44,378 nt of DNA from Acidobacteriota bacterium (lineage in GTDB: Bacteria > Acidobacteriota > Terriglobia > Acidiferrales > UBA7541). Both the position numbers and the translations under genes were made by a program. Location: NCBI GenBank assembly GCA_003154775.1, contig PMES01000111.1, positions 1 to 44,378 of the forward strand, given 5' to 3'. The notes beneath the pieces were generated by a model. It saw only the letters and a program-made list of their open reading frames with translations. It did no database searches and was not told the DNA's origin. Shown piece by piece: positions 1 through 44,378 of the stretch. Position 1 is the first letter of the stretch; every line of letters begins with the position of its first letter.

Positions 1-751
1 TTAGTGACGAAGATGGGCTAGGACTTTGCAGTCCGGCACCAGCTCGCAATCGCCAGCAAGAAAAACAGTGCCGCACCGTGGAAGAAGCTCAAGTAGGAAA
101 TGACATTGCGCCAGGAGGACCCATACGGTGCAGAATAATGTTAAGAGCAGTGAACATCCGAAAGATCAACGCGAGGACAGTGCAGGTTAAGCCTAGCCAA
201 TAACCTATTGCGGAGAGTTATTTTTCCATTCATATCTTCTTGGTTCAAGTTTCTTGTGGTTCGGCCCGTGTTCGCCTGTACGCCACTCTCGGCCAACCAG
301 GGAGTCAAGCGGCGTGGGCCTTCGCCTGACCTAAGAGATCGACCGACGCGAGGCTTTAATCCAGGAGAACTGAGAGAGTCCTTAGAACGGATTTCCGGCC
401 CATACTCAGATCGCGGCTAAAGTTAGAGACGAGACCTAACCAGCTCGAGCAAATGATGGAAAAGGCTTTACCGGGATCTAGACACACACGTCGGAGTATG
501 CTGACGCCTTTCCCTCGTAGCGTGCGCGCAGCTGAGAAAATCTTTTCTGTAGAACGTTACAGATGGAGAAGAGCTGAGCTGGACTGTGTCTTCCACCCCG
601 AGGCTTTTAGACAGACGCAATTCCATATTTGTCTTCCGGTTTATCGATTCTTCCCGCAGCAGGAAGAACAGTCGCCGTTGCGATTCAATCCCCAGTCAAA
701 CCTTGCCTGATCTTCTAACTGAGAACTTCCCGGCCGAGAGCCCAACGGCCT
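1..751. other. Region without a supported gene
   Basis: I see no convincing gene here. The short open frames at 208-420 and 453-710 have no recognisable motifs and are arginine/serine-rich like random GC-rich DNA. On the minus strand, about 207-18, two different frames give hydrophobic, membrane-helix-like stretches separated by stops. That could be the decayed end of a membrane protein, but it is too short and broken to name. Confidence 0.4.
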
Positions 752-1285
752 TCAATCGTGTGACTCCGGCTCTGTCCTCTCGCTCAGCTTAAGAAGAAAC
801 AGCAACAATGGCGAGAGCGATAAATTGTCCACGACGCCGTTGCCGTGAACCAACTCACGCAGCTCCGTTCGATTGAACCACCGAATCTCAATGACTTCCG
901 CAGGATCGAATCCCCGCTCGGTCTCGGCCGCGTCACTCGTCCAGAAAATCTCAAAGCGCTGGTCGCTGCAACCATACGAGGCATAGCAATTCATCCACGG
1001 AACCAGCGACCTCGCCCGGTAGCCGCTCTCTTCCTCCAATTCTCTCGCTGCTGCTTCCGCCGGTGTCTCTTCCAGGCCTACCGCGCCAGAGGGAATCGCC
1101 CACACGTATTCATCCACAATGGGCCGGTACTGTCGTATCAGCAGCACGTCTGTACCTCGCGTGACGAGCACGCCTACGGCGGGGCGCGGAAACTCAATGA
1201 TGTAGTACTGCTTGCTTGAGCCGTCATAGGAATTCAATTGCTTTCTCACCACGGAAAAATATGGGTTCTGGGACGGTATCTCCAT
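752..1285 (-). CDS. Nudix hydrolase, ADP-ribose pyrophosphatase-like
   Basis: A 177-residue Nudix protein. The Nudix box is complete: G, five residues, E, seven residues, REL, EEESGY, at about residues 67-89, giving the metal-binding REUXEE core. Length and the N-terminal strand with the LLIRQYRP motif fit the ADP-ribose/nucleoside-diphosphate-sugar pyrophosphatase (NudF) branch, which hydrolyses NDP-X to NMP and X-phosphate. It is the last gene of the minus-strand run that starts with the EPS export genes, 330 bases after the acyltransferase, so it may be transcribed separately. A housecleaning role for nucleotide sugars is inference. The start at 1285 has only a weak ribosome-binding site. 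Confidence 0.85.
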   Translation of the reverse strand: MEIPSQNPYFSVVRKQLNSYDGSSKQYYIIEFPRPAVGVLVTRGTDVLLIRQYRPIVDEYVWAIPSGAVGLEETPAEAAARELEEESGYRARSLVPWMNCYASYGCSDQRFEIFWTSDAAETERGFDPAEVIEIRWFNRTELRELVHGNGVVDNLSLSPLLLFLLKLSERTEPESHD

Positions 1286-1615
1286 GTCAATTGTGTGCGG
1301 ACTCTAACGCTCCGGTCGGCACAATCCTCCTGAATCAGTTTGTACTCTCCGTATTCAGAATGTCATCGCTGTGGCAGGCTCAGCAAGCGTGACTAGCGTT
1401 TCTTCGCGTGCTGAGATCTGGGGAAGATCGCCCCTTACTCGCCGACTGGCCCGGACTGCAAATGCCAGGGCGACTCTGGGTGCCCAGCTCTGGTAGTGGG
1501 AGGGTGGGTTGCGGAGATCAGCGGGAAATCGAAAGGACGGTCCACAAAATACTCCGAATTCTTAACCACGGGGACTAACGGACGGCTGTGAAAGATCTGT
1601 TCCTGGTTTGGCCCG
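1286..1615. other. Intergenic region between acyltransferase and Nudix genes
   Basis: About 330 bases with no supported gene. It may hold the Nudix promoter. I found no strong -35/-10 pair and no clear terminator. Confidence 0.35.
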
Positions 1616-2143
1616 TCAAGAGCTTTCTCCTTCTCTCTCCTTTGCTCTGATTGGCTTCAAGCCGCGCGTGAAATCCTCTTGTTCCGTATCGAAAGTGAGA
1701 GGTACAGTTATTTTGCCGAATGCTTTGATTCGGGGCATCCCGCAAAGGGTATAGGGCGGGATGCTGTTTTGCACCGTTGAGCCAGCCGAAATCACAGCGC
1801 CTTCGCCAATAGTCAACGTTTTCTCCTGCGCGCACACGATCAAGCAACCCGCGGTAATGATTGCTTGCTTTTCGATAACGATCTTGCCGGGACTCCTAGT
1901 ATGAGCAACACTAGTATGCGCTACAACCGTAGAACGGAGCCCGATCACAGCGCCATCATGAATCTCCACGCATTCGGGATATTCATTTTCAAGGTAAACG
2001 TCATCGCCGATAAATACTCTGCCGCAGATTTTAACGCCGCGCAACCGATGAAGAAACGGCCTTAGATTAGTCGACCCGGGCAGGAACCTGGCCATCAGAT
2101 GCAGGATGCGGTTGAAGATTCTTCTGGGCAAAGTTTTACTCAT
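1616..2143 (-). CDS. Hexapeptide-repeat acyltransferase
   Basis: A 175-residue protein with irregular hexapeptide repeats ([LIV]GxxxxI-type turns, such as the VFIGDDV, AVIGLRSTVV and LTIGEGAVISAG segments) over about residues 35-150, the signature of a left-handed beta-helix acyltransferase. A short basic N-terminal stretch of about 35 residues precedes the helix. A histidine in the VVAHT segment is a possible catalytic base. The family (WcaF/CysE/LpxA-like) moves acetyl or longer acyl groups from CoA or ACP to hydroxyls or amines, often of sugars. It follows the FabZ-like, ACP and LuxCE genes in the same run, so it could use the acyl product of that module; this is inference. Confidence 0.78.
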   Translation of the reverse strand: MSKTLPRRIFNRILHLMARFLPGSTNLRPFLHRLRGVKICGRVFIGDDVYLENEYPECVEIHDGAVIGLRSTVVAHTSVAHTRSPGKIVIEKQAIITAGCLIVCAQEKTLTIGEGAVISAGSTVQNSIPPYTLCGMPRIKAFGKITVPLTFDTEQEDFTRGLKPIRAKEREGESS

Positions 2144-2262
2144 AGCTCGGTCGCTATCTTCTCCTGATCAACAGATACATCTTTGTTATTCATGCAGCCA
2201 GTTCAAACCGATTCCGCGACGGCGAGAGCCACGCCAACCGCGGCAGTTTGGGTCGCGCATAT

Positions 2263-2703
2263 TCACACAATCTTGCGGGCAAAGCTCAGCTTGCCCCGCG
2301 CCACCACTGTGTCCTCCACGCGGGCGACTCCTTCAACCAAGGCCGCTTCCTCCGTCATTTTGAGGATGTTCACTTCGATAATCATGGTATGACCTGGCAA
2401 GACCGGCACCAGGAACTTCATGTCGTTTACGATGGCCAAGACCATGAATTCCTTTGGGTTCATGCCTTTCCCAGTGGTACAGCTAAACAGGATGGATGCG
2501 CTTTGTCCGATGGCTTCAATGATAAAAGTTCCAGGCATGATGGCAAAATCAGGAAAGTGTCCCAGGAATTGAATCTCGTTGCCTGTGACGTTCTTCAGGG
2601 TTTTGATGCGTTTCCCAGGTTCCCACTCCAAGACCCTGTCCACCATAATGAGCGGGAATCGCTGCTTTAAATGTGCTTTTACTTCTTCAAAGGTCATGGT
2701 CAT
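2263..2703 (-). CDS. FabZ-like 3-hydroxyacyl-ACP dehydratase (hot-dog fold)
   Basis: A 146-residue single hot-dog protein close to FabZ length. The N-terminus has the FPLIMVDRVLEWEPGKRI pattern typical of FabZ. The catalytic histidine lies in LGHFP (about H49), followed by MPG and the catalytic glutamate in IIEA (about E63), with a downstream glutamine as in FabZ. The family dehydrates 3-hydroxyacyl-ACP to trans-2-enoyl-ACP. No ketosynthase is in the window, so this is probably a pathway-specific copy acting on acyl chains carried by the local ACP, not a full elongation cycle. Two methionines two codons apart (2703, 2697) could both serve as start. Confidence 0.85.
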   Translation of the reverse strand: MTMTFEEVKAHLKQRFPLIMVDRVLEWEPGKRIKTLKNVTGNEIQFLGHFPDFAIMPGTFIIEAIGQSASILFSCTTGKGMNPKEFMVLAIVNDMKFLVPVLPGHTMIIEVNILKMTEEAALVEGVARVEDTVVARGKLSFARKIV

Positions 2704-2782
2704 GAATCATCGATTGAAAATTCGGTTTGACCGCCATTCACACAGCTGGAAACTGGTCCCTATTGCAATTCCATGATCCTCC

Positions 2783-3682
2783 TCAACGCCGGTGCAGCAC
2801 CATGCCCAAAGCACGCGGAAGAAAACGGCCACCAGGAGCAGGGACGCCCGCATCACAGATCAACCGGGTAACCCGGAGGCCGACTTCCTCGGCCATCTTC
2901 ACGGGCTCACTTTCGTGATGAAACTCAAAGGTGTGATCACGCTGGGCTGATTCCAGCGCAGTGCTGAAAAAGACGAGCCCGTCGTCAGCGAGATGATGCG
3001 CTAGCACGGCAAACAAGGGGCGCGGATCTTCCAAATGTTCTGCCAGCATGGCGGCAATAATTCCTTGATATGCTCCGCGGTTCTCCGTCAGGTTCAATTT
3101 TAGGGCGTCTTTGACCTCAAAGGCTACCCGGTGACCATGCCCGGAGACGCCAAGCAGCCGATTTGCCACAGCCACCGCCGGCGGACTGATGTCGAAACCA
3201 TTTACATGGATGTCCGGCCTTGCCTCGGCCGCCAGCAGGCCCATCACTCCATGACCCGAGGCCAACTCCAGGAGTTTAGCGCCAACTGGCAGCGATTTCA
3301 GAAAATCATCCCGATATAACGCGATGTGGCTGACCATCGAGGGCCAGAAAGGATAAATCAAAATCGCAGCCCACATGTAGGGAACCATGTAGCCTTCGTC
3401 TTCATAAACTTCCGAGATGAGGTCTGGCATGCTTTCAGGCGTGTACCGGCCGCTTTTCTCATAGAGTTGTTGGCACTTCCACACGCCCAAACAATACTTG
3501 GCGTAGCCCTTCGCCGCATCTTCAAAGGCGCGGTCGCCATAGGCCGCCTCCGCCCAGCGGGCAAGCGGGTCCAACATCCAGGAACAGAGTGCTTCATTCG
3601 CCTCAAACGTGGCCCGGGCAGAGGGAGCAAACGTCTTGGCTTTTGTCTCCAGACCTCTAAGAAACGCCTTGGCATCCATCAT
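2783..3682 (-). CDS. SAM-dependent methyltransferase (class I)
   Basis: About 299 residues. A Rossmann motif I is visible as LLELASGHGVMGLL in the middle of the protein, followed by an acidic turn (NGFDIS) that would bind the SAM ribose. The first ~140 residues form an extra, mostly helical domain rich in aromatic residues. The start at 3682 is preceded by AAGGA about 11 bases upstream; a longer frame to 3724 would overlap the LuxC gene by 16 bases and is less likely. It sits directly after LuxC, so the methyl acceptor may be a product of the acyl module or the polymer it decorates. No specific O-, N- or C-methyltransferase subgroup can be named. Confidence 0.8.
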   Translation of the reverse strand: MMDAKAFLRGLETKAKTFAPSARATFEANEALCSWMLDPLARWAEAAYGDRAFEDAAKGYAKYCLGVWKCQQLYEKSGRYTPESMPDLISEVYEDEGYMVPYMWAAILIYPFWPSMVSHIALYRDDFLKSLPVGAKLLELASGHGVMGLLAAEARPDIHVNGFDISPPAVAVANRLLGVSGHGHRVAFEVKDALKLNLTENRGAYQGIIAAMLAEHLEDPRPLFAVLAHHLADDGLVFFSTALESAQRDHTFEFHHESEPVKMAEEVGLRVTRLICDAGVPAPGGRFLPRALGMVLHRR

Positions 3683-3708
3683 AATTTTAGTTGTCCTTGG
3701 TAGTGCAT

Positions 3709-4965
3709 TTAGTCTGTCGAGCAAACATGACGAACCATTCGGACCATGGGCCGGATTAGATCAACGCCGTCCCACGGAGGAACAAAGACGTGCATGCGCC
3801 CCAGTTTCACGATTCGGTCCACACCTCTTTTCCCGGCCAGCCAGGCAAGTTTTCTTTCTTTCTCCGGATCGGCCATGCCCAGACCCAGAGTCTGCACATT
3901 TCCATCGAATTTTGAAACCGGATCAAGCAAATTGTCCACTTCCAGTACCGTCAAGGTCTTACCTTGAATGGGTGGAGGAAGATCCGATCCCGAGCCGAAC
4001 AGCAACGTCCAATCCGGACCCATCGGAAAGACTGCCTGATGCGCGGCGTCGTTCAGCAGCCAGGACGCGCGTGCCTGGCAAATCTTTGAAGTCAAGGCGG
4101 CAGGAATGGTTCGCCGCGGATGCGCCTGGTTTTCGGTTTCAAAGGCACGCTGCAGATTCGACAGAAATTGAGCGGTTGACCGGCCCGCCCCTTTTTCGAG
4201 GTACAAAACCTGGGGTGAGGAACAGGCCTGTTGGTCAAATTGCCAGACATCCCGCGCCATGCGCACGCACCAGGACTTCTGTTCGTCGGGGTTGCCCCAA
4301 GCCCCTGCGTCCATCGCTGCGACAGATATCCGGGGTCCGAAAACCGCCACTCTCGCCCAATGGGGAAACGGTAAGGCCCGAATCTGCAAAACGGCCTCTT
4401 CTCCGCCCCAAATCATGGCTCCGTCCACGACTTGCGCCATTGCTTCCTGCAAATCCCGCCGGCCATGCTCGAACGCAGCCATAAATATGCGTCGGGTCAA
4501 CCGTTCGCCCGGGTCGCTTTGTACCAACTTTTCCATTAAAACCCGCGTCAAGTCGACAAGACCGCTTGGAATGCGTACCAAGGCGGCATTGCCCCCTAGA
4601 AGAGCGCAGGTCATGGACAGAATCGGCTGGATTTCTACATTGCCAGCGGGCCAGTGGCCCACCACGCCCAAGGGGAAAGCCTTGCACTTAGCACGACCAT
4701 ATTCCGTCCAACCGCCATGTAGACCATTGGACCCGAGTTCGCGGGCAATGATGGGTTCTAAAGTTCCCCGCCTTAGCCACATCCGAAGGAAAACGATCCC
4801 GGGCAGATCGTCAAATTCGCGGACGTCTAAGCTCTTCGCCCAAGAATCAAAAACGGTCATAACCTCATTCGGTGAAATTTCCGCGTCCAATACCGCTTGA
4901 CGCAGTTTGGTTGCGGCCGTGGAGATCTCCGCGGGTGAATGAACCGTATGAGTAAGCTCAGTCAT
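3709..4965 (-). CDS. luxC: LuxC-family acyl-CoA/acyl-protein reductase
   Basis: A 418-residue member of the LuxC family, NADPH-dependent enzymes that reduce an activated fatty-acyl group to the aldehyde and are distantly related to aldehyde dehydrogenases. Visible marks: WPAGNV at about residue 105, QQACSSPQ with the presumed catalytic cysteine at about 248, and a conserved C-terminal block with LGRMHVFVPPWDG ending in VRMVRHVC. In luminous bacteria LuxC works with LuxE and LuxD; here LuxE is 15 bases upstream, but luxA, luxB and luxD are absent. The aldehyde must therefore serve another purpose, for example alcohol or lipid formation or attachment to a polymer. No strong Shine-Dalgarno at 4965. 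Confidence 0.9.
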   Translation of the reverse strand: MTELTHTVHSPAEISTAATKLRQAVLDAEISPNEVMTVFDSWAKSLDVREFDDLPGIVFLRMWLRRGTLEPIIARELGSNGLHGGWTEYGRAKCKAFPLGVVGHWPAGNVEIQPILSMTCALLGGNAALVRIPSGLVDLTRVLMEKLVQSDPGERLTRRIFMAAFEHGRRDLQEAMAQVVDGAMIWGGEEAVLQIRALPFPHWARVAVFGPRISVAAMDAGAWGNPDEQKSWCVRMARDVWQFDQQACSSPQVLYLEKGAGRSTAQFLSNLQRAFETENQAHPRRTIPAALTSKICQARASWLLNDAAHQAVFPMGPDWTLLFGSGSDLPPPIQGKTLTVLEVDNLLDPVSKFDGNVQTLGLGMADPEKERKLAWLAGKRGVDRIVKLGRMHVFVPPWDGVDLIRPMVRMVRHVCSTD

Positions 4966-4980
4966 CGAAAGACTCGTAAT

Positions 4981-6105
4981 TCAATCCATTGGCGATCGTT
5001 TACTTTCGAGATTCCCGCAGCCTCGGAGTTCCGCCTTGGGTATCCGTCCCGCAAATCGGAAACTGATGCCCCGTCTCCCACAGGGGCAACCATCATAAGC
5101 GATCACTTGGGCCATGTCTTCAGTGAGTAGCAGGTGGCCTGGGAAGCTCGTTGGTAAAACACTGCAGACCTGAACAATGCCATGTTCTCCTGCCGCGACG
5201 GGTTCGAGGGTGAGCGGGTTTCGCACAATCACATCGCCGAACACGGGTCCATGTTTGTTGCCCGCCGAGCAATCCGGATAGATGACTCCCACACTCTCTA
5301 CCATGCCATAGAAATCGATGATGCGCTCAGGGGAACATCCAAACACGTGAGCCAACTGTTCGTTGAACACCGTTTTATCAACGGCCTGGTCCTGCAAACG
5401 CTTCCAGCCGCCGCTGTGCAGGATCCGGGCTTCCCGCAAGTTGAGACAGATACCTTCTGCCAGGAGAGGCTCCACCAAGTGTTTCCAGAGAATAAACGTA
5501 AAGCCATACACCAATAACTCCGTATCCTGGCGGTCGCGGGCGAATTCTCTCAGTCGGTCCCGATCCAGCATCAGGCCACCTTGCTCACTTAGGCTAAGGC
5601 AGTGGGTGGTCTCATTGGCAAAAGGCTGCAACCCTTGAATCGCCGCGCCCCTCGCCCCCAGCTCGTTTCCGCCTCCTAGGAAACCCGGTGTGTCCACAAC
5701 CAAGTAAGGTCTGCGGGCCGGACCGATAAAATCCCGGACAATGGCTACGATTCCTTTGGTCATGCGTCGCGCGGTCGGCGCATCGAGCACCACGCGGCTG
5801 GGCACCTGAGACGTTGTAGCGCTCGAGGTTAAGGTTCTTTTGATCTCACCGGGACTAACGAAAGACAAGGGGGGATTGGCTTTCAAAATTCCCACCGGCA
5901 GAAAGGGAAGATCGGCAACCTGAGCAGCAGATCGATAGTCCTTTGGCCAATGCCGGACATAGTTCTTATAGCCGGCGTGCCGCTGGCATGCGTAATCGAG
6001 CTCCTCCTTAAGTATTTCCAACAGACCCGCCTGTCTTTCCTCAGGAGGCTGACCATAAGGAGGCATTGAGAGAAGGCGGTCTATTCTGTCTTCAAATGGA
6101 TGCAT
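4981..6105 (-). CDS. luxE: LuxE-family acyl-protein synthetase
   Basis: A 374-residue LuxE-type enzyme. In luminescence LuxE activates a fatty acid with ATP, takes the acyl group on a cysteine near its C-terminus and passes it to LuxC. Visible: an adenylate-forming-like TSSATTSQVPSR loop at about residues 91-102, a DFYGMVES segment like the YGxTE motif of AMP-forming enzymes, and a C-terminal GCPCGRRG plus LRGCGN. The cysteine at about 363 is placed like the acyl-accepting cysteine (364) described for Vibrio LuxE. AAAGAG lies 6 bases before the start. It is packed between the ligase (13 bases) and luxC (15 bases), indicating cotranscription. Confidence 0.9.
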   Translation of the reverse strand: MHPFEDRIDRLLSMPPYGQPPEERQAGLLEILKEELDYACQRHAGYKNYVRHWPKDYRSAAQVADLPFLPVGILKANPPLSFVSPGEIKRTLTSSATTSQVPSRVVLDAPTARRMTKGIVAIVRDFIGPARRPYLVVDTPGFLGGGNELGARGAAIQGLQPFANETTHCLSLSEQGGLMLDRDRLREFARDRQDTELLVYGFTFILWKHLVEPLLAEGICLNLREARILHSGGWKRLQDQAVDKTVFNEQLAHVFGCSPERIIDFYGMVESVGVIYPDCSAGNKHGPVFGDVIVRNPLTLEPVAAGEHGIVQVCSVLPTSFPGHLLLTEDMAQVIAYDGCPCGRRGISFRFAGRIPKAELRGCGNLESKRSPMD

Positions 6106-6118
6106 AGAAACTCTTTGC

Positions 6119-7579
6119 CTAAATGGGAAGCGATGAAAGCGCTATTTTCCCTGTGGACGTCTTTGGCAATTCCGAAACCAAACGAATCGAGTCGATCGTC
6201 CAATGGGCTGGAAGGTGACGGCGAACTTCTTCCACCCCAATTCTCGCTTCTTGATCGGGCACGATAAACAAAACCAGCGCTTCTCCCACTTCCGGATGAT
6301 CGATGGCACTGGCGGCGCACTCATAAACCCCTGGAATCGCTGTGACTCTTGCTTCAACTTCCGGAAAACTTACCCGCATTCCTCGCATTTTCAGAAATGC
6401 CCCTTTGCGTCCTTCGATCCATAGATAACGTTCCTCATCTTGCCGAGCCAGGTCCCTGGTGCGCAGCCAACCGTCAGAGAAGACGCGACGCGTTTCTTCC
6501 GGATCGTTCAAATAACCGGAGCAGATCGACGGTCCCTTCACCAGCAGCTCACCGATTTGCCTCGCGGGCAAATCATTTCCTTCTTCATCGACGATCCGAA
6601 CCGTCAGGTTGTCCAAAGGTCGGCCCACGCTTCCTGACTTCTCCTCCCAGCGTTCCGGTTCCATACACGATATCCGAGCGGTTGCTTCGGTTTGCCCATA
6701 CATCACATAGAACTTAATCAGCGGGAAAACCTCCCGCATCTCACGGATTCTCTGGGACGCCAAGGCCCCTCCAGCCTGGAGAAAACGCCTCAAGCAAGGC
6801 ATGGCGATCCCGCGAATGTTCGATCGTCGAAGTAGCGCATTATAAACTGTCGGCACGCCGGCGAATGTGGTGCAACCATATTCAGTTATGGCTTGGAGCA
6901 CTTTATCAGGAAACATAAAGCGGCGGTCAAACACTACGCCACCGCCCTGGTAGAGATGCGACTGCATCAGGCTCGCCCCGAAACAGTAGCTCACTGGGAG
7001 AATCAGCATGGCTCTTTCGTCGCTGGCCAATCGTTGGCTGCGGATGATGGCTTCCGTATTGGCAATCAGGTTCCCATGGCTGACCATAACGAAACGAGGA
7101 ACACCGGTGGAACCGGAGGTGGCCATCAACGCCGCAAGATCCGATGCTACGCAAGCAGCAGGCGGCATCATTTTGGGGAGATCCTTGGCCAAGTCACCCT
7201 GCAGGCAAAGGATGGATCCCTTGTGAGGCTCTCCCCCCCGAAGACCTGTTTCAGTCCACACGGCTTTGGCGCCCGTTGCTTCCACCAGCATTGTTGCTGA
7301 GGCTCTCACGGCGCGATCTTCCACCGGCACCGCTACGAGGCCCGCATACAGGGCTCCCAAATAAACCAAGGTGCTGGAGGGAGAAAGAGAACAACCGATT
7401 AGCACGCGATCGCCCTCCCTCAAACCAGCGGATATTAAGGAGGCGCCATAAACTGCAATCAGCCGCGGCAAATCCTCCGGGCAAATCGTGCTGCTGGTGG
7501 CCGCATCGATTAAGTAGGAAAAGGGTCCTAGGCGCTCTACCAATCGCGCGGCGAAATTCCATTCGGCAGTGGCTGTCAC
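6119..7579 (-). CDS. AMP-forming acyl-CoA/acyl-ACP ligase
   Basis: About 486 residues of the ANL superfamily, which activates a carboxylic acid as acyl-AMP and transfers it to CoA or to an ACP thiol. The P-loop-like TSGSTGVPR is at about 154-162, YGQTEAT in the middle, the TRD/GRKGAFLKMRG hinge near 370-400, and the catalytic lysine in TSTGK at about 478. I chose GTG at 7579, one base after the ACP stop; a longer frame to 7633 would run 53 bases into the ACP gene. The adjacent free-standing ACP suggests the acyl group is loaded onto that ACP, as in fatty-acyl-AMP-ligase systems; the acid itself cannot be told from sequence. Similar ligase/ACP pairs occur in exosortase-associated loci. Confidence 0.88.
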   Translation of the reverse strand: MTATAEWNFAARLVERLGPFSYLIDAATSSTICPEDLPRLIAVYGASLISAGLREGDRVLIGCSLSPSSTLVYLGALYAGLVAVPVEDRAVRASATMLVEATGAKAVWTETGLRGGEPHKGSILCLQGDLAKDLPKMMPPAACVASDLAALMATSGSTGVPRFVMVSHGNLIANTEAIIRSQRLASDERAMLILPVSYCFGASLMQSHLYQGGGVVFDRRFMFPDKVLQAITEYGCTTFAGVPTVYNALLRRSNIRGIAMPCLRRFLQAGGALASQRIREMREVFPLIKFYVMYGQTEATARISCMEPERWEEKSGSVGRPLDNLTVRIVDEEGNDLPARQIGELLVKGPSICSGYLNDPEETRRVFSDGWLRTRDLARQDEERYLWIEGRKGAFLKMRGMRVSFPEVEARVTAIPGVYECAASAIDHPEVGEALVLFIVPDQEARIGVEEVRRHLPAHWTIDSIRLVSELPKTSTGKIALSSLPI

Positions 7580-7580
7580 T

Positions 7581-7835
7581 TTATACTTTCTTGGGAAGTT
7601 TCTTCGAAATGATGCGCACGATCTCGCGAACATTCTCCATTTCCATCAACTCATCCACATCCAGGGTGATCCCGAAAACCTGCTCCAGATTACTGGCGAG
7701 AGACAAATGGCCCACAGAATCCCAGCCAGGGATGTCACTTGCATTGGTCTCCAATGACACCAATTGCGGGTCGATGTCAAAGGCGGCTTTGAAGGCCTCC
7801 CGGACTTTGCTTAAGATGTAATCTGTATCGTTCAT
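7581..7835 (-). CDS. Acyl carrier protein
   Basis: An 84-residue free-standing carrier protein. The serine in GWDSVGHL (about S40) is the expected 4'-phosphopantetheine attachment site, and the helical, acidic pattern with a hydrophobic C-terminal helix fits the family. AAAGGGG lies 5 bases before the ATG. The next gene, an AMP-forming ligase, starts one base after the stop, so the pair is likely translationally coupled and functionally matched. It would be the carrier for the acyl chain handled by the FabZ-like, FabL-like and LuxC/LuxE neighbours. It is separate from housekeeping AcpP: the lysine-rich tail (ISKKLPKKV) and the context differ. Confidence 0.92.
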   Translation of the reverse strand: MNDTDYILSKVREAFKAAFDIDPQLVSLETNASDIPGWDSVGHLSLASNLEQVFGITLDVDELMEMENVREIVRIISKKLPKKV

Positions 7836-8017
7836 TTGCCCCTTTCGTGCATCTGTTTGAAGTTACGCTTCTGAGTGCTTGCTCTTAGGTGATAACGCAG
7901 TGGCAGTCGGTTCTTAAAATGCGTTGCTGCTAGCGAGTTCATAGAACAACCTGCTCAAAACAGCTTCGCCCTTGGCACAACGTGTCACAGAAAAGCAAAG
8001 TTTTTGGGTTCATAAAC
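7836..8017. promoter_or_regulatory. 182-base gap between SDR and ACP genes, possible internal promoter
   Basis: This is the largest gap between the export genes and the acyl genes on the same strand. It could hold an internal promoter for the ACP-ligase-LuxE-LuxC unit. I see no well-matched -35/-10 pair and no clear terminator hairpin, so readthrough from upstream is equally possible. Confidence 0.25.
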
Positions 8018-8791
8018 TCAGGCCATGATCCCCGTACCACCATCAAGGACAAGGGTATGGCCAATGATCCCTGCGGCCGCATCGGAGCAAAGGAATTGGG
8101 CCCCATACGCGACTTCCTCGGCTGTGACCAAGCACCCTGTCGGGGTACGACGGATGGTCTCGGCGATGCGCGCTTCGCTATTTGGCACCGCTTGCCAGGC
8201 ATCGGTGAGCACTGCTCCGGCCGTTAGAATGTTGACGCGGATGCCACGCGGCGCGAGTTCGACGGCGAGATGGCGCGCCAGCGCCTCAAGCGCGCCCTTG
8301 GACGAACCGACCAACGAATAGCACGGGAGGGCACGTAAGGCTCCCCAGGAACTGACCGCGACAATGCTTGACCCTTTGGAAAGGCGCCCCATAAGAAGCT
8401 TAATCAACTTGAAAAAGGCGCGGACATTTAGGTTAAATGTCCAGTCGAAATGGCGCTCGGTGAGTTCTTCGATTGGGCGGTGGATCCCAGTGGCAGCACA
8501 ATGAACCAACCCAGAAAGATGCGGAACCCGTTCCTGTAGCGAGCGGTCAAGTTGTTCTAGACCTCTTTCGTTGGTCAGATCTGCACGACACAGCGCAATG
8601 GCCAAACCTTCCTCCGTAGCGATCGCCTTCAAGTGTTCGGCAGCCTTTTCGTTGCGGAGATAGTTCGCGATTACCGTTGCACCGGCCCGCGCGAAGCGAA
8701 GTGAAATGGCTTGGCCGATGCCGCGCGTGCCCCCGGTAATCAAGAAAGTTTTGTTCGACAAAGAAAACAGATCATTCCCAGTAGTGCTCAT
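8018..8791 (-). CDS. SDR oxidoreductase, FabL-type enoyl-ACP reductase-like
   Basis: A 257-residue classical-length SDR. The nucleotide motif TGGTRGIG is at about 19-26, favouring NADP(H). The active-site tyrosine and lysine are spaced Y-x6-K (Y158, K165, in YSLVGSSKGAL) rather than the usual Y-x3-K. That spacing is characteristic of enoyl-ACP reductases FabI/FabL, and the N-terminal TGGTRGIGxAI pattern is FabL-like. The C-terminus has the usual LVLDGG. With a FabZ-like dehydratase and ACP in the same run, reduction of an enoyl-ACP is a reasonable inference; a ketoreductase role is the alternative. Its ATG overlaps the stop of the upstream 130-codon gene as ATGA, implying translational coupling. 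Confidence 0.85.
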   Translation of the reverse strand: MSTTGNDLFSLSNKTFLITGGTRGIGQAISLRFARAGATVIANYLRNEKAAEHLKAIATEEGLAIALCRADLTNERGLEQLDRSLQERVPHLSGLVHCAATGIHRPIEELTERHFDWTFNLNVRAFFKLIKLLMGRLSKGSSIVAVSSWGALRALPCYSLVGSSKGALEALARHLAVELAPRGIRVNILTAGAVLTDAWQAVPNSEARIAETIRRTPTGCLVTAEEVAYGAQFLCSDAAAGIIGHTLVLDGGTGIMA

Positions 8792-9180
8792 GCGGATTCA
8801 GTTCCTTTTTCCAGAGAAATTGCTCTTGGGACGCCATTAGCGTTCAAGCAACAGAGTTGCATTGCCATTTCTCGAAGCACTTCGGAGCCGGAAGGGGGCA
8901 ACTTTGCAACAAAAACGTGGCGGGCATGATTCCAAGGACTACTTGCGTTGTCAAGGGCAAAGCACAACTTGGAAGAGCCATTCAACAAGACCAAGTATCG
9001 ACGACGAATCCAGATTCGACCAGGGGCGCTCGTCCTGCGGAACTGTGATACTTCAACAGTTATCTTGTCGACAACCGAAGCGTGCAAAACCACACGTCCA
9101 CGGCTGAGAGACTTCACGCGCAATCGAAGAAATGAAGTCTGCAGAAACCTTGCTCGATGACTCAGATCCGGTCTGTTCAT
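8788..9180 (-). CDS. Uncharacterised 130-residue protein between ATPase and SDR
   Basis: I do not recognise this protein. It is basic in its first half, with no membrane segment or signal peptide, and has a weak beta-rich pattern in the middle. Support comes from position: its ATG overlaps the stop of the ExeA-like ATPase gene as ATGA, and its own TGA overlaps the ATG of the next SDR gene as ATGA. Two such overlaps in series are unlikely for a spurious frame. A small PilZ-like or cluster-specific adaptor was considered, but no diagnostic RxxxR or DxSxxG pattern is seen. Function unknown. Confidence 0.6.
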   Translation of the reverse strand: MNRPDLSHRARFLQTSFLRLRVKSLSRGRVVLHASVVDKITVEVSQFRRTSAPGRIWIRRRYLVLLNGSSKLCFALDNASSPWNHARHVFVAKLPPSGSEVLREMAMQLCCLNANGVPRAISLEKGTESA

Positions 9181-10124
9181 TTTCGTTGGCGAGTGGTTGT
9201 GGAAGGGCTTAGACGGAAGCGGGAAAGGGCCTCGCCCAGGTTTTGGATGAAGGCTTCCGAATTATAAACATCCGTATCGATTCTCGAGCCGCCATTTGGC
9301 GCAATGGGTTCGACTTCGTCAAGCTGGAACTCCCGCGCCACATCCTCGACAATCTTCGACTGAATCGGGCGTTGTTGTTCGGCAAAAGCATTCACCAGCG
9401 AGTGCTCGCAGAGCAGATTGATAACGCGCGGGATGCCGAGAGAATAGAGATGAACGGTGTCCACAGCCTGCGTGCTGAAGATGGGTTCCCCTGCGGCGCC
9501 GGCAATTTTCAGGCGCTCCACAATGTATTCCTTTGTCTGTTCGTGAGACAAAGGCGTGGTTCGGCAGCGAAGCATAATGCGCTGCCGGAGCTGGCGAAGC
9601 TGGGGAAGCCTGAGCTTCTCCTCAAGTTCGGGCTGGCCGGACAGCACAATCTGCAAAAGCTTATCCGTAGAAGTCTCCAGATTTGTCAGGAGACGGATCT
9701 CCTCAAGTACCGGATAGGTAAGATTCTGGGCTTCGTCAATGATCAGAGCGACGGTTTCCCCCATGCGGTAGCGCTCGAGGAGCCAGTGATTGAGCTTCAT
9801 CAACTGTTGGCTCTTGGATTTGGAATCACAGGGGATATCAAATTCAGCGAGGATGAAATCAAAGAGCTGATTGGAATTCATCCGTGAGTTGAAGAGAAAG
9901 GCCGTGCGTGCCCGGCGGTGGTGCAGCCAGTCCAGAAGCCTGTTGATGAGCGTCGTTTTGCCGGTTCCGACCTCGCCGGTAAGCGTGATGAACCCCTTAC
10001 GAGTCTGAATGCCGTACATCAAACCAGTCAGGGCTTCCTCAATCTGCTGCGTAAGAAAAAGGAAGCGTGGATCGGGATTGACGTTGAAGGGGTTCTCTTT
10101 GAGGCCGAAAAAGCTCTTGTACAT
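9177..10124 (-). CDS. ExeA/GspA-like AAA ATPase of exopolysaccharide locus
   Basis: About 315 residues. The N-terminus MYKSFFGLKENPF is the hallmark of the ExeA-type ATPase family, including those next to exosortase/PEP-CTERM polysaccharide loci. Walker A GEVGTGKT is at about 50-57, Walker B LIIDEAQ at about 127-133, and arginine-rich QLRQLRQRI sensor regions follow. The last ~40 residues are low-complexity and polar. I chose the ATG at 10124 because the family starts there; the frame extends to 10172 without family similarity. There is no C-terminal peptidoglycan-binding domain or membrane helix. It probably powers or regulates polymer export with the Wza-like and barrel proteins just upstream; the exact role of these ATPases is not established. 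Confidence 0.85.
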   Translation of the reverse strand: MYKSFFGLKENPFNVNPDPRFLFLTQQIEEALTGLMYGIQTRKGFITLTGEVGTGKTTLINRLLDWLHHRRARTAFLFNSRMNSNQLFDFILAEFDIPCDSKSKSQQLMKLNHWLLERYRMGETVALIIDEAQNLTYPVLEEIRLLTNLETSTDKLLQIVLSGQPELEEKLRLPQLRQLRQRIMLRCRTTPLSHEQTKEYIVERLKIAGAAGEPIFSTQAVDTVHLYSLGIPRVINLLCEHSLVNAFAEQQRPIQSKIVEDVAREFQLDEVEPIAPNGGSRIDTDVYNSEAFIQNLGEALSRFRLSPSTTTRQRK

Positions 10125-10235
10125 GATCTGGGTTCTTTCGTTCTGAGTTCCAACTACTATTCTACCTATCAATCGAGCTCGATGCGCTGCGGGTCGTGGC
10201 CAAGCCCTGCCCTGCCCTGAAAACCAGATGAGAAA

Positions 10236-11681
10236 CTAGGGCAAAACGAAGGGACGTGGGTGCCACTGGAAATTGATAGTTACAGTGTTATAGGTGTTGG
10301 AAGTGTTGCAACCCGTACCCGTGCAGCCGGTTCCAGAATAGTTGCCAATGGTTGCGGTGTAGGCGACGGCAAAGTTGAAATTCCGGCCAATGGGGCGACT
10401 CACACCGCCACCTAAAAACCAGTCGTCATAGGCTGGGTAGCCAGTTGTCGCAGTACCCGCAACGGGGTTGTTGCGTGCGTAGCCAAAATTAAGGTTTCCT
10501 GTCCAAACGCGCGTCAAATTACGGGAGGCACTGGCGGTCGCTTGATCCAAGTCGGAGCCGATCATCACACCGCTACCAGCAGATAAGCCGTGGATGTAGC
10601 CGAGTGTGAAAGCTCCGTGATGGAAACCGTAAGTCAAGTTAGCAGTGCTGGAGAAGCCCGTTGTTCGCGATGCGGTGCCAAGGGGAATACGATAATTGGT
10701 AATCTCCGGCCCGATGAAAAGCCGGAGGGCAAGGTGGCCTGTAACTTTGCGGCCATACGCAACACTCATAACGCTAGAACCGTAGGCTTGGGGGTTACCG
10801 GGAAATTGGTAGGAGCTAAAGCGATAGACCAAACCGACGGTGTCGTTACGACTCAGTGCGTAGTTATAGCCGATACTCCCGACCGCAGTGTAGGAATCGT
10901 AGTTACCTGCCTCGACGAAGCTCAAAATACCATAAGAACCGGCAAAAGTTACGGAACTGCGGCGCGAGAGCGCATAGGTAGCCTGCAGAGCAGCGGTGTT
11001 GTTGTACGAGGCCCCAACGCCATAAACGCTTTGGTTAGGGACGTAGTCGCCACCAAGACCCAGGATAGTATTACCGAGCGAGCCACCGACACCGGGAATG
11101 CCCAGGTTCGTGCCACCGCCATATCCAAAGGCACTCTGCGGGATGTAGGAGAATTGATCGACGATCTGTATGAGCCAACGCTCCGTCTGAAAATTCTGAG
11201 CCAAGGCCAGTTGCTGATAAAATCCACTTCCCTGCTGGGAATTCGTGGAGATAAATCCGCCGCCAGAATAGTTGACAGCCAATGTGGCGCGACTCCATGC
11301 TTCGAGCAAACTGAGATTCCCGATGAAGTAATTATTGGCAGACCAATTGGAGCCGCTGGATTGACCGTAGGAATTGGATAGTGCATTAGAGCTAAACTGA
11401 AGACCGGGAACCCAATAACTATGGCGAATTTCGGGCAAGCCCAGAGTACTGTTTTGCATGCCCGTGAGAGGAGAGAAATCGGGTTGCAGTTCACCTTCTG
11501 GCTGGCCAATTCCTAAACTCGGAAATAAATAGCCTGCTGGCTTTGGGGAAGCTTCGGGCATAGGCTCTTGCGGAGCATCAGGCACAGGCTGTGGCTGTTC
11601 CTGTGCAGAAGAAGCCAACGCCCCAAGAGAAAGGGCAAAGGCAAGAAGCCAAGTTCCGAAGATGGCTATACGGCAATTCAT
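10236..11681 (-). CDS. Outer-membrane beta-barrel protein of the export operon
   Basis: 481 residues. An N-terminal signal peptide (hydrophobic core LLAFALSLGALASSA, cleavage near residue 27) is followed by a proline-rich linker (about 28-55) and then a long region of alternating hydrophobic/aromatic residues rich in Gly, Ser, Asn, Thr and Tyr, as in outer-membrane barrels. The protein ends in a short aromatic strand (TVTINFQWHPRP) suitable for BAM recognition. It starts 11 bases after the Wza-like gene, and an AGGGG ribosome-binding site overlaps that gene's stop. This suggests a secretion channel or accessory barrel for the polymer. The exact barrel family cannot be named from sequence alone. 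Confidence 0.75.
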   Translation of the reverse strand: MNCRIAIFGTWLLAFALSLGALASSAQEQPQPVPDAPQEPMPEASPKPAGYLFPSLGIGQPEGELQPDFSPLTGMQNSTLGLPEIRHSYWVPGLQFSSNALSNSYGQSSGSNWSANNYFIGNLSLLEAWSRATLAVNYSGGGFISTNSQQGSGFYQQLALAQNFQTERWLIQIVDQFSYIPQSAFGYGGGTNLGIPGVGGSLGNTILGLGGDYVPNQSVYGVGASYNNTAALQATYALSRRSSVTFAGSYGILSFVEAGNYDSYTAVGSIGYNYALSRNDTVGLVYRFSSYQFPGNPQAYGSSVMSVAYGRKVTGHLALRLFIGPEITNYRIPLGTASRTTGFSSTANLTYGFHHGAFTLGYIHGLSAGSGVMIGSDLDQATASASRNLTRVWTGNLNFGYARNNPVAGTATTGYPAYDDWFLGGGVSRPIGRNFNFAVAYTATIGNYSGTGCTGTGCNTSNTYNTVTINFQWHPRPFVLP

Positions 11682-11692
11682 GGGTCAAACCC

Positions 11693-12325
11693 CTACGGCA
11701 CCACAATTACGTCGCCCGATTGCAGGAGGATGTCTTCCTTTTGGCCCTTAAGAACATCCTTGTAGTTATAAGGTAGCTTCACCTGTTTTCCGTTTTCGTT
11801 ACGGAGAATGTAAATACCTTTTTCCCTGGCAAATTGCGTGAAACCGCCGGCACTCGATAGAGCTTGCAAAACCGTCATGCCGGGAAGAAGAGGGAGAGCA
11901 CCGGACTTGGCGACCTCACCAGTGACGAAGACTCGTCGACTGTTGATCTGGGAAACGATGACCGTGACTTGCGGATTATTGAGATACTTGGTGAGACCTT
12001 CGCGGATGCTGCCGGCAAGTTGCATGGCGGTGAGACCCGCGGCCTGCACATCATTCAAAAGAGGCAAGGAAATCTTGCCGTCGGGACGCACAGGGATGGT
12101 GCGTGTAATTTCCGGTTCCTTCCAAACGTCGATCTGCACTACATCCTGGGGTCCGATGTGATACTCCTGATCGGTTGTTGTGGGTGTCACAGCCGCAGCA
12201 GCGGGTTTACTTTCGGCTTCGCGCTTCTGGCCGGAAGTCGAGTCAGTGGACTGGGCGCCGGCATTCCAACCAAAGCCAAACAGCATTAGCAGCGAAGTTA
12301 ACACTATGTGAAGTCTCAAATGCAT
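11693..12325 (-). CDS. Wza-like polysaccharide export protein
   Basis: 210 residues with an N-terminal signal sequence (about 1-24) and no obvious lipobox. The polysaccharide export domain starts at EYHIGPQDVVQIDVWKEPE (about 55-73) and contains PVRPDGKISLPLLNDV. One SLBB-type beta-grasp domain follows (RRVFVTGEVAKSGALPL, then a DVLKG/LQSGDVIVVP end). This is the periplasmic/outer-membrane part of a Wza/GfcE-type export channel, in a short version lacking further SLBB repeats and the C-terminal helix. A GGAGGGGGAG ribosome-binding site lies within the end of the upstream regulator gene, whose stop is one base away, so the two are coupled. Confidence 0.92.
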   Translation of the reverse strand: MHLRLHIVLTSLLMLFGFGWNAGAQSTDSTSGQKREAESKPAAAAVTPTTTDQEYHIGPQDVVQIDVWKEPEITRTIPVRPDGKISLPLLNDVQAAGLTAMQLAGSIREGLTKYLNNPQVTVIVSQINSRRVFVTGEVAKSGALPLLPGMTVLQALSSAGGFTQFAREKGIYILRNENGKQVKLPYNYKDVLKGQKEDILLQSGDVIVVP

Positions 12326-12326
12326 A

Positions 12327-13307
12327 TTAATCTTCTCCCCCTCCGTTCTCGCGATCCCCCTGAAAGGCCTCCATCTGTTTGATCTTGTAGAGAAGTGATT
12401 TGTAACTGATCTGCAATTCGCGGGCCGCTCGCTTGCGGTTCCATCGGGTGTGCTCGAGCGCGTGCATGATCAATTCACGTTCCGCGTGTTTGGAAGCGGC
12501 TCGGGCCGCCACCTTGAGTGAAGCGCCATGTGCAACTATGGCTGGCTTGCTCGTCACGATGCTGGAATTCCGCAGATCATTCAGGGCGATCTGCACGTCG
12601 CCGAGAACCACAATCTTGCGCAAAAGGTTTTCCAATTCACGAATGTTGCCCGGCCAATGGTAGGCCGTCAAGGTCTGAATCACTTTGTTGCTAAGAGGCG
12701 GCGCTTTCTTTTTCATCAGCGTCGAGTGCTTATTCAGAAAGTACTCCGCTAGTACTGGAATGTCTTCCGTTCGTTCCCGGAGCGCAGGTAGTCGCAGGCA
12801 CGCACCATTGAGCCGGAAATACAGTTCACTGCGGAAGCGGCCTGCGGCGACTTCAGACTCCAGATTCCTAGTCGTCGAAGAGATGAATCGCGCACTCGGC
12901 TCGTCCTTGGAAACCGCGCTTTCGCTATCTGGTAGTTGTGAGAGCAATACACGCTGGGCGGCCAGATCCAATTCTTGAAGGTTGTCGAGGTAAACGCTTC
13001 CAAATGTCTCCACGTTTGAGGCTGCACCCATGGTTTCATTCGCATGGCTGAGCAAGTCACCGGGCTGAAACGCGGAACAATTGATTTTCCGTAACTGTGA
13101 ATTCCCTTGGGGGGACAAGCGGTGAATAAGCCGGGCGTAAGCATCTTTGCCACTGCCGCTCTCGCCGAAAATGAGAACAGGGATATCAGTTCGAGCAATC
13201 TCTGCGGCCATGGCATTCAAGTTGAGCATGACGGGTCCAAGGCCGTAAACAAACCCGGTCGTCGCCGAATCTTCAGCAATGACCGTTTGGATTTGGTCCA
13301 TGGACAT
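12327..13307 (-). CDS. Degenerate sigma54-type AAA+ regulator with Fis HTH
   Basis: 326 residues in bacterial enhancer-binding-protein layout without a receiver domain. Walker A GESGSGKD is at 48-55, the arginine region FRSELYFRLN near 180, the LPALRERTEDIP block follows, and a Fis-type helix-turn-helix (KRAARELQISYKSLLYKIKQM) sits near 290-315. Two canonical features are missing. The GAFTGA loop that contacts sigma54 is absent (the region reads HANETMGAASNVETFG), and the Walker B glutamate is replaced (VYLDNL where LFLDEI is usual). It may therefore bind DNA and sense ATP without classical sigma54 activation. AGGAG lies 6 bases before the start. It opens the export/acyl operon and probably regulates it. 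Confidence 0.88.
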   Translation of the reverse strand: MSMDQIQTVIAEDSATTGFVYGLGPVMLNLNAMAAEIARTDIPVLIFGESGSGKDAYARLIHRLSPQGNSQLRKINCSAFQPGDLLSHANETMGAASNVETFGSVYLDNLQELDLAAQRVLLSQLPDSESAVSKDEPSARFISSTTRNLESEVAAGRFRSELYFRLNGACLRLPALRERTEDIPVLAEYFLNKHSTLMKKKAPPLSNKVIQTLTAYHWPGNIRELENLLRKIVVLGDVQIALNDLRNSSIVTSKPAIVAHGASLKVAARAASKHAERELIMHALEHTRWNRKRAARELQISYKSLLYKIKQMEAFQGDRENGGGED

Positions 13308-13321
13308 AGTAGCTCCTGAAA

Positions 13322-13341
13322 CAAAAGCCGACCGGCTTTTG
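13322..13341. promoter_or_regulatory. Perfect 9-bp inverted repeat in the regulator leader
   Basis: CAAAAGCCG and its exact complement CGGCTTTTG flank a 2-base centre, 15 bases upstream of the regulator's ATG and just before its AGGAG site. It could be an operator or an RNA hairpin affecting translation. It lacks a following T-run, so a terminator is unlikely. Confidence 0.45.
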
Positions 13342-13372
13342 CAGGGACAAAGCCTCTTGCCAACGAGGAGGT

Positions 13373-13388
13373 TGCAAGTCTCTCTCCA
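13373..13388 (-). promoter_or_regulatory. Candidate -24/-12 (sigma54-type) promoter
   Basis: On the minus strand the bases read TGG, eight bases, TTGCA, giving GG and GC elements with the 10-base spacing required at sigma54 promoters. The CAC part of the -24 box is not matched. The predicted transcription start would be about 55 bases before the regulator's ATG. Weak but correctly placed. Confidence 0.3.
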
Positions 13389-13424
13389 AGGTGCGGATGG
13401 ACATGAGGAACTGCGGAATAGATT

Positions 13425-13451
13425 CTAAGTATTTTGTATCCTTATACTTAG
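13425..13451. promoter_or_regulatory. Dyad upstream of the regulator, possible activator site
   Basis: CTAAGTAT and its exact complement ATACTTAG are separated by 11 bases. The dyad centre lies about 130 bases upstream of the regulator's start, and some 75 bases upstream of the candidate -24/-12 start site, a typical place for an enhancer-binding-protein site. Confidence 0.35.
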
Positions 13452-13602
13452 GGGTATTGTCACAGCAGGTCGTGGTTCCGCCGGACGAAGATTAGTCCCC
13501 GAAAAGTTCCACCAAATGGCAAATGTCTATCCTTATTTTTAGTAGTGACCTCAGGAAAGCACAACAGGATCTGCAAGTAACAGAAAATGAAGGCGTTGAA
13601 GT

Positions 13603-13800
13603 CAACAGGCAAGAGTGCGCAGGCTGGAGAGGTTGTTGCGTGAAGTGCGACGAAGAACGCGGGCAGTGGGTGCGTTCCCGGATGGAAAGTCAGCGCTGAT
13701 GTTGGCGGCGGCAAGACTGCGCCACGTCGCCGGCACGAAGTGGGGCACGCGGCGGTATCTGGACATGAATCGCCTCTCGGATGCGAGCGAGACAGCATGA
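13603..13800 (+). pseudogene. C-terminal remnant of an IS256-family (mutator) transposase
   Basis: About 65 codons ending at a TGA match the tail of mutator-type transposases: an arginine-rich EVRRRTRAVGAFPDGKSALML block, then GTKWGTRRYLDM. In-frame stops lie just upstream, and the catalytic DDE core is absent, so this is a dead fragment. It is one of several mobile-element scars separating the export/acyl operon from the glycan genes. Confidence 0.7.
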
Positions 13801-13810
13801 TCGCCCACGC

Positions 13811-13841
13811 AAAAACTTTCGGCTCCCCCTCGGGGGAGCCG
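13811..13841 (-). terminator. Rho-independent terminator-like hairpin
   Basis: A near-perfect palindrome at 13820-13841 (CGGCTCCCCC paired with GGGGGAGCCG) is followed on the minus strand by AAAG and five Ts. It lies about 135 bases after the stop of the minus-strand oxidoreductase gene and would end that transcript before the regulator of the next operon. Confidence 0.55.
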
Positions 13842-13976
13842 AGCACCACCAGGCCTAAGCCTCAACAAATGTGCGAAAAACTCTGGACACTACCTCCTGG
13901 TCCGATGAGTGATGCAAAAACCCTCACTTCTCCTGGACTAAGTCCTCGGATCGGTCCATCAGGCTTGAATAAGCCA

Positions 13977-15056
13977 TTATAGGTGGATAATTTTGCCCTT
14001 TTGTTCAAGGGACTGGTTGGCGGCTTCCAGCACCCGCACGACACGCAACCCAGCATGCCCATCATTGAAGGGATTCTTGTCGTTCAGAATGCAATCAGCA
14101 AAGTACGTTGCTTCGACTTTGAGCGCTTCGATTTGCTCAACTTTTGGGGCCCACATATCCCCAGAGCGGTAACTGACAAGCAGTTGATACACTCCTTCTG
14201 CGTTGGTCATTTTCGCGCCCTTGTCATATACCTTGAGTTTCTCGTCAGCGTCGAGATCATTCCAGACCAGCATTTTCTTCTCGCCCCCGATCAACGTAGT
14301 GCGGACTTTTACAGGAGAGAGCCAGTTCACGTTGACATGACCGATGATGTTCTTGGGGTAGTATACGGTCAAAAATCCAATGTCGACCTTTCCATTCAGA
14401 TGGTGCTCGCCAGTGGCAACCACAGCCTGGGGCTTCTCCGCGATGAGATAATCCATGATCGAGAGGTCGTGCGGCGCGAGGTCCCAAATGACGTTTACAT
14501 CATGCTGGAACAGTCCCAAATTTACGCGTGTGGAATCGTAGTAGTACAAATCACCCAGTACACCGTCGTCGATGAGTTGGCGCATTCGTTTCACCACGCC
14601 GGTGAACAAGAATGTGTGGTCGACCATGATCTTCAAGTTCTTGCGCTCTGCCAGTTCGATCAATTGTTCAGCCTGAGCGCTCGTGCTGGTAAAGGGTTTC
14701 TCGATGAAAACATGCTTGCCGTTTTCCAAGGCTTTTTTTGCAAGTTCGAAGTGAGTGTGAACCGGTGTGACAATCGCGACTGCGTCAATGTCAGTCGCCT
14801 CCAGTATTTCGTCCGCATCCCCAGTCACAAGCATATTTGGATAGGACTGCCACACACGCCCAACTGACTTCGGGCTCTTGTCGCAAACCATCATGACGCG
14901 AGAATGTTCTTGTCCGTGAAAATTCCGGACAATGTTCGGTCCCCAATAGCCGTAGCCGATTACCCCCACGCGGATAACATCTTCTCCCACCGCGCTGTCG
15001 ATCGAGACAATTGGGGGATAGTTCAGGCTCAACTTCACATTCATACTCGTTGTCAT
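13977..15056 (-). CDS. Gfo/Idh/MocA-family sugar oxidoreductase
   Basis: About 359 residues. The N-terminal Rossmann motif VGVIGYGYWGPN is near residue 30, the conserved HVFIEKPF (catalytic lysine in EKP) near 120, and DLAPHD near 200, typical of WlbA-like dehydrogenases acting on C3 of UDP-sugars. The frame continues to 15212, but AAGGTGG just upstream of the ATG at 15056 and family alignment favour this start. The gene stands alone between mobile-element remnants and is followed by a terminator-like hairpin. It probably supplies a keto or amino sugar for the surface polymer; substrate unknown. Confidence 0.88.
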   Translation of the reverse strand: MTTSMNVKLSLNYPPIVSIDSAVGEDVIRVGVIGYGYWGPNIVRNFHGQEHSRVMMVCDKSPKSVGRVWQSYPNMLVTGDADEILEATDIDAVAIVTPVHTHFELAKKALENGKHVFIEKPFTSTSAQAEQLIELAERKNLKIMVDHTFLFTGVVKRMRQLIDDGVLGDLYYYDSTRVNLGLFQHDVNVIWDLAPHDLSIMDYLIAEKPQAVVATGEHHLNGKVDIGFLTVYYPKNIIGHVNVNWLSPVKVRTTLIGGEKKMLVWNDLDADEKLKVYDKGAKMTNAEGVYQLLVSYRSGDMWAPKVEQIEALKVEATYFADCILNDKNPFNDGHAGLRVVRVLEAANQSLEQKGKIIHL

Positions 15057-15615
15057 CTTTCCACCTTGCGCTTGGATTCGCTGCCCCTGCCGAGAGTTCC
15101 AGAACTCTGAAACACCGGACCTGACAGACGCACACCCGAGAAATCGATCGTGGGCAGAACAATCAGCAGCAACACGGTGAGAAACAGCACGACCGGGACC
15201 AATCCTCATCAATTGGCAAGTTGTTGTTGTTAAAGCATTTACGTTTCATGCAAGCATCGGCGCAACGTGACCTGGAGGAGTTGTGACGCCACAAATTTGC
15301 AAATGTTTTCCCTAATGAGACCTTGATCTTTCTGATTCAAAAGGGAAGCTTGGCTACCGGCAAAGCTAGGCACGAAAAGGGAGGATTGCAGTGAAGAAGA
15401 AACGGTTTGCGACGGAACAGATCGGGCCATTTGAAGTAGCAAGAACTAGAGGTACTGGTCATGGAGTCACTCCTGCAGGTCGGGATACGGTCGGCTGCCT
15501 CAGTTACCGGCCTGAGTACCACCCACCTGTCGTCAATCTCGACCGCCCCCGAAACGGTTCGCAAGCGAAATCCACTATCGACCGTCGGACCTGGTAAAGC
15601 ATCATTCAGGCGGTT
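15057..15615. other. Region without a supported gene, upstream of the oxidoreductase
   Basis: About 560 bases with no supported gene. It should contain the promoter of the oxidoreductase gene (minus strand). Short frames at 15239-15442 and 15391-15597 have no recognisable content. Its lower-coordinate side carries the frame extension of the oxidoreductase gene, and its other side abuts the TnpB right-end hairpin. Confidence 0.35.
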
Positions 15616-15662
15616 TCTTGACATCCTCCCCCGCCTAAAGTCGTGGGATTCCTACGGGTTCC
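15616..15662 (-). ncRNA. Right-end hairpin of an IS200/IS605-type element (omega-RNA 3' end)
   Basis: Read on the minus strand, this is the widely conserved right end of IS605/IS1341-type elements: GAATCCCACGACTTTAGGCG then GGGGAGGATGTCAA. In active elements this structure forms the 3' end of the guide (omega) RNA used by TnpB, and the guide would start just beyond it at lower coordinates. It directly follows the TnpB remnant, as expected. Because TnpB is broken, it is probably a fossil. Confidence 0.7.
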
Positions 15663-15666
15663 ATGA

Positions 15667-16026
15667 TTAAGCATGGATACCTTCGGTGGGTTTCTGACAC
15701 GACGCCCTGCTAGCAGGCGCAGACGGCGACCAGGCCAGCGATGCGAGCCCCGCATCTCTGATGTTTACAGCAGCAACCCAATCGGCATTGCCGGAGAATC
15801 CGCACCTGACGCAGGGGAACTGCTCTTGCGTCTTACGGTTCTCTTGCGATACATGACTGCACCCGCCTTCGGAAACCGGGCATGTGCGGCTCGCATTCTG
15901 CGGTCGCACCGGAACAAGCACACCGCCCTGTCACTTCGTCCTGTACTCCAACTGGCGACATAGCTCGAACGGACTGGCATCTAGGATGGAACGGTTGAGC
16001 CCAGACTTGGCTTTGACGCTCTTCCC
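15667..16026 (-). pseudogene. tnpB: C-terminal remnant of TnpB (IS200/IS605 family), frameshifted
   Basis: Two minus-strand frames together match the TnpB tail. About 16026-15934 reads GKSVKAKSGLNRSILDASPF and on to RRQLEYK-like CRQLEYRTK. After a frameshift, 15920-15667 carries the zinc ribbon (ASRTCPVS...CSHVS, CVRCGF) and the last RuvC motif GNADWVAAVNI. The first RuvC segments and the N-terminus are missing, and the element is joined directly to an M13 peptidase fragment at about 16027, so it cannot encode a working nuclease. Extra residues between the first two ribbon cysteines are another sign of decay. Confidence 0.8.
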
Positions 16027-16028
16027 CG

Positions 16029-16385
16029 GTGCTTCCTTCGTTTCCGGATCTGGCGGTGAACGGGAAGCAGACGCTGGCGGAGAACATCGCAGACGTGGCC
16101 GGACTCGCGGCGTCCTACGATGCCTATCACGCATCGCTCGCAGGGAAGAAACCCGCGGACCAGGACGGATTCACGGGCGAGCAACAGTTTTTCCTGGCGT
16201 ATGGACAGACGCGGGCGAGCAAGCCTCGTGAAGGAGCGCTGCGGCAGCAGGTGTTGACGGACCCGCATGCGCCGGCACGATACCGGACGGATACGATGCG
16301 GAACATTGATCCCTGGTGTCCAGCGTTTCAGGCGAAGGAAGGAGAGAAGTTATATCTGAACCCTGAAGAGCAGGTGAGAATTTGG
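16029..16385 (+). pseudogene. C-terminal fragment of an M13-family (neprilysin/PepO) metallopeptidase
   Basis: About 119 codons match the C-terminus of M13 zinc peptidases: VNGKQTLAENIADVAGLAA, containing the third zinc-ligand glutamate of the ENIAD motif, then GFTGEQQFFLAYGQ, and RNIDPWCPAF near the end, finishing at LNPEEQVRIW, where the family normally stops. The HExxH-bearing part is absent, and the frame reads on past the natural end because the stop is lost. It is on the opposite strand to all host genes and abuts the TnpB remnant, so it is a scrap left by rearrangement. Confidence 0.82.
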
Positions 16386-16464
16386 TGGCAAGACGGCCCT
16401 CTCGGTTGCTCAGAAAGAGTCGTGCTGACTTTTTTGGAACTTCTGCCCCGCAGAAAATCTAGTC

Positions 16465-17412
16465 TCAGAACCCCTTCTGGGCAGACAATCGCCTCCGCGC
16501 ACGCGACTGGCGGAAACATTCCATGATCGTCCCGGCCACCCACCAGGTTTGACGCTTACAGAAGAAACGTTGGGATGGGCTGATGCTACACATCCACCGT
16601 AGCGTCCAGACAATGACCCTACGAAAAAGGTAGAGCGGAATGCCGGCGACAAACCATCTGGTATCGGTGGGAATGCCGAGTTCCCGAATGTCTGCCCGTG
16701 CTTTGTCAAACCACCAAGCCAGAAAATAACTTTTCTGGATCCGGTTCGTCGGTATCGCATGGTAGACGATGGCGGACGGTTCATACCGCAGCTGTTTTCC
16801 TGCCGAAAGTAGTCGCTGACCAAATTCGGTATCTTCGCCCCTGATCTCGCTTCCGGGACGGGGGCCTAGCTCGGTTCGAAAACCGCCGTACTTCTCAAAC
16901 ACTTCCTTTCGATAGGCCATGTTGTTGCCGAATGGAGGTTCACTGAGTTCACGCGCCTCGACACCAAGGTCGAGCATGGCTAGGGGACCCAGCGCGTGTG
17001 GGTGCTCAAGCCTCAGCCAACGCGGAACCGAGAGGGCCCGCTCCGGCAAAGTCCTACCTCCGGCACCGACCCAATCACCCGTGTCCAAGGAGCCAGTCAG
17101 GTGTTGTAGCCAAGTCGGCTCGACCGTTACGTCGTCATCCGTGAAGGCAAGAACATTGCCACGCGCCTCTCGAATTCCGGCGTTGAGCGCATACGATTTA
17201 CCCTGTTGCCGCTCAAAGAGGTAGCGGAAGCGCCCCGTGTGACGGCGGCAGAATGCTTCGACCACCTCACGCGTCTGATCAGTCGAATTGTTGTCCACCA
17301 CCAATACTTCCCATTCGACTGACTCGGGAAGCCTTAGTGCAGCAGCGCTCTCCAGCGCTTTCGCCAGGCTTTCGCAGCGGTTGTAAGTACACAAAATGAC
17401 TGTGATGTTCAT
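16465..17412 (-). CDS. Family 2 glycosyltransferase
   Basis: About 315 residues, a GT-A fold inverting glycosyltransferase. The N-terminus MNITVILCTYNRCESL, VVDNNSTDQT at about 38-47, the metal-binding FTDDDV at about 93-98, and GEDTEF near 195 are typical of the family. Start at 17412 chosen by family alignment; the upstream extension to 17466 lacks similarity. The C-terminus is basic with one or two amphipathic segments, suggesting membrane association. It transfers an unknown sugar onto the polymer repeat unit. A broken near-copy of its first third lies about 1 kb away at 18075-18401. Confidence 0.88.
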   Translation of the reverse strand: MNITVILCTYNRCESLAKALESAAALRLPESVEWEVLVVDNNSTDQTREVVEAFCRRHTGRFRYLFERQQGKSYALNAGIREARGNVLAFTDDDVTVEPTWLQHLTGSLDTGDWVGAGGRTLPERALSVPRWLRLEHPHALGPLAMLDLGVEARELSEPPFGNNMAYRKEVFEKYGGFRTELGPRPGSEIRGEDTEFGQRLLSAGKQLRYEPSAIVYHAIPTNRIQKSYFLAWWFDKARADIRELGIPTDTRWFVAGIPLYLFRRVIVWTLRWMCSISPSQRFFCKRQTWWVAGTIMECFRQSRARRRLSAQKGF

Positions 17413-18074
17413 CTTTTCGATTGTACGTTTTTGGCGCCTTTGAGAGTCCTTGGGGACGACTGACAAACGACGGTTTTAGTCTTCGAGCTCATTGGTTGCT
17501 CGACTGGGTTTCTGGCTGAGATTGCATCGAATTCGTTCGTAAAGGCATCCTGCGGTGCATGGCGCTCAGTGCGGAGAGTGGCATTCTATTATCGAAGGCA
17601 GAAGGTGACTTGTCAGCGGTCTATTTCTGCTTGAGAGCCCATAACCCACATGATCTGTTTCATCCGAGATCAGGTCCTTTTTTGGTGGTGACAATCAGAC
17701 TGAGCCCAATCCCAAGAATTGCAACACGGAACGGGCTGCCTCGGTGGCGATAGAAAATGATCCCGTGAGTCGTGGAGGTGCCTGTAAGCTAGTGCCAGCT
17801 CAATCATAATCGTCAATCAGGACGTTCGCTTGGCTTCGCCCTGCTGGAGAAGTGTATATCTAGACGGGATCAATGATAGAGAGACACAACAATCGAGTAG
17901 GCCTATGCCGGAATAACTGTTGAAGGCCATCAGGCCGGAATTCACATTCTGCCTGGGACCTCCTCTTGACTTCGCGGATAGCCACACTCATACCCCCGGG
18001 CCCTTGCGATTGAACCAAATTGTTTTCCGTCGCAGAATCTTCCAGCTTAGGAGACCGTCCGCCTAACCATCATG
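17413..18074. other. Region without a supported gene between GT2 and its broken copy
   Basis: About 660 bases with no supported gene. A weak stem (TGATCT/AGATCA, 17651-17672) followed by six Ts on the plus strand could be a chance terminator. The rest looks like decayed coding sequence, but nothing recognisable remains. Confidence 0.35.
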
Positions 18075-18401
18075 CAAGGCCGCGGTCAGGTTCTTTAGCC
18101 AAGGCGGCTCGACCGTTACGTCTTCATCCGTGAAGGCAAGAACATTGCCACCCGCCTCTCGAATTCCGGCGTTGAGCGCATACGATTTGCCCTACTGTGG
18201 CTCAAACAGGTAGCGGAAACTGCCGGGGTAATGGCGGCAGAACTCCTCGACGACCTCCCGTGTCTGATCGGTCGAATTGTTGTCCACCACGAGCGCCTCC
18301 CACTCGATCGAATCGGGGAGTCTCTTAGCGGCAACGCTTTCCAAGGCCTTTGCCAAGGTCGCGCAGCGGTTATAAGTACATAGAATAACGGTAACGTTCA
18401 T
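18075..18401 (-). pseudogene. Broken duplicate of the family 2 glycosyltransferase
   Basis: This repeats the first ~110 codons of the GT2 at 16465-17412 at high identity (MNVTVILCTYNRC, VVDNNSTDQTREVVEEF, FTDEDVTVEP). A TAG at 18192-18194 replaces the glutamine codon found in the intact copy, and similarity continues in the same frame after it until about 18075, where it ends abruptly. It is therefore a truncated paralogue with a nonsense mutation. The arrangement implies a tandem duplication or recombination between GT2 genes. Confidence 0.85.
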
Positions 18402-18610
18402 CGTTTCTTGGTGCTCGGGGGTAGGTCGCAGGCTGCGAATCCAAGTCGATAGAGTGCACTCATTATGCTAGACGTGACCCAACAAACAAAATCCGTGCCT
18501 TCCCTGGGGCGCGAGATTTCACTCCTGAAATTTGACCCCAAATCAGTATGAAAGAGCTCTGCTCCGGTTTCATGGTGGCGACCCAAATTCCGCGCTCCGC
18601 ATAAGTGCAA

Positions 18611-19795
18611 TCAACGCAGGATCGCCTCCCTAACCTGCGCCATGCGGTCCTCTATATTAAATTCCTCATGTACCCTTGACCGCGCCATTCGTGACATTTC
18701 CGCACGCTCTTGCGGGTGTGTCGCCAGGTATGAAATGGCGTCGGCCACTTCATCCACTGATCCTGGACTCACCACCAAGCCGTTAATCCCGTGGGTCACT
18801 ACTTCCGAATTACCACCTACTCTGGTTACTATGCAGGGCAGCCCGCAAGCCATGGCCTCAAGAATCGAAAACGGCATGCCTTCTCGTCGCGAAGTGAGCA
18901 CAAAGGCCGTACCAGCTTGAAGGTATGGTCGTACGTCTTCTCGGAATCCCTCAAAAAATACGTGACCAGACAAGCCCAAAGCTAAAGCCTGTTCCTCTAG
19001 CTCTTCTCTCAAGGGACCGTCACCTACAATGATGCACTTGCAACACACACCATTCCGTAAGGCACGAGCCACAGCCAAGAGCAGCAGATCAATTCGTTTC
19101 TGCTCGCTCAGTCTTGCGACGCACACTAGGAGAAACTCTTGCGGACCGAGACCGAGCTTGGTTCTCAGATCCAGCGCTTTGTCCTCGTAATGATCAAACT
19201 CAGATAGTGATACGCCGTTGTAAATGGTGATGGTCTTCTTTGCCGGAAACCGATAATCGCCTACCAGAATGTCCCGGATTGCGTTGCTCACGCAGATGGT
19301 TGAGTCTTCAAAGAATGCTGATACTCTCCATGACATCAGACGGCGTGACCGCCGGAACCGACACAAGACGCTCGGAATCGACCATCCCTCGACTTTCGCG
19401 GGCGTCGATGGTGGGGGAAGGTGTACGATCGAAACCCGCCGTGGAATCCCGGCCAACCAAGCGGCCACGGGTGTGTACCAGTTGTAGGTCCAAGGAACGG
19501 CTCTGACAAAAACTACAACATCAGGCCGCATGCCTCGAAAAGTTCGAAACCAATCATAGAAGGTCTTCAGTCCATTTTTGCAGCTGATTACATTTACCTG
19601 GGCATTGTTTTTGCGGTCGGTGTAAAAATCCTCCTCTAAACACAATACCGAAAGTCGAACTTCGCATCTGGTAAGCCTATGCATCAATTCAAGAAGATGC
19701 TTTTCGGCACCACCAAATTCGCTTGTTTTTGTGACAAATAGTATGGTCTTTGGAGTCGTCTGTGACGAAGGCCTTGCTTGTGCATTTCTCTTCAA
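18611..19795 (-). CDS. Family 4 (GT-B) glycosyltransferase
   Basis: 394 residues, retaining GT-B glycosyltransferase. The N-terminal domain has SEFGGAEKHLLEL (about 26-38), the GGAE/GGaxxH pattern common in GT4. The C-terminal domain has VARLSEQKRIDLLL (about 226-239), IIVGDGPLREELE (about 255-267) and SRREGMPFSILEAMACGLP (about 304-322) with the EX7E-type nucleotide-sugar site. It is cytoplasmic and would extend the lipid-linked repeat unit. It follows the LegC-type aminotransferase after about 150 bases. The sugar donor cannot be told from sequence. Confidence 0.9.
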   Translation of the reverse strand: MKRNAQARPSSQTTPKTILFVTKTSEFGGAEKHLLELMHRLTRCEVRLSVLCLEEDFYTDRKNNAQVNVISCKNGLKTFYDWFRTFRGMRPDVVVFVRAVPWTYNWYTPVAAWLAGIPRRVSIVHLPPPSTPAKVEGWSIPSVLCRFRRSRRLMSWRVSAFFEDSTICVSNAIRDILVGDYRFPAKKTITIYNGVSLSEFDHYEDKALDLRTKLGLGPQEFLLVCVARLSEQKRIDLLLLAVARALRNGVCCKCIIVGDGPLREELEEQALALGLSGHVFFEGFREDVRPYLQAGTAFVLTSRREGMPFSILEAMACGLPCIVTRVGGNSEVVTHGINGLVVSPGSVDEVADAISYLATHPQERAEMSRMARSRVHEEFNIEDRMAQVREAILR

Positions 19796-19947
19796 GATCA
19801 GCCTCGTTCGAGATTCTTGTGATCGGGATCGAGTAACTTGCGATCCGCCTGAAGCAGCCGCAACAGCGACTTCACGGTGAATACAGAGTGCTGAGAAAAC
19901 CTGGCCTCGCTCCTCATCGACGCACTCAATTAGTTCATATGACCAAC

Positions 19948-21165
19948 CTATACTGGCGAAACGTCATGTCTGAGGAGGAGCCTCGACAGAACGTCAACTA
20001 CTTGGTTCTGAGCGGAGGAACTCAATCCGACCGAGCACGGCAAGCTAATCGCTTGGCGATAGAGCGCATCGGAATTCGGACAAGAAGGATTGTCGGCGAT
20101 CGTATGCGCCGGCGAGCGATGAATCGGCTGCCAGAGCGGACGAGTCTGGATTTTTCTGGCGGCCAGTTCCCGGAGAAGCTCGCGCGAATCGATGCGTGAT
20201 TCTTTCTCATCGATCAGAACTGTATACATCCAAAAGGTGCTAAACGCCCAATCCGCCTCTTCCGGAAGATGTATTCCCGGGAGAGAAATCAACGCCTCCC
20301 GATATCGTCTCGCGATCTGTCGCTTCGCTTCCACAAACATGTCAAGCTGTTCCATCTGCGCACAACCCATCGCCGCCAGTAGGTTCGTGAGACGGTAGTT
20401 GTAGCCAATGGCATTGTGCACATACTCGATCGGATCATCTTTCGCCTGCGTGGTGAGGTATCTGGCGCGTGCAGCCCACTCGGCGTTGTCGGTGACGAGC
20501 ATGCCGCCGCCGCCAGTGGTGATGATCTTGTTCCCGTTGAAACTGAAGCAGCCCACGTGCCCGACGCTACCCAGACTCCTTCCCCGGTAACGCGCGCCCA
20601 GGCCTTCGGTGGCGTCCTCGATCACCGGCAGCGAGTACTTCGCCGCAGCTTCCAGGATCGGATCCAGGTCGACGGGATGGCCGAGGATGTGGACCGGCAA
20701 GATGGCCTTCACTCGCCGACCGGTCCGCCGATTTCGCAATGACTCACCGTCCCAACGGCAGCTGTTGTCGATGAAATCGACCAGGCCAGCCGGGTCGATC
20801 TGCCAGTATGTAGGCTCTGCATCGATGAAAACCGGCCAGGCGCCAACGTAGCGGATGGCGTTGGCCGGGGCGATAAAAGTGAGCGAGGAAACGAGCACCT
20901 CGTCGTCCGCCTGCACGCCGGCGAGCAGTAGAGCAATGTGTAGGGCCGCTGTCCCGTTGACGGTGGCGATGGCGTATCTCGTGCCAGCCCGTTCCGCCAC
21001 CATTTTCTCGAACCGGTCGACATAGCTGCCGACCGACGAGACCCAGTTCGTATCGAGGCATTCCCTAACGTACTTCCACTCGTTCCCGCGGATCTCGGGC
21101 ACGATCAGGGGAATGAAATCCGCGGGCGGAGGCGCCCCCGGAGCAAGTTTTTCCACCGGGTTCAA
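19948..21165 (-). CDS. LegC-type DegT/DnrJ/EryC1 aminotransferase
   Basis: 405 residues of the PLP-dependent sugar aminotransferase family. The N-terminus FIPLIVPEIRGNEWKYV followed by TNWVSSVGSYV resembles LegC enzymes, which aminate C4 of a 4-keto-6-deoxy NDP-GlcNAc on the way to legionaminic acid. VNGTAALHIAL, the PLP-contact motif VIEDATEGLGA, and the PLP-binding lysine in SFNGNKIITTGGGGM near residue 225 are visible. The ATG overlaps the stop of the upstream SDR by 4 bases, so the two are coupled. With the NeuB/NeuC/NeuA set of region A it would complete much of a nonulosonate pathway; LegC assignment is by sequence pattern only. Confidence 0.85.
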   Translation of the reverse strand: MNPVEKLAPGAPPPADFIPLIVPEIRGNEWKYVRECLDTNWVSSVGSYVDRFEKMVAERAGTRYAIATVNGTAALHIALLLAGVQADDEVLVSSLTFIAPANAIRYVGAWPVFIDAEPTYWQIDPAGLVDFIDNSCRWDGESLRNRRTGRRVKAILPVHILGHPVDLDPILEAAAKYSLPVIEDATEGLGARYRGRSLGSVGHVGCFSFNGNKIITTGGGGMLVTDNAEWAARARYLTTQAKDDPIEYVHNAIGYNYRLTNLLAAMGCAQMEQLDMFVEAKRQIARRYREALISLPGIHLPEEADWAFSTFWMYTVLIDEKESRIDSRELLRELAARKIQTRPLWQPIHRSPAHTIADNPSCPNSDALYRQAISLPCSVGLSSSAQNQVVDVLSRLLLRHDVSPV

Positions 21166-22130
21166 TTGCGGTACCTCCTGTCGCCGAAGTTGCCGATAAC
21201 ACTACTGCGCACAAGCTGCGCCACTTCCTCGATGCCTTGAGCCACGGTGCGGGTGATCTTAAAACCGAGATGGTCAGTGATGCGGGTGAACGAGACACGG
21301 TAGTCCCGCGGATCTTCGGCCTTGTGCACAAATTCGATGACGGCGTCCGGAGCATAAGGTCGGATCATCTCGACGAGTTGCTGCTTTTGGAAGTTTTGAT
21401 CGGTTGCTCCGACGTTGAATACCGCGCCTGCGACTTTCGCTGCCGGTGAATTGAGCACGAGCTGAATGGCCCGGGCGGCATCCCGCACATGTATGTAGGG
21501 CCGCCAGAATTGCTCACCAAACACCTTAAGGTGCTTCTTTGTCAGCATCTCCATGGTGAATTCGTTCACCGTTAGATCGAATCGCATGCGCGGGGACACG
21601 CCAAAGATGGTTGCGAACCGCATCGGTGTCGGACACCATTTCCCATTGCGACTACTCTGCAACAACGCTTTCTCCACCGCGACCTTCGTCTCCGCATAGA
21701 GAGACACAGGGCTCAATTCGGTTTCCTCATCTACGTATTTATTTGTGTCTTTCATCTTTCCATAATTACTGCACGTTGAAGCAAAGAGGAAGCGACTGAC
21801 CTCGGCCCGCTGACTTTCCTCGATGAGCGCGAGCGAGGCTTGAAGATTGACGGCGCGCGCCAGATCCGGCTGGCGGGCACAGGCGGGGTCGCCGACCACG
21901 GCAGCAAGATGGACCACCGCCTCCATTCCGGTGACGGCGGCCTGCAGTTGTGTTCGGTCACACACGTCACCGTGGACGAATTCAAGGCCAGGGTGACACC
22001 ACACACCCAGCAATGATTCGCCGCCATGCAGAAGGGTATCCAGCACCCGGACCCGGTGTCCGTCGGCTAGGAGCAGAGGCACCAGAGTTGATCCAACATA
22101 GCCCGCACCGCCAGTGACTAGTATGTTCAT
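21162..22130 (-). CDS. NAD-dependent sugar-nucleotide epimerase/dehydratase (extended SDR)
   Basis: About 322 residues. The dinucleotide motif VTGGAGYVGS is at about 5-14, and the active-site tyrosine and lysine are in YAETK near 145. The region before the tyrosine reads ASTCSNYG. It lacks the Asp-Glu pair (TDE-type) that NDP-sugar 4,6-dehydratases carry there, so an epimerase or ketoreductase is more likely than LegB. The frame reaches 22166, but MNILVTGG at 22130 is the natural start. It is coupled by a 4-base overlap to the LegC-type aminotransferase gene and probably acts on the same sugar. Confidence 0.85.
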   Translation of the reverse strand: MNILVTGGAGYVGSTLVPLLLADGHRVRVLDTLLHGGESLLGVWCHPGLEFVHGDVCDRTQLQAAVTGMEAVVHLAAVVGDPACARQPDLARAVNLQASLALIEESQRAEVSRFLFASTCSNYGKMKDTNKYVDEETELSPVSLYAETKVAVEKALLQSSRNGKWCPTPMRFATIFGVSPRMRFDLTVNEFTMEMLTKKHLKVFGEQFWRPYIHVRDAARAIQLVLNSPAAKVAGAVFNVGATDQNFQKQQLVEMIRPYAPDAVIEFVHKAEDPRDYRVSFTRITDHLGFKITRTVAQGIEEVAQLVRSSVIGNFGDRRYRN

Positions 22131-22213
22131 CGTGTCATCTCTCTCCCAACTTTCGCACCCTGGCAAGTTGTCTCTTTACCCGGAGCCGGAGCACATCCAC
22201 AATTCCCCACCAT

Positions 22214-23236
22214 TCAACGAGCTCGAATCCTGGCGGTTGCCAGCAGGCTTCGCTTCGCCGCCCCCGCAGCGCGCCAGAGTGGAGAACGGCGGACGCTCTC
22301 TCCAGCAAACCCGACGAGGTTTCTCAGCGGAGTCCAGCCAAATGCTGCTCGCATTTCCTCAGGGCTGAGCTTGTTGTCCTGACCCAGCATCAATTTACCT
22401 AAGTCGACATTTTGGACGCCGATCCATGGATCGACCCTTAATGGCCCAAGATACACTTCTCCTTTGCGCTTTGTCTCTTCGGAGAGCAGTATGTCGATAG
22501 CCTCTGGATAGGCCGCACACCCGTTGTCGCTGAGGTAATTCTCACGAAACACCTGAGTCGGTGTGCCCCAAATAGAAACTTTGGCACCAAAGTAGAGAGC
22601 GTAGAAAACATGGCTGCCATAACCGTCGGTTGTCACGTATTCGAATCTTTCGAAGAGCGCGCGCATGCGATTCAGTGCATTAGTGTCGGCTATTCCGGCA
22701 CCGCGTATTGCCTCGATACCTTTTTCTGTAAATTGAGAACTCCATAGGCCTTTCGCAATGCAGTAAGGCGAGACACAGGCGGCCACAAGGCCAAATCTGT
22801 CTTTTATAGAGGCAATTTCAAGGACGTATTGTTCGGTTGAAGGCATCAGAACGTCAGACGCGAGCGAGTGGGTAGGCATGACCAGCAGACTTTTGGGTAT
22901 CCTCTGCAAACCTGAAGGTTGGGTGTAAATGATCGGTAGTCCGATGGCTCGCACCCTGCGGTAGCCAGCAGGCTTCAAAAAGGTGACCTCGTCTTGTCGA
23001 GCGACGAAACACGTGGTTGACTTTGGGGCATCATATACGATGATCTCGGGCTGGATCTGCTGCCATGGAGGCCATACGCCGTGCTGCCAGTTGCCAGGGA
23101 AACGGGGCGGGACCTTTTGCAGTCCGCAGTAATCTGCAGCCACCTGAAGCGCCCCATAGAAGTCGCCACCAAATGATTGCCTCCAAGCCCTCAGCCTGAT
23201 CTCATTTACCGGGGGCAGGCCTGTGCTTGCGTCCAT
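22214..23236 (-). CDS. Putative GT-B-like surface-polysaccharide protein
   Basis: About 340 residues. I do not recognise a named family. Two halves are visible: a first domain ending near the IIVYDAPKS and RRVRAIGLPIIYT segments, and a second with TTDGYGSHVFYALYFGAKVSIWG, which resembles the donor-side fold of GT-B glycosyltransferases and capsule-synthesis proteins. AAAGGA lies 6 bases before the ATG at 23236, so the gene appears to begin intact even though an IS5-type element ends 13 bases further upstream. The open frame runs on to 23785 through the element, but that part is not real. The insertion probably separates this gene from its upstream promoter. Confidence 0.6.
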   Translation of the reverse strand: MDASTGLPPVNEIRLRAWRQSFGGDFYGALQVAADYCGLQKVPPRFPGNWQHGVWPPWQQIQPEIIVYDAPKSTTCFVARQDEVTFLKPAGYRRVRAIGLPIIYTQPSGLQRIPKSLLVMPTHSLASDVLMPSTEQYVLEIASIKDRFGLVAACVSPYCIAKGLWSSQFTEKGIEAIRGAGIADTNALNRMRALFERFEYVTTDGYGSHVFYALYFGAKVSIWGTPTQVFRENYLSDNGCAAYPEAIDILLSEETKRKGEVYLGPLRVDPWIGVQNVDLGKLMLGQDNKLSPEEMRAAFGWTPLRNLVGFAGESVRRSPLWRAAGAAKRSLLATARIRAR

Positions 23237-23249
23237 GACGGATCCTTTA

Positions 23250-24166
23250 GAAGCTGTTGCACAACCGGGTACAAGCCATTGAGATAAGGGTAGTTGGGGT
23301 TTTTGAAATGAGCGATAAGCAAAGTCAGCAGCGCCGAGGGAGGGCCGATGGCACGGTCGCGACCGTTGCCGACCGAAGCGCAGTGGAAGAAAATCGCGCC
23401 CTTGCTTCCCAAGCCACCCAAACACCGCAAGGGCGGTCGTCCGTGGATCGACGACCGTCGTGTGCTGGAAGGGATTTTGTGGATTCTGCGCAGCGGCGCT
23501 CGCTGGCAGGATCTGCCAGAGAAATATCCACATCCCTCGACGTGCTGGCGGCGGCTGCGCGACTGGGAGGAGCAAGGCGTCTGGCTGAACATCTGGCGCG
23601 TCTTTTTGAGCGAGTTGAACGAGCGCGAAGAACTGGACTGGAGCGGATCGTTTCTGGACGGCAGTTTCGCTCCGGCGAAAAAAGGGGCGCAGGAGTCGGG
23701 AAAACCAAGCGGGGCAAGGGGACGAAGTGGATGGTGGTGGTCGACGGCCAGGGTGTTCCTCTGGGAGACCAGCTTCACTCTGCATCCCCGGCGGAAGTCC
23801 GGCTCGCGGAAACGACGCTCGCGGCGATCCGCGTAGGCCGCCGACATCGCGCGGGCCGGCCGCGCCAGAAGCCGGTGCGCGTGATTACCGACAAAGCGTA
23901 CGACAGCGATCCGTTGCGGGATCGTTTGCGAGGGCGCGGGATCGAACTGATCCGCCCGCACAAGAGCAATCGTGTTCGCCCCGCAACACAAGATGGCCGC
24001 GCACTGCGCCGCTATCGAAAACGGTGGATCGTGGAACGCACCATCGGCTGGCTGGGGAACTTCCGCCGCTTGGTGGTGCGCTACGACCGCTCGCTCAAAA
24101 TCTATGGCGCGTTCTTTCATATCGCCTGCTTCATGATCGTCTTACGGAGGGTTGTGCAATAGCTTC
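23250..24166 (+). mobile_element. IS5-family insertion sequence, complete
   Basis: 917 bases bounded by 17-base terminal inverted repeats with one mismatch: GAAGCTGTTGCACAACC at 23250-23266 and the complement of GAAGCTATTGCACAACC at 24150-24166. Inside is a two-frame DDE transposase on the plus strand, opposite to all host genes. No matching target duplication is visible in the bases just outside the ends (TTTA on the left, CAGG on the right), so the flanks may have rearranged. It separates the GT-B-like gene from the DUF4910 gene. Confidence 0.88.
23348..24162 (+). CDS. IS5-family transposase made by -1 frameshift
   Basis: The first frame starts at 23348 (GAGGGAGGG just upstream) with the DUF4096-type N-terminal domain and the first catalytic Asp in LDGSFAPAKKG. 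The second frame, one base back, continues from about 23683 as GAGVGKTKRGKGTKWMVVVDG and holds the second Asp (VITDKAYDSD) and the Glu (RWIVERTIGWLGNFRR). The switch is at AAAAAAGGGG (23678-23687), a homopolymer suited to -1 ribosomal frameshifting or transcriptional slippage. The joined protein is about 271 residues, the size of complete IS5-type transposases. The stop codon lies in the right inverted repeat. Probably active. Confidence 0.88.
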
Positions 24167-24299
24167 CAGGAAAACTTTGAACGAGTAAGTGTTCTCTCGA
24201 AGTTGAGCCGAGGAATTTGGACGCGCGGGATCTTGGGCGGGCTCAACCTTGCGCCCAAAGCGACGTGGCGGTTAGCTCAGAAATAATCCGGTATACTGG

Positions 24300-25586
24300 T
24301 CAAAGCAGGTCAATCAGCCTCTTAACGGCCCATCGCTGAAGGTACTCAAGAGTCTCTTTTTCGGGCAGCCCAACGTGGTCGGCAACTGCTTTAACGCTGA
24401 CCGGGCGATCCAAGGCCGGCACGAAGTCCATCAGGCATCGCATCTGCCTTCCTTGGGCGGAGAGGGTGTCGCCCAGGGCGATCTGGCCATAGTCGACGTA
24501 GAGGTCATATTGCGGATTGGACAGGCAGACGTTGCCCTCGAATTTCTTTATGACCAGGGGCGACGCTTCTAGCCAATCCACGGCTCCGATTAGGGCGTCA
24601 ACAGCTTCATTGAGCGAAGTTTCCTCGATAATCTCCATACTGTCCCGGCTGGAATGATATTCAGGATAGGGAAACCTTGAAAAGGAAAGCATCGGAATAC
24701 CGTAATTCTCCCAGACGTACTCGTCGTTGACAATAATGCTTTCGAACGGGCCGGTTCGGTAAGAGAGGCCAAGCTGGTCGAGGCTGGCCTTAAGGGCATG
24801 CAGCGCGCTGACCAAGCAGCGCCGGGATTCCTGAACCGCAAGAGGTGTGGCGGATCCAAGCATTTCCAGAAAGATACCTTCCAGAATCCGGCTACGCTCC
24901 GACTGGTTCAGCCCGGCAAGATATAGCTCCGAACCGATGATGCCTGGTGAAAGGACAAGGGAATACGTGAATTTGGTCTTTCGGTCTAGCAGGCGGCGCA
25001 GAACCTCCAGGCCCACCACGCAACCCGCCAATCCGTCGTTGGCCGCACCCGCATGATCCAGGTTGCCACCGAGGACGATGGTGAAGTCGAGCGAGCCCGG
25101 GTGTTTGTATTCGAGAATCTTTAACGCACCAGGAGCTTCCTCCGTGCGGATTACGACTTCATAATAACCCGGGGCGAGCTGGTCGAAGATTCGCTTCGGC
25201 ATGCAGAATCCCCAATCGCGACTCCAGCTCCGGAATTGCTGCCGATAGTGGCAAGGAATCGAGTCGTCATGGCGGTGGTCGTAATGGAGGTGGCGTCGGA
25301 GTTCCTCCAGACTTACCGTTCCGGAAAAGCTCTTCGAGAGTCCGATCACCCCAAGCGGATGGGCGGTGCCATCGTAAACGGTGCGGCCGTCTTTGACGAT
25401 TCTGGCCTCCTCGACGTCCCACGAGGGAGGAATCACCCATCCGTTGTGCTCGCGGGAACTCGGCACGGAGATCACGCGAAACGGCAGCACCTCGCGCAGA
25501 TAATCCACAGCCTGATCGTAACCGAGCGAACAAACAGCCCGATTGAGCGGCGTGAGGTCCCGCAAGATTTGCATCATGGTTTTCAT
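24300..25586 (-). CDS. DUF4910 / M28-like aminopeptidase-domain protein
   Basis: 428 residues. The LGGNLDHAGAANDGLAGC segment near 185 carries a His and an Asp spaced as in zinc aminopeptidases of the M28 fold, and YHSSRD near 310 supplies a further His/Asp. The C-terminal ~70 residues resemble a winged helix (VKAVADHVGLPEKETLEYLQRW). This DUF4910/DUF2172-type architecture is recurrent in surface-polysaccharide clusters and is not known there to act on peptides; it may act on amide-linked sugar or lipid modifications. It lies 8 bases after a polysaccharide deacetylase gene. Family assignment is fairly firm; the function is open. Confidence 0.78.
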   Translation of the reverse strand: MKTMMQILRDLTPLNRAVCSLGYDQAVDYLREVLPFRVISVPSSREHNGWVIPPSWDVEEARIVKDGRTVYDGTAHPLGVIGLSKSFSGTVSLEELRRHLHYDHRHDDSIPCHYRQQFRSWSRDWGFCMPKRIFDQLAPGYYEVVIRTEEAPGALKILEYKHPGSLDFTIVLGGNLDHAGAANDGLAGCVVGLEVLRRLLDRKTKFTYSLVLSPGIIGSELYLAGLNQSERSRILEGIFLEMLGSATPLAVQESRRCLVSALHALKASLDQLGLSYRTGPFESIIVNDEYVWENYGIPMLSFSRFPYPEYHSSRDSMEIIEETSLNEAVDALIGAVDWLEASPLVIKKFEGNVCLSNPQYDLYVDYGQIALGDTLSAQGRQMRCLMDFVPALDRPVSVKAVADHVGLPEKETLEYLQRWAVKRLIDLL

Positions 25587-25594
25587 CTAATGGG

Positions 25595-26533
25595 CTAGCT
25601 CGGCAAATCGTTGGTGTCCACACGCGGCAGAGTCAACCGATCATCAATGTCCAGATCCGCAACACGGGGTTCCACGGTAAATCCCAGCCGACACTGACGA
25701 GCCCGCAGGATTTGAAGGAGCGAGTCATTAAAGCCACCGTAGGGATAGCACATGGTCCACTCGTCCTTCCCTATGCTCAGCTTCTGGAGGAAATCAAGAG
25801 CACGATCGATTTCGATAGCCTGCGTTTTGGACGAAAGATGATTCAACCAGGCATGGGTGTATCCATGACTGCCAATGTGCATTCCATGGTGCCGCAGGCA
25901 AGCGATCTGGTCCATCGACATGTACAATTCACATGCGAAAGCCGCCTCGTCGGCGGTCACGTGCTCGGCAAACAGCCGCCGCACAATCTCTGCCCGTACC
26001 GGTTCGGGCAACTCGCGTTGGAGGAGTCGCTTGAGCACGGTTACTTTGCGGGTATCGTAGCGATGCTTCTCCGTAACCGCCCGGAGATAGTCTTCCCTTG
26101 TCTTGAGCGTATGTTCCGAACGAAACTCCTCCAAGGAGACGAACAGCTGGTCGAGGAGGGTCCCGGTGTCGGGGACAACCGCGAGGATAAAGTGAATTTT
26201 GTTTACGTCCAATACTGTGTGCTCGAGGACCGCTTGAGCGGGAGGAAAGAAACAGCCTTGGATGCCTCTCGCTTCCAGGAGGGGGAACACGTTTGTAAAG
26301 TGATCGACGTAGCCATCGTCAAAAGTCAACAAAATGGGGTTCGGCGGCAGGTTCTCTCTCGCGGCACCCAAGGCTTCCAGTAGTTTCTCGACCGAAATGG
26401 GTGTGTAACGGGCTTGGATGTAATCAAGTTGCCGACAAAAGCGCTTGACCGAAAGACCCTTAATCGCAGGAAATCGGGACCCTTCGAGGTCGCGCACATA
26501 GTGATACATGACGATGGTTACCCGTCGGTTCAT
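25595..26533 (-). CDS. Polysaccharide deacetylase (NodB fold)
   Basis: 312 residues. The NodB motif 1 LTFDDGY at about 69-75 contains the catalytic base and first metal Asp. Motif 2 HIGSHGYTH near 220 supplies two metal histidines. PYGG near 265 resembles motif 3. Between motifs 1 and 2 is a long helical insertion (about 100-200). It has no signal peptide, so it would act in the cytoplasm on lipid-linked or nucleotide-bound N-acetyl sugars. It is 1 base from the GT39-like gene and 8 bases from DUF4910, clearly one operon. CE4-type hydrolysis of an N-acetyl group is the expected reaction. Confidence 0.88.
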   Translation of the reverse strand: MNRRVTIVMYHYVRDLEGSRFPAIKGLSVKRFCRQLDYIQARYTPISVEKLLEALGAARENLPPNPILLTFDDGYVDHFTNVFPLLEARGIQGCFFPPAQAVLEHTVLDVNKIHFILAVVPDTGTLLDQLFVSLEEFRSEHTLKTREDYLRAVTEKHRYDTRKVTVLKRLLQRELPEPVRAEIVRRLFAEHVTADEAAFACELYMSMDQIACLRHHGMHIGSHGYTHAWLNHLSSKTQAIEIDRALDFLQKLSIGKDEWTMCYPYGGFNDSLLQILRARQCRLGFTVEPRVADLDIDDRLTLPRVDTNDLPS

Positions 26534-26534
26534 A

Positions 26535-28235
26535 CTAGTTCCGCGAGGCTGATTCCGCGCCGCCGATTTTCAGAATGCGGACACTGGAGTTCTCTGCGGC
26601 GATGACAAACCCGCAAGGCGGCCGCTGGGAAACAGCGGTGGCGACAAAATGAGATTCTGTCAAAAGCCAACTCTCGTTGCTGATCCGCGAAGCCCTGGAG
26701 ACCTCAGGGTCTTCGTCCATGGGTGACAGCTTATAAAGAATTAGGTAACTCGCTCCGAAGCGTTTCATCTGGTTCTTTACCTCATCACATTCCCAACGCA
26801 CGGGACTGTAGGAAGCGGTAACCATACCTATAGTTCGACGATTGAGCAGATAGCCGGTCCCTTGCCCATCGGCGGCCATGATCGTATCGCCTGCGTTGAT
26901 ATTTGACTCGACCCACTTTAGTAGAGGCTGACCGTCGGCGGCCGACTTGGCGTAAAGCGGTGCGAGGATTTCGTGCCGCGGGGGTGCGAAAGGTCGATGC
27001 AGGTCATGCGCATTGAGTCCGACGTACCCCACTATGACCAACAAAAGCCCTGCCTTCAGCCACGCGCTCTGGGCACTGGCCGGCCAGCAAGCCGTTAACC
27101 GATTAATGCCCATGCCCAGCAGGAGCAGGTAGAGTGGCAGTATAGGCAGGAACATCCGGACTCCGAATGTGATTACGGTGCGCAAACCCGCATAAAACAT
27201 CGAAACGGAATAGACCAAGACACAGAGGCCCACGAGCAGCTCCGCAGCGTCCGGTTTCCGCCACCAGCCCGTCCACAGCCAGCTGGTGCTTGGCAGGCCT
27301 CCCTTCCGAACCCCAGCAATCAAAACCACGGCGGCACCTAAGCCACCCGCTAGCACCAAGATCTGCCAGACGCCGAAGGTGATAGGGTGTTCCCCAAAAA
27401 ACAGATGCAGTTGCGCCCGAGCATACTCAGCCATCACCCGCTTCAGCGGATGGTGGACTGTCATGTCGTTGCCGCCCCTCCAAGTGCCGACGATGACCAG
27501 ATTGCGCAGCATCACGCCCCCGGCTAGCGCGACGGGGATCAGGGCGGTCAACAAGAAAATTGTCCGAAGGCGATTCCTCTGCAGGATCCACAGGAGCAAT
27601 GCGTAGCCGACTACCGCTGCAATTAAGAACAAGCCGGCGTACCGAATCCAACAGGCTAGACCAGCTACCGAGTATGCTATGACGGCGCGAGCGATCACCC
27701 TGTGCTTCGGCAGCGCACCTTTCTCAGACTAGATCAGCCCCACAACGGCACCGGTAGAAAGCAACATGTACAACGGCTCGGTCATGACCCAGGTTGCAAA
27801 CTCGAGGGCGGCGGCATTTGTAGCGAAGAGTAACAACACCAGCTGCCGCCAAAACGTCGGCACACCAATCAGAATCAACGCCCAGGCTAGGAGAGCTGCA
27901 GTACCGGCATAGCAAACACACGACACACCCCTGCCCGCACCTTCGGGACTAACCCCGAGACGACTTGTAATCGCAATCACGACCGGGTACCCAGGCGGCA
28001 ACGACGTAAGCGGCCCAGGGATGCGACCATGAGATCGTTCCGTATCGAAGTAAATGAGCGACGTAGTCAGCCCACGACCATGGTTAAGATTTTCCGCTAC
28101 ATTTAGATATTGATAACTATCATTATCGAGCGGCAATGGCCGGAAAGCACGCATTGAACTAGCTCCCAGAAACACCAGCAGAGCCCAGGCAAGGACCTCT
28201 AGAAACTTCAAGGTCGGTTCCGTAGCTAGTTTCAT
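26535..28235 (-). pseudogene. GT39/ArnT-like membrane glycosyltransferase with in-frame TAG
   Basis: The 1701-base region is a single reading frame broken once by TAG at 27729-27731 (codon 169). The first part has the early-loop motif LDNDSYQYLNVAENLNHGRG and LPPGYPV typical of GT39/ArnT-type enzymes, which use polyprenyl-phosphate sugars. After the stop, the same frame continues with further membrane helices to about codon 430 and a soluble C-terminal domain. A GTG at 27698 could restart translation of the second part. With no length change or frameshift elsewhere, a recent nonsense mutation or sequence error is likely. Neighbouring genes end normally with TAG, so recoding is not supported. 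Confidence 0.75.
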
Positions 28236-28408
28236 TTTTGTGCTCGCAGCGTTGGAATCTCGGTCCGGAACTTAAACTTGTCCCCGGTCTCTTGCACAAG
28301 TGCGACCTCGCCCCCTTCAGGAGCCGGCCCTTTGTAGCTTGAGTTCCGGATCATGGGAGAGTGATTTCGTCATCGTCCGGGTGGGGGCGGCAACGCTATT
28401 ATTTGGCA

Positions 28409-28549
28409 TTACCCCTGTGAGCTCTTCGGTGTCGCCTTTTCAAAGAATCTGACCTGGTCGACCCAATTCACTGCTGACTCTTCGGTCTGTAGGTCCGAAC
28501 CAGGTAGCTTCGGAAGGCCCACAGGTTCTTGGCCTATAGGTTGGTTCAT
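28409..28549 (-). CDS. Possible small 46-residue protein or gene remnant
   Basis: A short frame (MNQPIGQEPVGL... ending in ATPKSSQG) starts 15 bases after the stop of the large membrane protein gene and ends in TAA. It is hydrophilic and not obviously random, but has no clear ribosome-binding site and no family match I can recognise. It may be the left-over start of a deleted gene. The rest of the gap (28236-28408) shows nothing supportable. Confidence 0.2.
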   Translation of the reverse strand: MNQPIGQEPVGLPKLPGSDLQTEESAVNWVDQVRFFEKATPKSSQG

Positions 28550-28564
28550 CGGGACAATGGCGGG

Positions 28565-30796
28565 TTAATCGATCCGGTAAATTCTAAGGTCGCCGCAGTT
28601 TTGCTGCTCAACCAGCCATGTGGGCAAAGGCCTGGGCAGGGCGATGTCAGTACCGGGACGAGCGACAAGCCATCGGACATGCCAGGTCTTGGCGATGTCG
28701 TGCAGCGTTTCCGGGTTGATGGTACTGAACATGAGGTCATTGTCGCGAAGCAGGGTATTAAACCACGGGAGGGCCGTCACACCCCGATACAAGTATCCCT
28801 CGAGAAGAGCGGGACGTTCGGAGATCGCAGTATAAGCGTAAGAACGCTCGCCGCGGGCCGCGAAACTATCCACGGCGTGTTTGTTCGTCGCAAACCGCTC
28901 GGCCGGCTTAGCGAGTTCACCGAGACGCTGCAGGCCTCGAACTTCGCCGGGCGTAAGAGTCACGTCCATCTTCATCCGCCCCTGGCCGAAATTGAGCCAA
29001 GGCGTAATCCAGGCCAGAAAGCCGATCACCAGCACACTCATGAGAACTGCGGAACCGACCGTCGAAAAGCGGCGGCTACGCTTCATCAGTGCCGACATGC
29101 CAGCCAGAAGTAAGACCAACACTAAGCATGGGAGGATCTGGAGGCGAAAGGACGCTATCCACACTTCGCTATGAGTCACATAGACGGCGATGCGCATCAA
29201 GAAAACACTGGCGACAAGCACGATCATGCCGTTTTTCGCCAACGTGAGCCACTCTGCGACCCACTGGGAGCGTTCGGCGCTGCGCCAACAACGGGGCGTC
29301 AGGCGGGAGAAAGCAAATATGCTGAACATGCATTGCAGAAAATATATGCCGTAATGCTCGTTGTTATCTCCGAGTTGGAGTAGGAAGGAAAACGACAGCA
29401 GGCCCAAGACACTTGCCAGGACCAAGGCGGATAGAGGATTGCTCAAGGGCCAAGAAATCCAACGAAAGCCCACGATCCGAAATCCCAGGCCAACAGTGAA
29501 CCAGACCGCAAGCGTCCACCACTGCGAAGCTATGTCCTTCTTGACCGTCGCCGCCCCTGCGTCCGGGGCATGGTCATAACCCATGATCTTCCATGCTACG
29601 AGAAACAGGCAGAACATCAGCACGATCAGCAGCCACGAACGGGCCGCCCCGAGACGCCCCCAAAATAAGAGCATGCCCGCTACGCCGATGCAGTACAAGG
29701 CAGCCGCCGAGTGGACTGGGACCGCAAGGGCCGGCAGCGCCAGCAAAATGATCCCGCGCCATGTCAGGACCGCTTGCAGCTCTCTTTGAACCAGGCAAAG
29801 GCCCATGATCGCAATAATGGCACCCAGACCGAAAAGCATCGAATGGCCTAGGATGAGATGACTGAAAGGGCCCCCATCGGCGAGCACCTCCACCCTAGGT
29901 ATCTTGAAGAGAATGGCTCCGGTCACACGGCTGGAAGTATTCAACTCCTCGGAGAAGAGGGACAACAGCGACCCGTAGAAGAAAAGGCCGGCAACGGACA
30001 TGATTCCACCGAATTTTCCGCCTGTGGCCTTGAGTGACAAGAGCGTGCCCAGTCCAAAGCACGAGAGCACCAGCGCCCAGAGCGATGCGCCACGCGTCAC
30101 GCGGGCGAAGGCGTCGCCCAAGTCAAGTCCGGTAACGCGGGAAATGGCCGCAGCCGGTGCATAGGGTCCAAAGTGGTAGAGAAGTTCCTCGGTCGCCGCT
30201 CCCGGTACTTTTGGCGGGCTTTCGCCTCTCTTGATACCCGCAGCGATCGCGTAGTGGCATTGCGTATCCACGTAGATCCAATTGAAGCTGCCGTCGCGCC
30301 TCAGGACGGCGTCGTTGCGAGCCCCTGGAAGGAAGTACACCGCGCAAATCAACACTGAAAGAAGAGCAAGCGTCCCGCCATAGGCGACTGTGCTTTTCGG
30401 CCAGAGGGCGCGATCGCTCCAGAGGCACAATGCTCCGGCCGCCACCAGTCCGAGCCAAAGGGCCGGGACCCAAATAAGCGGAAGTCCAAGCCTGAGCCAG
30501 AATGCGGTCAGAGCCGAGATCGCCAGAGTGCCAACTGCGGGAGCGAAAACCATGGTTTGGGTTCGGGCGGAGGCAGGCAACGCCATTCTGACGATGCTGT
30601 AGCCGGCCGCAAAGACCAGAATCGCATAGCCGAGAAAGTTAAGCGCCGCCCAGCCCCCCGCGGTAAAGAACACGGACACTATCCACGGTAGGAAAACCAG
30701 GGCCATAACGACGGTTATCCGGTGTTCGGAGTGCAAAGAAACGCTAAGGTTGGCATTGGTGGCCATCATGTCGGCTAAGCTCGCGCTGGAATGCAC
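28565..30796 (-). CDS. Large GT-C-like polytopic membrane protein
   Basis: 743 residues with roughly 14-16 hydrophobic helices over the first ~610 residues and a soluble C-terminal domain of about 120 residues. A large loop near 165-215 (YVDTQCHYAIAAG, then ELLYHFGPYAPAAAI) resembles the first periplasmic loop of GT-C glycosyltransferases, where an acidic residue is catalytic. The C-terminal domain ends in a hydrophilic LRIYRID. I cannot place it in a named family. Its position between glycosyltransferase genes supports a role as a polyprenyl-sugar-dependent glycosyltransferase; a polymerase or other membrane enzyme is the alternative. Start uncertain among methionines at 30796, 30769 and 30766. 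Confidence 0.6.
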   Translation of the reverse strand: MHSSASLADMMATNANLSVSLHSEHRITVVMALVFLPWIVSVFFTAGGWAALNFLGYAILVFAAGYSIVRMALPASARTQTMVFAPAVGTLAISALTAFWLRLGLPLIWVPALWLGLVAAGALCLWSDRALWPKSTVAYGGTLALLSVLICAVYFLPGARNDAVLRRDGSFNWIYVDTQCHYAIAAGIKRGESPPKVPGAATEELLYHFGPYAPAAAISRVTGLDLGDAFARVTRGASLWALVLSCFGLGTLLSLKATGGKFGGIMSVAGLFFYGSLLSLFSEELNTSSRVTGAILFKIPRVEVLADGGPFSHLILGHSMLFGLGAIIAIMGLCLVQRELQAVLTWRGIILLALPALAVPVHSAAALYCIGVAGMLLFWGRLGAARSWLLIVLMFCLFLVAWKIMGYDHAPDAGAATVKKDIASQWWTLAVWFTVGLGFRIVGFRWISWPLSNPLSALVLASVLGLLSFSFLLQLGDNNEHYGIYFLQCMFSIFAFSRLTPRCWRSAERSQWVAEWLTLAKNGMIVLVASVFLMRIAVYVTHSEVWIASFRLQILPCLVLVLLLAGMSALMKRSRRFSTVGSAVLMSVLVIGFLAWITPWLNFGQGRMKMDVTLTPGEVRGLQRLGELAKPAERFATNKHAVDSFAARGERSYAYTAISERPALLEGYLYRGVTALPWFNTLLRDNDLMFSTINPETLHDIAKTWHVRWLVARPGTDIALPRPLPTWLVEQQNCGDLRIYRID

Positions 30797-30824
30797 TTAA
30801 TCGGCATCTGCCGTCACACGCCGC

Positions 30825-31343
30825 TTACGAAAGCAAGAGGCGCTCTTCAGTTGCTCTTGCACCAGTCGAAGCCTCTCTTGCCCGTTGCGAGAGAGACCTG
30901 CCATAACGCATTGCAGGCTTCTCAATCAAGAAAGACGACAGAGGCACAACAAAGAACAGAAGCGGCAGAAGCAGCGGCGCAACGTGACTGCCGAATAGGA
31001 AGCATCTTTCCCGCACAGTGAAAAACTGCTGCCATAAGTAAATGCCGTAAGACGTTACGCCCACTGCCTGGAAGGGCTTGCTACAAAGAACGGCTCGAAG
31101 CCATGGCCCGCGCTCCAGGCTGAACAGCAATACAAGACTAATTGCCGGCGGCACCAGCAGACTCTCATAGAGAGCGCCTCGCCAACTGTTCGAGTCTACC
31201 GGATGCAGGAACAACGTCAGCGCAATCAGGGCAACAGCTAATGCGGGCACGCGGCTTGCAAGTTGACGCGCGCGAACCTCATGAGTGGCCATCAACACGC
31301 CGCAAGAGATACATATAAATCCTGTCCGTGCCTCGCCCGAGTG
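30825..31343 (-). pseudogene. C-terminal part of an acyltransferase-3 (OafA/YrhL-like) protein
   Basis: The frame encodes about five membrane helices and ends with VTSYGIYLWQQFF and FLIEKPAMRYG, the standard C-terminus of acyltransferase-3 O-acetylases. These proteins normally have ten helices and an N-terminal half with the R/H catalytic motifs, which is missing. The frame runs upstream to 31424 only by overlapping the end of the GT2 gene. It therefore looks 5'-truncated by a deletion that joined it to the GT2. It could still be expressed, but is unlikely to be an active O-acetylase. Confidence 0.65.
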
Positions 31344-31380
31344 ATTCAAACTCTTGAAATATAACTTCTGCCTTCTGCAA

Positions 31381-32358
31381 TTACCCCGAGATCGTGCTCT
31401 CTTTGCTTTGCGCACGGAGCACACGCTCTACTGAGTATGGCGCGCGCGGCGCTGGTTCGTGGTAGTAGCGGACCTGCATATCTCCCAGCAGCCCGATGGC
31501 CAGCATGTTCAGCCCGGCCAGCAGCAGCACTGCGGCGAAAATCATGAGTGGGCCGTGCTCCAACATCACGTTGGTCTGATGCAGGAGCTTTTGCAGGCCG
31601 AGCCACACGGCCACGGCGACGCCGCCCATGATGCTGAACATGCCTACGGTACCAAAAAAGTGCAAGGGCCGCGAGAGGTACTTGAGCAAGAAGCGTATGG
31701 TGATCAGATCGAAAAAGACCCGCAAGGTGCGCGAAATTCCGTAATGCGAAATGCCGCGCTCGCGGTTCACATTTTTGATGGGCACTTCAATAATTGAAGC
31801 GCCATACCAGGACGCCAGCGCCGGAATGAAACGGTGCAGCTCTCCGTATAGTGGAACTTGGCCTAGGATTTCGCGCCGATAGGCTTTAAACGTCGTGCCG
31901 AAGTCGTGAATATCGACGCCGCTCAGTTTGGCCATCATCCAGTTGGCACAGCGCGACGGGATGCGCCGGAGCCAGAAGTTGTCCACGCGATTCTTGCGCC
32001 AGCCACTGACGATGTCGTAGCCCTCGGCAATCTTTTCGAGGAAGAGCGGGATGTCGGCAGGATCGTGCTGCAGGTCGCCGTCCATGGCGATGATGTATTC
32101 GCCGCGGGCATGGTCAAAGCCAGCGGCGAGCCCGGCGGTCTGGCCAAAATTGCGGCGCAACTTGACGACGATGACGCGGCTATCGACCGCAGCAATCTCG
32201 CGCAGCAAACTAAACGTGCCATCGACCGAGCCATCATCAACGAGCACCATCTCGAAACTTTCGCCGCTGGCCTCCATCACAGACTTCAGCCGCGCGCACA
32301 GGTTGCTAACGTTCTCCTGTTCGTTGTGGAAAGGAATTACAATCGAGTACTTGAGCAC
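31381..32358 (-). CDS. DPM1/GtrB-like family 2 glycosyltransferase
   Basis: About 325 residues. The catalytic domain shows YSIVIPFHNEQEN at the N-terminus, LVDDGS near 40, MDGDLQHDP near 92 (the DxD-type metal site) and FGTTFKAYRRE near 160. Two C-terminal membrane helices (about 235-260 and 270-295) mark the ArnC/GtrB/DPM1 group, which loads a sugar onto polyprenyl phosphate. The likely start is GTG at 32358 (family alignment, GGGGG just upstream); the frame extends to 32436. It would supply the lipid-linked donor for the GT39- and GT-C-like membrane proteins encoded next, a functional match worth noting. Confidence 0.88.
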   Translation of the reverse strand: MLKYSIVIPFHNEQENVSNLCARLKSVMEASGESFEMVLVDDGSVDGTFSLLREIAAVDSRVIVVKLRRNFGQTAGLAAGFDHARGEYIIAMDGDLQHDPADIPLFLEKIAEGYDIVSGWRKNRVDNFWLRRIPSRCANWMMAKLSGVDIHDFGTTFKAYRREILGQVPLYGELHRFIPALASWYGASIIEVPIKNVNRERGISHYGISRTLRVFFDLITIRFLLKYLSRPLHFFGTVGMFSIMGGVAVAVWLGLQKLLHQTNVMLEHGPLMIFAAVLLLAGLNMLAIGLLGDMQVRYYHEPAPRAPYSVERVLRAQSKESTISG

Positions 32359-32568
32359 AGTGCCCCCACTAATAAGCTGGAATATCCTTCCTGACTTCAA
32401 AAAGAGCGTGAATCGTACCTGTTTCCCCAAGTGCACAATGTGAAAAGATTCTCATTTGAGGCGCACCGAGCTGTGGAAGCCCATCCCCAAGTAGTTCTAC
32501 GAGCGAAGGGCTTCGCGGGAAACACACCAAACGGCTCACGCACAGCAATAAAAAATAAGAAACACTCG

Positions 32569-33393
32569 CTACCACGCGCTGAGGCCGCCATCGACTACCA
32601 GACAATGACCGGTGACATAACTAGAGGCATCGGAGGCGAGATAAACCAGCGCGCCGACCATTTCATCCGGTTGGGCCATGCGGCCCAGTGGGACGCGGGC
32701 TGAATAACGCGACTTGAAAGTGTCGTTTTGCCCGCTCTCCACGCCAGCCGGCACCAAGGCGTTAACCCGAATCCGCGCATCACCCCAATTCGCCGCGAGG
32801 TATCGAGTCAACCCGACGACGGCGGCCTTGGAAGTCGAATACACCGCCGGGTTACTGATCTGGCGACCAAGATAGAACGATCCCTCGTAGATTCGCTTGT
32901 CCGATGATAAGAGCCCGTAAATGGAGGCCGTCTGGATGATGCTGCCGCCCGTTCCCTGCTTTTGCATCTGGCCGCCTACCGCTTGCGCAACCAGGAACAT
33001 GCCGTCGACATTGACGGACATGATCTTCCGCCATTCAGCCAGTGAATACTCTTCCGTGCTGGCAAAAAACGCATTCAGGTCGGCCGACTTTGAAGCGGCG
33101 TTGTTGTGCAGGACATGGATGGCACCAAAATATTTGACCACCTGATCCACCATGCTCGCAACTGAGGCGGGATCGGATACATCGCAGGCGACCCCGAGGG
33201 CCCGCGCGCCGTAGTCGTGCTCGAGTTCCCCGGCGAAGACGGTGCAGCGCTCTGGGTCCAAGTCCACTACGGCTACCTGCGCCCCAAATTCGGCAAGGCC
33301 CCGGCAAAATCGCTGCCCAAGGATGCCCACAGCGCCGGTGACAACGGCGGTTTTCCCCGTTAGTTCGAAAAGAGTTTTATAGTTGGATTTCAT
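32569..33393 (-). CDS. SDR oxidoreductase, PtmA-like (copy 1)
   Basis: About 274 residues. The cofactor motif TGAVGILGQ is near 12-20, the NNAA motif near 88, and the active-site Y-x3-K in YSTSK near 180. It ends in VDGGLSAW, a tail also seen in the second SDR of this trio. An insertion before the tyrosine (about 165-178, DKRIYEGSFYLGRQ) is shared in position with copy 2. The start at 33393 is chosen over 33417. It overlaps the end of the Gfo/Idh gene by 17 bases. PtmA of Campylobacter legionaminic-acid loci is the nearest known context; the substrate is unproven. Confidence 0.82.
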   Translation of the reverse strand: MKSNYKTLFELTGKTAVVTGAVGILGQRFCRGLAEFGAQVAVVDLDPERCTVFAGELEHDYGARALGVACDVSDPASVASMVDQVVKYFGAIHVLHNNAASKSADLNAFFASTEEYSLAEWRKIMSVNVDGMFLVAQAVGGQMQKQGTGGSIIQTASIYGLLSSDKRIYEGSFYLGRQISNPAVYSTSKAAVVGLTRYLAANWGDARIRVNALVPAGVESGQNDTFKSRYSARVPLGRMAQPDEMVGALVYLASDASSYVTGHCLVVDGGLSAW

Positions 33394-34309
33394 TGAGAAG
33401 CACTTCCCGGTTTTCATTGCGAGCCATGCGACCAGCGATCAGCACCCGCATGATTTCGAGGGTCCGTTCAGGCGGAATGGCCAGCTGGCCAGTCCGAATG
33501 GACTGGGCAAACTCCCAGAGCATGCGGCGGAACATCGAGAAATTGTCCGTAATGTCGAACGCTCCCGTGCGCTGCGTGCCGAAGAGCTCAACGTGAAACG
33601 TCCGCGCGCATTCCCCCAAGGCGTCGATCTGAATTAGCAACCCGTCATCCAGGCGCACAAGCGCCGAGGCATGCTCGGCCAGCGGCATCCGCACAGAGAC
33701 AGGACGCGCAGGGACGATTGCCAGAATCGCCTCGAGCAAATGGACACCATATTTCTCCCACGATAAGACAATCGCGCCGCGAATCAACTTCAGCCGGCCA
33801 TAAGCGGCCAGATAAGCCCGCGGTTCATCCAATTCACGGGAGTAGCGCATGCCGGAACAGGACATCAGCTGGCCTTTCTCCAGATACGGCTTGAAGGCAC
33901 GCAATTCGGAAACGTCCACGCTTAGCGGCTTGTCGATGAACACCGGCAGACCCGCCTCAAGAAAAGGACGGGCAATCTGAAAATGAGTTTCGTAATCATC
34001 GCGGGCGATGATTACCGCATCCACCGTGCCCAGAAATTCAAGGTAATCGCCTACACTGTGGGGAATGCGGCAGGCCGCGCACAATTTCTTCGTGGATTCA
34101 GGATCCTGAGTCCATGCGTGCGTTATCGTCCAGCCATCCAGTCCGAATTCCGATGCATGCCGCCGCCTGACATATTCGTAAATACCCGGCCACCCGGAAG
34201 CCGCCAGTCCTTCGGGCGAGTACCCGTTGATGATGGAGCCGTAAGAAAACGGATGCCCGTTCCCTTCGCTCAGTCCGATGATCCCGAACGACTTCACCAG
34301 ACTCCCCAT
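33377..34309 (-). CDS. Gfo/Idh/MocA-like oxidoreductase of the nonulosonate operon
   Basis: About 310 residues. The N-terminal FGIIGLSEGNGHPFSYG region is an unusual, long version of the Rossmann loop. The middle has DAVIIARDDYETH near 95, VFIDKPLS near 120 (the EKP-type lysine, here DKP) and SCSGMRYSRE near 145. Start is either ATG 34309 or GTG 34297, which overlaps the upstream SDR stop as GTGA behind a GGGGAG site; I list the ATG. It lies between two SDRs with overlapping ends, so the three probably act on one metabolite. The role may resemble the extra oxidoreductases of Campylobacter ptm loci; this is inference. Confidence 0.78.
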   Translation of the reverse strand: MGSLVKSFGIIGLSEGNGHPFSYGSIINGYSPEGLAASGWPGIYEYVRRRHASEFGLDGWTITHAWTQDPESTKKLCAACRIPHSVGDYLEFLGTVDAVIIARDDYETHFQIARPFLEAGLPVFIDKPLSVDVSELRAFKPYLEKGQLMSCSGMRYSRELDEPRAYLAAYGRLKLIRGAIVLSWEKYGVHLLEAILAIVPARPVSVRMPLAEHASALVRLDDGLLIQIDALGECARTFHVELFGTQRTGAFDITDNFSMFRRMLWEFAQSIRTGQLAIPPERTLEIMRVLIAGRMARNENREVLLNEIQL

Positions 34310-35094
34310 CCGCCGTCGACATGGAGATCTTGTCCGGTGATATAACTCCCGGCATCGGAGCAAAGCAACGCAACGGCACCCTTGAGGTCATCGGGTTGCC
34401 CAATGCGGTTCATTGGATTCTTGGCGGCCAACCGTTCCATAAATTCCTTATGCTTCTGGGTCGGCGGATGCGGAAAAGCACCGGGGCTAAGAGCGTTCAC
34501 GCGAATGCCATACGGCGATAGGAAGCTGGCAAGGTATTTGGTGAATTGAATAACTCCTGCCTTGGCTGCACCGTAACTCGGTGGATTCGCAAACTCTTTT
34601 CCATCATACATCCGGTAGTCGGGTCCAAGGTGGCTGTACAGCGAACCGATGTTGAGGATTACCCCCCGGGTGGTTTTCAGATCAGGGAAAGCCGCCTTGG
34701 TCATACGAAAGACCGAGTTCAGACTTATGTTGACGTCATACTCCCAATCTTTATCCGTGATCGACTCCCAAGAGTTCTTATTGCCTGACCACGCGTTGTT
34801 AACGAGTATGTCGATGGCCTTGAAGTGCTCGTGCACCTGAGCAAAGAACTCCGTTGCGGAATCCTTCTTTAACAAGTCAAGTTCCAATGCAATTGCCTTA
34901 ACTGAACCTCCCGTCAGCCGGACGATTTCCTCACATTTTTTCTCGCATTTCGCTCGGTCTCGGCTGGCGATGACCAAATTGGCACCAAGCTCGGCGAACG
35001 TCTCGCTAATGGCGGTACCTAGATAGCCAGCGCCGCCCGTGACGACCGCGGTTTTATCTTTCAACGAGAGCAACTCTCTCAGGGATTTATTCAT
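34294..35094 (-). CDS. SDR oxidoreductase, PtmA-like (copy 2)
   Basis: 266 residues. TGGAGYLGT near 19-27, NNAWSGN near 96 and the active-site YGAAK near 182 are visible, and the protein ends in VDGGWGVW, like copy 1. The two are paralogues of the same layout, with an insertion before the tyrosine (YRMYDGKEFANPP here). The 4-base overlap with the CMP-sugar synthetase gene upstream shows tight coupling to nonulosonate activation. Campylobacter PtmA, an SDR of the legionaminic-acid locus, is the nearest known context. Whether the copies act in sequence (oxidation then reduction) with the Gfo/Idh protein between them is open. Confidence 0.85.
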   Translation of the reverse strand: MNKSLRELLSLKDKTAVVTGGAGYLGTAISETFAELGANLVIASRDRAKCEKKCEEIVRLTGGSVKAIALELDLLKKDSATEFFAQVHEHFKAIDILVNNAWSGNKNSWESITDKDWEYDVNISLNSVFRMTKAAFPDLKTTRGVILNIGSLYSHLGPDYRMYDGKEFANPPSYGAAKAGVIQFTKYLASFLSPYGIRVNALSPGAFPHPPTQKHKEFMERLAAKNPMNRIGQPDDLKGAVALLCSDAGSYITGQDLHVDGGWGVW

Positions 35095-35792
35095 AAGTTC
35101 GATTCTTTCAGTAACGCCTCAGCGATAATGAAGTCGACGCTATCATCAATGTCTTGGGACCGGTCTCGCGGCATCAATACGGCGCCGAGCTTTCCCACTA
35201 ATAAGGACTTAGCTTCCTGTGCAAGTAAATTTGCACGGAATACATAGACCGCACCGTTCAGCTGGTAAGCCTTCGGCAGCTTCTGCCGGGGCAGCCAGGG
35301 AATGGAGCCCTCAATGAACACTTCTGGAACGCCATCGACGAGCCGCCAGGCCCGGTGCGGATTCAAGTCGGCGTCCTTGAAAGTAGCGACCGAATCGTAA
35401 CCGCCTTGGCCGACAAGCTTCAGGCAGTCGCGCACATCGTCCGCCGCGCGCAGAGGACAAGTCGGTTCAAGCAGGATGACCCATTCCGGCGTCTCACCCT
35501 CCGACCGGAGCGTCTGGAGAAGATCCTTGAGGGCATCAATCACCAGAGCCTCGTCGGTCGCAAGATGCGGCGGGCGCGCGTACACTTCTGCACCATGAGC
35601 CTGGCCGACCGATGCAATCTGGGTGTCGTCGGTCGAAACAATGATGCGGTCGATCTCGCTCACCTGCTGCGCCACTTCAATCGACCAGACAAGCAGCGGT
35701 TTTCCTCTCAGCGGCCGGACATTTTTCCCGGGCACCGATTTGCTGCCGCCCCGTGCAGGAATCACCGCGATGACTCGTTTTCCGTTCAGCAT
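35091..35792 (-). CDS. neuA: CMP-nonulosonate cytidylyltransferase (NeuA/LegF-like)
   Basis: About 233 residues. The N-terminus VIAVIPARGGSKSVPGKN holds the CTP-binding signature of CMP-sialic/legionaminic acid synthetases. IIVSTDD near 50, LLEPTCPLR near 105 and DIDDSVDF near 213 (metal-binding acidic pair) complete the family pattern. ATG 35792 fits the family start; the frame runs up to 35912 inside the previous gene. It follows the CBS-nucleotidyltransferase by 22 bases and overlaps the SDR by 4. It makes the CMP-activated donor of the nonulosonic acid. Sequence alone cannot decide between sialic, legionaminic and pseudaminic-type substrates. Confidence 0.9.
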   Translation of the reverse strand: MLNGKRVIAVIPARGGSKSVPGKNVRPLRGKPLLVWSIEVAQQVSEIDRIIVSTDDTQIASVGQAHGAEVYARPPHLATDEALVIDALKDLLQTLRSEGETPEWVILLEPTCPLRAADDVRDCLKLVGQGGYDSVATFKDADLNPHRAWRLVDGVPEVFIEGSIPWLPRQKLPKAYQLNGAVYVFRANLLAQEAKSLLVGKLGAVLMPRDRSQDIDDSVDFIIAEALLKESNL

Positions 35793-35814
35793 GGGATGCG
35801 GCGCGTCGGCTTCA

Positions 35815-36906
35815 TTATTCAATAATGCCCCGCGTGCCCAACCGGCCCAGGCTGTTGAGCGCCTTGCGGTATTCGGTCCATTCCCCGGTGTCGATCCAGG
35901 CATTCTCGCCAATCGGGAAGACGCCGATGCGCCCTCCGACCCTTTTGATCTGCTCGATGAATTCGGTCATGTCGCACCGTGTTTGCTCCGGAATCAATCC
36001 AAGCCGATCCCGGCGCACGACATACATCCCAGTATTCACGAGAAAGCTGTATTGCGGCTTTTCCGTGATGCGGGCAAGGCTGCCACCCTTTTCGAGTTCA
36101 CACACTCCGTATGGAATGTGATAGTCCTTGAGCGACGCGACTAGGGTGAGGTCGTAATTGTTGTCCGTATGGAATGATACGAGCTCGGCGTAGTCGGACT
36201 GGATCACGATATCACAATTGGTGACGATCAAATTCTCCGGCGTAGACGAATACAGCGCCCGCAGACTGCCGGCCGTGCCGCGCGGCTCTTTCTCCTCCAA
36301 GTACGTCACGGAGTAGCTTGGGGCAAGCTCTTCAAAAAAGGATTTGAGGATCTTGGATTTGTAGTTGATCGAGAGGTAAAAACGATCGAGACCGTAGGGC
36401 AGAAATTGGTCGATAATAATTTCGATGACCGTCCTGTCACCCACCGGAATAAGTGGCTTGGGAAGAACACTGGTGAAAGGCGCAAGCCGAGTCCCTTGGC
36501 CCCCGGCCATGATGACGACCGGCAGATTGAGGCGACGCTTCGCTTTGATTGCGTCCCCGCCTTGGAACATCTCCTTCCAGAACAGTAGTTGCACTATTTC
36601 TCGGGACGGATTGATGACGGGAACGCAGCCGAAATTGCCGTTCAGCATGTTGGCACGGACCTGTTCGGTCCTAAACCCCTCTTCAACGACATAGGATTTG
36701 CGATTACAGATGTGAAGCACCTGCGCCTTGAGGTCCCCGTCGGACAAGATCCAACGTCGTATGTCGCCATCCGTAAGGGAACCGATCAGCCGTGACTCCT
36801 CGTCAACCACGAAGACAATTTTTTCCTCTGTTTTCTCCAACTGCTCCATCGCCTGCCGGATGGTATGCGTCTGGGGTATGAGAAACGGCGCAACGTTGTC
36901 ATTCAT
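35815..36906 (-). CDS. CBS-domain nucleotidyltransferase (PtmE-like)
   Basis: About 363 residues. The first ~115 residues are a CBS pair (VFVVDEESRLIGSLTDGDIRRWI, then FGCVPVINPSREIVQLL). The rest is a nucleotidyltransferase with VIMAGGQGTRLAPFTSVLPKPLIPVG near 130-155, TNCDIV near 230 and a C-terminal IDTGEWTEYRKAL. This CBS-NTase layout is that of PtmE, which makes GDP-glucosamine for legionaminic acid in Campylobacter. Its presence suggests a GDP-linked route and that the NeuC-like epimerase works on GDP-sugar. The CBS pair may allow control by a nucleotide. The ATG at 36906 is preferred to 36951. Confidence 0.88.
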   Translation of the reverse strand: MNDNVAPFLIPQTHTIRQAMEQLEKTEEKIVFVVDEESRLIGSLTDGDIRRWILSDGDLKAQVLHICNRKSYVVEEGFRTEQVRANMLNGNFGCVPVINPSREIVQLLFWKEMFQGGDAIKAKRRLNLPVVIMAGGQGTRLAPFTSVLPKPLIPVGDRTVIEIIIDQFLPYGLDRFYLSINYKSKILKSFFEELAPSYSVTYLEEKEPRGTAGSLRALYSSTPENLIVTNCDIVIQSDYAELVSFHTDNNYDLTLVASLKDYHIPYGVCELEKGGSLARITEKPQYSFLVNTGMYVVRRDRLGLIPEQTRCDMTEFIEQIKRVGGRIGVFPIGENAWIDTGEWTEYRKALNSLGRLGTRGIIE

Positions 36907-36974
36907 GGGTATCGTCTCGCATGATCTTGGCAGATTTGTCCTGTTGGTCAAGGGAAACTTCTCTGGGTTGAGTT

Positions 36975-38147
36975 TTACAGCAGATCGTGAAAGTTCTTCT
37001 TTACCAAATCATCGGAGAGAGGTATGTGTTTGAGCGCATCCTTGATTCGTTCACTCGCTCGCCCGTCGTGAAAGCGATCATACGGATTGCGCATGCCACG
37101 CAGCGAAGCCCGAAAACGCGGGGAGATTGCCTTCATGATTCCCCTTAAAATCGCAGCCCGGGAGCATGAAACATCGATAACGTTTGCCGCCCGGACCCGG
37201 CCCCGCTGTCGATCACCAATATTCACCACGGGCAATCGAAAGGAAGGCGCTTCGGTCAATCCACTCGAGGAGTTTCCCACCATCACCGCAAAGTATTTCA
37301 GGCAGCTGAGGTAGCGGCGATGCCCAAGGTGGGGAATCCATTTGAACCGCCCAGGATTCCGTGTACATGCGGCCTGCAAGCGGTCGTTGATCAGGGCGCC
37401 TTGGGCGTCTGCATTCGCCATCGTGAATACAGCCTTGAGCCCGCTCGCTTTGATTGCGGCCACTAGGCGGCTGACTTGGGCGTCGGCGGTGCCCCCGTCC
37501 CGGGTCACAGGATGGTAAGTGACAAGAGCAATAGGATCTTCAAGGCTGAACCCAAGTTCCTTCTCAAGTTCTTGCCGGGTCAGCAAGGTTGGACCATAAA
37601 GCTGGTCAAGTCCCGGAGCCCCGAAGTTAAACACGCGATCGGGTGATTCTCCCATCTGGATAATCCTTCGGCGATAGGCCTTAGTCGCAGCAAAATGAAG
37701 GGAGGCCAACTTGGTGATGGCGTGACGCACTGAATCATCGATGGCGCCTTCACTTAACTCTCCACCATGAATGTGGGCGATCGGAATCTGGAGCATCAAT
37801 GCTGAGATCGCGGGGGCGAGCAACTCGAACCGGTCTCCGAGCAGGACCACAATTCCAGGTTTTAACTCCGCGAAGGCCTCGGCGAAGCCGTTCAAGCCCA
37901 GGCCAATCGATTTTAGATTGTCTAAGCACGACTCCCCGGTCAGCCGCAAGCTGATTTTCCGGTCAATCTGGATGCCCTCAGCCTCGATATCGCGCCAAGT
38001 CCGGCCGAACTTCGGGGCCAGATGCATGCCTGAAGCGATCACTTGCAGCCGAAGAGCGGAATCAGCCTGAATGGCCTTTAATAGCCCGCGGAGGAGTCCG
38101 AAGTCAGCCCGGCTGGTTGTCACCGCGCAGATCTTACGTCGTTTCAC
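36975..38147 (-). CDS. neuC: Hydrolysing NDP-HexNAc 2-epimerase (NeuC/LegG-like)
   Basis: 390 residues of the WecB/NeuC family. The N-terminus KICAVTTSRADFGLLRGLL is typical of NeuC/LegG, followed by LLGDRFELLAPA near 103-114, HIHGGELSEGAIDDSVRHA near 128-146, and VGNSSSGLTEAPSF near 290. The family inverts C2 and hydrolyses the NDP bond to release the ManNAc-type or 6-deoxymannose sugar. It overlaps the NeuB gene by 4 bases. With the PtmE-like gene next, a GDP-sugar substrate as in legionaminic acid biosynthesis is plausible. Length and motifs are complete. Confidence 0.93.
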   Translation of the reverse strand: MKRRKICAVTTSRADFGLLRGLLKAIQADSALRLQVIASGMHLAPKFGRTWRDIEAEGIQIDRKISLRLTGESCLDNLKSIGLGLNGFAEAFAELKPGIVVLLGDRFELLAPAISALMLQIPIAHIHGGELSEGAIDDSVRHAITKLASLHFAATKAYRRRIIQMGESPDRVFNFGAPGLDQLYGPTLLTRQELEKELGFSLEDPIALVTYHPVTRDGGTADAQVSRLVAAIKASGLKAVFTMANADAQGALINDRLQAACTRNPGRFKWIPHLGHRRYLSCLKYFAVMVGNSSSGLTEAPSFRLPVVNIGDRQRGRVRAANVIDVSCSRAAILRGIMKAISPRFRASLRGMRNPYDRFHDGRASERIKDALKHIPLSDDLVKKNFHDLL

Positions 38148-39154
38148 GCCAGATGATCCCAGGTGATGATTTCGTCTTTGACGAGGCCAGCACGGAGAGT
38201 CCGCCCGATCAACGCCGGCAGGAGCTTTGGAGCGAGCCCATTACCCGGGCGCTTAATGTCCAAGTCCCCGATCGCGAGCTGGTGTCCCGCGGGCAGCGCG
38301 CGGGCAGCCACTACGCTCTTGCGGGCAACCGAAATGTTGAGCAGTTCACACGGGGCTGGAGATTTGATGCCCGTGCCCAGCGCCGCCTCAACATGGCGGA
38401 TGGCCGCCACCATCTGCTGAAGCTCGACCGGTTCGAGGGAAGCAGCATGGTCCGGGCCCGCGAGCGAGCGATCCAGCGTAAAATGCTTTTCAATGACCTC
38501 GGCGCCTAGGGCCACCGCCGCGATGGCAATATCGATGCCTGGAGTGTGGTCCGAGTAACCCACGGGCAGGCCAAAGGCGGACTTAAGCGTCTGCATGGCA
38601 CGGAGGTTGACCTCGGCATACGGCGCGGGGTACTCAGTCACGCAATGTAACAGTGTCAACTGTGAGGCGCCCGCGGACTGCAGGACATGCACGGCCTCTT
38701 CCACCTCGCCCAACGTCGACATGCCGGTCGACAGAATCAATGGCCGGCCCTTACGGGCCAGGTGCTGAAGGAAAGGTAGGTTGGTGATCTCACCCGAAGG
38801 CACCTTGTACATCGGCACGTCCATCGCGGCGAGCAAGTCCGCGCTTTCCGCATCGAAGGGACTGGACAGGAACTGGATTCCGATCTGCCGGCAATAGTCG
38901 ATCAAGCGCTCGTGGGCTGCGGCGTCCAGTTCCAGCCGTTGCAACATCTCGAACTGCGATTCCCCATTTGCCGTCGTTCGCTCCTGATAAGGCGCCTTGT
39001 GTGCAGAACGAGTGACGAGCAGATCAGCCCGGAATGTCTGAAACTTGACTGCATCGGCGCCGCTGGCCTTGGCCGCGTCGACCAGCCGCAGGGCCAGATC
39101 AAGCGATCCGTTGTGGTTCACCCCCGCCTCGGCAATGATGAATACGTGCGGCAT
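38144..39154 (-). CDS. neuB: Nonulosonic acid synthase (NeuB/LegI-like)
   Basis: 336 residues, the expected length. The TIM-barrel starts with FIIAEAGVNHNGSLDLA, then KFQTF near 38, SSPFD near 97, KVPSGEITN near 117, and GYSDHTPG near 200, and EKHFTLDR near 223, all NeuB signatures that bind PEP, metal and sugar. The last ~60 residues form the SAF/antifreeze-like domain (SVVAARALPAGHQLAIGDL). It condenses a ManNAc-type sugar with PEP to a nine-carbon acid. An 8-base gap separates it from the acetyltransferase, and a 4-base overlap joins it to neuC. It could serve sialic, legionaminic or related acids. Confidence 0.94.
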   Translation of the reverse strand: MPHVFIIAEAGVNHNGSLDLALRLVDAAKASGADAVKFQTFRADLLVTRSAHKAPYQERTTANGESQFEMLQRLELDAAAHERLIDYCRQIGIQFLSSPFDAESADLLAAMDVPMYKVPSGEITNLPFLQHLARKGRPLILSTGMSTLGEVEEAVHVLQSAGASQLTLLHCVTEYPAPYAEVNLRAMQTLKSAFGLPVGYSDHTPGIDIAIAAVALGAEVIEKHFTLDRSLAGPDHAASLEPVELQQMVAAIRHVEAALGTGIKSPAPCELLNISVARKSVVAARALPAGHQLAIGDLDIKRPGNGLAPKLLPALIGRTLRAGLVKDEIITWDHLA

Positions 39155-39161
39155 AAGATTT

Positions 39162-39842
39162 CTATTTTATACGACGAGCCGGGCTACCGACATAAACACC
39201 CGGTTCCGTCAGATCGTGCACAACGGTCGCTCCCGCTCCGACCATGCAGCCAGCCGCGATCTTGATTCCTTCAATGACAGTTGCCCCGGCACCGATCATC
39301 GAGAACCGCCCGACCGTGACGTGTCCGGAAATCGTAGCTCCCGGAGCGACATGTACCCAATCCTCCAGCAGGACATCATGTTCAATGGTGCTGTTCGTAT
39401 TCACGATCCCACCGCGGCCGATGGTCGCCCCACTGTTAATGACCGCCCCGTCCATCACCACGGCGCCCTCGCCACCCGATACTTCCTCGTTGACGATTGC
39501 GTCCGGCGAGACGATCAGGGGAAAGGACAGGGCGAGCGAATGCAATCGCGCCCAGAGTTCGTGCCGCGGCTTCCCCAAACCAACCTGGCCCACGGCAAGC
39601 ACGGCATTAAGTTTCTTTGGCCCGACCGCCTTTACAGCCAATGCGCGGTCGGATCCGAGATAGGGAACTCCCAGCACAGCGCCTTGATCCTCCAGATCCG
39701 TATAACCGAGAATGCGGTGGCGGTTCAGCTTCCGAAGAATGCTGATCACGACTTTCGCGTGGCCGCCGCCACCGATTACAACAATCTCATCTAGGCTTTT
39801 CGCGCTGTGCAGAAGAGTCCGTGGTTGGGGCTGGTCAGCCAT
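39162..39842 (-). CDS. NeuD/LegH/PglD-like sugar O/N-acetyltransferase
   Basis: 226 residues. An N-terminal Rossmann-like domain begins with IVVIGGGGHAKVV, the hallmark of NeuD/PglD-type proteins, and a left-handed beta-helix follows (about 110-220) with GAVINSGATIGRGGIVNTNSTIEHD. The histidine in IEHD is the catalytic base of this family. In legionaminic acid synthesis LegH N-acetylates the 4-amino group made by LegC. An LegC-type aminotransferase is present in the window, which fits. The start overlaps the upstream pyruvyltransferase-like gene by 8 bases. The first ~15 residues precede the fold, so a slightly later start is possible. Confidence 0.87.
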   Translation of the reverse strand: MADQPQPRTLLHSAKSLDEIVVIGGGGHAKVVISILRKLNRHRILGYTDLEDQGAVLGVPYLGSDRALAVKAVGPKKLNAVLAVGQVGLGKPRHELWARLHSLALSFPLIVSPDAIVNEEVSGGEGAVVMDGAVINSGATIGRGGIVNTNSTIEHDVLLEDWVHVAPGATISGHVTVGRFSMIGAGATVIEGIKIAAGCMVGAGATVVHDLTEPGVYVGSPARRIK

Positions 39843-41250
39843 TCACGTGCCGTTTCAGAAGGGCTGGCAGCTCGGTTGCCTCATCGGAACGCAATTTTGC
39901 AACGTGACTGATTCGGGCTCGCAGAGATTCGCCCTGCTCAAGGTACTGCCTCGCTGTTGACACAATTTCGGCTATTTCCGAATCGTCCGGAAATGCATTG
40001 AATTGCCGGTGGACGTCATATTCCAGCACCCGGGACAAGCTCCCCATCTTGTGAGCATGCGACGCCAGAAAGATGCAGGGAGTGCCGCCGAGCGAGGCAA
40101 AGATCGAAGGGTGATATCGTCCGGAGATGAACAGCCGGGCATGGGCCAAAACGGACCCGCACATGAGAATGGGTGCATCCACTGGAACTATGCCGAGATC
40201 CTTCTCCCTCGCAACTCGCTGCAGAAATGAATCCGGCAAATCATTCTCCGTCAGATAGACGCGATATCCGAGCTGACTTACCTCATCAACCAGCCGCGCA
40301 TAACATCGCACCGCTCTATCAGGCTGGCTGCCAACCAAAGCTCCTCCTCCGATGCATATGTACGGCTGAGAAAAATCAAGCTTGCCCCAATATTCATCTT
40401 TCTCGGGATGAGGCAGCAAAAAGTCGCCGTTCAATGGTGGGTAGGAGCTGCCGTTTGCGTAGAGTGAAAACCAGGCAAACAGCGAATCGGGAATTAAGCA
40501 GGACTTAGCCTCCGGAATTTCCTTTTGCACATACTCCAGGGATTCAGGGTCGCGCAACGCTACGGCCCGGCATTGCGCAAGCAACCGCTTAGCCGCCGCG
40601 AGTGTTGTCTCATTTCTTCCAGTCAAGGGACAATCCGAAATCATCGCATTCACAAGAAAGACCGGCTTTTTCAGCCGAATACCCAGTTCGATCATAGCAA
40701 GCAGGAAGAGAGTTACGCGGCGAGGCGGGGTCGTAAAAATGATGTCCCCATCTCCATCTAGCACCAGTAGGTCGGCTTCTGCGGCTTGATCGTAGATCCG
40801 GCTGAGCGCTGGATGCCGGTGCTTGTGGGCCAGCAGGTTGTCGATGCTTACAGCGGGATCCTCAGCAATGAAATCCTGGGCACCAAACAATCGTTCCAGG
40901 TTGATATACCAAGCAATCGACCGCCGCCAACGTCGAAGCAGCAGGTACCGAAAGTGCCGGTAGTATCTTGCCGGCATGAAGGTACCCACGTAGCCGGCCT
41001 CGGCCGTAGACAAGTCGAAGAAGTCGCCAGTAACGCGGCCGGTGATCTCGAATGAAGCTGACAATAACTGACCCAGCGCAAGACTGGCGCCGCGGCCCCA
41101 GCCGACGGTGGATCGATTGTCACCGACGAGGAATACCTTTAAGCGGGCAGGGGTCGGCAATGTTGCAAATGAAGACCGCGCTTCGCCGGCGGTGCTGGCT
41201 GCCTTTCGCATGTTTCCAGGATTATGTAGCAACGCCCGACCCGAGGACAT
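39835..41250 (-). CDS. Polysaccharide pyruvyltransferase-like protein
   Basis: About 471 residues of the GT-B-like polysaccharide pyruvyl transferase family (CsaB/WcaK-type). Visible: VFLVGDNRSTVGWGRG near the start, DLLVLDGDGDIIF near 130, CIGGGALVGSQP near 310, and a conserved C-terminal SGRYHPSIFASLGGTPCI. CsaB-like enzymes add ketal pyruvate to ManNAc in secondary cell-wall polymers; others are sulphur-, sugar- or lipid-specific. The start is uncertain (41250 or 41211; the frame extends to 41361 in the ATPase gene). It sits between the ABC exporter genes and the nonulosonate genes, so it likely decorates the exported polymer. Confidence 0.82.
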   Translation of the reverse strand: MSSGRALLHNPGNMRKAASTAGEARSSFATLPTPARLKVFLVGDNRSTVGWGRGASLALGQLLSASFEITGRVTGDFFDLSTAEAGYVGTFMPARYYRHFRYLLLRRWRRSIAWYINLERLFGAQDFIAEDPAVSIDNLLAHKHRHPALSRIYDQAAEADLLVLDGDGDIIFTTPPRRVTLFLLAMIELGIRLKKPVFLVNAMISDCPLTGRNETTLAAAKRLLAQCRAVALRDPESLEYVQKEIPEAKSCLIPDSLFAWFSLYANGSSYPPLNGDFLLPHPEKDEYWGKLDFSQPYICIGGGALVGSQPDRAVRCYARLVDEVSQLGYRVYLTENDLPDSFLQRVAREKDLGIVPVDAPILMCGSVLAHARLFISGRYHPSIFASLGGTPCIFLASHAHKMGSLSRVLEYDVHRQFNAFPDDSEIAEIVSTARQYLEQGESLRARISHVAKLRSDEATELPALLKRHVNG

Positions 41251-41282
41251 GATAAATAACCATTGCGGTCGGTCCCCGAAAC

Positions 41283-42635
41283 TTAGGTTCGCGGATCGGC
41301 TACAAGCGCGGTCGGCCGATTCAATGCCACCGCCGCAGTGGTACCGTCGGGGAACCGCCATTCATAAGGCACAACAACGGGCGTCGAGTGGCGCGCAAAC
41401 GTCAGAAATTCTCCCTTATAACCGTACTCGGCAAGATCTCCGACCACGCTGAACCCGGCTACCTCCTGATAGTTAACGATGAGGTCCTTTACATTCGCCG
41501 AACGGATGATCATTTTGACTGTGTAATTTTGTGGCAGCAGAGGAATCGACCTGAAGGTACATGTTATCTTTCCAACCCCGTTCAAAAAGTCCGGCCTGTG
41601 TCCATCGAGTAACATATTGGAAGTGAAACAGGATCCGTTAACTCCCAACACCCCCAGCGCGATAATTGGTTTCTCGATGCACTTATGTGCGTCATAAGAT
41701 ATTTCCACGATTAAATCCTCGCCTGGGCGAAACTGACCGCTTTCCTCCCCTCGGTCGTTTCTTAACACGACCTTCTGAATGGTCAGTCCATAATCCGGAT
41801 TCGAGCAGGAAAAAGATTGTTCACTGGAAATGCTGTTGAAATAGGCCTCGACAATTTCATCCGCCTTTCCGTCTTTGTGCAGCCGCCCATCCTTCATCCA
41901 GACACACCTTTGGCATAAGGTGCGGATGGCTTCCATATTGTGGCTGACGAACAGGACCGTCCTCCCACTCTGGGCAAAGCTCCCCATCTTTCCGAGGCAC
42001 TTCTTTTGGAAGGCGGCGTCGCCGACTGCGAGCACCTCGTCGACGATCAGAATTTCGGGTTCAAGGTGAGCTGCCACCGCAAAAGCCAAGCGGACATACA
42101 TGCCTGAGGAGTAGCGCTTGACGGGCGTATCGAGAAACTCCTCCACCCCCGAAAACTCGACGATCTCGTCAAATTTGCGGATGATCTCGGCGCGGGTCAT
42201 GCCCAGGATGGCCCCGTTAAGGAAGATGTTCTCCCGTCCGGTCAGTTCCTGATGAAATCCAGTACCGACCTCGAGGAGACTGGCGGTCCGGCCGTTGATG
42301 CGGAATCGTCCCTCGGTGGGAATGGTAATCCGGCTCAGGATTTTCAACAGGGTGCTCTTCCCCGCACCGTTGCGGCCGATGATGCCGACCACTTCACCCT
42401 GCTGGATCTGAAGAGAAACATCCTTCAACGCCCAGAAATCCACATGTTGCAGCTTTTTTTGCCGGCTAGACCGAAGCCAGGCAAGCGGATTGCGGATCGC
42501 GCCCTCGATGGCATGGCGCAGGCCGTCAACGTTGGCCCGTTGATGGCCGATGGTGTACCGTTTGCCAAGATTCTCGATGGTGATGGCAGGATCGGGCATG
42601 GCAGGGGTCGTGGACGGTGCCTCAGCGTCGCTCAT
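41283..42635 (-). CDS. wzt: Wzt-like ABC polysaccharide exporter ATPase with C-terminal domain
   Basis: 450 residues. The nucleotide-binding domain has Walker A GRNGAGKST (about 88-96), RYSSGMYVRLAFAVA signature near 174-188, Walker B ILIVDEVLAVGD near 195, and SHNM switch. The first ~40 residues carry IENLGKRYTIGH, typical of O-antigen exporters. A C-terminal ~170-residue domain (from about 275) fits the Wzt carbohydrate-binding domain that recognises the capped end of the chain. It is coupled to the permease gene by a 4-base overlap. Together they export an undecaprenyl-linked polymer, meaning chain length is set before export. Confidence 0.93.
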   Translation of the reverse strand: MSDAEAPSTTPAMPDPAITIENLGKRYTIGHQRANVDGLRHAIEGAIRNPLAWLRSSRQKKLQHVDFWALKDVSLQIQQGEVVGIIGRNGAGKSTLLKILSRITIPTEGRFRINGRTASLLEVGTGFHQELTGRENIFLNGAILGMTRAEIIRKFDEIVEFSGVEEFLDTPVKRYSSGMYVRLAFAVAAHLEPEILIVDEVLAVGDAAFQKKCLGKMGSFAQSGRTVLFVSHNMEAIRTLCQRCVWMKDGRLHKDGKADEIVEAYFNSISSEQSFSCSNPDYGLTIQKVVLRNDRGEESGQFRPGEDLIVEISYDAHKCIEKPIIALGVLGVNGSCFTSNMLLDGHRPDFLNGVGKITCTFRSIPLLPQNYTVKMIIRSANVKDLIVNYQEVAGFSVVGDLAEYGYKGEFLTFARHSTPVVVPYEWRFPDGTTAAVALNRPTALVADPRT

Positions 42636-43558
42636 ATCACGTCGGCAAAGGTCTGCTCGGTCTTTCTGAAATACCAGATACCCGACGCAACGAGGACGAT
42701 CACGTCAATCACCGCGATCAAAATCCCAGGCCGGTAAATGCCGTTTCGCGCCCCCAGCAGACACCAACGGAAACCATCTATGATCCCCACCATCGGATTA
42801 AGCGCGTATAGCAAGCGAAAGCGCTCTGGGACAACGCCGCTCTGAAAACCGACTGGCGAGATATAAAGGCCAAACTGGACGATGAACGGCACAATGAAAC
42901 GAAAATCACGATACTCGACCATGAGCGCGGCAATCCACAAGCCAACTCCGAGTGAGGCACCGAACACCAGCATCACAAACAACGGCAGAAATAACACAGC
43001 GACAGGAGGTGCGTAGTGGTACCAGACCATCAGGACGACAAGAAAGGCTGCGGAGATCAGGAAATCCACAAAACTGGTGATGACGCTGCTGCCAATAATG
43101 ACGAGCCGCGGGAAATACACCTTGGAAATCAAGTTGGAATTCGATACGAGGCTGTTCCCGCTTTCGGTCACCGCGGTAGAAAAGAACTGCCAGGGCAGCA
43201 TGCCGCAAAAAACCAGCAGCGGATACGGCACCCCGCCAGAAGGCATTTTGCCAAGCTTTCCAAATACAACCGTGAGCACGATCATTGTCAGGAGTGGCCG
43301 GATGAACGACCAGCTCACTCCCACGACGGTTTGCTTGTAGCGCACCAGCAGATCGCGCCAAGCGAGGAAGTAAAACAATTCCCGATAGCGCCAAAGATCC
43401 CGCCAATACTGCCTCTCGGTGCTCCCGGCTTCGATTAGCAACTGACCCGGAGACGATGTTCCGAATGAATCGGATAGGGCCATAGGCTTGGTCGCAAGAT
43501 TTTTTGTGACCAGCGAAAGGTCCGGGCTTGGACTAGTTTTGATTGGGGTTCGGTGCAT
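42632..43558 (-). CDS. wzm: Wzm-like ABC polysaccharide exporter permease
   Basis: About 308 residues with six predicted membrane helices, beginning with the cytosolic WRDLWRYRELFYFLAWRDLLVRYKQT block, which is standard for ABC-2 type exporters. MLPWQFFSTAVTESGNSLV near 130 and ERFRLLYALNPMVGIIDGFRW near 240 are family signatures. ATG 43558 has GAAG upstream; a GTG at 43576 is the alternative. It is the first gene of the operon that starts about 380 bases upstream. It forms a dimer with two Wzt subunits in the inner membrane. Confidence 0.93.
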   Translation of the reverse strand: MHRTPIKTSPSPDLSLVTKNLATKPMALSDSFGTSSPGQLLIEAGSTERQYWRDLWRYRELFYFLAWRDLLVRYKQTVVGVSWSFIRPLLTMIVLTVVFGKLGKMPSGGVPYPLLVFCGMLPWQFFSTAVTESGNSLVSNSNLISKVYFPRLVIIGSSVITSFVDFLISAAFLVVLMVWYHYAPPVAVLFLPLFVMLVFGASLGVGLWIAALMVEYRDFRFIVPFIVQFGLYISPVGFQSGVVPERFRLLYALNPMVGIIDGFRWCLLGARNGIYRPGILIAVIDVIVLVASGIWYFRKTEQTFADVI

Positions 43559-43901
43559 CTTCACTTCGACCAACACACGCCGTCATCGGCTAAGCTTACC
43601 CTTTTCACTATGGCGAACCTCCCCGGCTGCACAGGGGGTGCAGATCTTCATACTCTAAGGTTTCAGAGTGGTCTGTTGTGGAGTTTCAGCAGTCAACGTC
43701 ATAGTGGCCATTGAGTTCCCTTTGATTCACGGAAAGCAGGGAATGCCTAAGGGTAGCACCCGAAGGATTTTGTTGATTTTCAATCTTCCTTGACGCAAAC
43801 GAAGACTAAGGTGATTCGGAGTCTCGTAACAAGTGGGGGTGAACAGCTGAGAACAATCCGGCGGGGGAGAAGATTAACCTGCAAGGTACCTGATCGCAGA
43901 T

Positions 43902-43912
43902 AAGCTACCGCC
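43902..43912 (-). promoter_or_regulatory. ops/JUMPstart-like element upstream of the exporter operon
   Basis: On the minus strand the bases read GGCGGTAGCTT, an exact match to the ops core GGCGGTAGCNT that recruits RfaH in enterobacterial polysaccharide operons. It is in the operon direction, some 26 bases after the predicted start site and about 345 bases before wzm. Weaker GGTAGCG-like partial matches occur inside genes, so independent evidence is needed. Confidence 0.5.
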
Positions 43913-43945
43913 ATGAAAGTCCCAAACCTGGCATGATCTATTGGT

Positions 43946-43951
43946 AGTATA
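43946..43951 (-). promoter_or_regulatory. Candidate -10 box for the exporter/nonulosonate operon
   Basis: TATACT on the minus strand, one mismatch from TATAAT. No good -35 hexamer is found at 16-18 bases. Transcription would start near 43938, leaving a leader of about 380 bases that contains the ops-like element. Confidence 0.35.
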
Positions 43952-44378
43952 AAGCAATCAAGCCGCCAAAGCTGTTATATTCTCGCGGGGCCAGAGCCTT
44001 TGATGGTACTGTAACTCTTTATAAATGAATATCTTAGCGAAATGAATCGGGCGCAGCAAAAAAAAGGAAAGGCAGCAGTTGTTCCAAGAATGGTGGCCAG
44101 ACGGGACACTGAGGGAAAACTATTTCCATCCCTCCTTATTTCCACTATAGTGATGCGTCCAGTTGGCTAGACTTTAAGAGCCTCTGAATCTGGTTCATGC
44201 GCACATAGCTACCCCTCTGAACGTCTTCAAAGGTTGGCGGTCTCAACAGGTCGACGCGACACTTGCTTGAAGTCTACTCGCAGGAGTCTGAAAACCTAAG
44301 GTTTTTCTCGGGCGTTGATTTAAGCGCAGTGCCACTTTGTCCAGTTCCGATTGCGCAAAGCAGGACAGGTCGGTTCCC

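Follow-up and report, generated by a model that had tools for sequence, protein, structure and literature searches.

In luminous bacteria, the chemistry of LuxC and LuxE is the reduction of long-chain fatty acids. A second point of comparison is the tetronate pathway of V. cholerae, in which rfbK/M/O have roles. WbeL is presumably an AMP-ligase, the pathway presumably includes an alcohol dehydrogenase, and an omega-hydroxy acyl-ACP formed by free-end reduction of a dicarboxylic acid was reportedly proposed for it. In the accessible text on the V. cholerae O1 rfb/wbe locus, amino groups of the exported glycan are acylated by tetronate, a short hydroxy acid whose synthesis is credited to the LuxE-domain protein RfbN; wbeL is predicted to serve tetronate synthesis, and its deletion removes the O antigen (PMC4772473, PMC3441752). 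The set of acyl carrier protein (ACP), SDR, ligase, LuxE and LuxC has already been published for the Group II flagellin-glycan islands of Aeromonas. As far as the available part of that report goes, what was deleted lay between pseC and luxC and did not include the acyl genes, and the authors write of a liposugar and of a fatty aldehyde as substrate (PMC7874193). Flagellin glycosylation islands of Enterobacteriaceae are described, in the text available, as carrying ACP, LuxE, LuxC, a CaiC ligase and FabG, with FabZ in one strain (PMC4875605).

The locus analyzed here lies in a 44,378-nucleotide stretch of DNA from an Acidobacteriota bacterium (the window). It has the same five functions as the Aeromonas islands, likewise within a glycan locus. 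According to the accessible Aeromonas text, however, luxC is followed there by the glycosyltransferase fgi-1, whereas in the window it is followed by a methyltransferase, a FabZ-like dehydratase and a hexapeptide gene. The flagellin link belongs to the Aeromonas system, and its SDR is of the FabG type, unlike the FabL-like window SDR with its Y-x6-K spacing. Because of this spacing and because its nearest relative is FabL, we class the window module as a variant and not as a member of the Aeromonas type in the narrow sense. The Enterobacteriaceae islands contain the same families, FabZ included, but FabZ in one strain only, and the available text describes no luxC-tied methyltransferase (PMC4875605). 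The likeness to the V. cholerae tetronate pathway, judged from partly accessible descriptions and not from sequence, consists of a LuxE-domain protein and a short hydroxy acid on an exported glycan; on the same comparison by description, the window module has an SDR, a methyltransferase and FabZ. A published variant with the methyltransferase, FabZ and, usually, the FabL-like Y-x6-K SDR was not found in the literature. A search for LuxE together with Acidobacteria returned no relevant title among the matches listed ('luxe' also hits Luxembourg-type words).

Gene inventory of the window module

The module consists of minus-strand genes running from 8791 to 1616, in the order SDR, ACP, AMP-ligase, LuxE, LuxC, methyltransferase, FabZ-like and hexapeptide (Table 1). 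All of these had been named in an earlier note, in one direction, and Pfam matches bear out the seven from the SDR to the dehydratase. ACP, AMP-ligase, LuxE and LuxC are consecutive on one strand, as in the Aeromonas FGI II-type module. The spacings given for them earlier (1, 13 and 15 bases) are correct provided that the GTG at 7579 is the ligase start. This start, derived by hand from the window sequence, lies 1 base after the ACP gene and fits the lengths of relatives.

Table 1. Coordinates of the module genes and neighboring features in the window
Feature	Position	Strand	Evidence
SDR, FabL-like, Y-x6-K active-site spacing	8018..8791	minus	best NCBIfam model FabL, 222.3 bits
ACP, phosphopantetheine Ser in WDSVGH	7581..7835	minus	PF00550 2e-8
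AMP-forming acyl ligase, GTG start 7579	6119..7579	minus	PF00501 1.3e-62, PF13193 1.2e-12
LuxE-type acyl-protein synthetase, acyl-acceptor Cys in RGCG	4981..6105	minus	PF04443 E 6.6e-52
LuxC-type acyl-thioester reductase, catalytic Cys in QQACSSP	3709..4965	minus	PF05893 E 1.4e-52
SAM methyltransferase, 299 aa, own N-terminal helical part	2783..3682	minus	PF13489 2.7e-12
FabZ-like hydroxyacyl dehydratase, His and Glu intact	2263..2703	minus	PF07977 3.2e-21
Hexapeptide-repeat acyltransferase candidate	1616..2143	minus	Pfam Hexapep and acetyltransferase models, all below cut-offs
NUDIX gene	752..1285	minus	Pfam match
Gap between export ATPase and module, 385 bases, probably non-coding	8792..9176	minus	codon score 0.009
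Separate cassette: sigma-54-type regulator, Wza-like export protein, outer-membrane barrel, ExeA-like ATPase	9177..13307	minus	

All active-site residues checked in the window are intact. The ACP Ser, LuxC Cys, LuxE Cys and FabZ His/Glu are also intact in every window-type row aligned. The ligase of the window has both its TSGSTG and C-terminal Lys motifs; the Lys is kept in all 10 other window-type rows displayed, and TSGSTG deviates in two loci (L060 and L090). LuxE and LuxC match chains E (1.8e-12, Cys aligned) and A (6.7e-14) of PDB 7xc6, the fatty acid reductase of luminous bacteria, to whose subunits they are homologous and in which these Cys residues are catalytic. Measured against the luminous equivalogs, the two window proteins fall far short of the cut-offs, LuxC reaching 76 of 750 bits and LuxE 54 of 550, and the genome (98% complete) has no PF00296 Bac_luciferase match, in agreement with the earlier claim that luciferase (LuxA/LuxB) is lacking; a control search matched 10 of 14 genomes. 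For LuxD, PF02273 gave no match in the genome, nor did its control search match in any genome. Ketosynthase matches in the genome are confined to contigs C49, C51 and C101, with none on the contig of the module. By profile search LuxE is a single copy in the source genome, and the only other PF05893 match there, on a different contig, is barely above the cut-off (22.1 versus 21 bits).

Tyr-x6-Lys spacing is an enoyl-reductase signature. The closest PDB entry to the window SDR is FabL (3oic, E 8.6e-47), with which its Y-x6-K aligns, although its score against the NCBIfam FabL equivalog is below the cut-off of 328 bits. The same spacing is seen in 11 of 11 window-type loci having an SDR, whereas 10 of 10 other aligned SDRs show Y-x3-K, the spacing of the FabG-type 3-oxoacyl-ACP reductase in the Aeromonas FGI II-type module. 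Three loci (L064, L090 and L095) have FabZ without an SDR, and the SDR is therefore not essential. The FabZ-like protein exceeds the cut-off of PRK00006 FabZ (124.6 versus 113 bits) and falls short of that of TIGR01750 (126 versus 155).

Methyltransferase relatives are 62-83% identical to the window protein (10-row alignment). The structure model (mean pLDDT 76) matches generic methyltransferase folds, and C- and O-methylation are therefore not told apart. As for the hexapeptide gene, several acetyltransferase models do match its product, as the earlier reading implied, but all scores are below cut-offs, Pfam included (Hexapep 19.6 bits, cut-off 27; acetyltransferase models at most 48 bits). 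The NUDIX gene lies 330 bases past it and is probably unrelated to the module, since no NUDIX relative was found among the 61 loci examined.

The module is a conserved unit

Gene order is kept in 15 module loci. By label, their genomes belong to Acidobacteriota, with two MAGs of Verrucomicrobiota and one of Mycobacteriaceae, three phyla in all. The Lux neighborhood is thus conserved across genera. Window-type LuxE forms one clade (support 100/100, 22-row tree). Over 13 loci, pairwise identities of ligase, LuxE and LuxC covary with r 0.93-0.94, and r is 0.73-0.90 for the other pairs among methyltransferase, FabZ, ACP, ligase, LuxE and LuxC. The module probably spreads horizontally. In the window's own phylum, two further loci (L034 and L040) have the order ACP-SDR-ligase-LuxE-LuxC. 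Gene layouts of the module loci and the same-genus loci were drawn up with a simple longest-ORF script and are not free of errors; antisense ORFs displaced some ACPs and FabZs, and counts of ACP, methyltransferase and FabZ rest on a separate search. L094 and L064 are one and the same contig of 7,840 bases, identical in length, places and scores, and were counted once.

The methyltransferase stands after LuxC in all 14 window-type loci that reach that far, window counted (L059 and L063 end before the methyltransferase and/or FabZ can be scored; L093 starts at ACP). Nine of the 15 module loci have a hexapeptide gene in the vicinity, on the opposite strand in L060 and L061; its relatives stand after FabZ in L033 and L062. 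None was found in L058, L064, L090, L095, L063 (cut) or L093, the last of which has a FemAB/GNAT gene. GNAT acyltransferases were considered upstream of ACP in L064, L095 and L090 and set aside for lack of Pfam support: L064 gave an unrelated match (E 0.049), L095 no match, and L090 a GNAT match at E 0.26.

The flanks were annotated for nine window-type loci, with the Clostridium, Asgard and short-type Acidobacteria loci left out. Glycan-type genes are nearby in eight of the nine: GT2/GT4, Polysacc_synt flippase, ABC2 with Wzt_C, dTDP-sugar epimerase, Wzz/Wzc type and PIG-L. Two loci (L061 and L062) count on one such gene each, and neither of the two flank proteins scanned in L090 is of glycan type. 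In the window, the glycan genes lie beyond 13.9 kb, a glycan-biosynthesis context as in the Aeromonas-type module.

Six named plasmid loci were read, out of 36 LuxE and 48 LuxC records, and glycan genes occur only in those of Rhizobium and Deinococcus. The Deinococcus plasmid carries GTs, a sugar transferase and ACP-SDR-ligase-LuxE-LuxC-PglD-type acetyltransferase. The Rhizobium plasmid has an acyltransferase, ACP, ligase, LuxE, LuxC, SDR, FabZ and a methyltransferase; the latter has no detectable relationship to the window methyltransferase, and the SDR is Y-x3-K although FabZ is present. ACP-SDR-ligase-LuxE stands near an amino-acid ABC transporter in Ponticoccus, and LuxC near an ABC transporter in Azospirillum. 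In Streptomyces, LuxC/LuxE adjoin DUF692, with YcaO genes near; in Priestia, LuxE is present but the stretch read has no LuxC.

The adjacent export cassette

The Lux module adjoins the Wza/barrel/ATPase cassette but is not part of it. The earlier note had regarded the two as fused into one operon, with regulator, Wza, barrel and ATPase acting together with the Lux genes. They are indeed contiguous on the same strand, and in L093 and L095 LuxC has export or chain-length genes no farther than about 8 kb away. Nevertheless, the 385-base gap separates ATPase from SDR; all 13 same-genus loci read have the barrel and ATPase genes without Lux genes, and the window LuxC is absent from all 19 other same-genus genomes searched. 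Conversely, the cassette is missing upstream of the module in all 12 other module loci for which such sequence is available (only 0.9 kb in L059); L060 and L093, which start at the module, are uninformative on this point and stand outside the 12. Searched for beside Wza/ExeA-like genes in other genomes, the module does recur across genera, but its position next to the cassette is not kept. We therefore reject the fusion and consider a single integrated operon very unlikely.

A 130-aa ORF spanning the gap (8788-9180) was rejected as a gene: it has no family match, and its codon score is 0.009, compared with 0.046-0.094 for the 13 other genes, although the score is referenced to a set that includes the window's other genes, which works in their favor. 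The gap contains a promoter-like TTGACA-17-AATCAT with TG (8954-8926), such sites being at chance level in the region (8 found, 7.3 expected). A sigma-54 consensus search gave 21 matches against 14.5 expected, a number reached by 8 of 100 shuffles.

The export protein and ATPase of the cassette itself are related to those of XrtA/PEP-CTERM-type exopolysaccharide genes (TIGR03027, TIGR03015, TIGR03016), but the cassette lies outside the Lux module and all its matches are below the curated cut-offs (NCBIfam: export protein 152 of 180 bits, ATPase 292 of 324.5 bits). No exosortase stands beside the export genes; the single genome match is on another contig, C8 (the control search matched 1 of 14 genomes).

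Proposed function

Judging from sequence, we somewhat favor the view that the window module is a variant of the ACP/SDR/AMP-ligase/LuxE/LuxC glycan-acyl module, making a reduced, methylated acyl-type substituent for a cell-surface polysaccharide. What is distinct in the variant, by its predicted genes, is the dedicated methyltransferase, FabZ and, usually, the SDR with FabL-like Y-x6-K instead of FabG-like Y-x3-K. Family membership and tight linkage suggest that the AMP-ligase loads ACP with a carboxylic acid that it has first activated. Judging from active-site motifs and linkage, FabZ would dehydrate the 3-hydroxyacyl-ACP and the SDR would reduce the enoyl bond, so that the beta-hydroxyl would be removed. 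LuxE would then take or make the acyl group on its Cys and LuxC reduce the thioester to an aldehyde, as expected from family chemistry; apart from the SDR, the module has no enzyme that would consume an aldehyde. Should the acid on ACP be dicarboxylic, reduction of its free end by LuxE/LuxC may give an omega-hydroxy acyl-ACP. Co-inheritance with LuxC and FabZ points to methylation of the acyl product by the methyltransferase, and the group may be joined to a sugar by a hexapeptide acyltransferase, either that of the module or one from another part of the cluster. The earlier proposal of an acyl chain carried on ACP, adjusted and handed to LuxE/LuxC for a surface glycan is in this form supported by inference, whereas its tie to the export operon is not.

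The nearest solved structure is the luminous LuxC-LuxE complex, which acts on long-chain fatty acids, and the ligase matches long-chain fatty-acid-CoA ligase models, albeit below cut-offs. Together with the substrate named by the Aeromonas authors in the accessible text (PMC7874193), this is what would be expected if the module made a long-chain fatty aldehyde or alcohol that goes into ether lipids, wax or a lipid anchor, its glycan position being incidental or reflecting a glycolipid anchor. We regard this as unlikely in view of the low scores against the luminous equivalogs, the glycan-type genes flanking most annotated loci and the V. cholerae comparator product, described in the available text as a short hydroxy acid on amino groups (PMC4772473, PMC3441752).

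The same flanking genes argue against a diffusible small molecule, such as a signal or antibiotic-like lipid, as the product. ACP, ligase, dehydratase, reductase and methyltransferase are the make-up of small-molecule clusters too, the nearest folds of the methyltransferase model include natural-product enzymes such as RebM, the Streptomyces LuxC/LuxE stand beside DUF692 and near YcaO genes, and the Ponticoccus and Azospirillum genes lie outside glycan clusters. However, the contig has no ketosynthase match and the methyltransferase fold matches are of a generic kind, with TM 0.35-0.50 by query length, which makes this reading most unlikely.

Returning to the glycan substituent, it might represent a new class: an ACP-built, beta-deoxygenated, methylated acyl chain with its carboxyl reduced by LuxE/LuxC, attached via an ether, amine or hydroxyacyl amide, the kit moving between phyla as a cassette. 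This more specific proposal is speculative and, in our judgment, rather doubtful.

Implications for the LuxC/LuxE families

Light emission is the setting in which LuxC and LuxE are best known. The window subfamily is non-luminous and coherent, with its own partner enzymes, and occurs in genomes labelled as three phyla, mostly near surface-glycan genes. The role of non-luminous LuxC/LuxE thereby becomes a directly testable question, and from the subfamily, soil bacteria are predicted to carry a sugar decoration that has not been described.

Gene layout in the window

The genes considered here are all encoded on the minus strand and are listed in the table in the order of their transcription. 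The family assignments of LuxC and LuxE are far beyond chance. With the GTG codon at 7579 taken as the ligase start, the spacings of 1, 13 and 15 bases that the earlier note had read along ACP, ligase, LuxE and LuxC hold. Its claims that luciferase is absent and that no ketosynthase lies beside the module are likewise borne out: there is no Bac_luciferase match anywhere in the genome, and ketosynthase matches sit on other contigs.

Genes of the export cassette, the acyl module and its downstream flank
Gene	Coordinates	Strand	Remarks
Sigma-54-type regulator	13307-12327	minus	
Wza-like export protein	12325-11693	minus	
Outer-membrane barrel	11681-10236	minus	no Pfam match; weak TIGR03016 match only
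ExeA-like ATPase	10172-9177	minus	
SDR	8791-8018	minus	
ACP	7835-7581	minus	
AMP-ligase	7579-6119	minus	start assigned by hand
LuxE	6105-4981	minus	E 6.6e-52
LuxC	4965-3709	minus	E 1.4e-52
Methyltransferase	3682-2783	minus	
FabZ-like dehydratase	2703-2263	minus	
Hexapeptide protein	2143-1616	minus	
NUDIX	1285-752	minus	

Distribution and conservation of the module

The module is a conserved unit. Among 396 genomes from the phylum, 34 encode LuxE (PF04443, E up to 1e-10) and three the window-type methyltransferase (E up to 1e-20), the window's own genome being counted in both cases. In G318, one of these three, the methyltransferase is 36% identical (locus L126, 2964-4082), and the 14 kb read around it show no neighboring Lux genes.

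Scanning genome contigs for LuxE yielded 36 loci (8 labeled Acidobacteria, 2 Verrucomicrobiota, 1 Mycobacteriaceae, 19 Clostridium, 5 Asgard archaea and 1 Woeseiaceae), although MAG taxon labels, the single Mycobacteriaceae one above all, could reflect binning errors. The module variant of the window is found in 15 loci, termed window-type: the 11 from Acidobacteria, Verrucomicrobiota and Mycobacteriaceae, three further comparison loci (L033, L093 and L095) and the window itself, with the duplicate L094 left out. In a 22-row tree these 15 loci form a single LuxE clade (support 100/100). The methyltransferase follows LuxC in all 14 loci that reach this point (L059 ends earlier), and FabZ follows in all 13 that extend far enough (L059 and L063 end earlier). 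A FabL-like SDR is found in 11 of 14 loci, being missing in L064, L090 and L095 (L093 starts at ACP). Across 13 loci, pairwise identities of ligase, LuxE and LuxC correlate at 0.93-0.94, and the other pairs, involving methyltransferase, FabZ and ACP, at 0.73-0.90. The module of L093 (170-5731) looks mosaic, as its methyltransferase and FabZ are 78-82% identical to those of the window, but its LuxE and LuxC only 63-65%.

Within the class, the window LuxC protein was detected in four of 200 genomes, one of them the window's own, and in none of the 19 other same-genus genomes searched. This absence, together with the spread of the module over distant taxa, suggests lateral transfer.

Active sites and the SDR difference

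In the window and in every window-type sequence aligned, we found intact the ACP serine, the LuxC cysteine (A-C-S/T-S-P), the LuxE cysteine (RGC) and the FabZ His/Glu pair. The C-terminal lysine of the ligase is present in the window and in the 10 other window-type sequences shown; the ligase TSGSTG motif deviates in L060 and L090.

Judged from the alignments, the telling difference between window-type and other modules is the spacing of the SDR active site. All 11 window-type SDRs, aligned with FabL, have Tyr-x6-Lys, a mark of enoyl-ACP reductases, whereas the 10 other SDRs aligned, whose genes neighbor shorter or scrambled LuxC/LuxE sets, all show the Tyr-x3-Lys spacing of FabG. Since the window SDR scores under the FabL equivalog cut-off, we propose that it works like FabL and do not claim membership. 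The Tyr-x6-Lys SDR and FabZ do not always go together: FabZ stands without any SDR in three window-type loci, and in Rhizobium it is accompanied by a Tyr-x3-Lys SDR.

The export cassette and the module are not a conserved pair

The earlier note had described the module as fused to a polysaccharide-export operon. In the window, the cassette and the module are separated by a gap of 385 bases with non-coding-like codon use. A barrel homolog is encoded in 23 of 36 same-genus genomes, including the window's own, and 13 loci (L113-L125) from the 22 others were fetched and read. The complete regulator-Wza-barrel-ATPase order is seen in nine of them and part of it in L113 and L121, while L124 and L125 have one additional gene ahead of the ATPase and barrels just 28-30% identical. 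Genes after the ATPase differ among these loci, except that L118 matches L122, and L124 matches L125, in the next genes. None of the 13 has Lux genes in the 1-12 kb covered beyond the ATPase.

Conversely, of the 14 module loci other than the window, 12 include sequence upstream of the module (only 0.9 kb in L059), and in none of the 12 does the cassette lie there; the sequences of L060 and L093 start with the module. Export-cassette relatives near the module are limited, among these loci, to an ATPase relative in L093, 8.0 kb away from LuxC, and a Wza relative in L095, at a distance of 7.2 kb. The neighborhood comparison supports the Lux module as a recurrent system but not the fusion: the link between module and export genes is not conserved.

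Genomic surroundings

We surveyed 30 chosen flank proteins from nine window-type loci (L033, L057, L061, L062, L063, L065, L090, L093 and L095). Among them are GT2 and GT4 glycosyltransferases, a Polysacc_synt flippase, an ABC2 and Wzt_C exporter, a dTDP-sugar epimerase, Wzz/Wzc-type proteins, PIG-L deacetylases and a FemAB/GNAT protein; nine proteins of this set match no Pfam family at E 1e-5. Glycan-type genes occur at eight of the nine loci, with a single one each in L061 and L062, and none was seen among the L090 flank proteins scanned. Nine of the 15 loci encode a hexapeptide protein close to the module (on the opposite strand in L060 and L061).

The window itself runs on into a large glycan cluster carrying NeuB, NeuC and NeuD. 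These belong to a nonulosonate (sialic-acid-like) locus (35091-39842, minus strand) and score 471, 442 and 197 bits, respectively, all above NCBIfam cut-offs; nucleotidyltransferase, SDR and Gfo-type genes, some assigned by eye, adjoin it. Inside the cluster, overlapping plus-strand frames (22214-24188) encode an IS4/5-type (DUF4096) transposase, antisense to a 523-residue ORF without a Pfam match. A DUF4910/DUF2172/peptidase M28-like protein (24300-25586) is encoded there as well.

LuxC and LuxE relatives outside the window-type set

A tblastn search of plasmid records returned LuxE relatives in 36 and LuxC relatives in 48, and six plasmid regions were read. The Deinococcus plasmid has the short module (ACP, SDR, ligase, LuxE, LuxC) within an exopolysaccharide cluster, and the Rhizobium plasmid a scrambled set with an acyltransferase, FabZ and a methyltransferase without detectable homology to that of the window. 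In this Rhizobium set (Rhizobium beringeri CP140837.1; L127, 2368-14612), the LuxE, LuxC, ACP, ligase, FabZ, methyltransferase and acyltransferase genes lie beside those for a transketolase in two parts and for a GMC oxidoreductase; as a guess, the transketolase could take the LuxC aldehyde as acceptor. No glycan cluster is visible around LuxC and/or LuxE in the stretches from Priestia, Ponticoccus, Azospirillum and Streptomyces, all outside the window-type set. Because of these four loci, the LuxC and LuxE families overall are not confined to glycans.

The Clostridium and Asgard archaea loci (among L066-L092) encode ACP, ligase, LuxE and LuxC relatives without the methyltransferase or FabZ (LuxE identity 36-42%). 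All four were detected in 18 of the 19 Clostridium loci, and a relative of the sigma-54-type regulator also in 18 of 19.

Published systems and a proposed pathway

The module is known in kind. According to PMC7874193, the Group II islands of 98 Aeromonas strains encode an ACP, a 3-oxoacyl-ACP reductase and an AMP synthetase together with luxE and luxC; a liposugar component is proposed there. PMC4875605 reports enterobacterial islands with ACP, LuxE, LuxC, CaiC and FabG, and with FabZ in one strain. In PMC4772473, deletion of a luxE homolog in non-luminous Riemerella altered growth and invasion; a LuxE domain in V. cholerae RfbN is also cited there. According to PMC3441752, tetronate acylates perosamine amino groups, its synthesis is the predicted role of wbeL, and a wbeL deletion has no O antigen. 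No description of the variant with methyltransferase, FabZ and FabL-type SDR was found in the open-access literature searched.

Gene content and order, co-inheritance, intact active sites and, in most annotated loci, glycan-type neighbors are direct observations. In the pathway that we propose from them, the ligase would load a substrate, FabZ would dehydrate it and the SDR would reduce the enoyl group. LuxE and LuxC would then reduce the carboxyl group; a methylation step may also take place, and the product would be transferred to a sugar.
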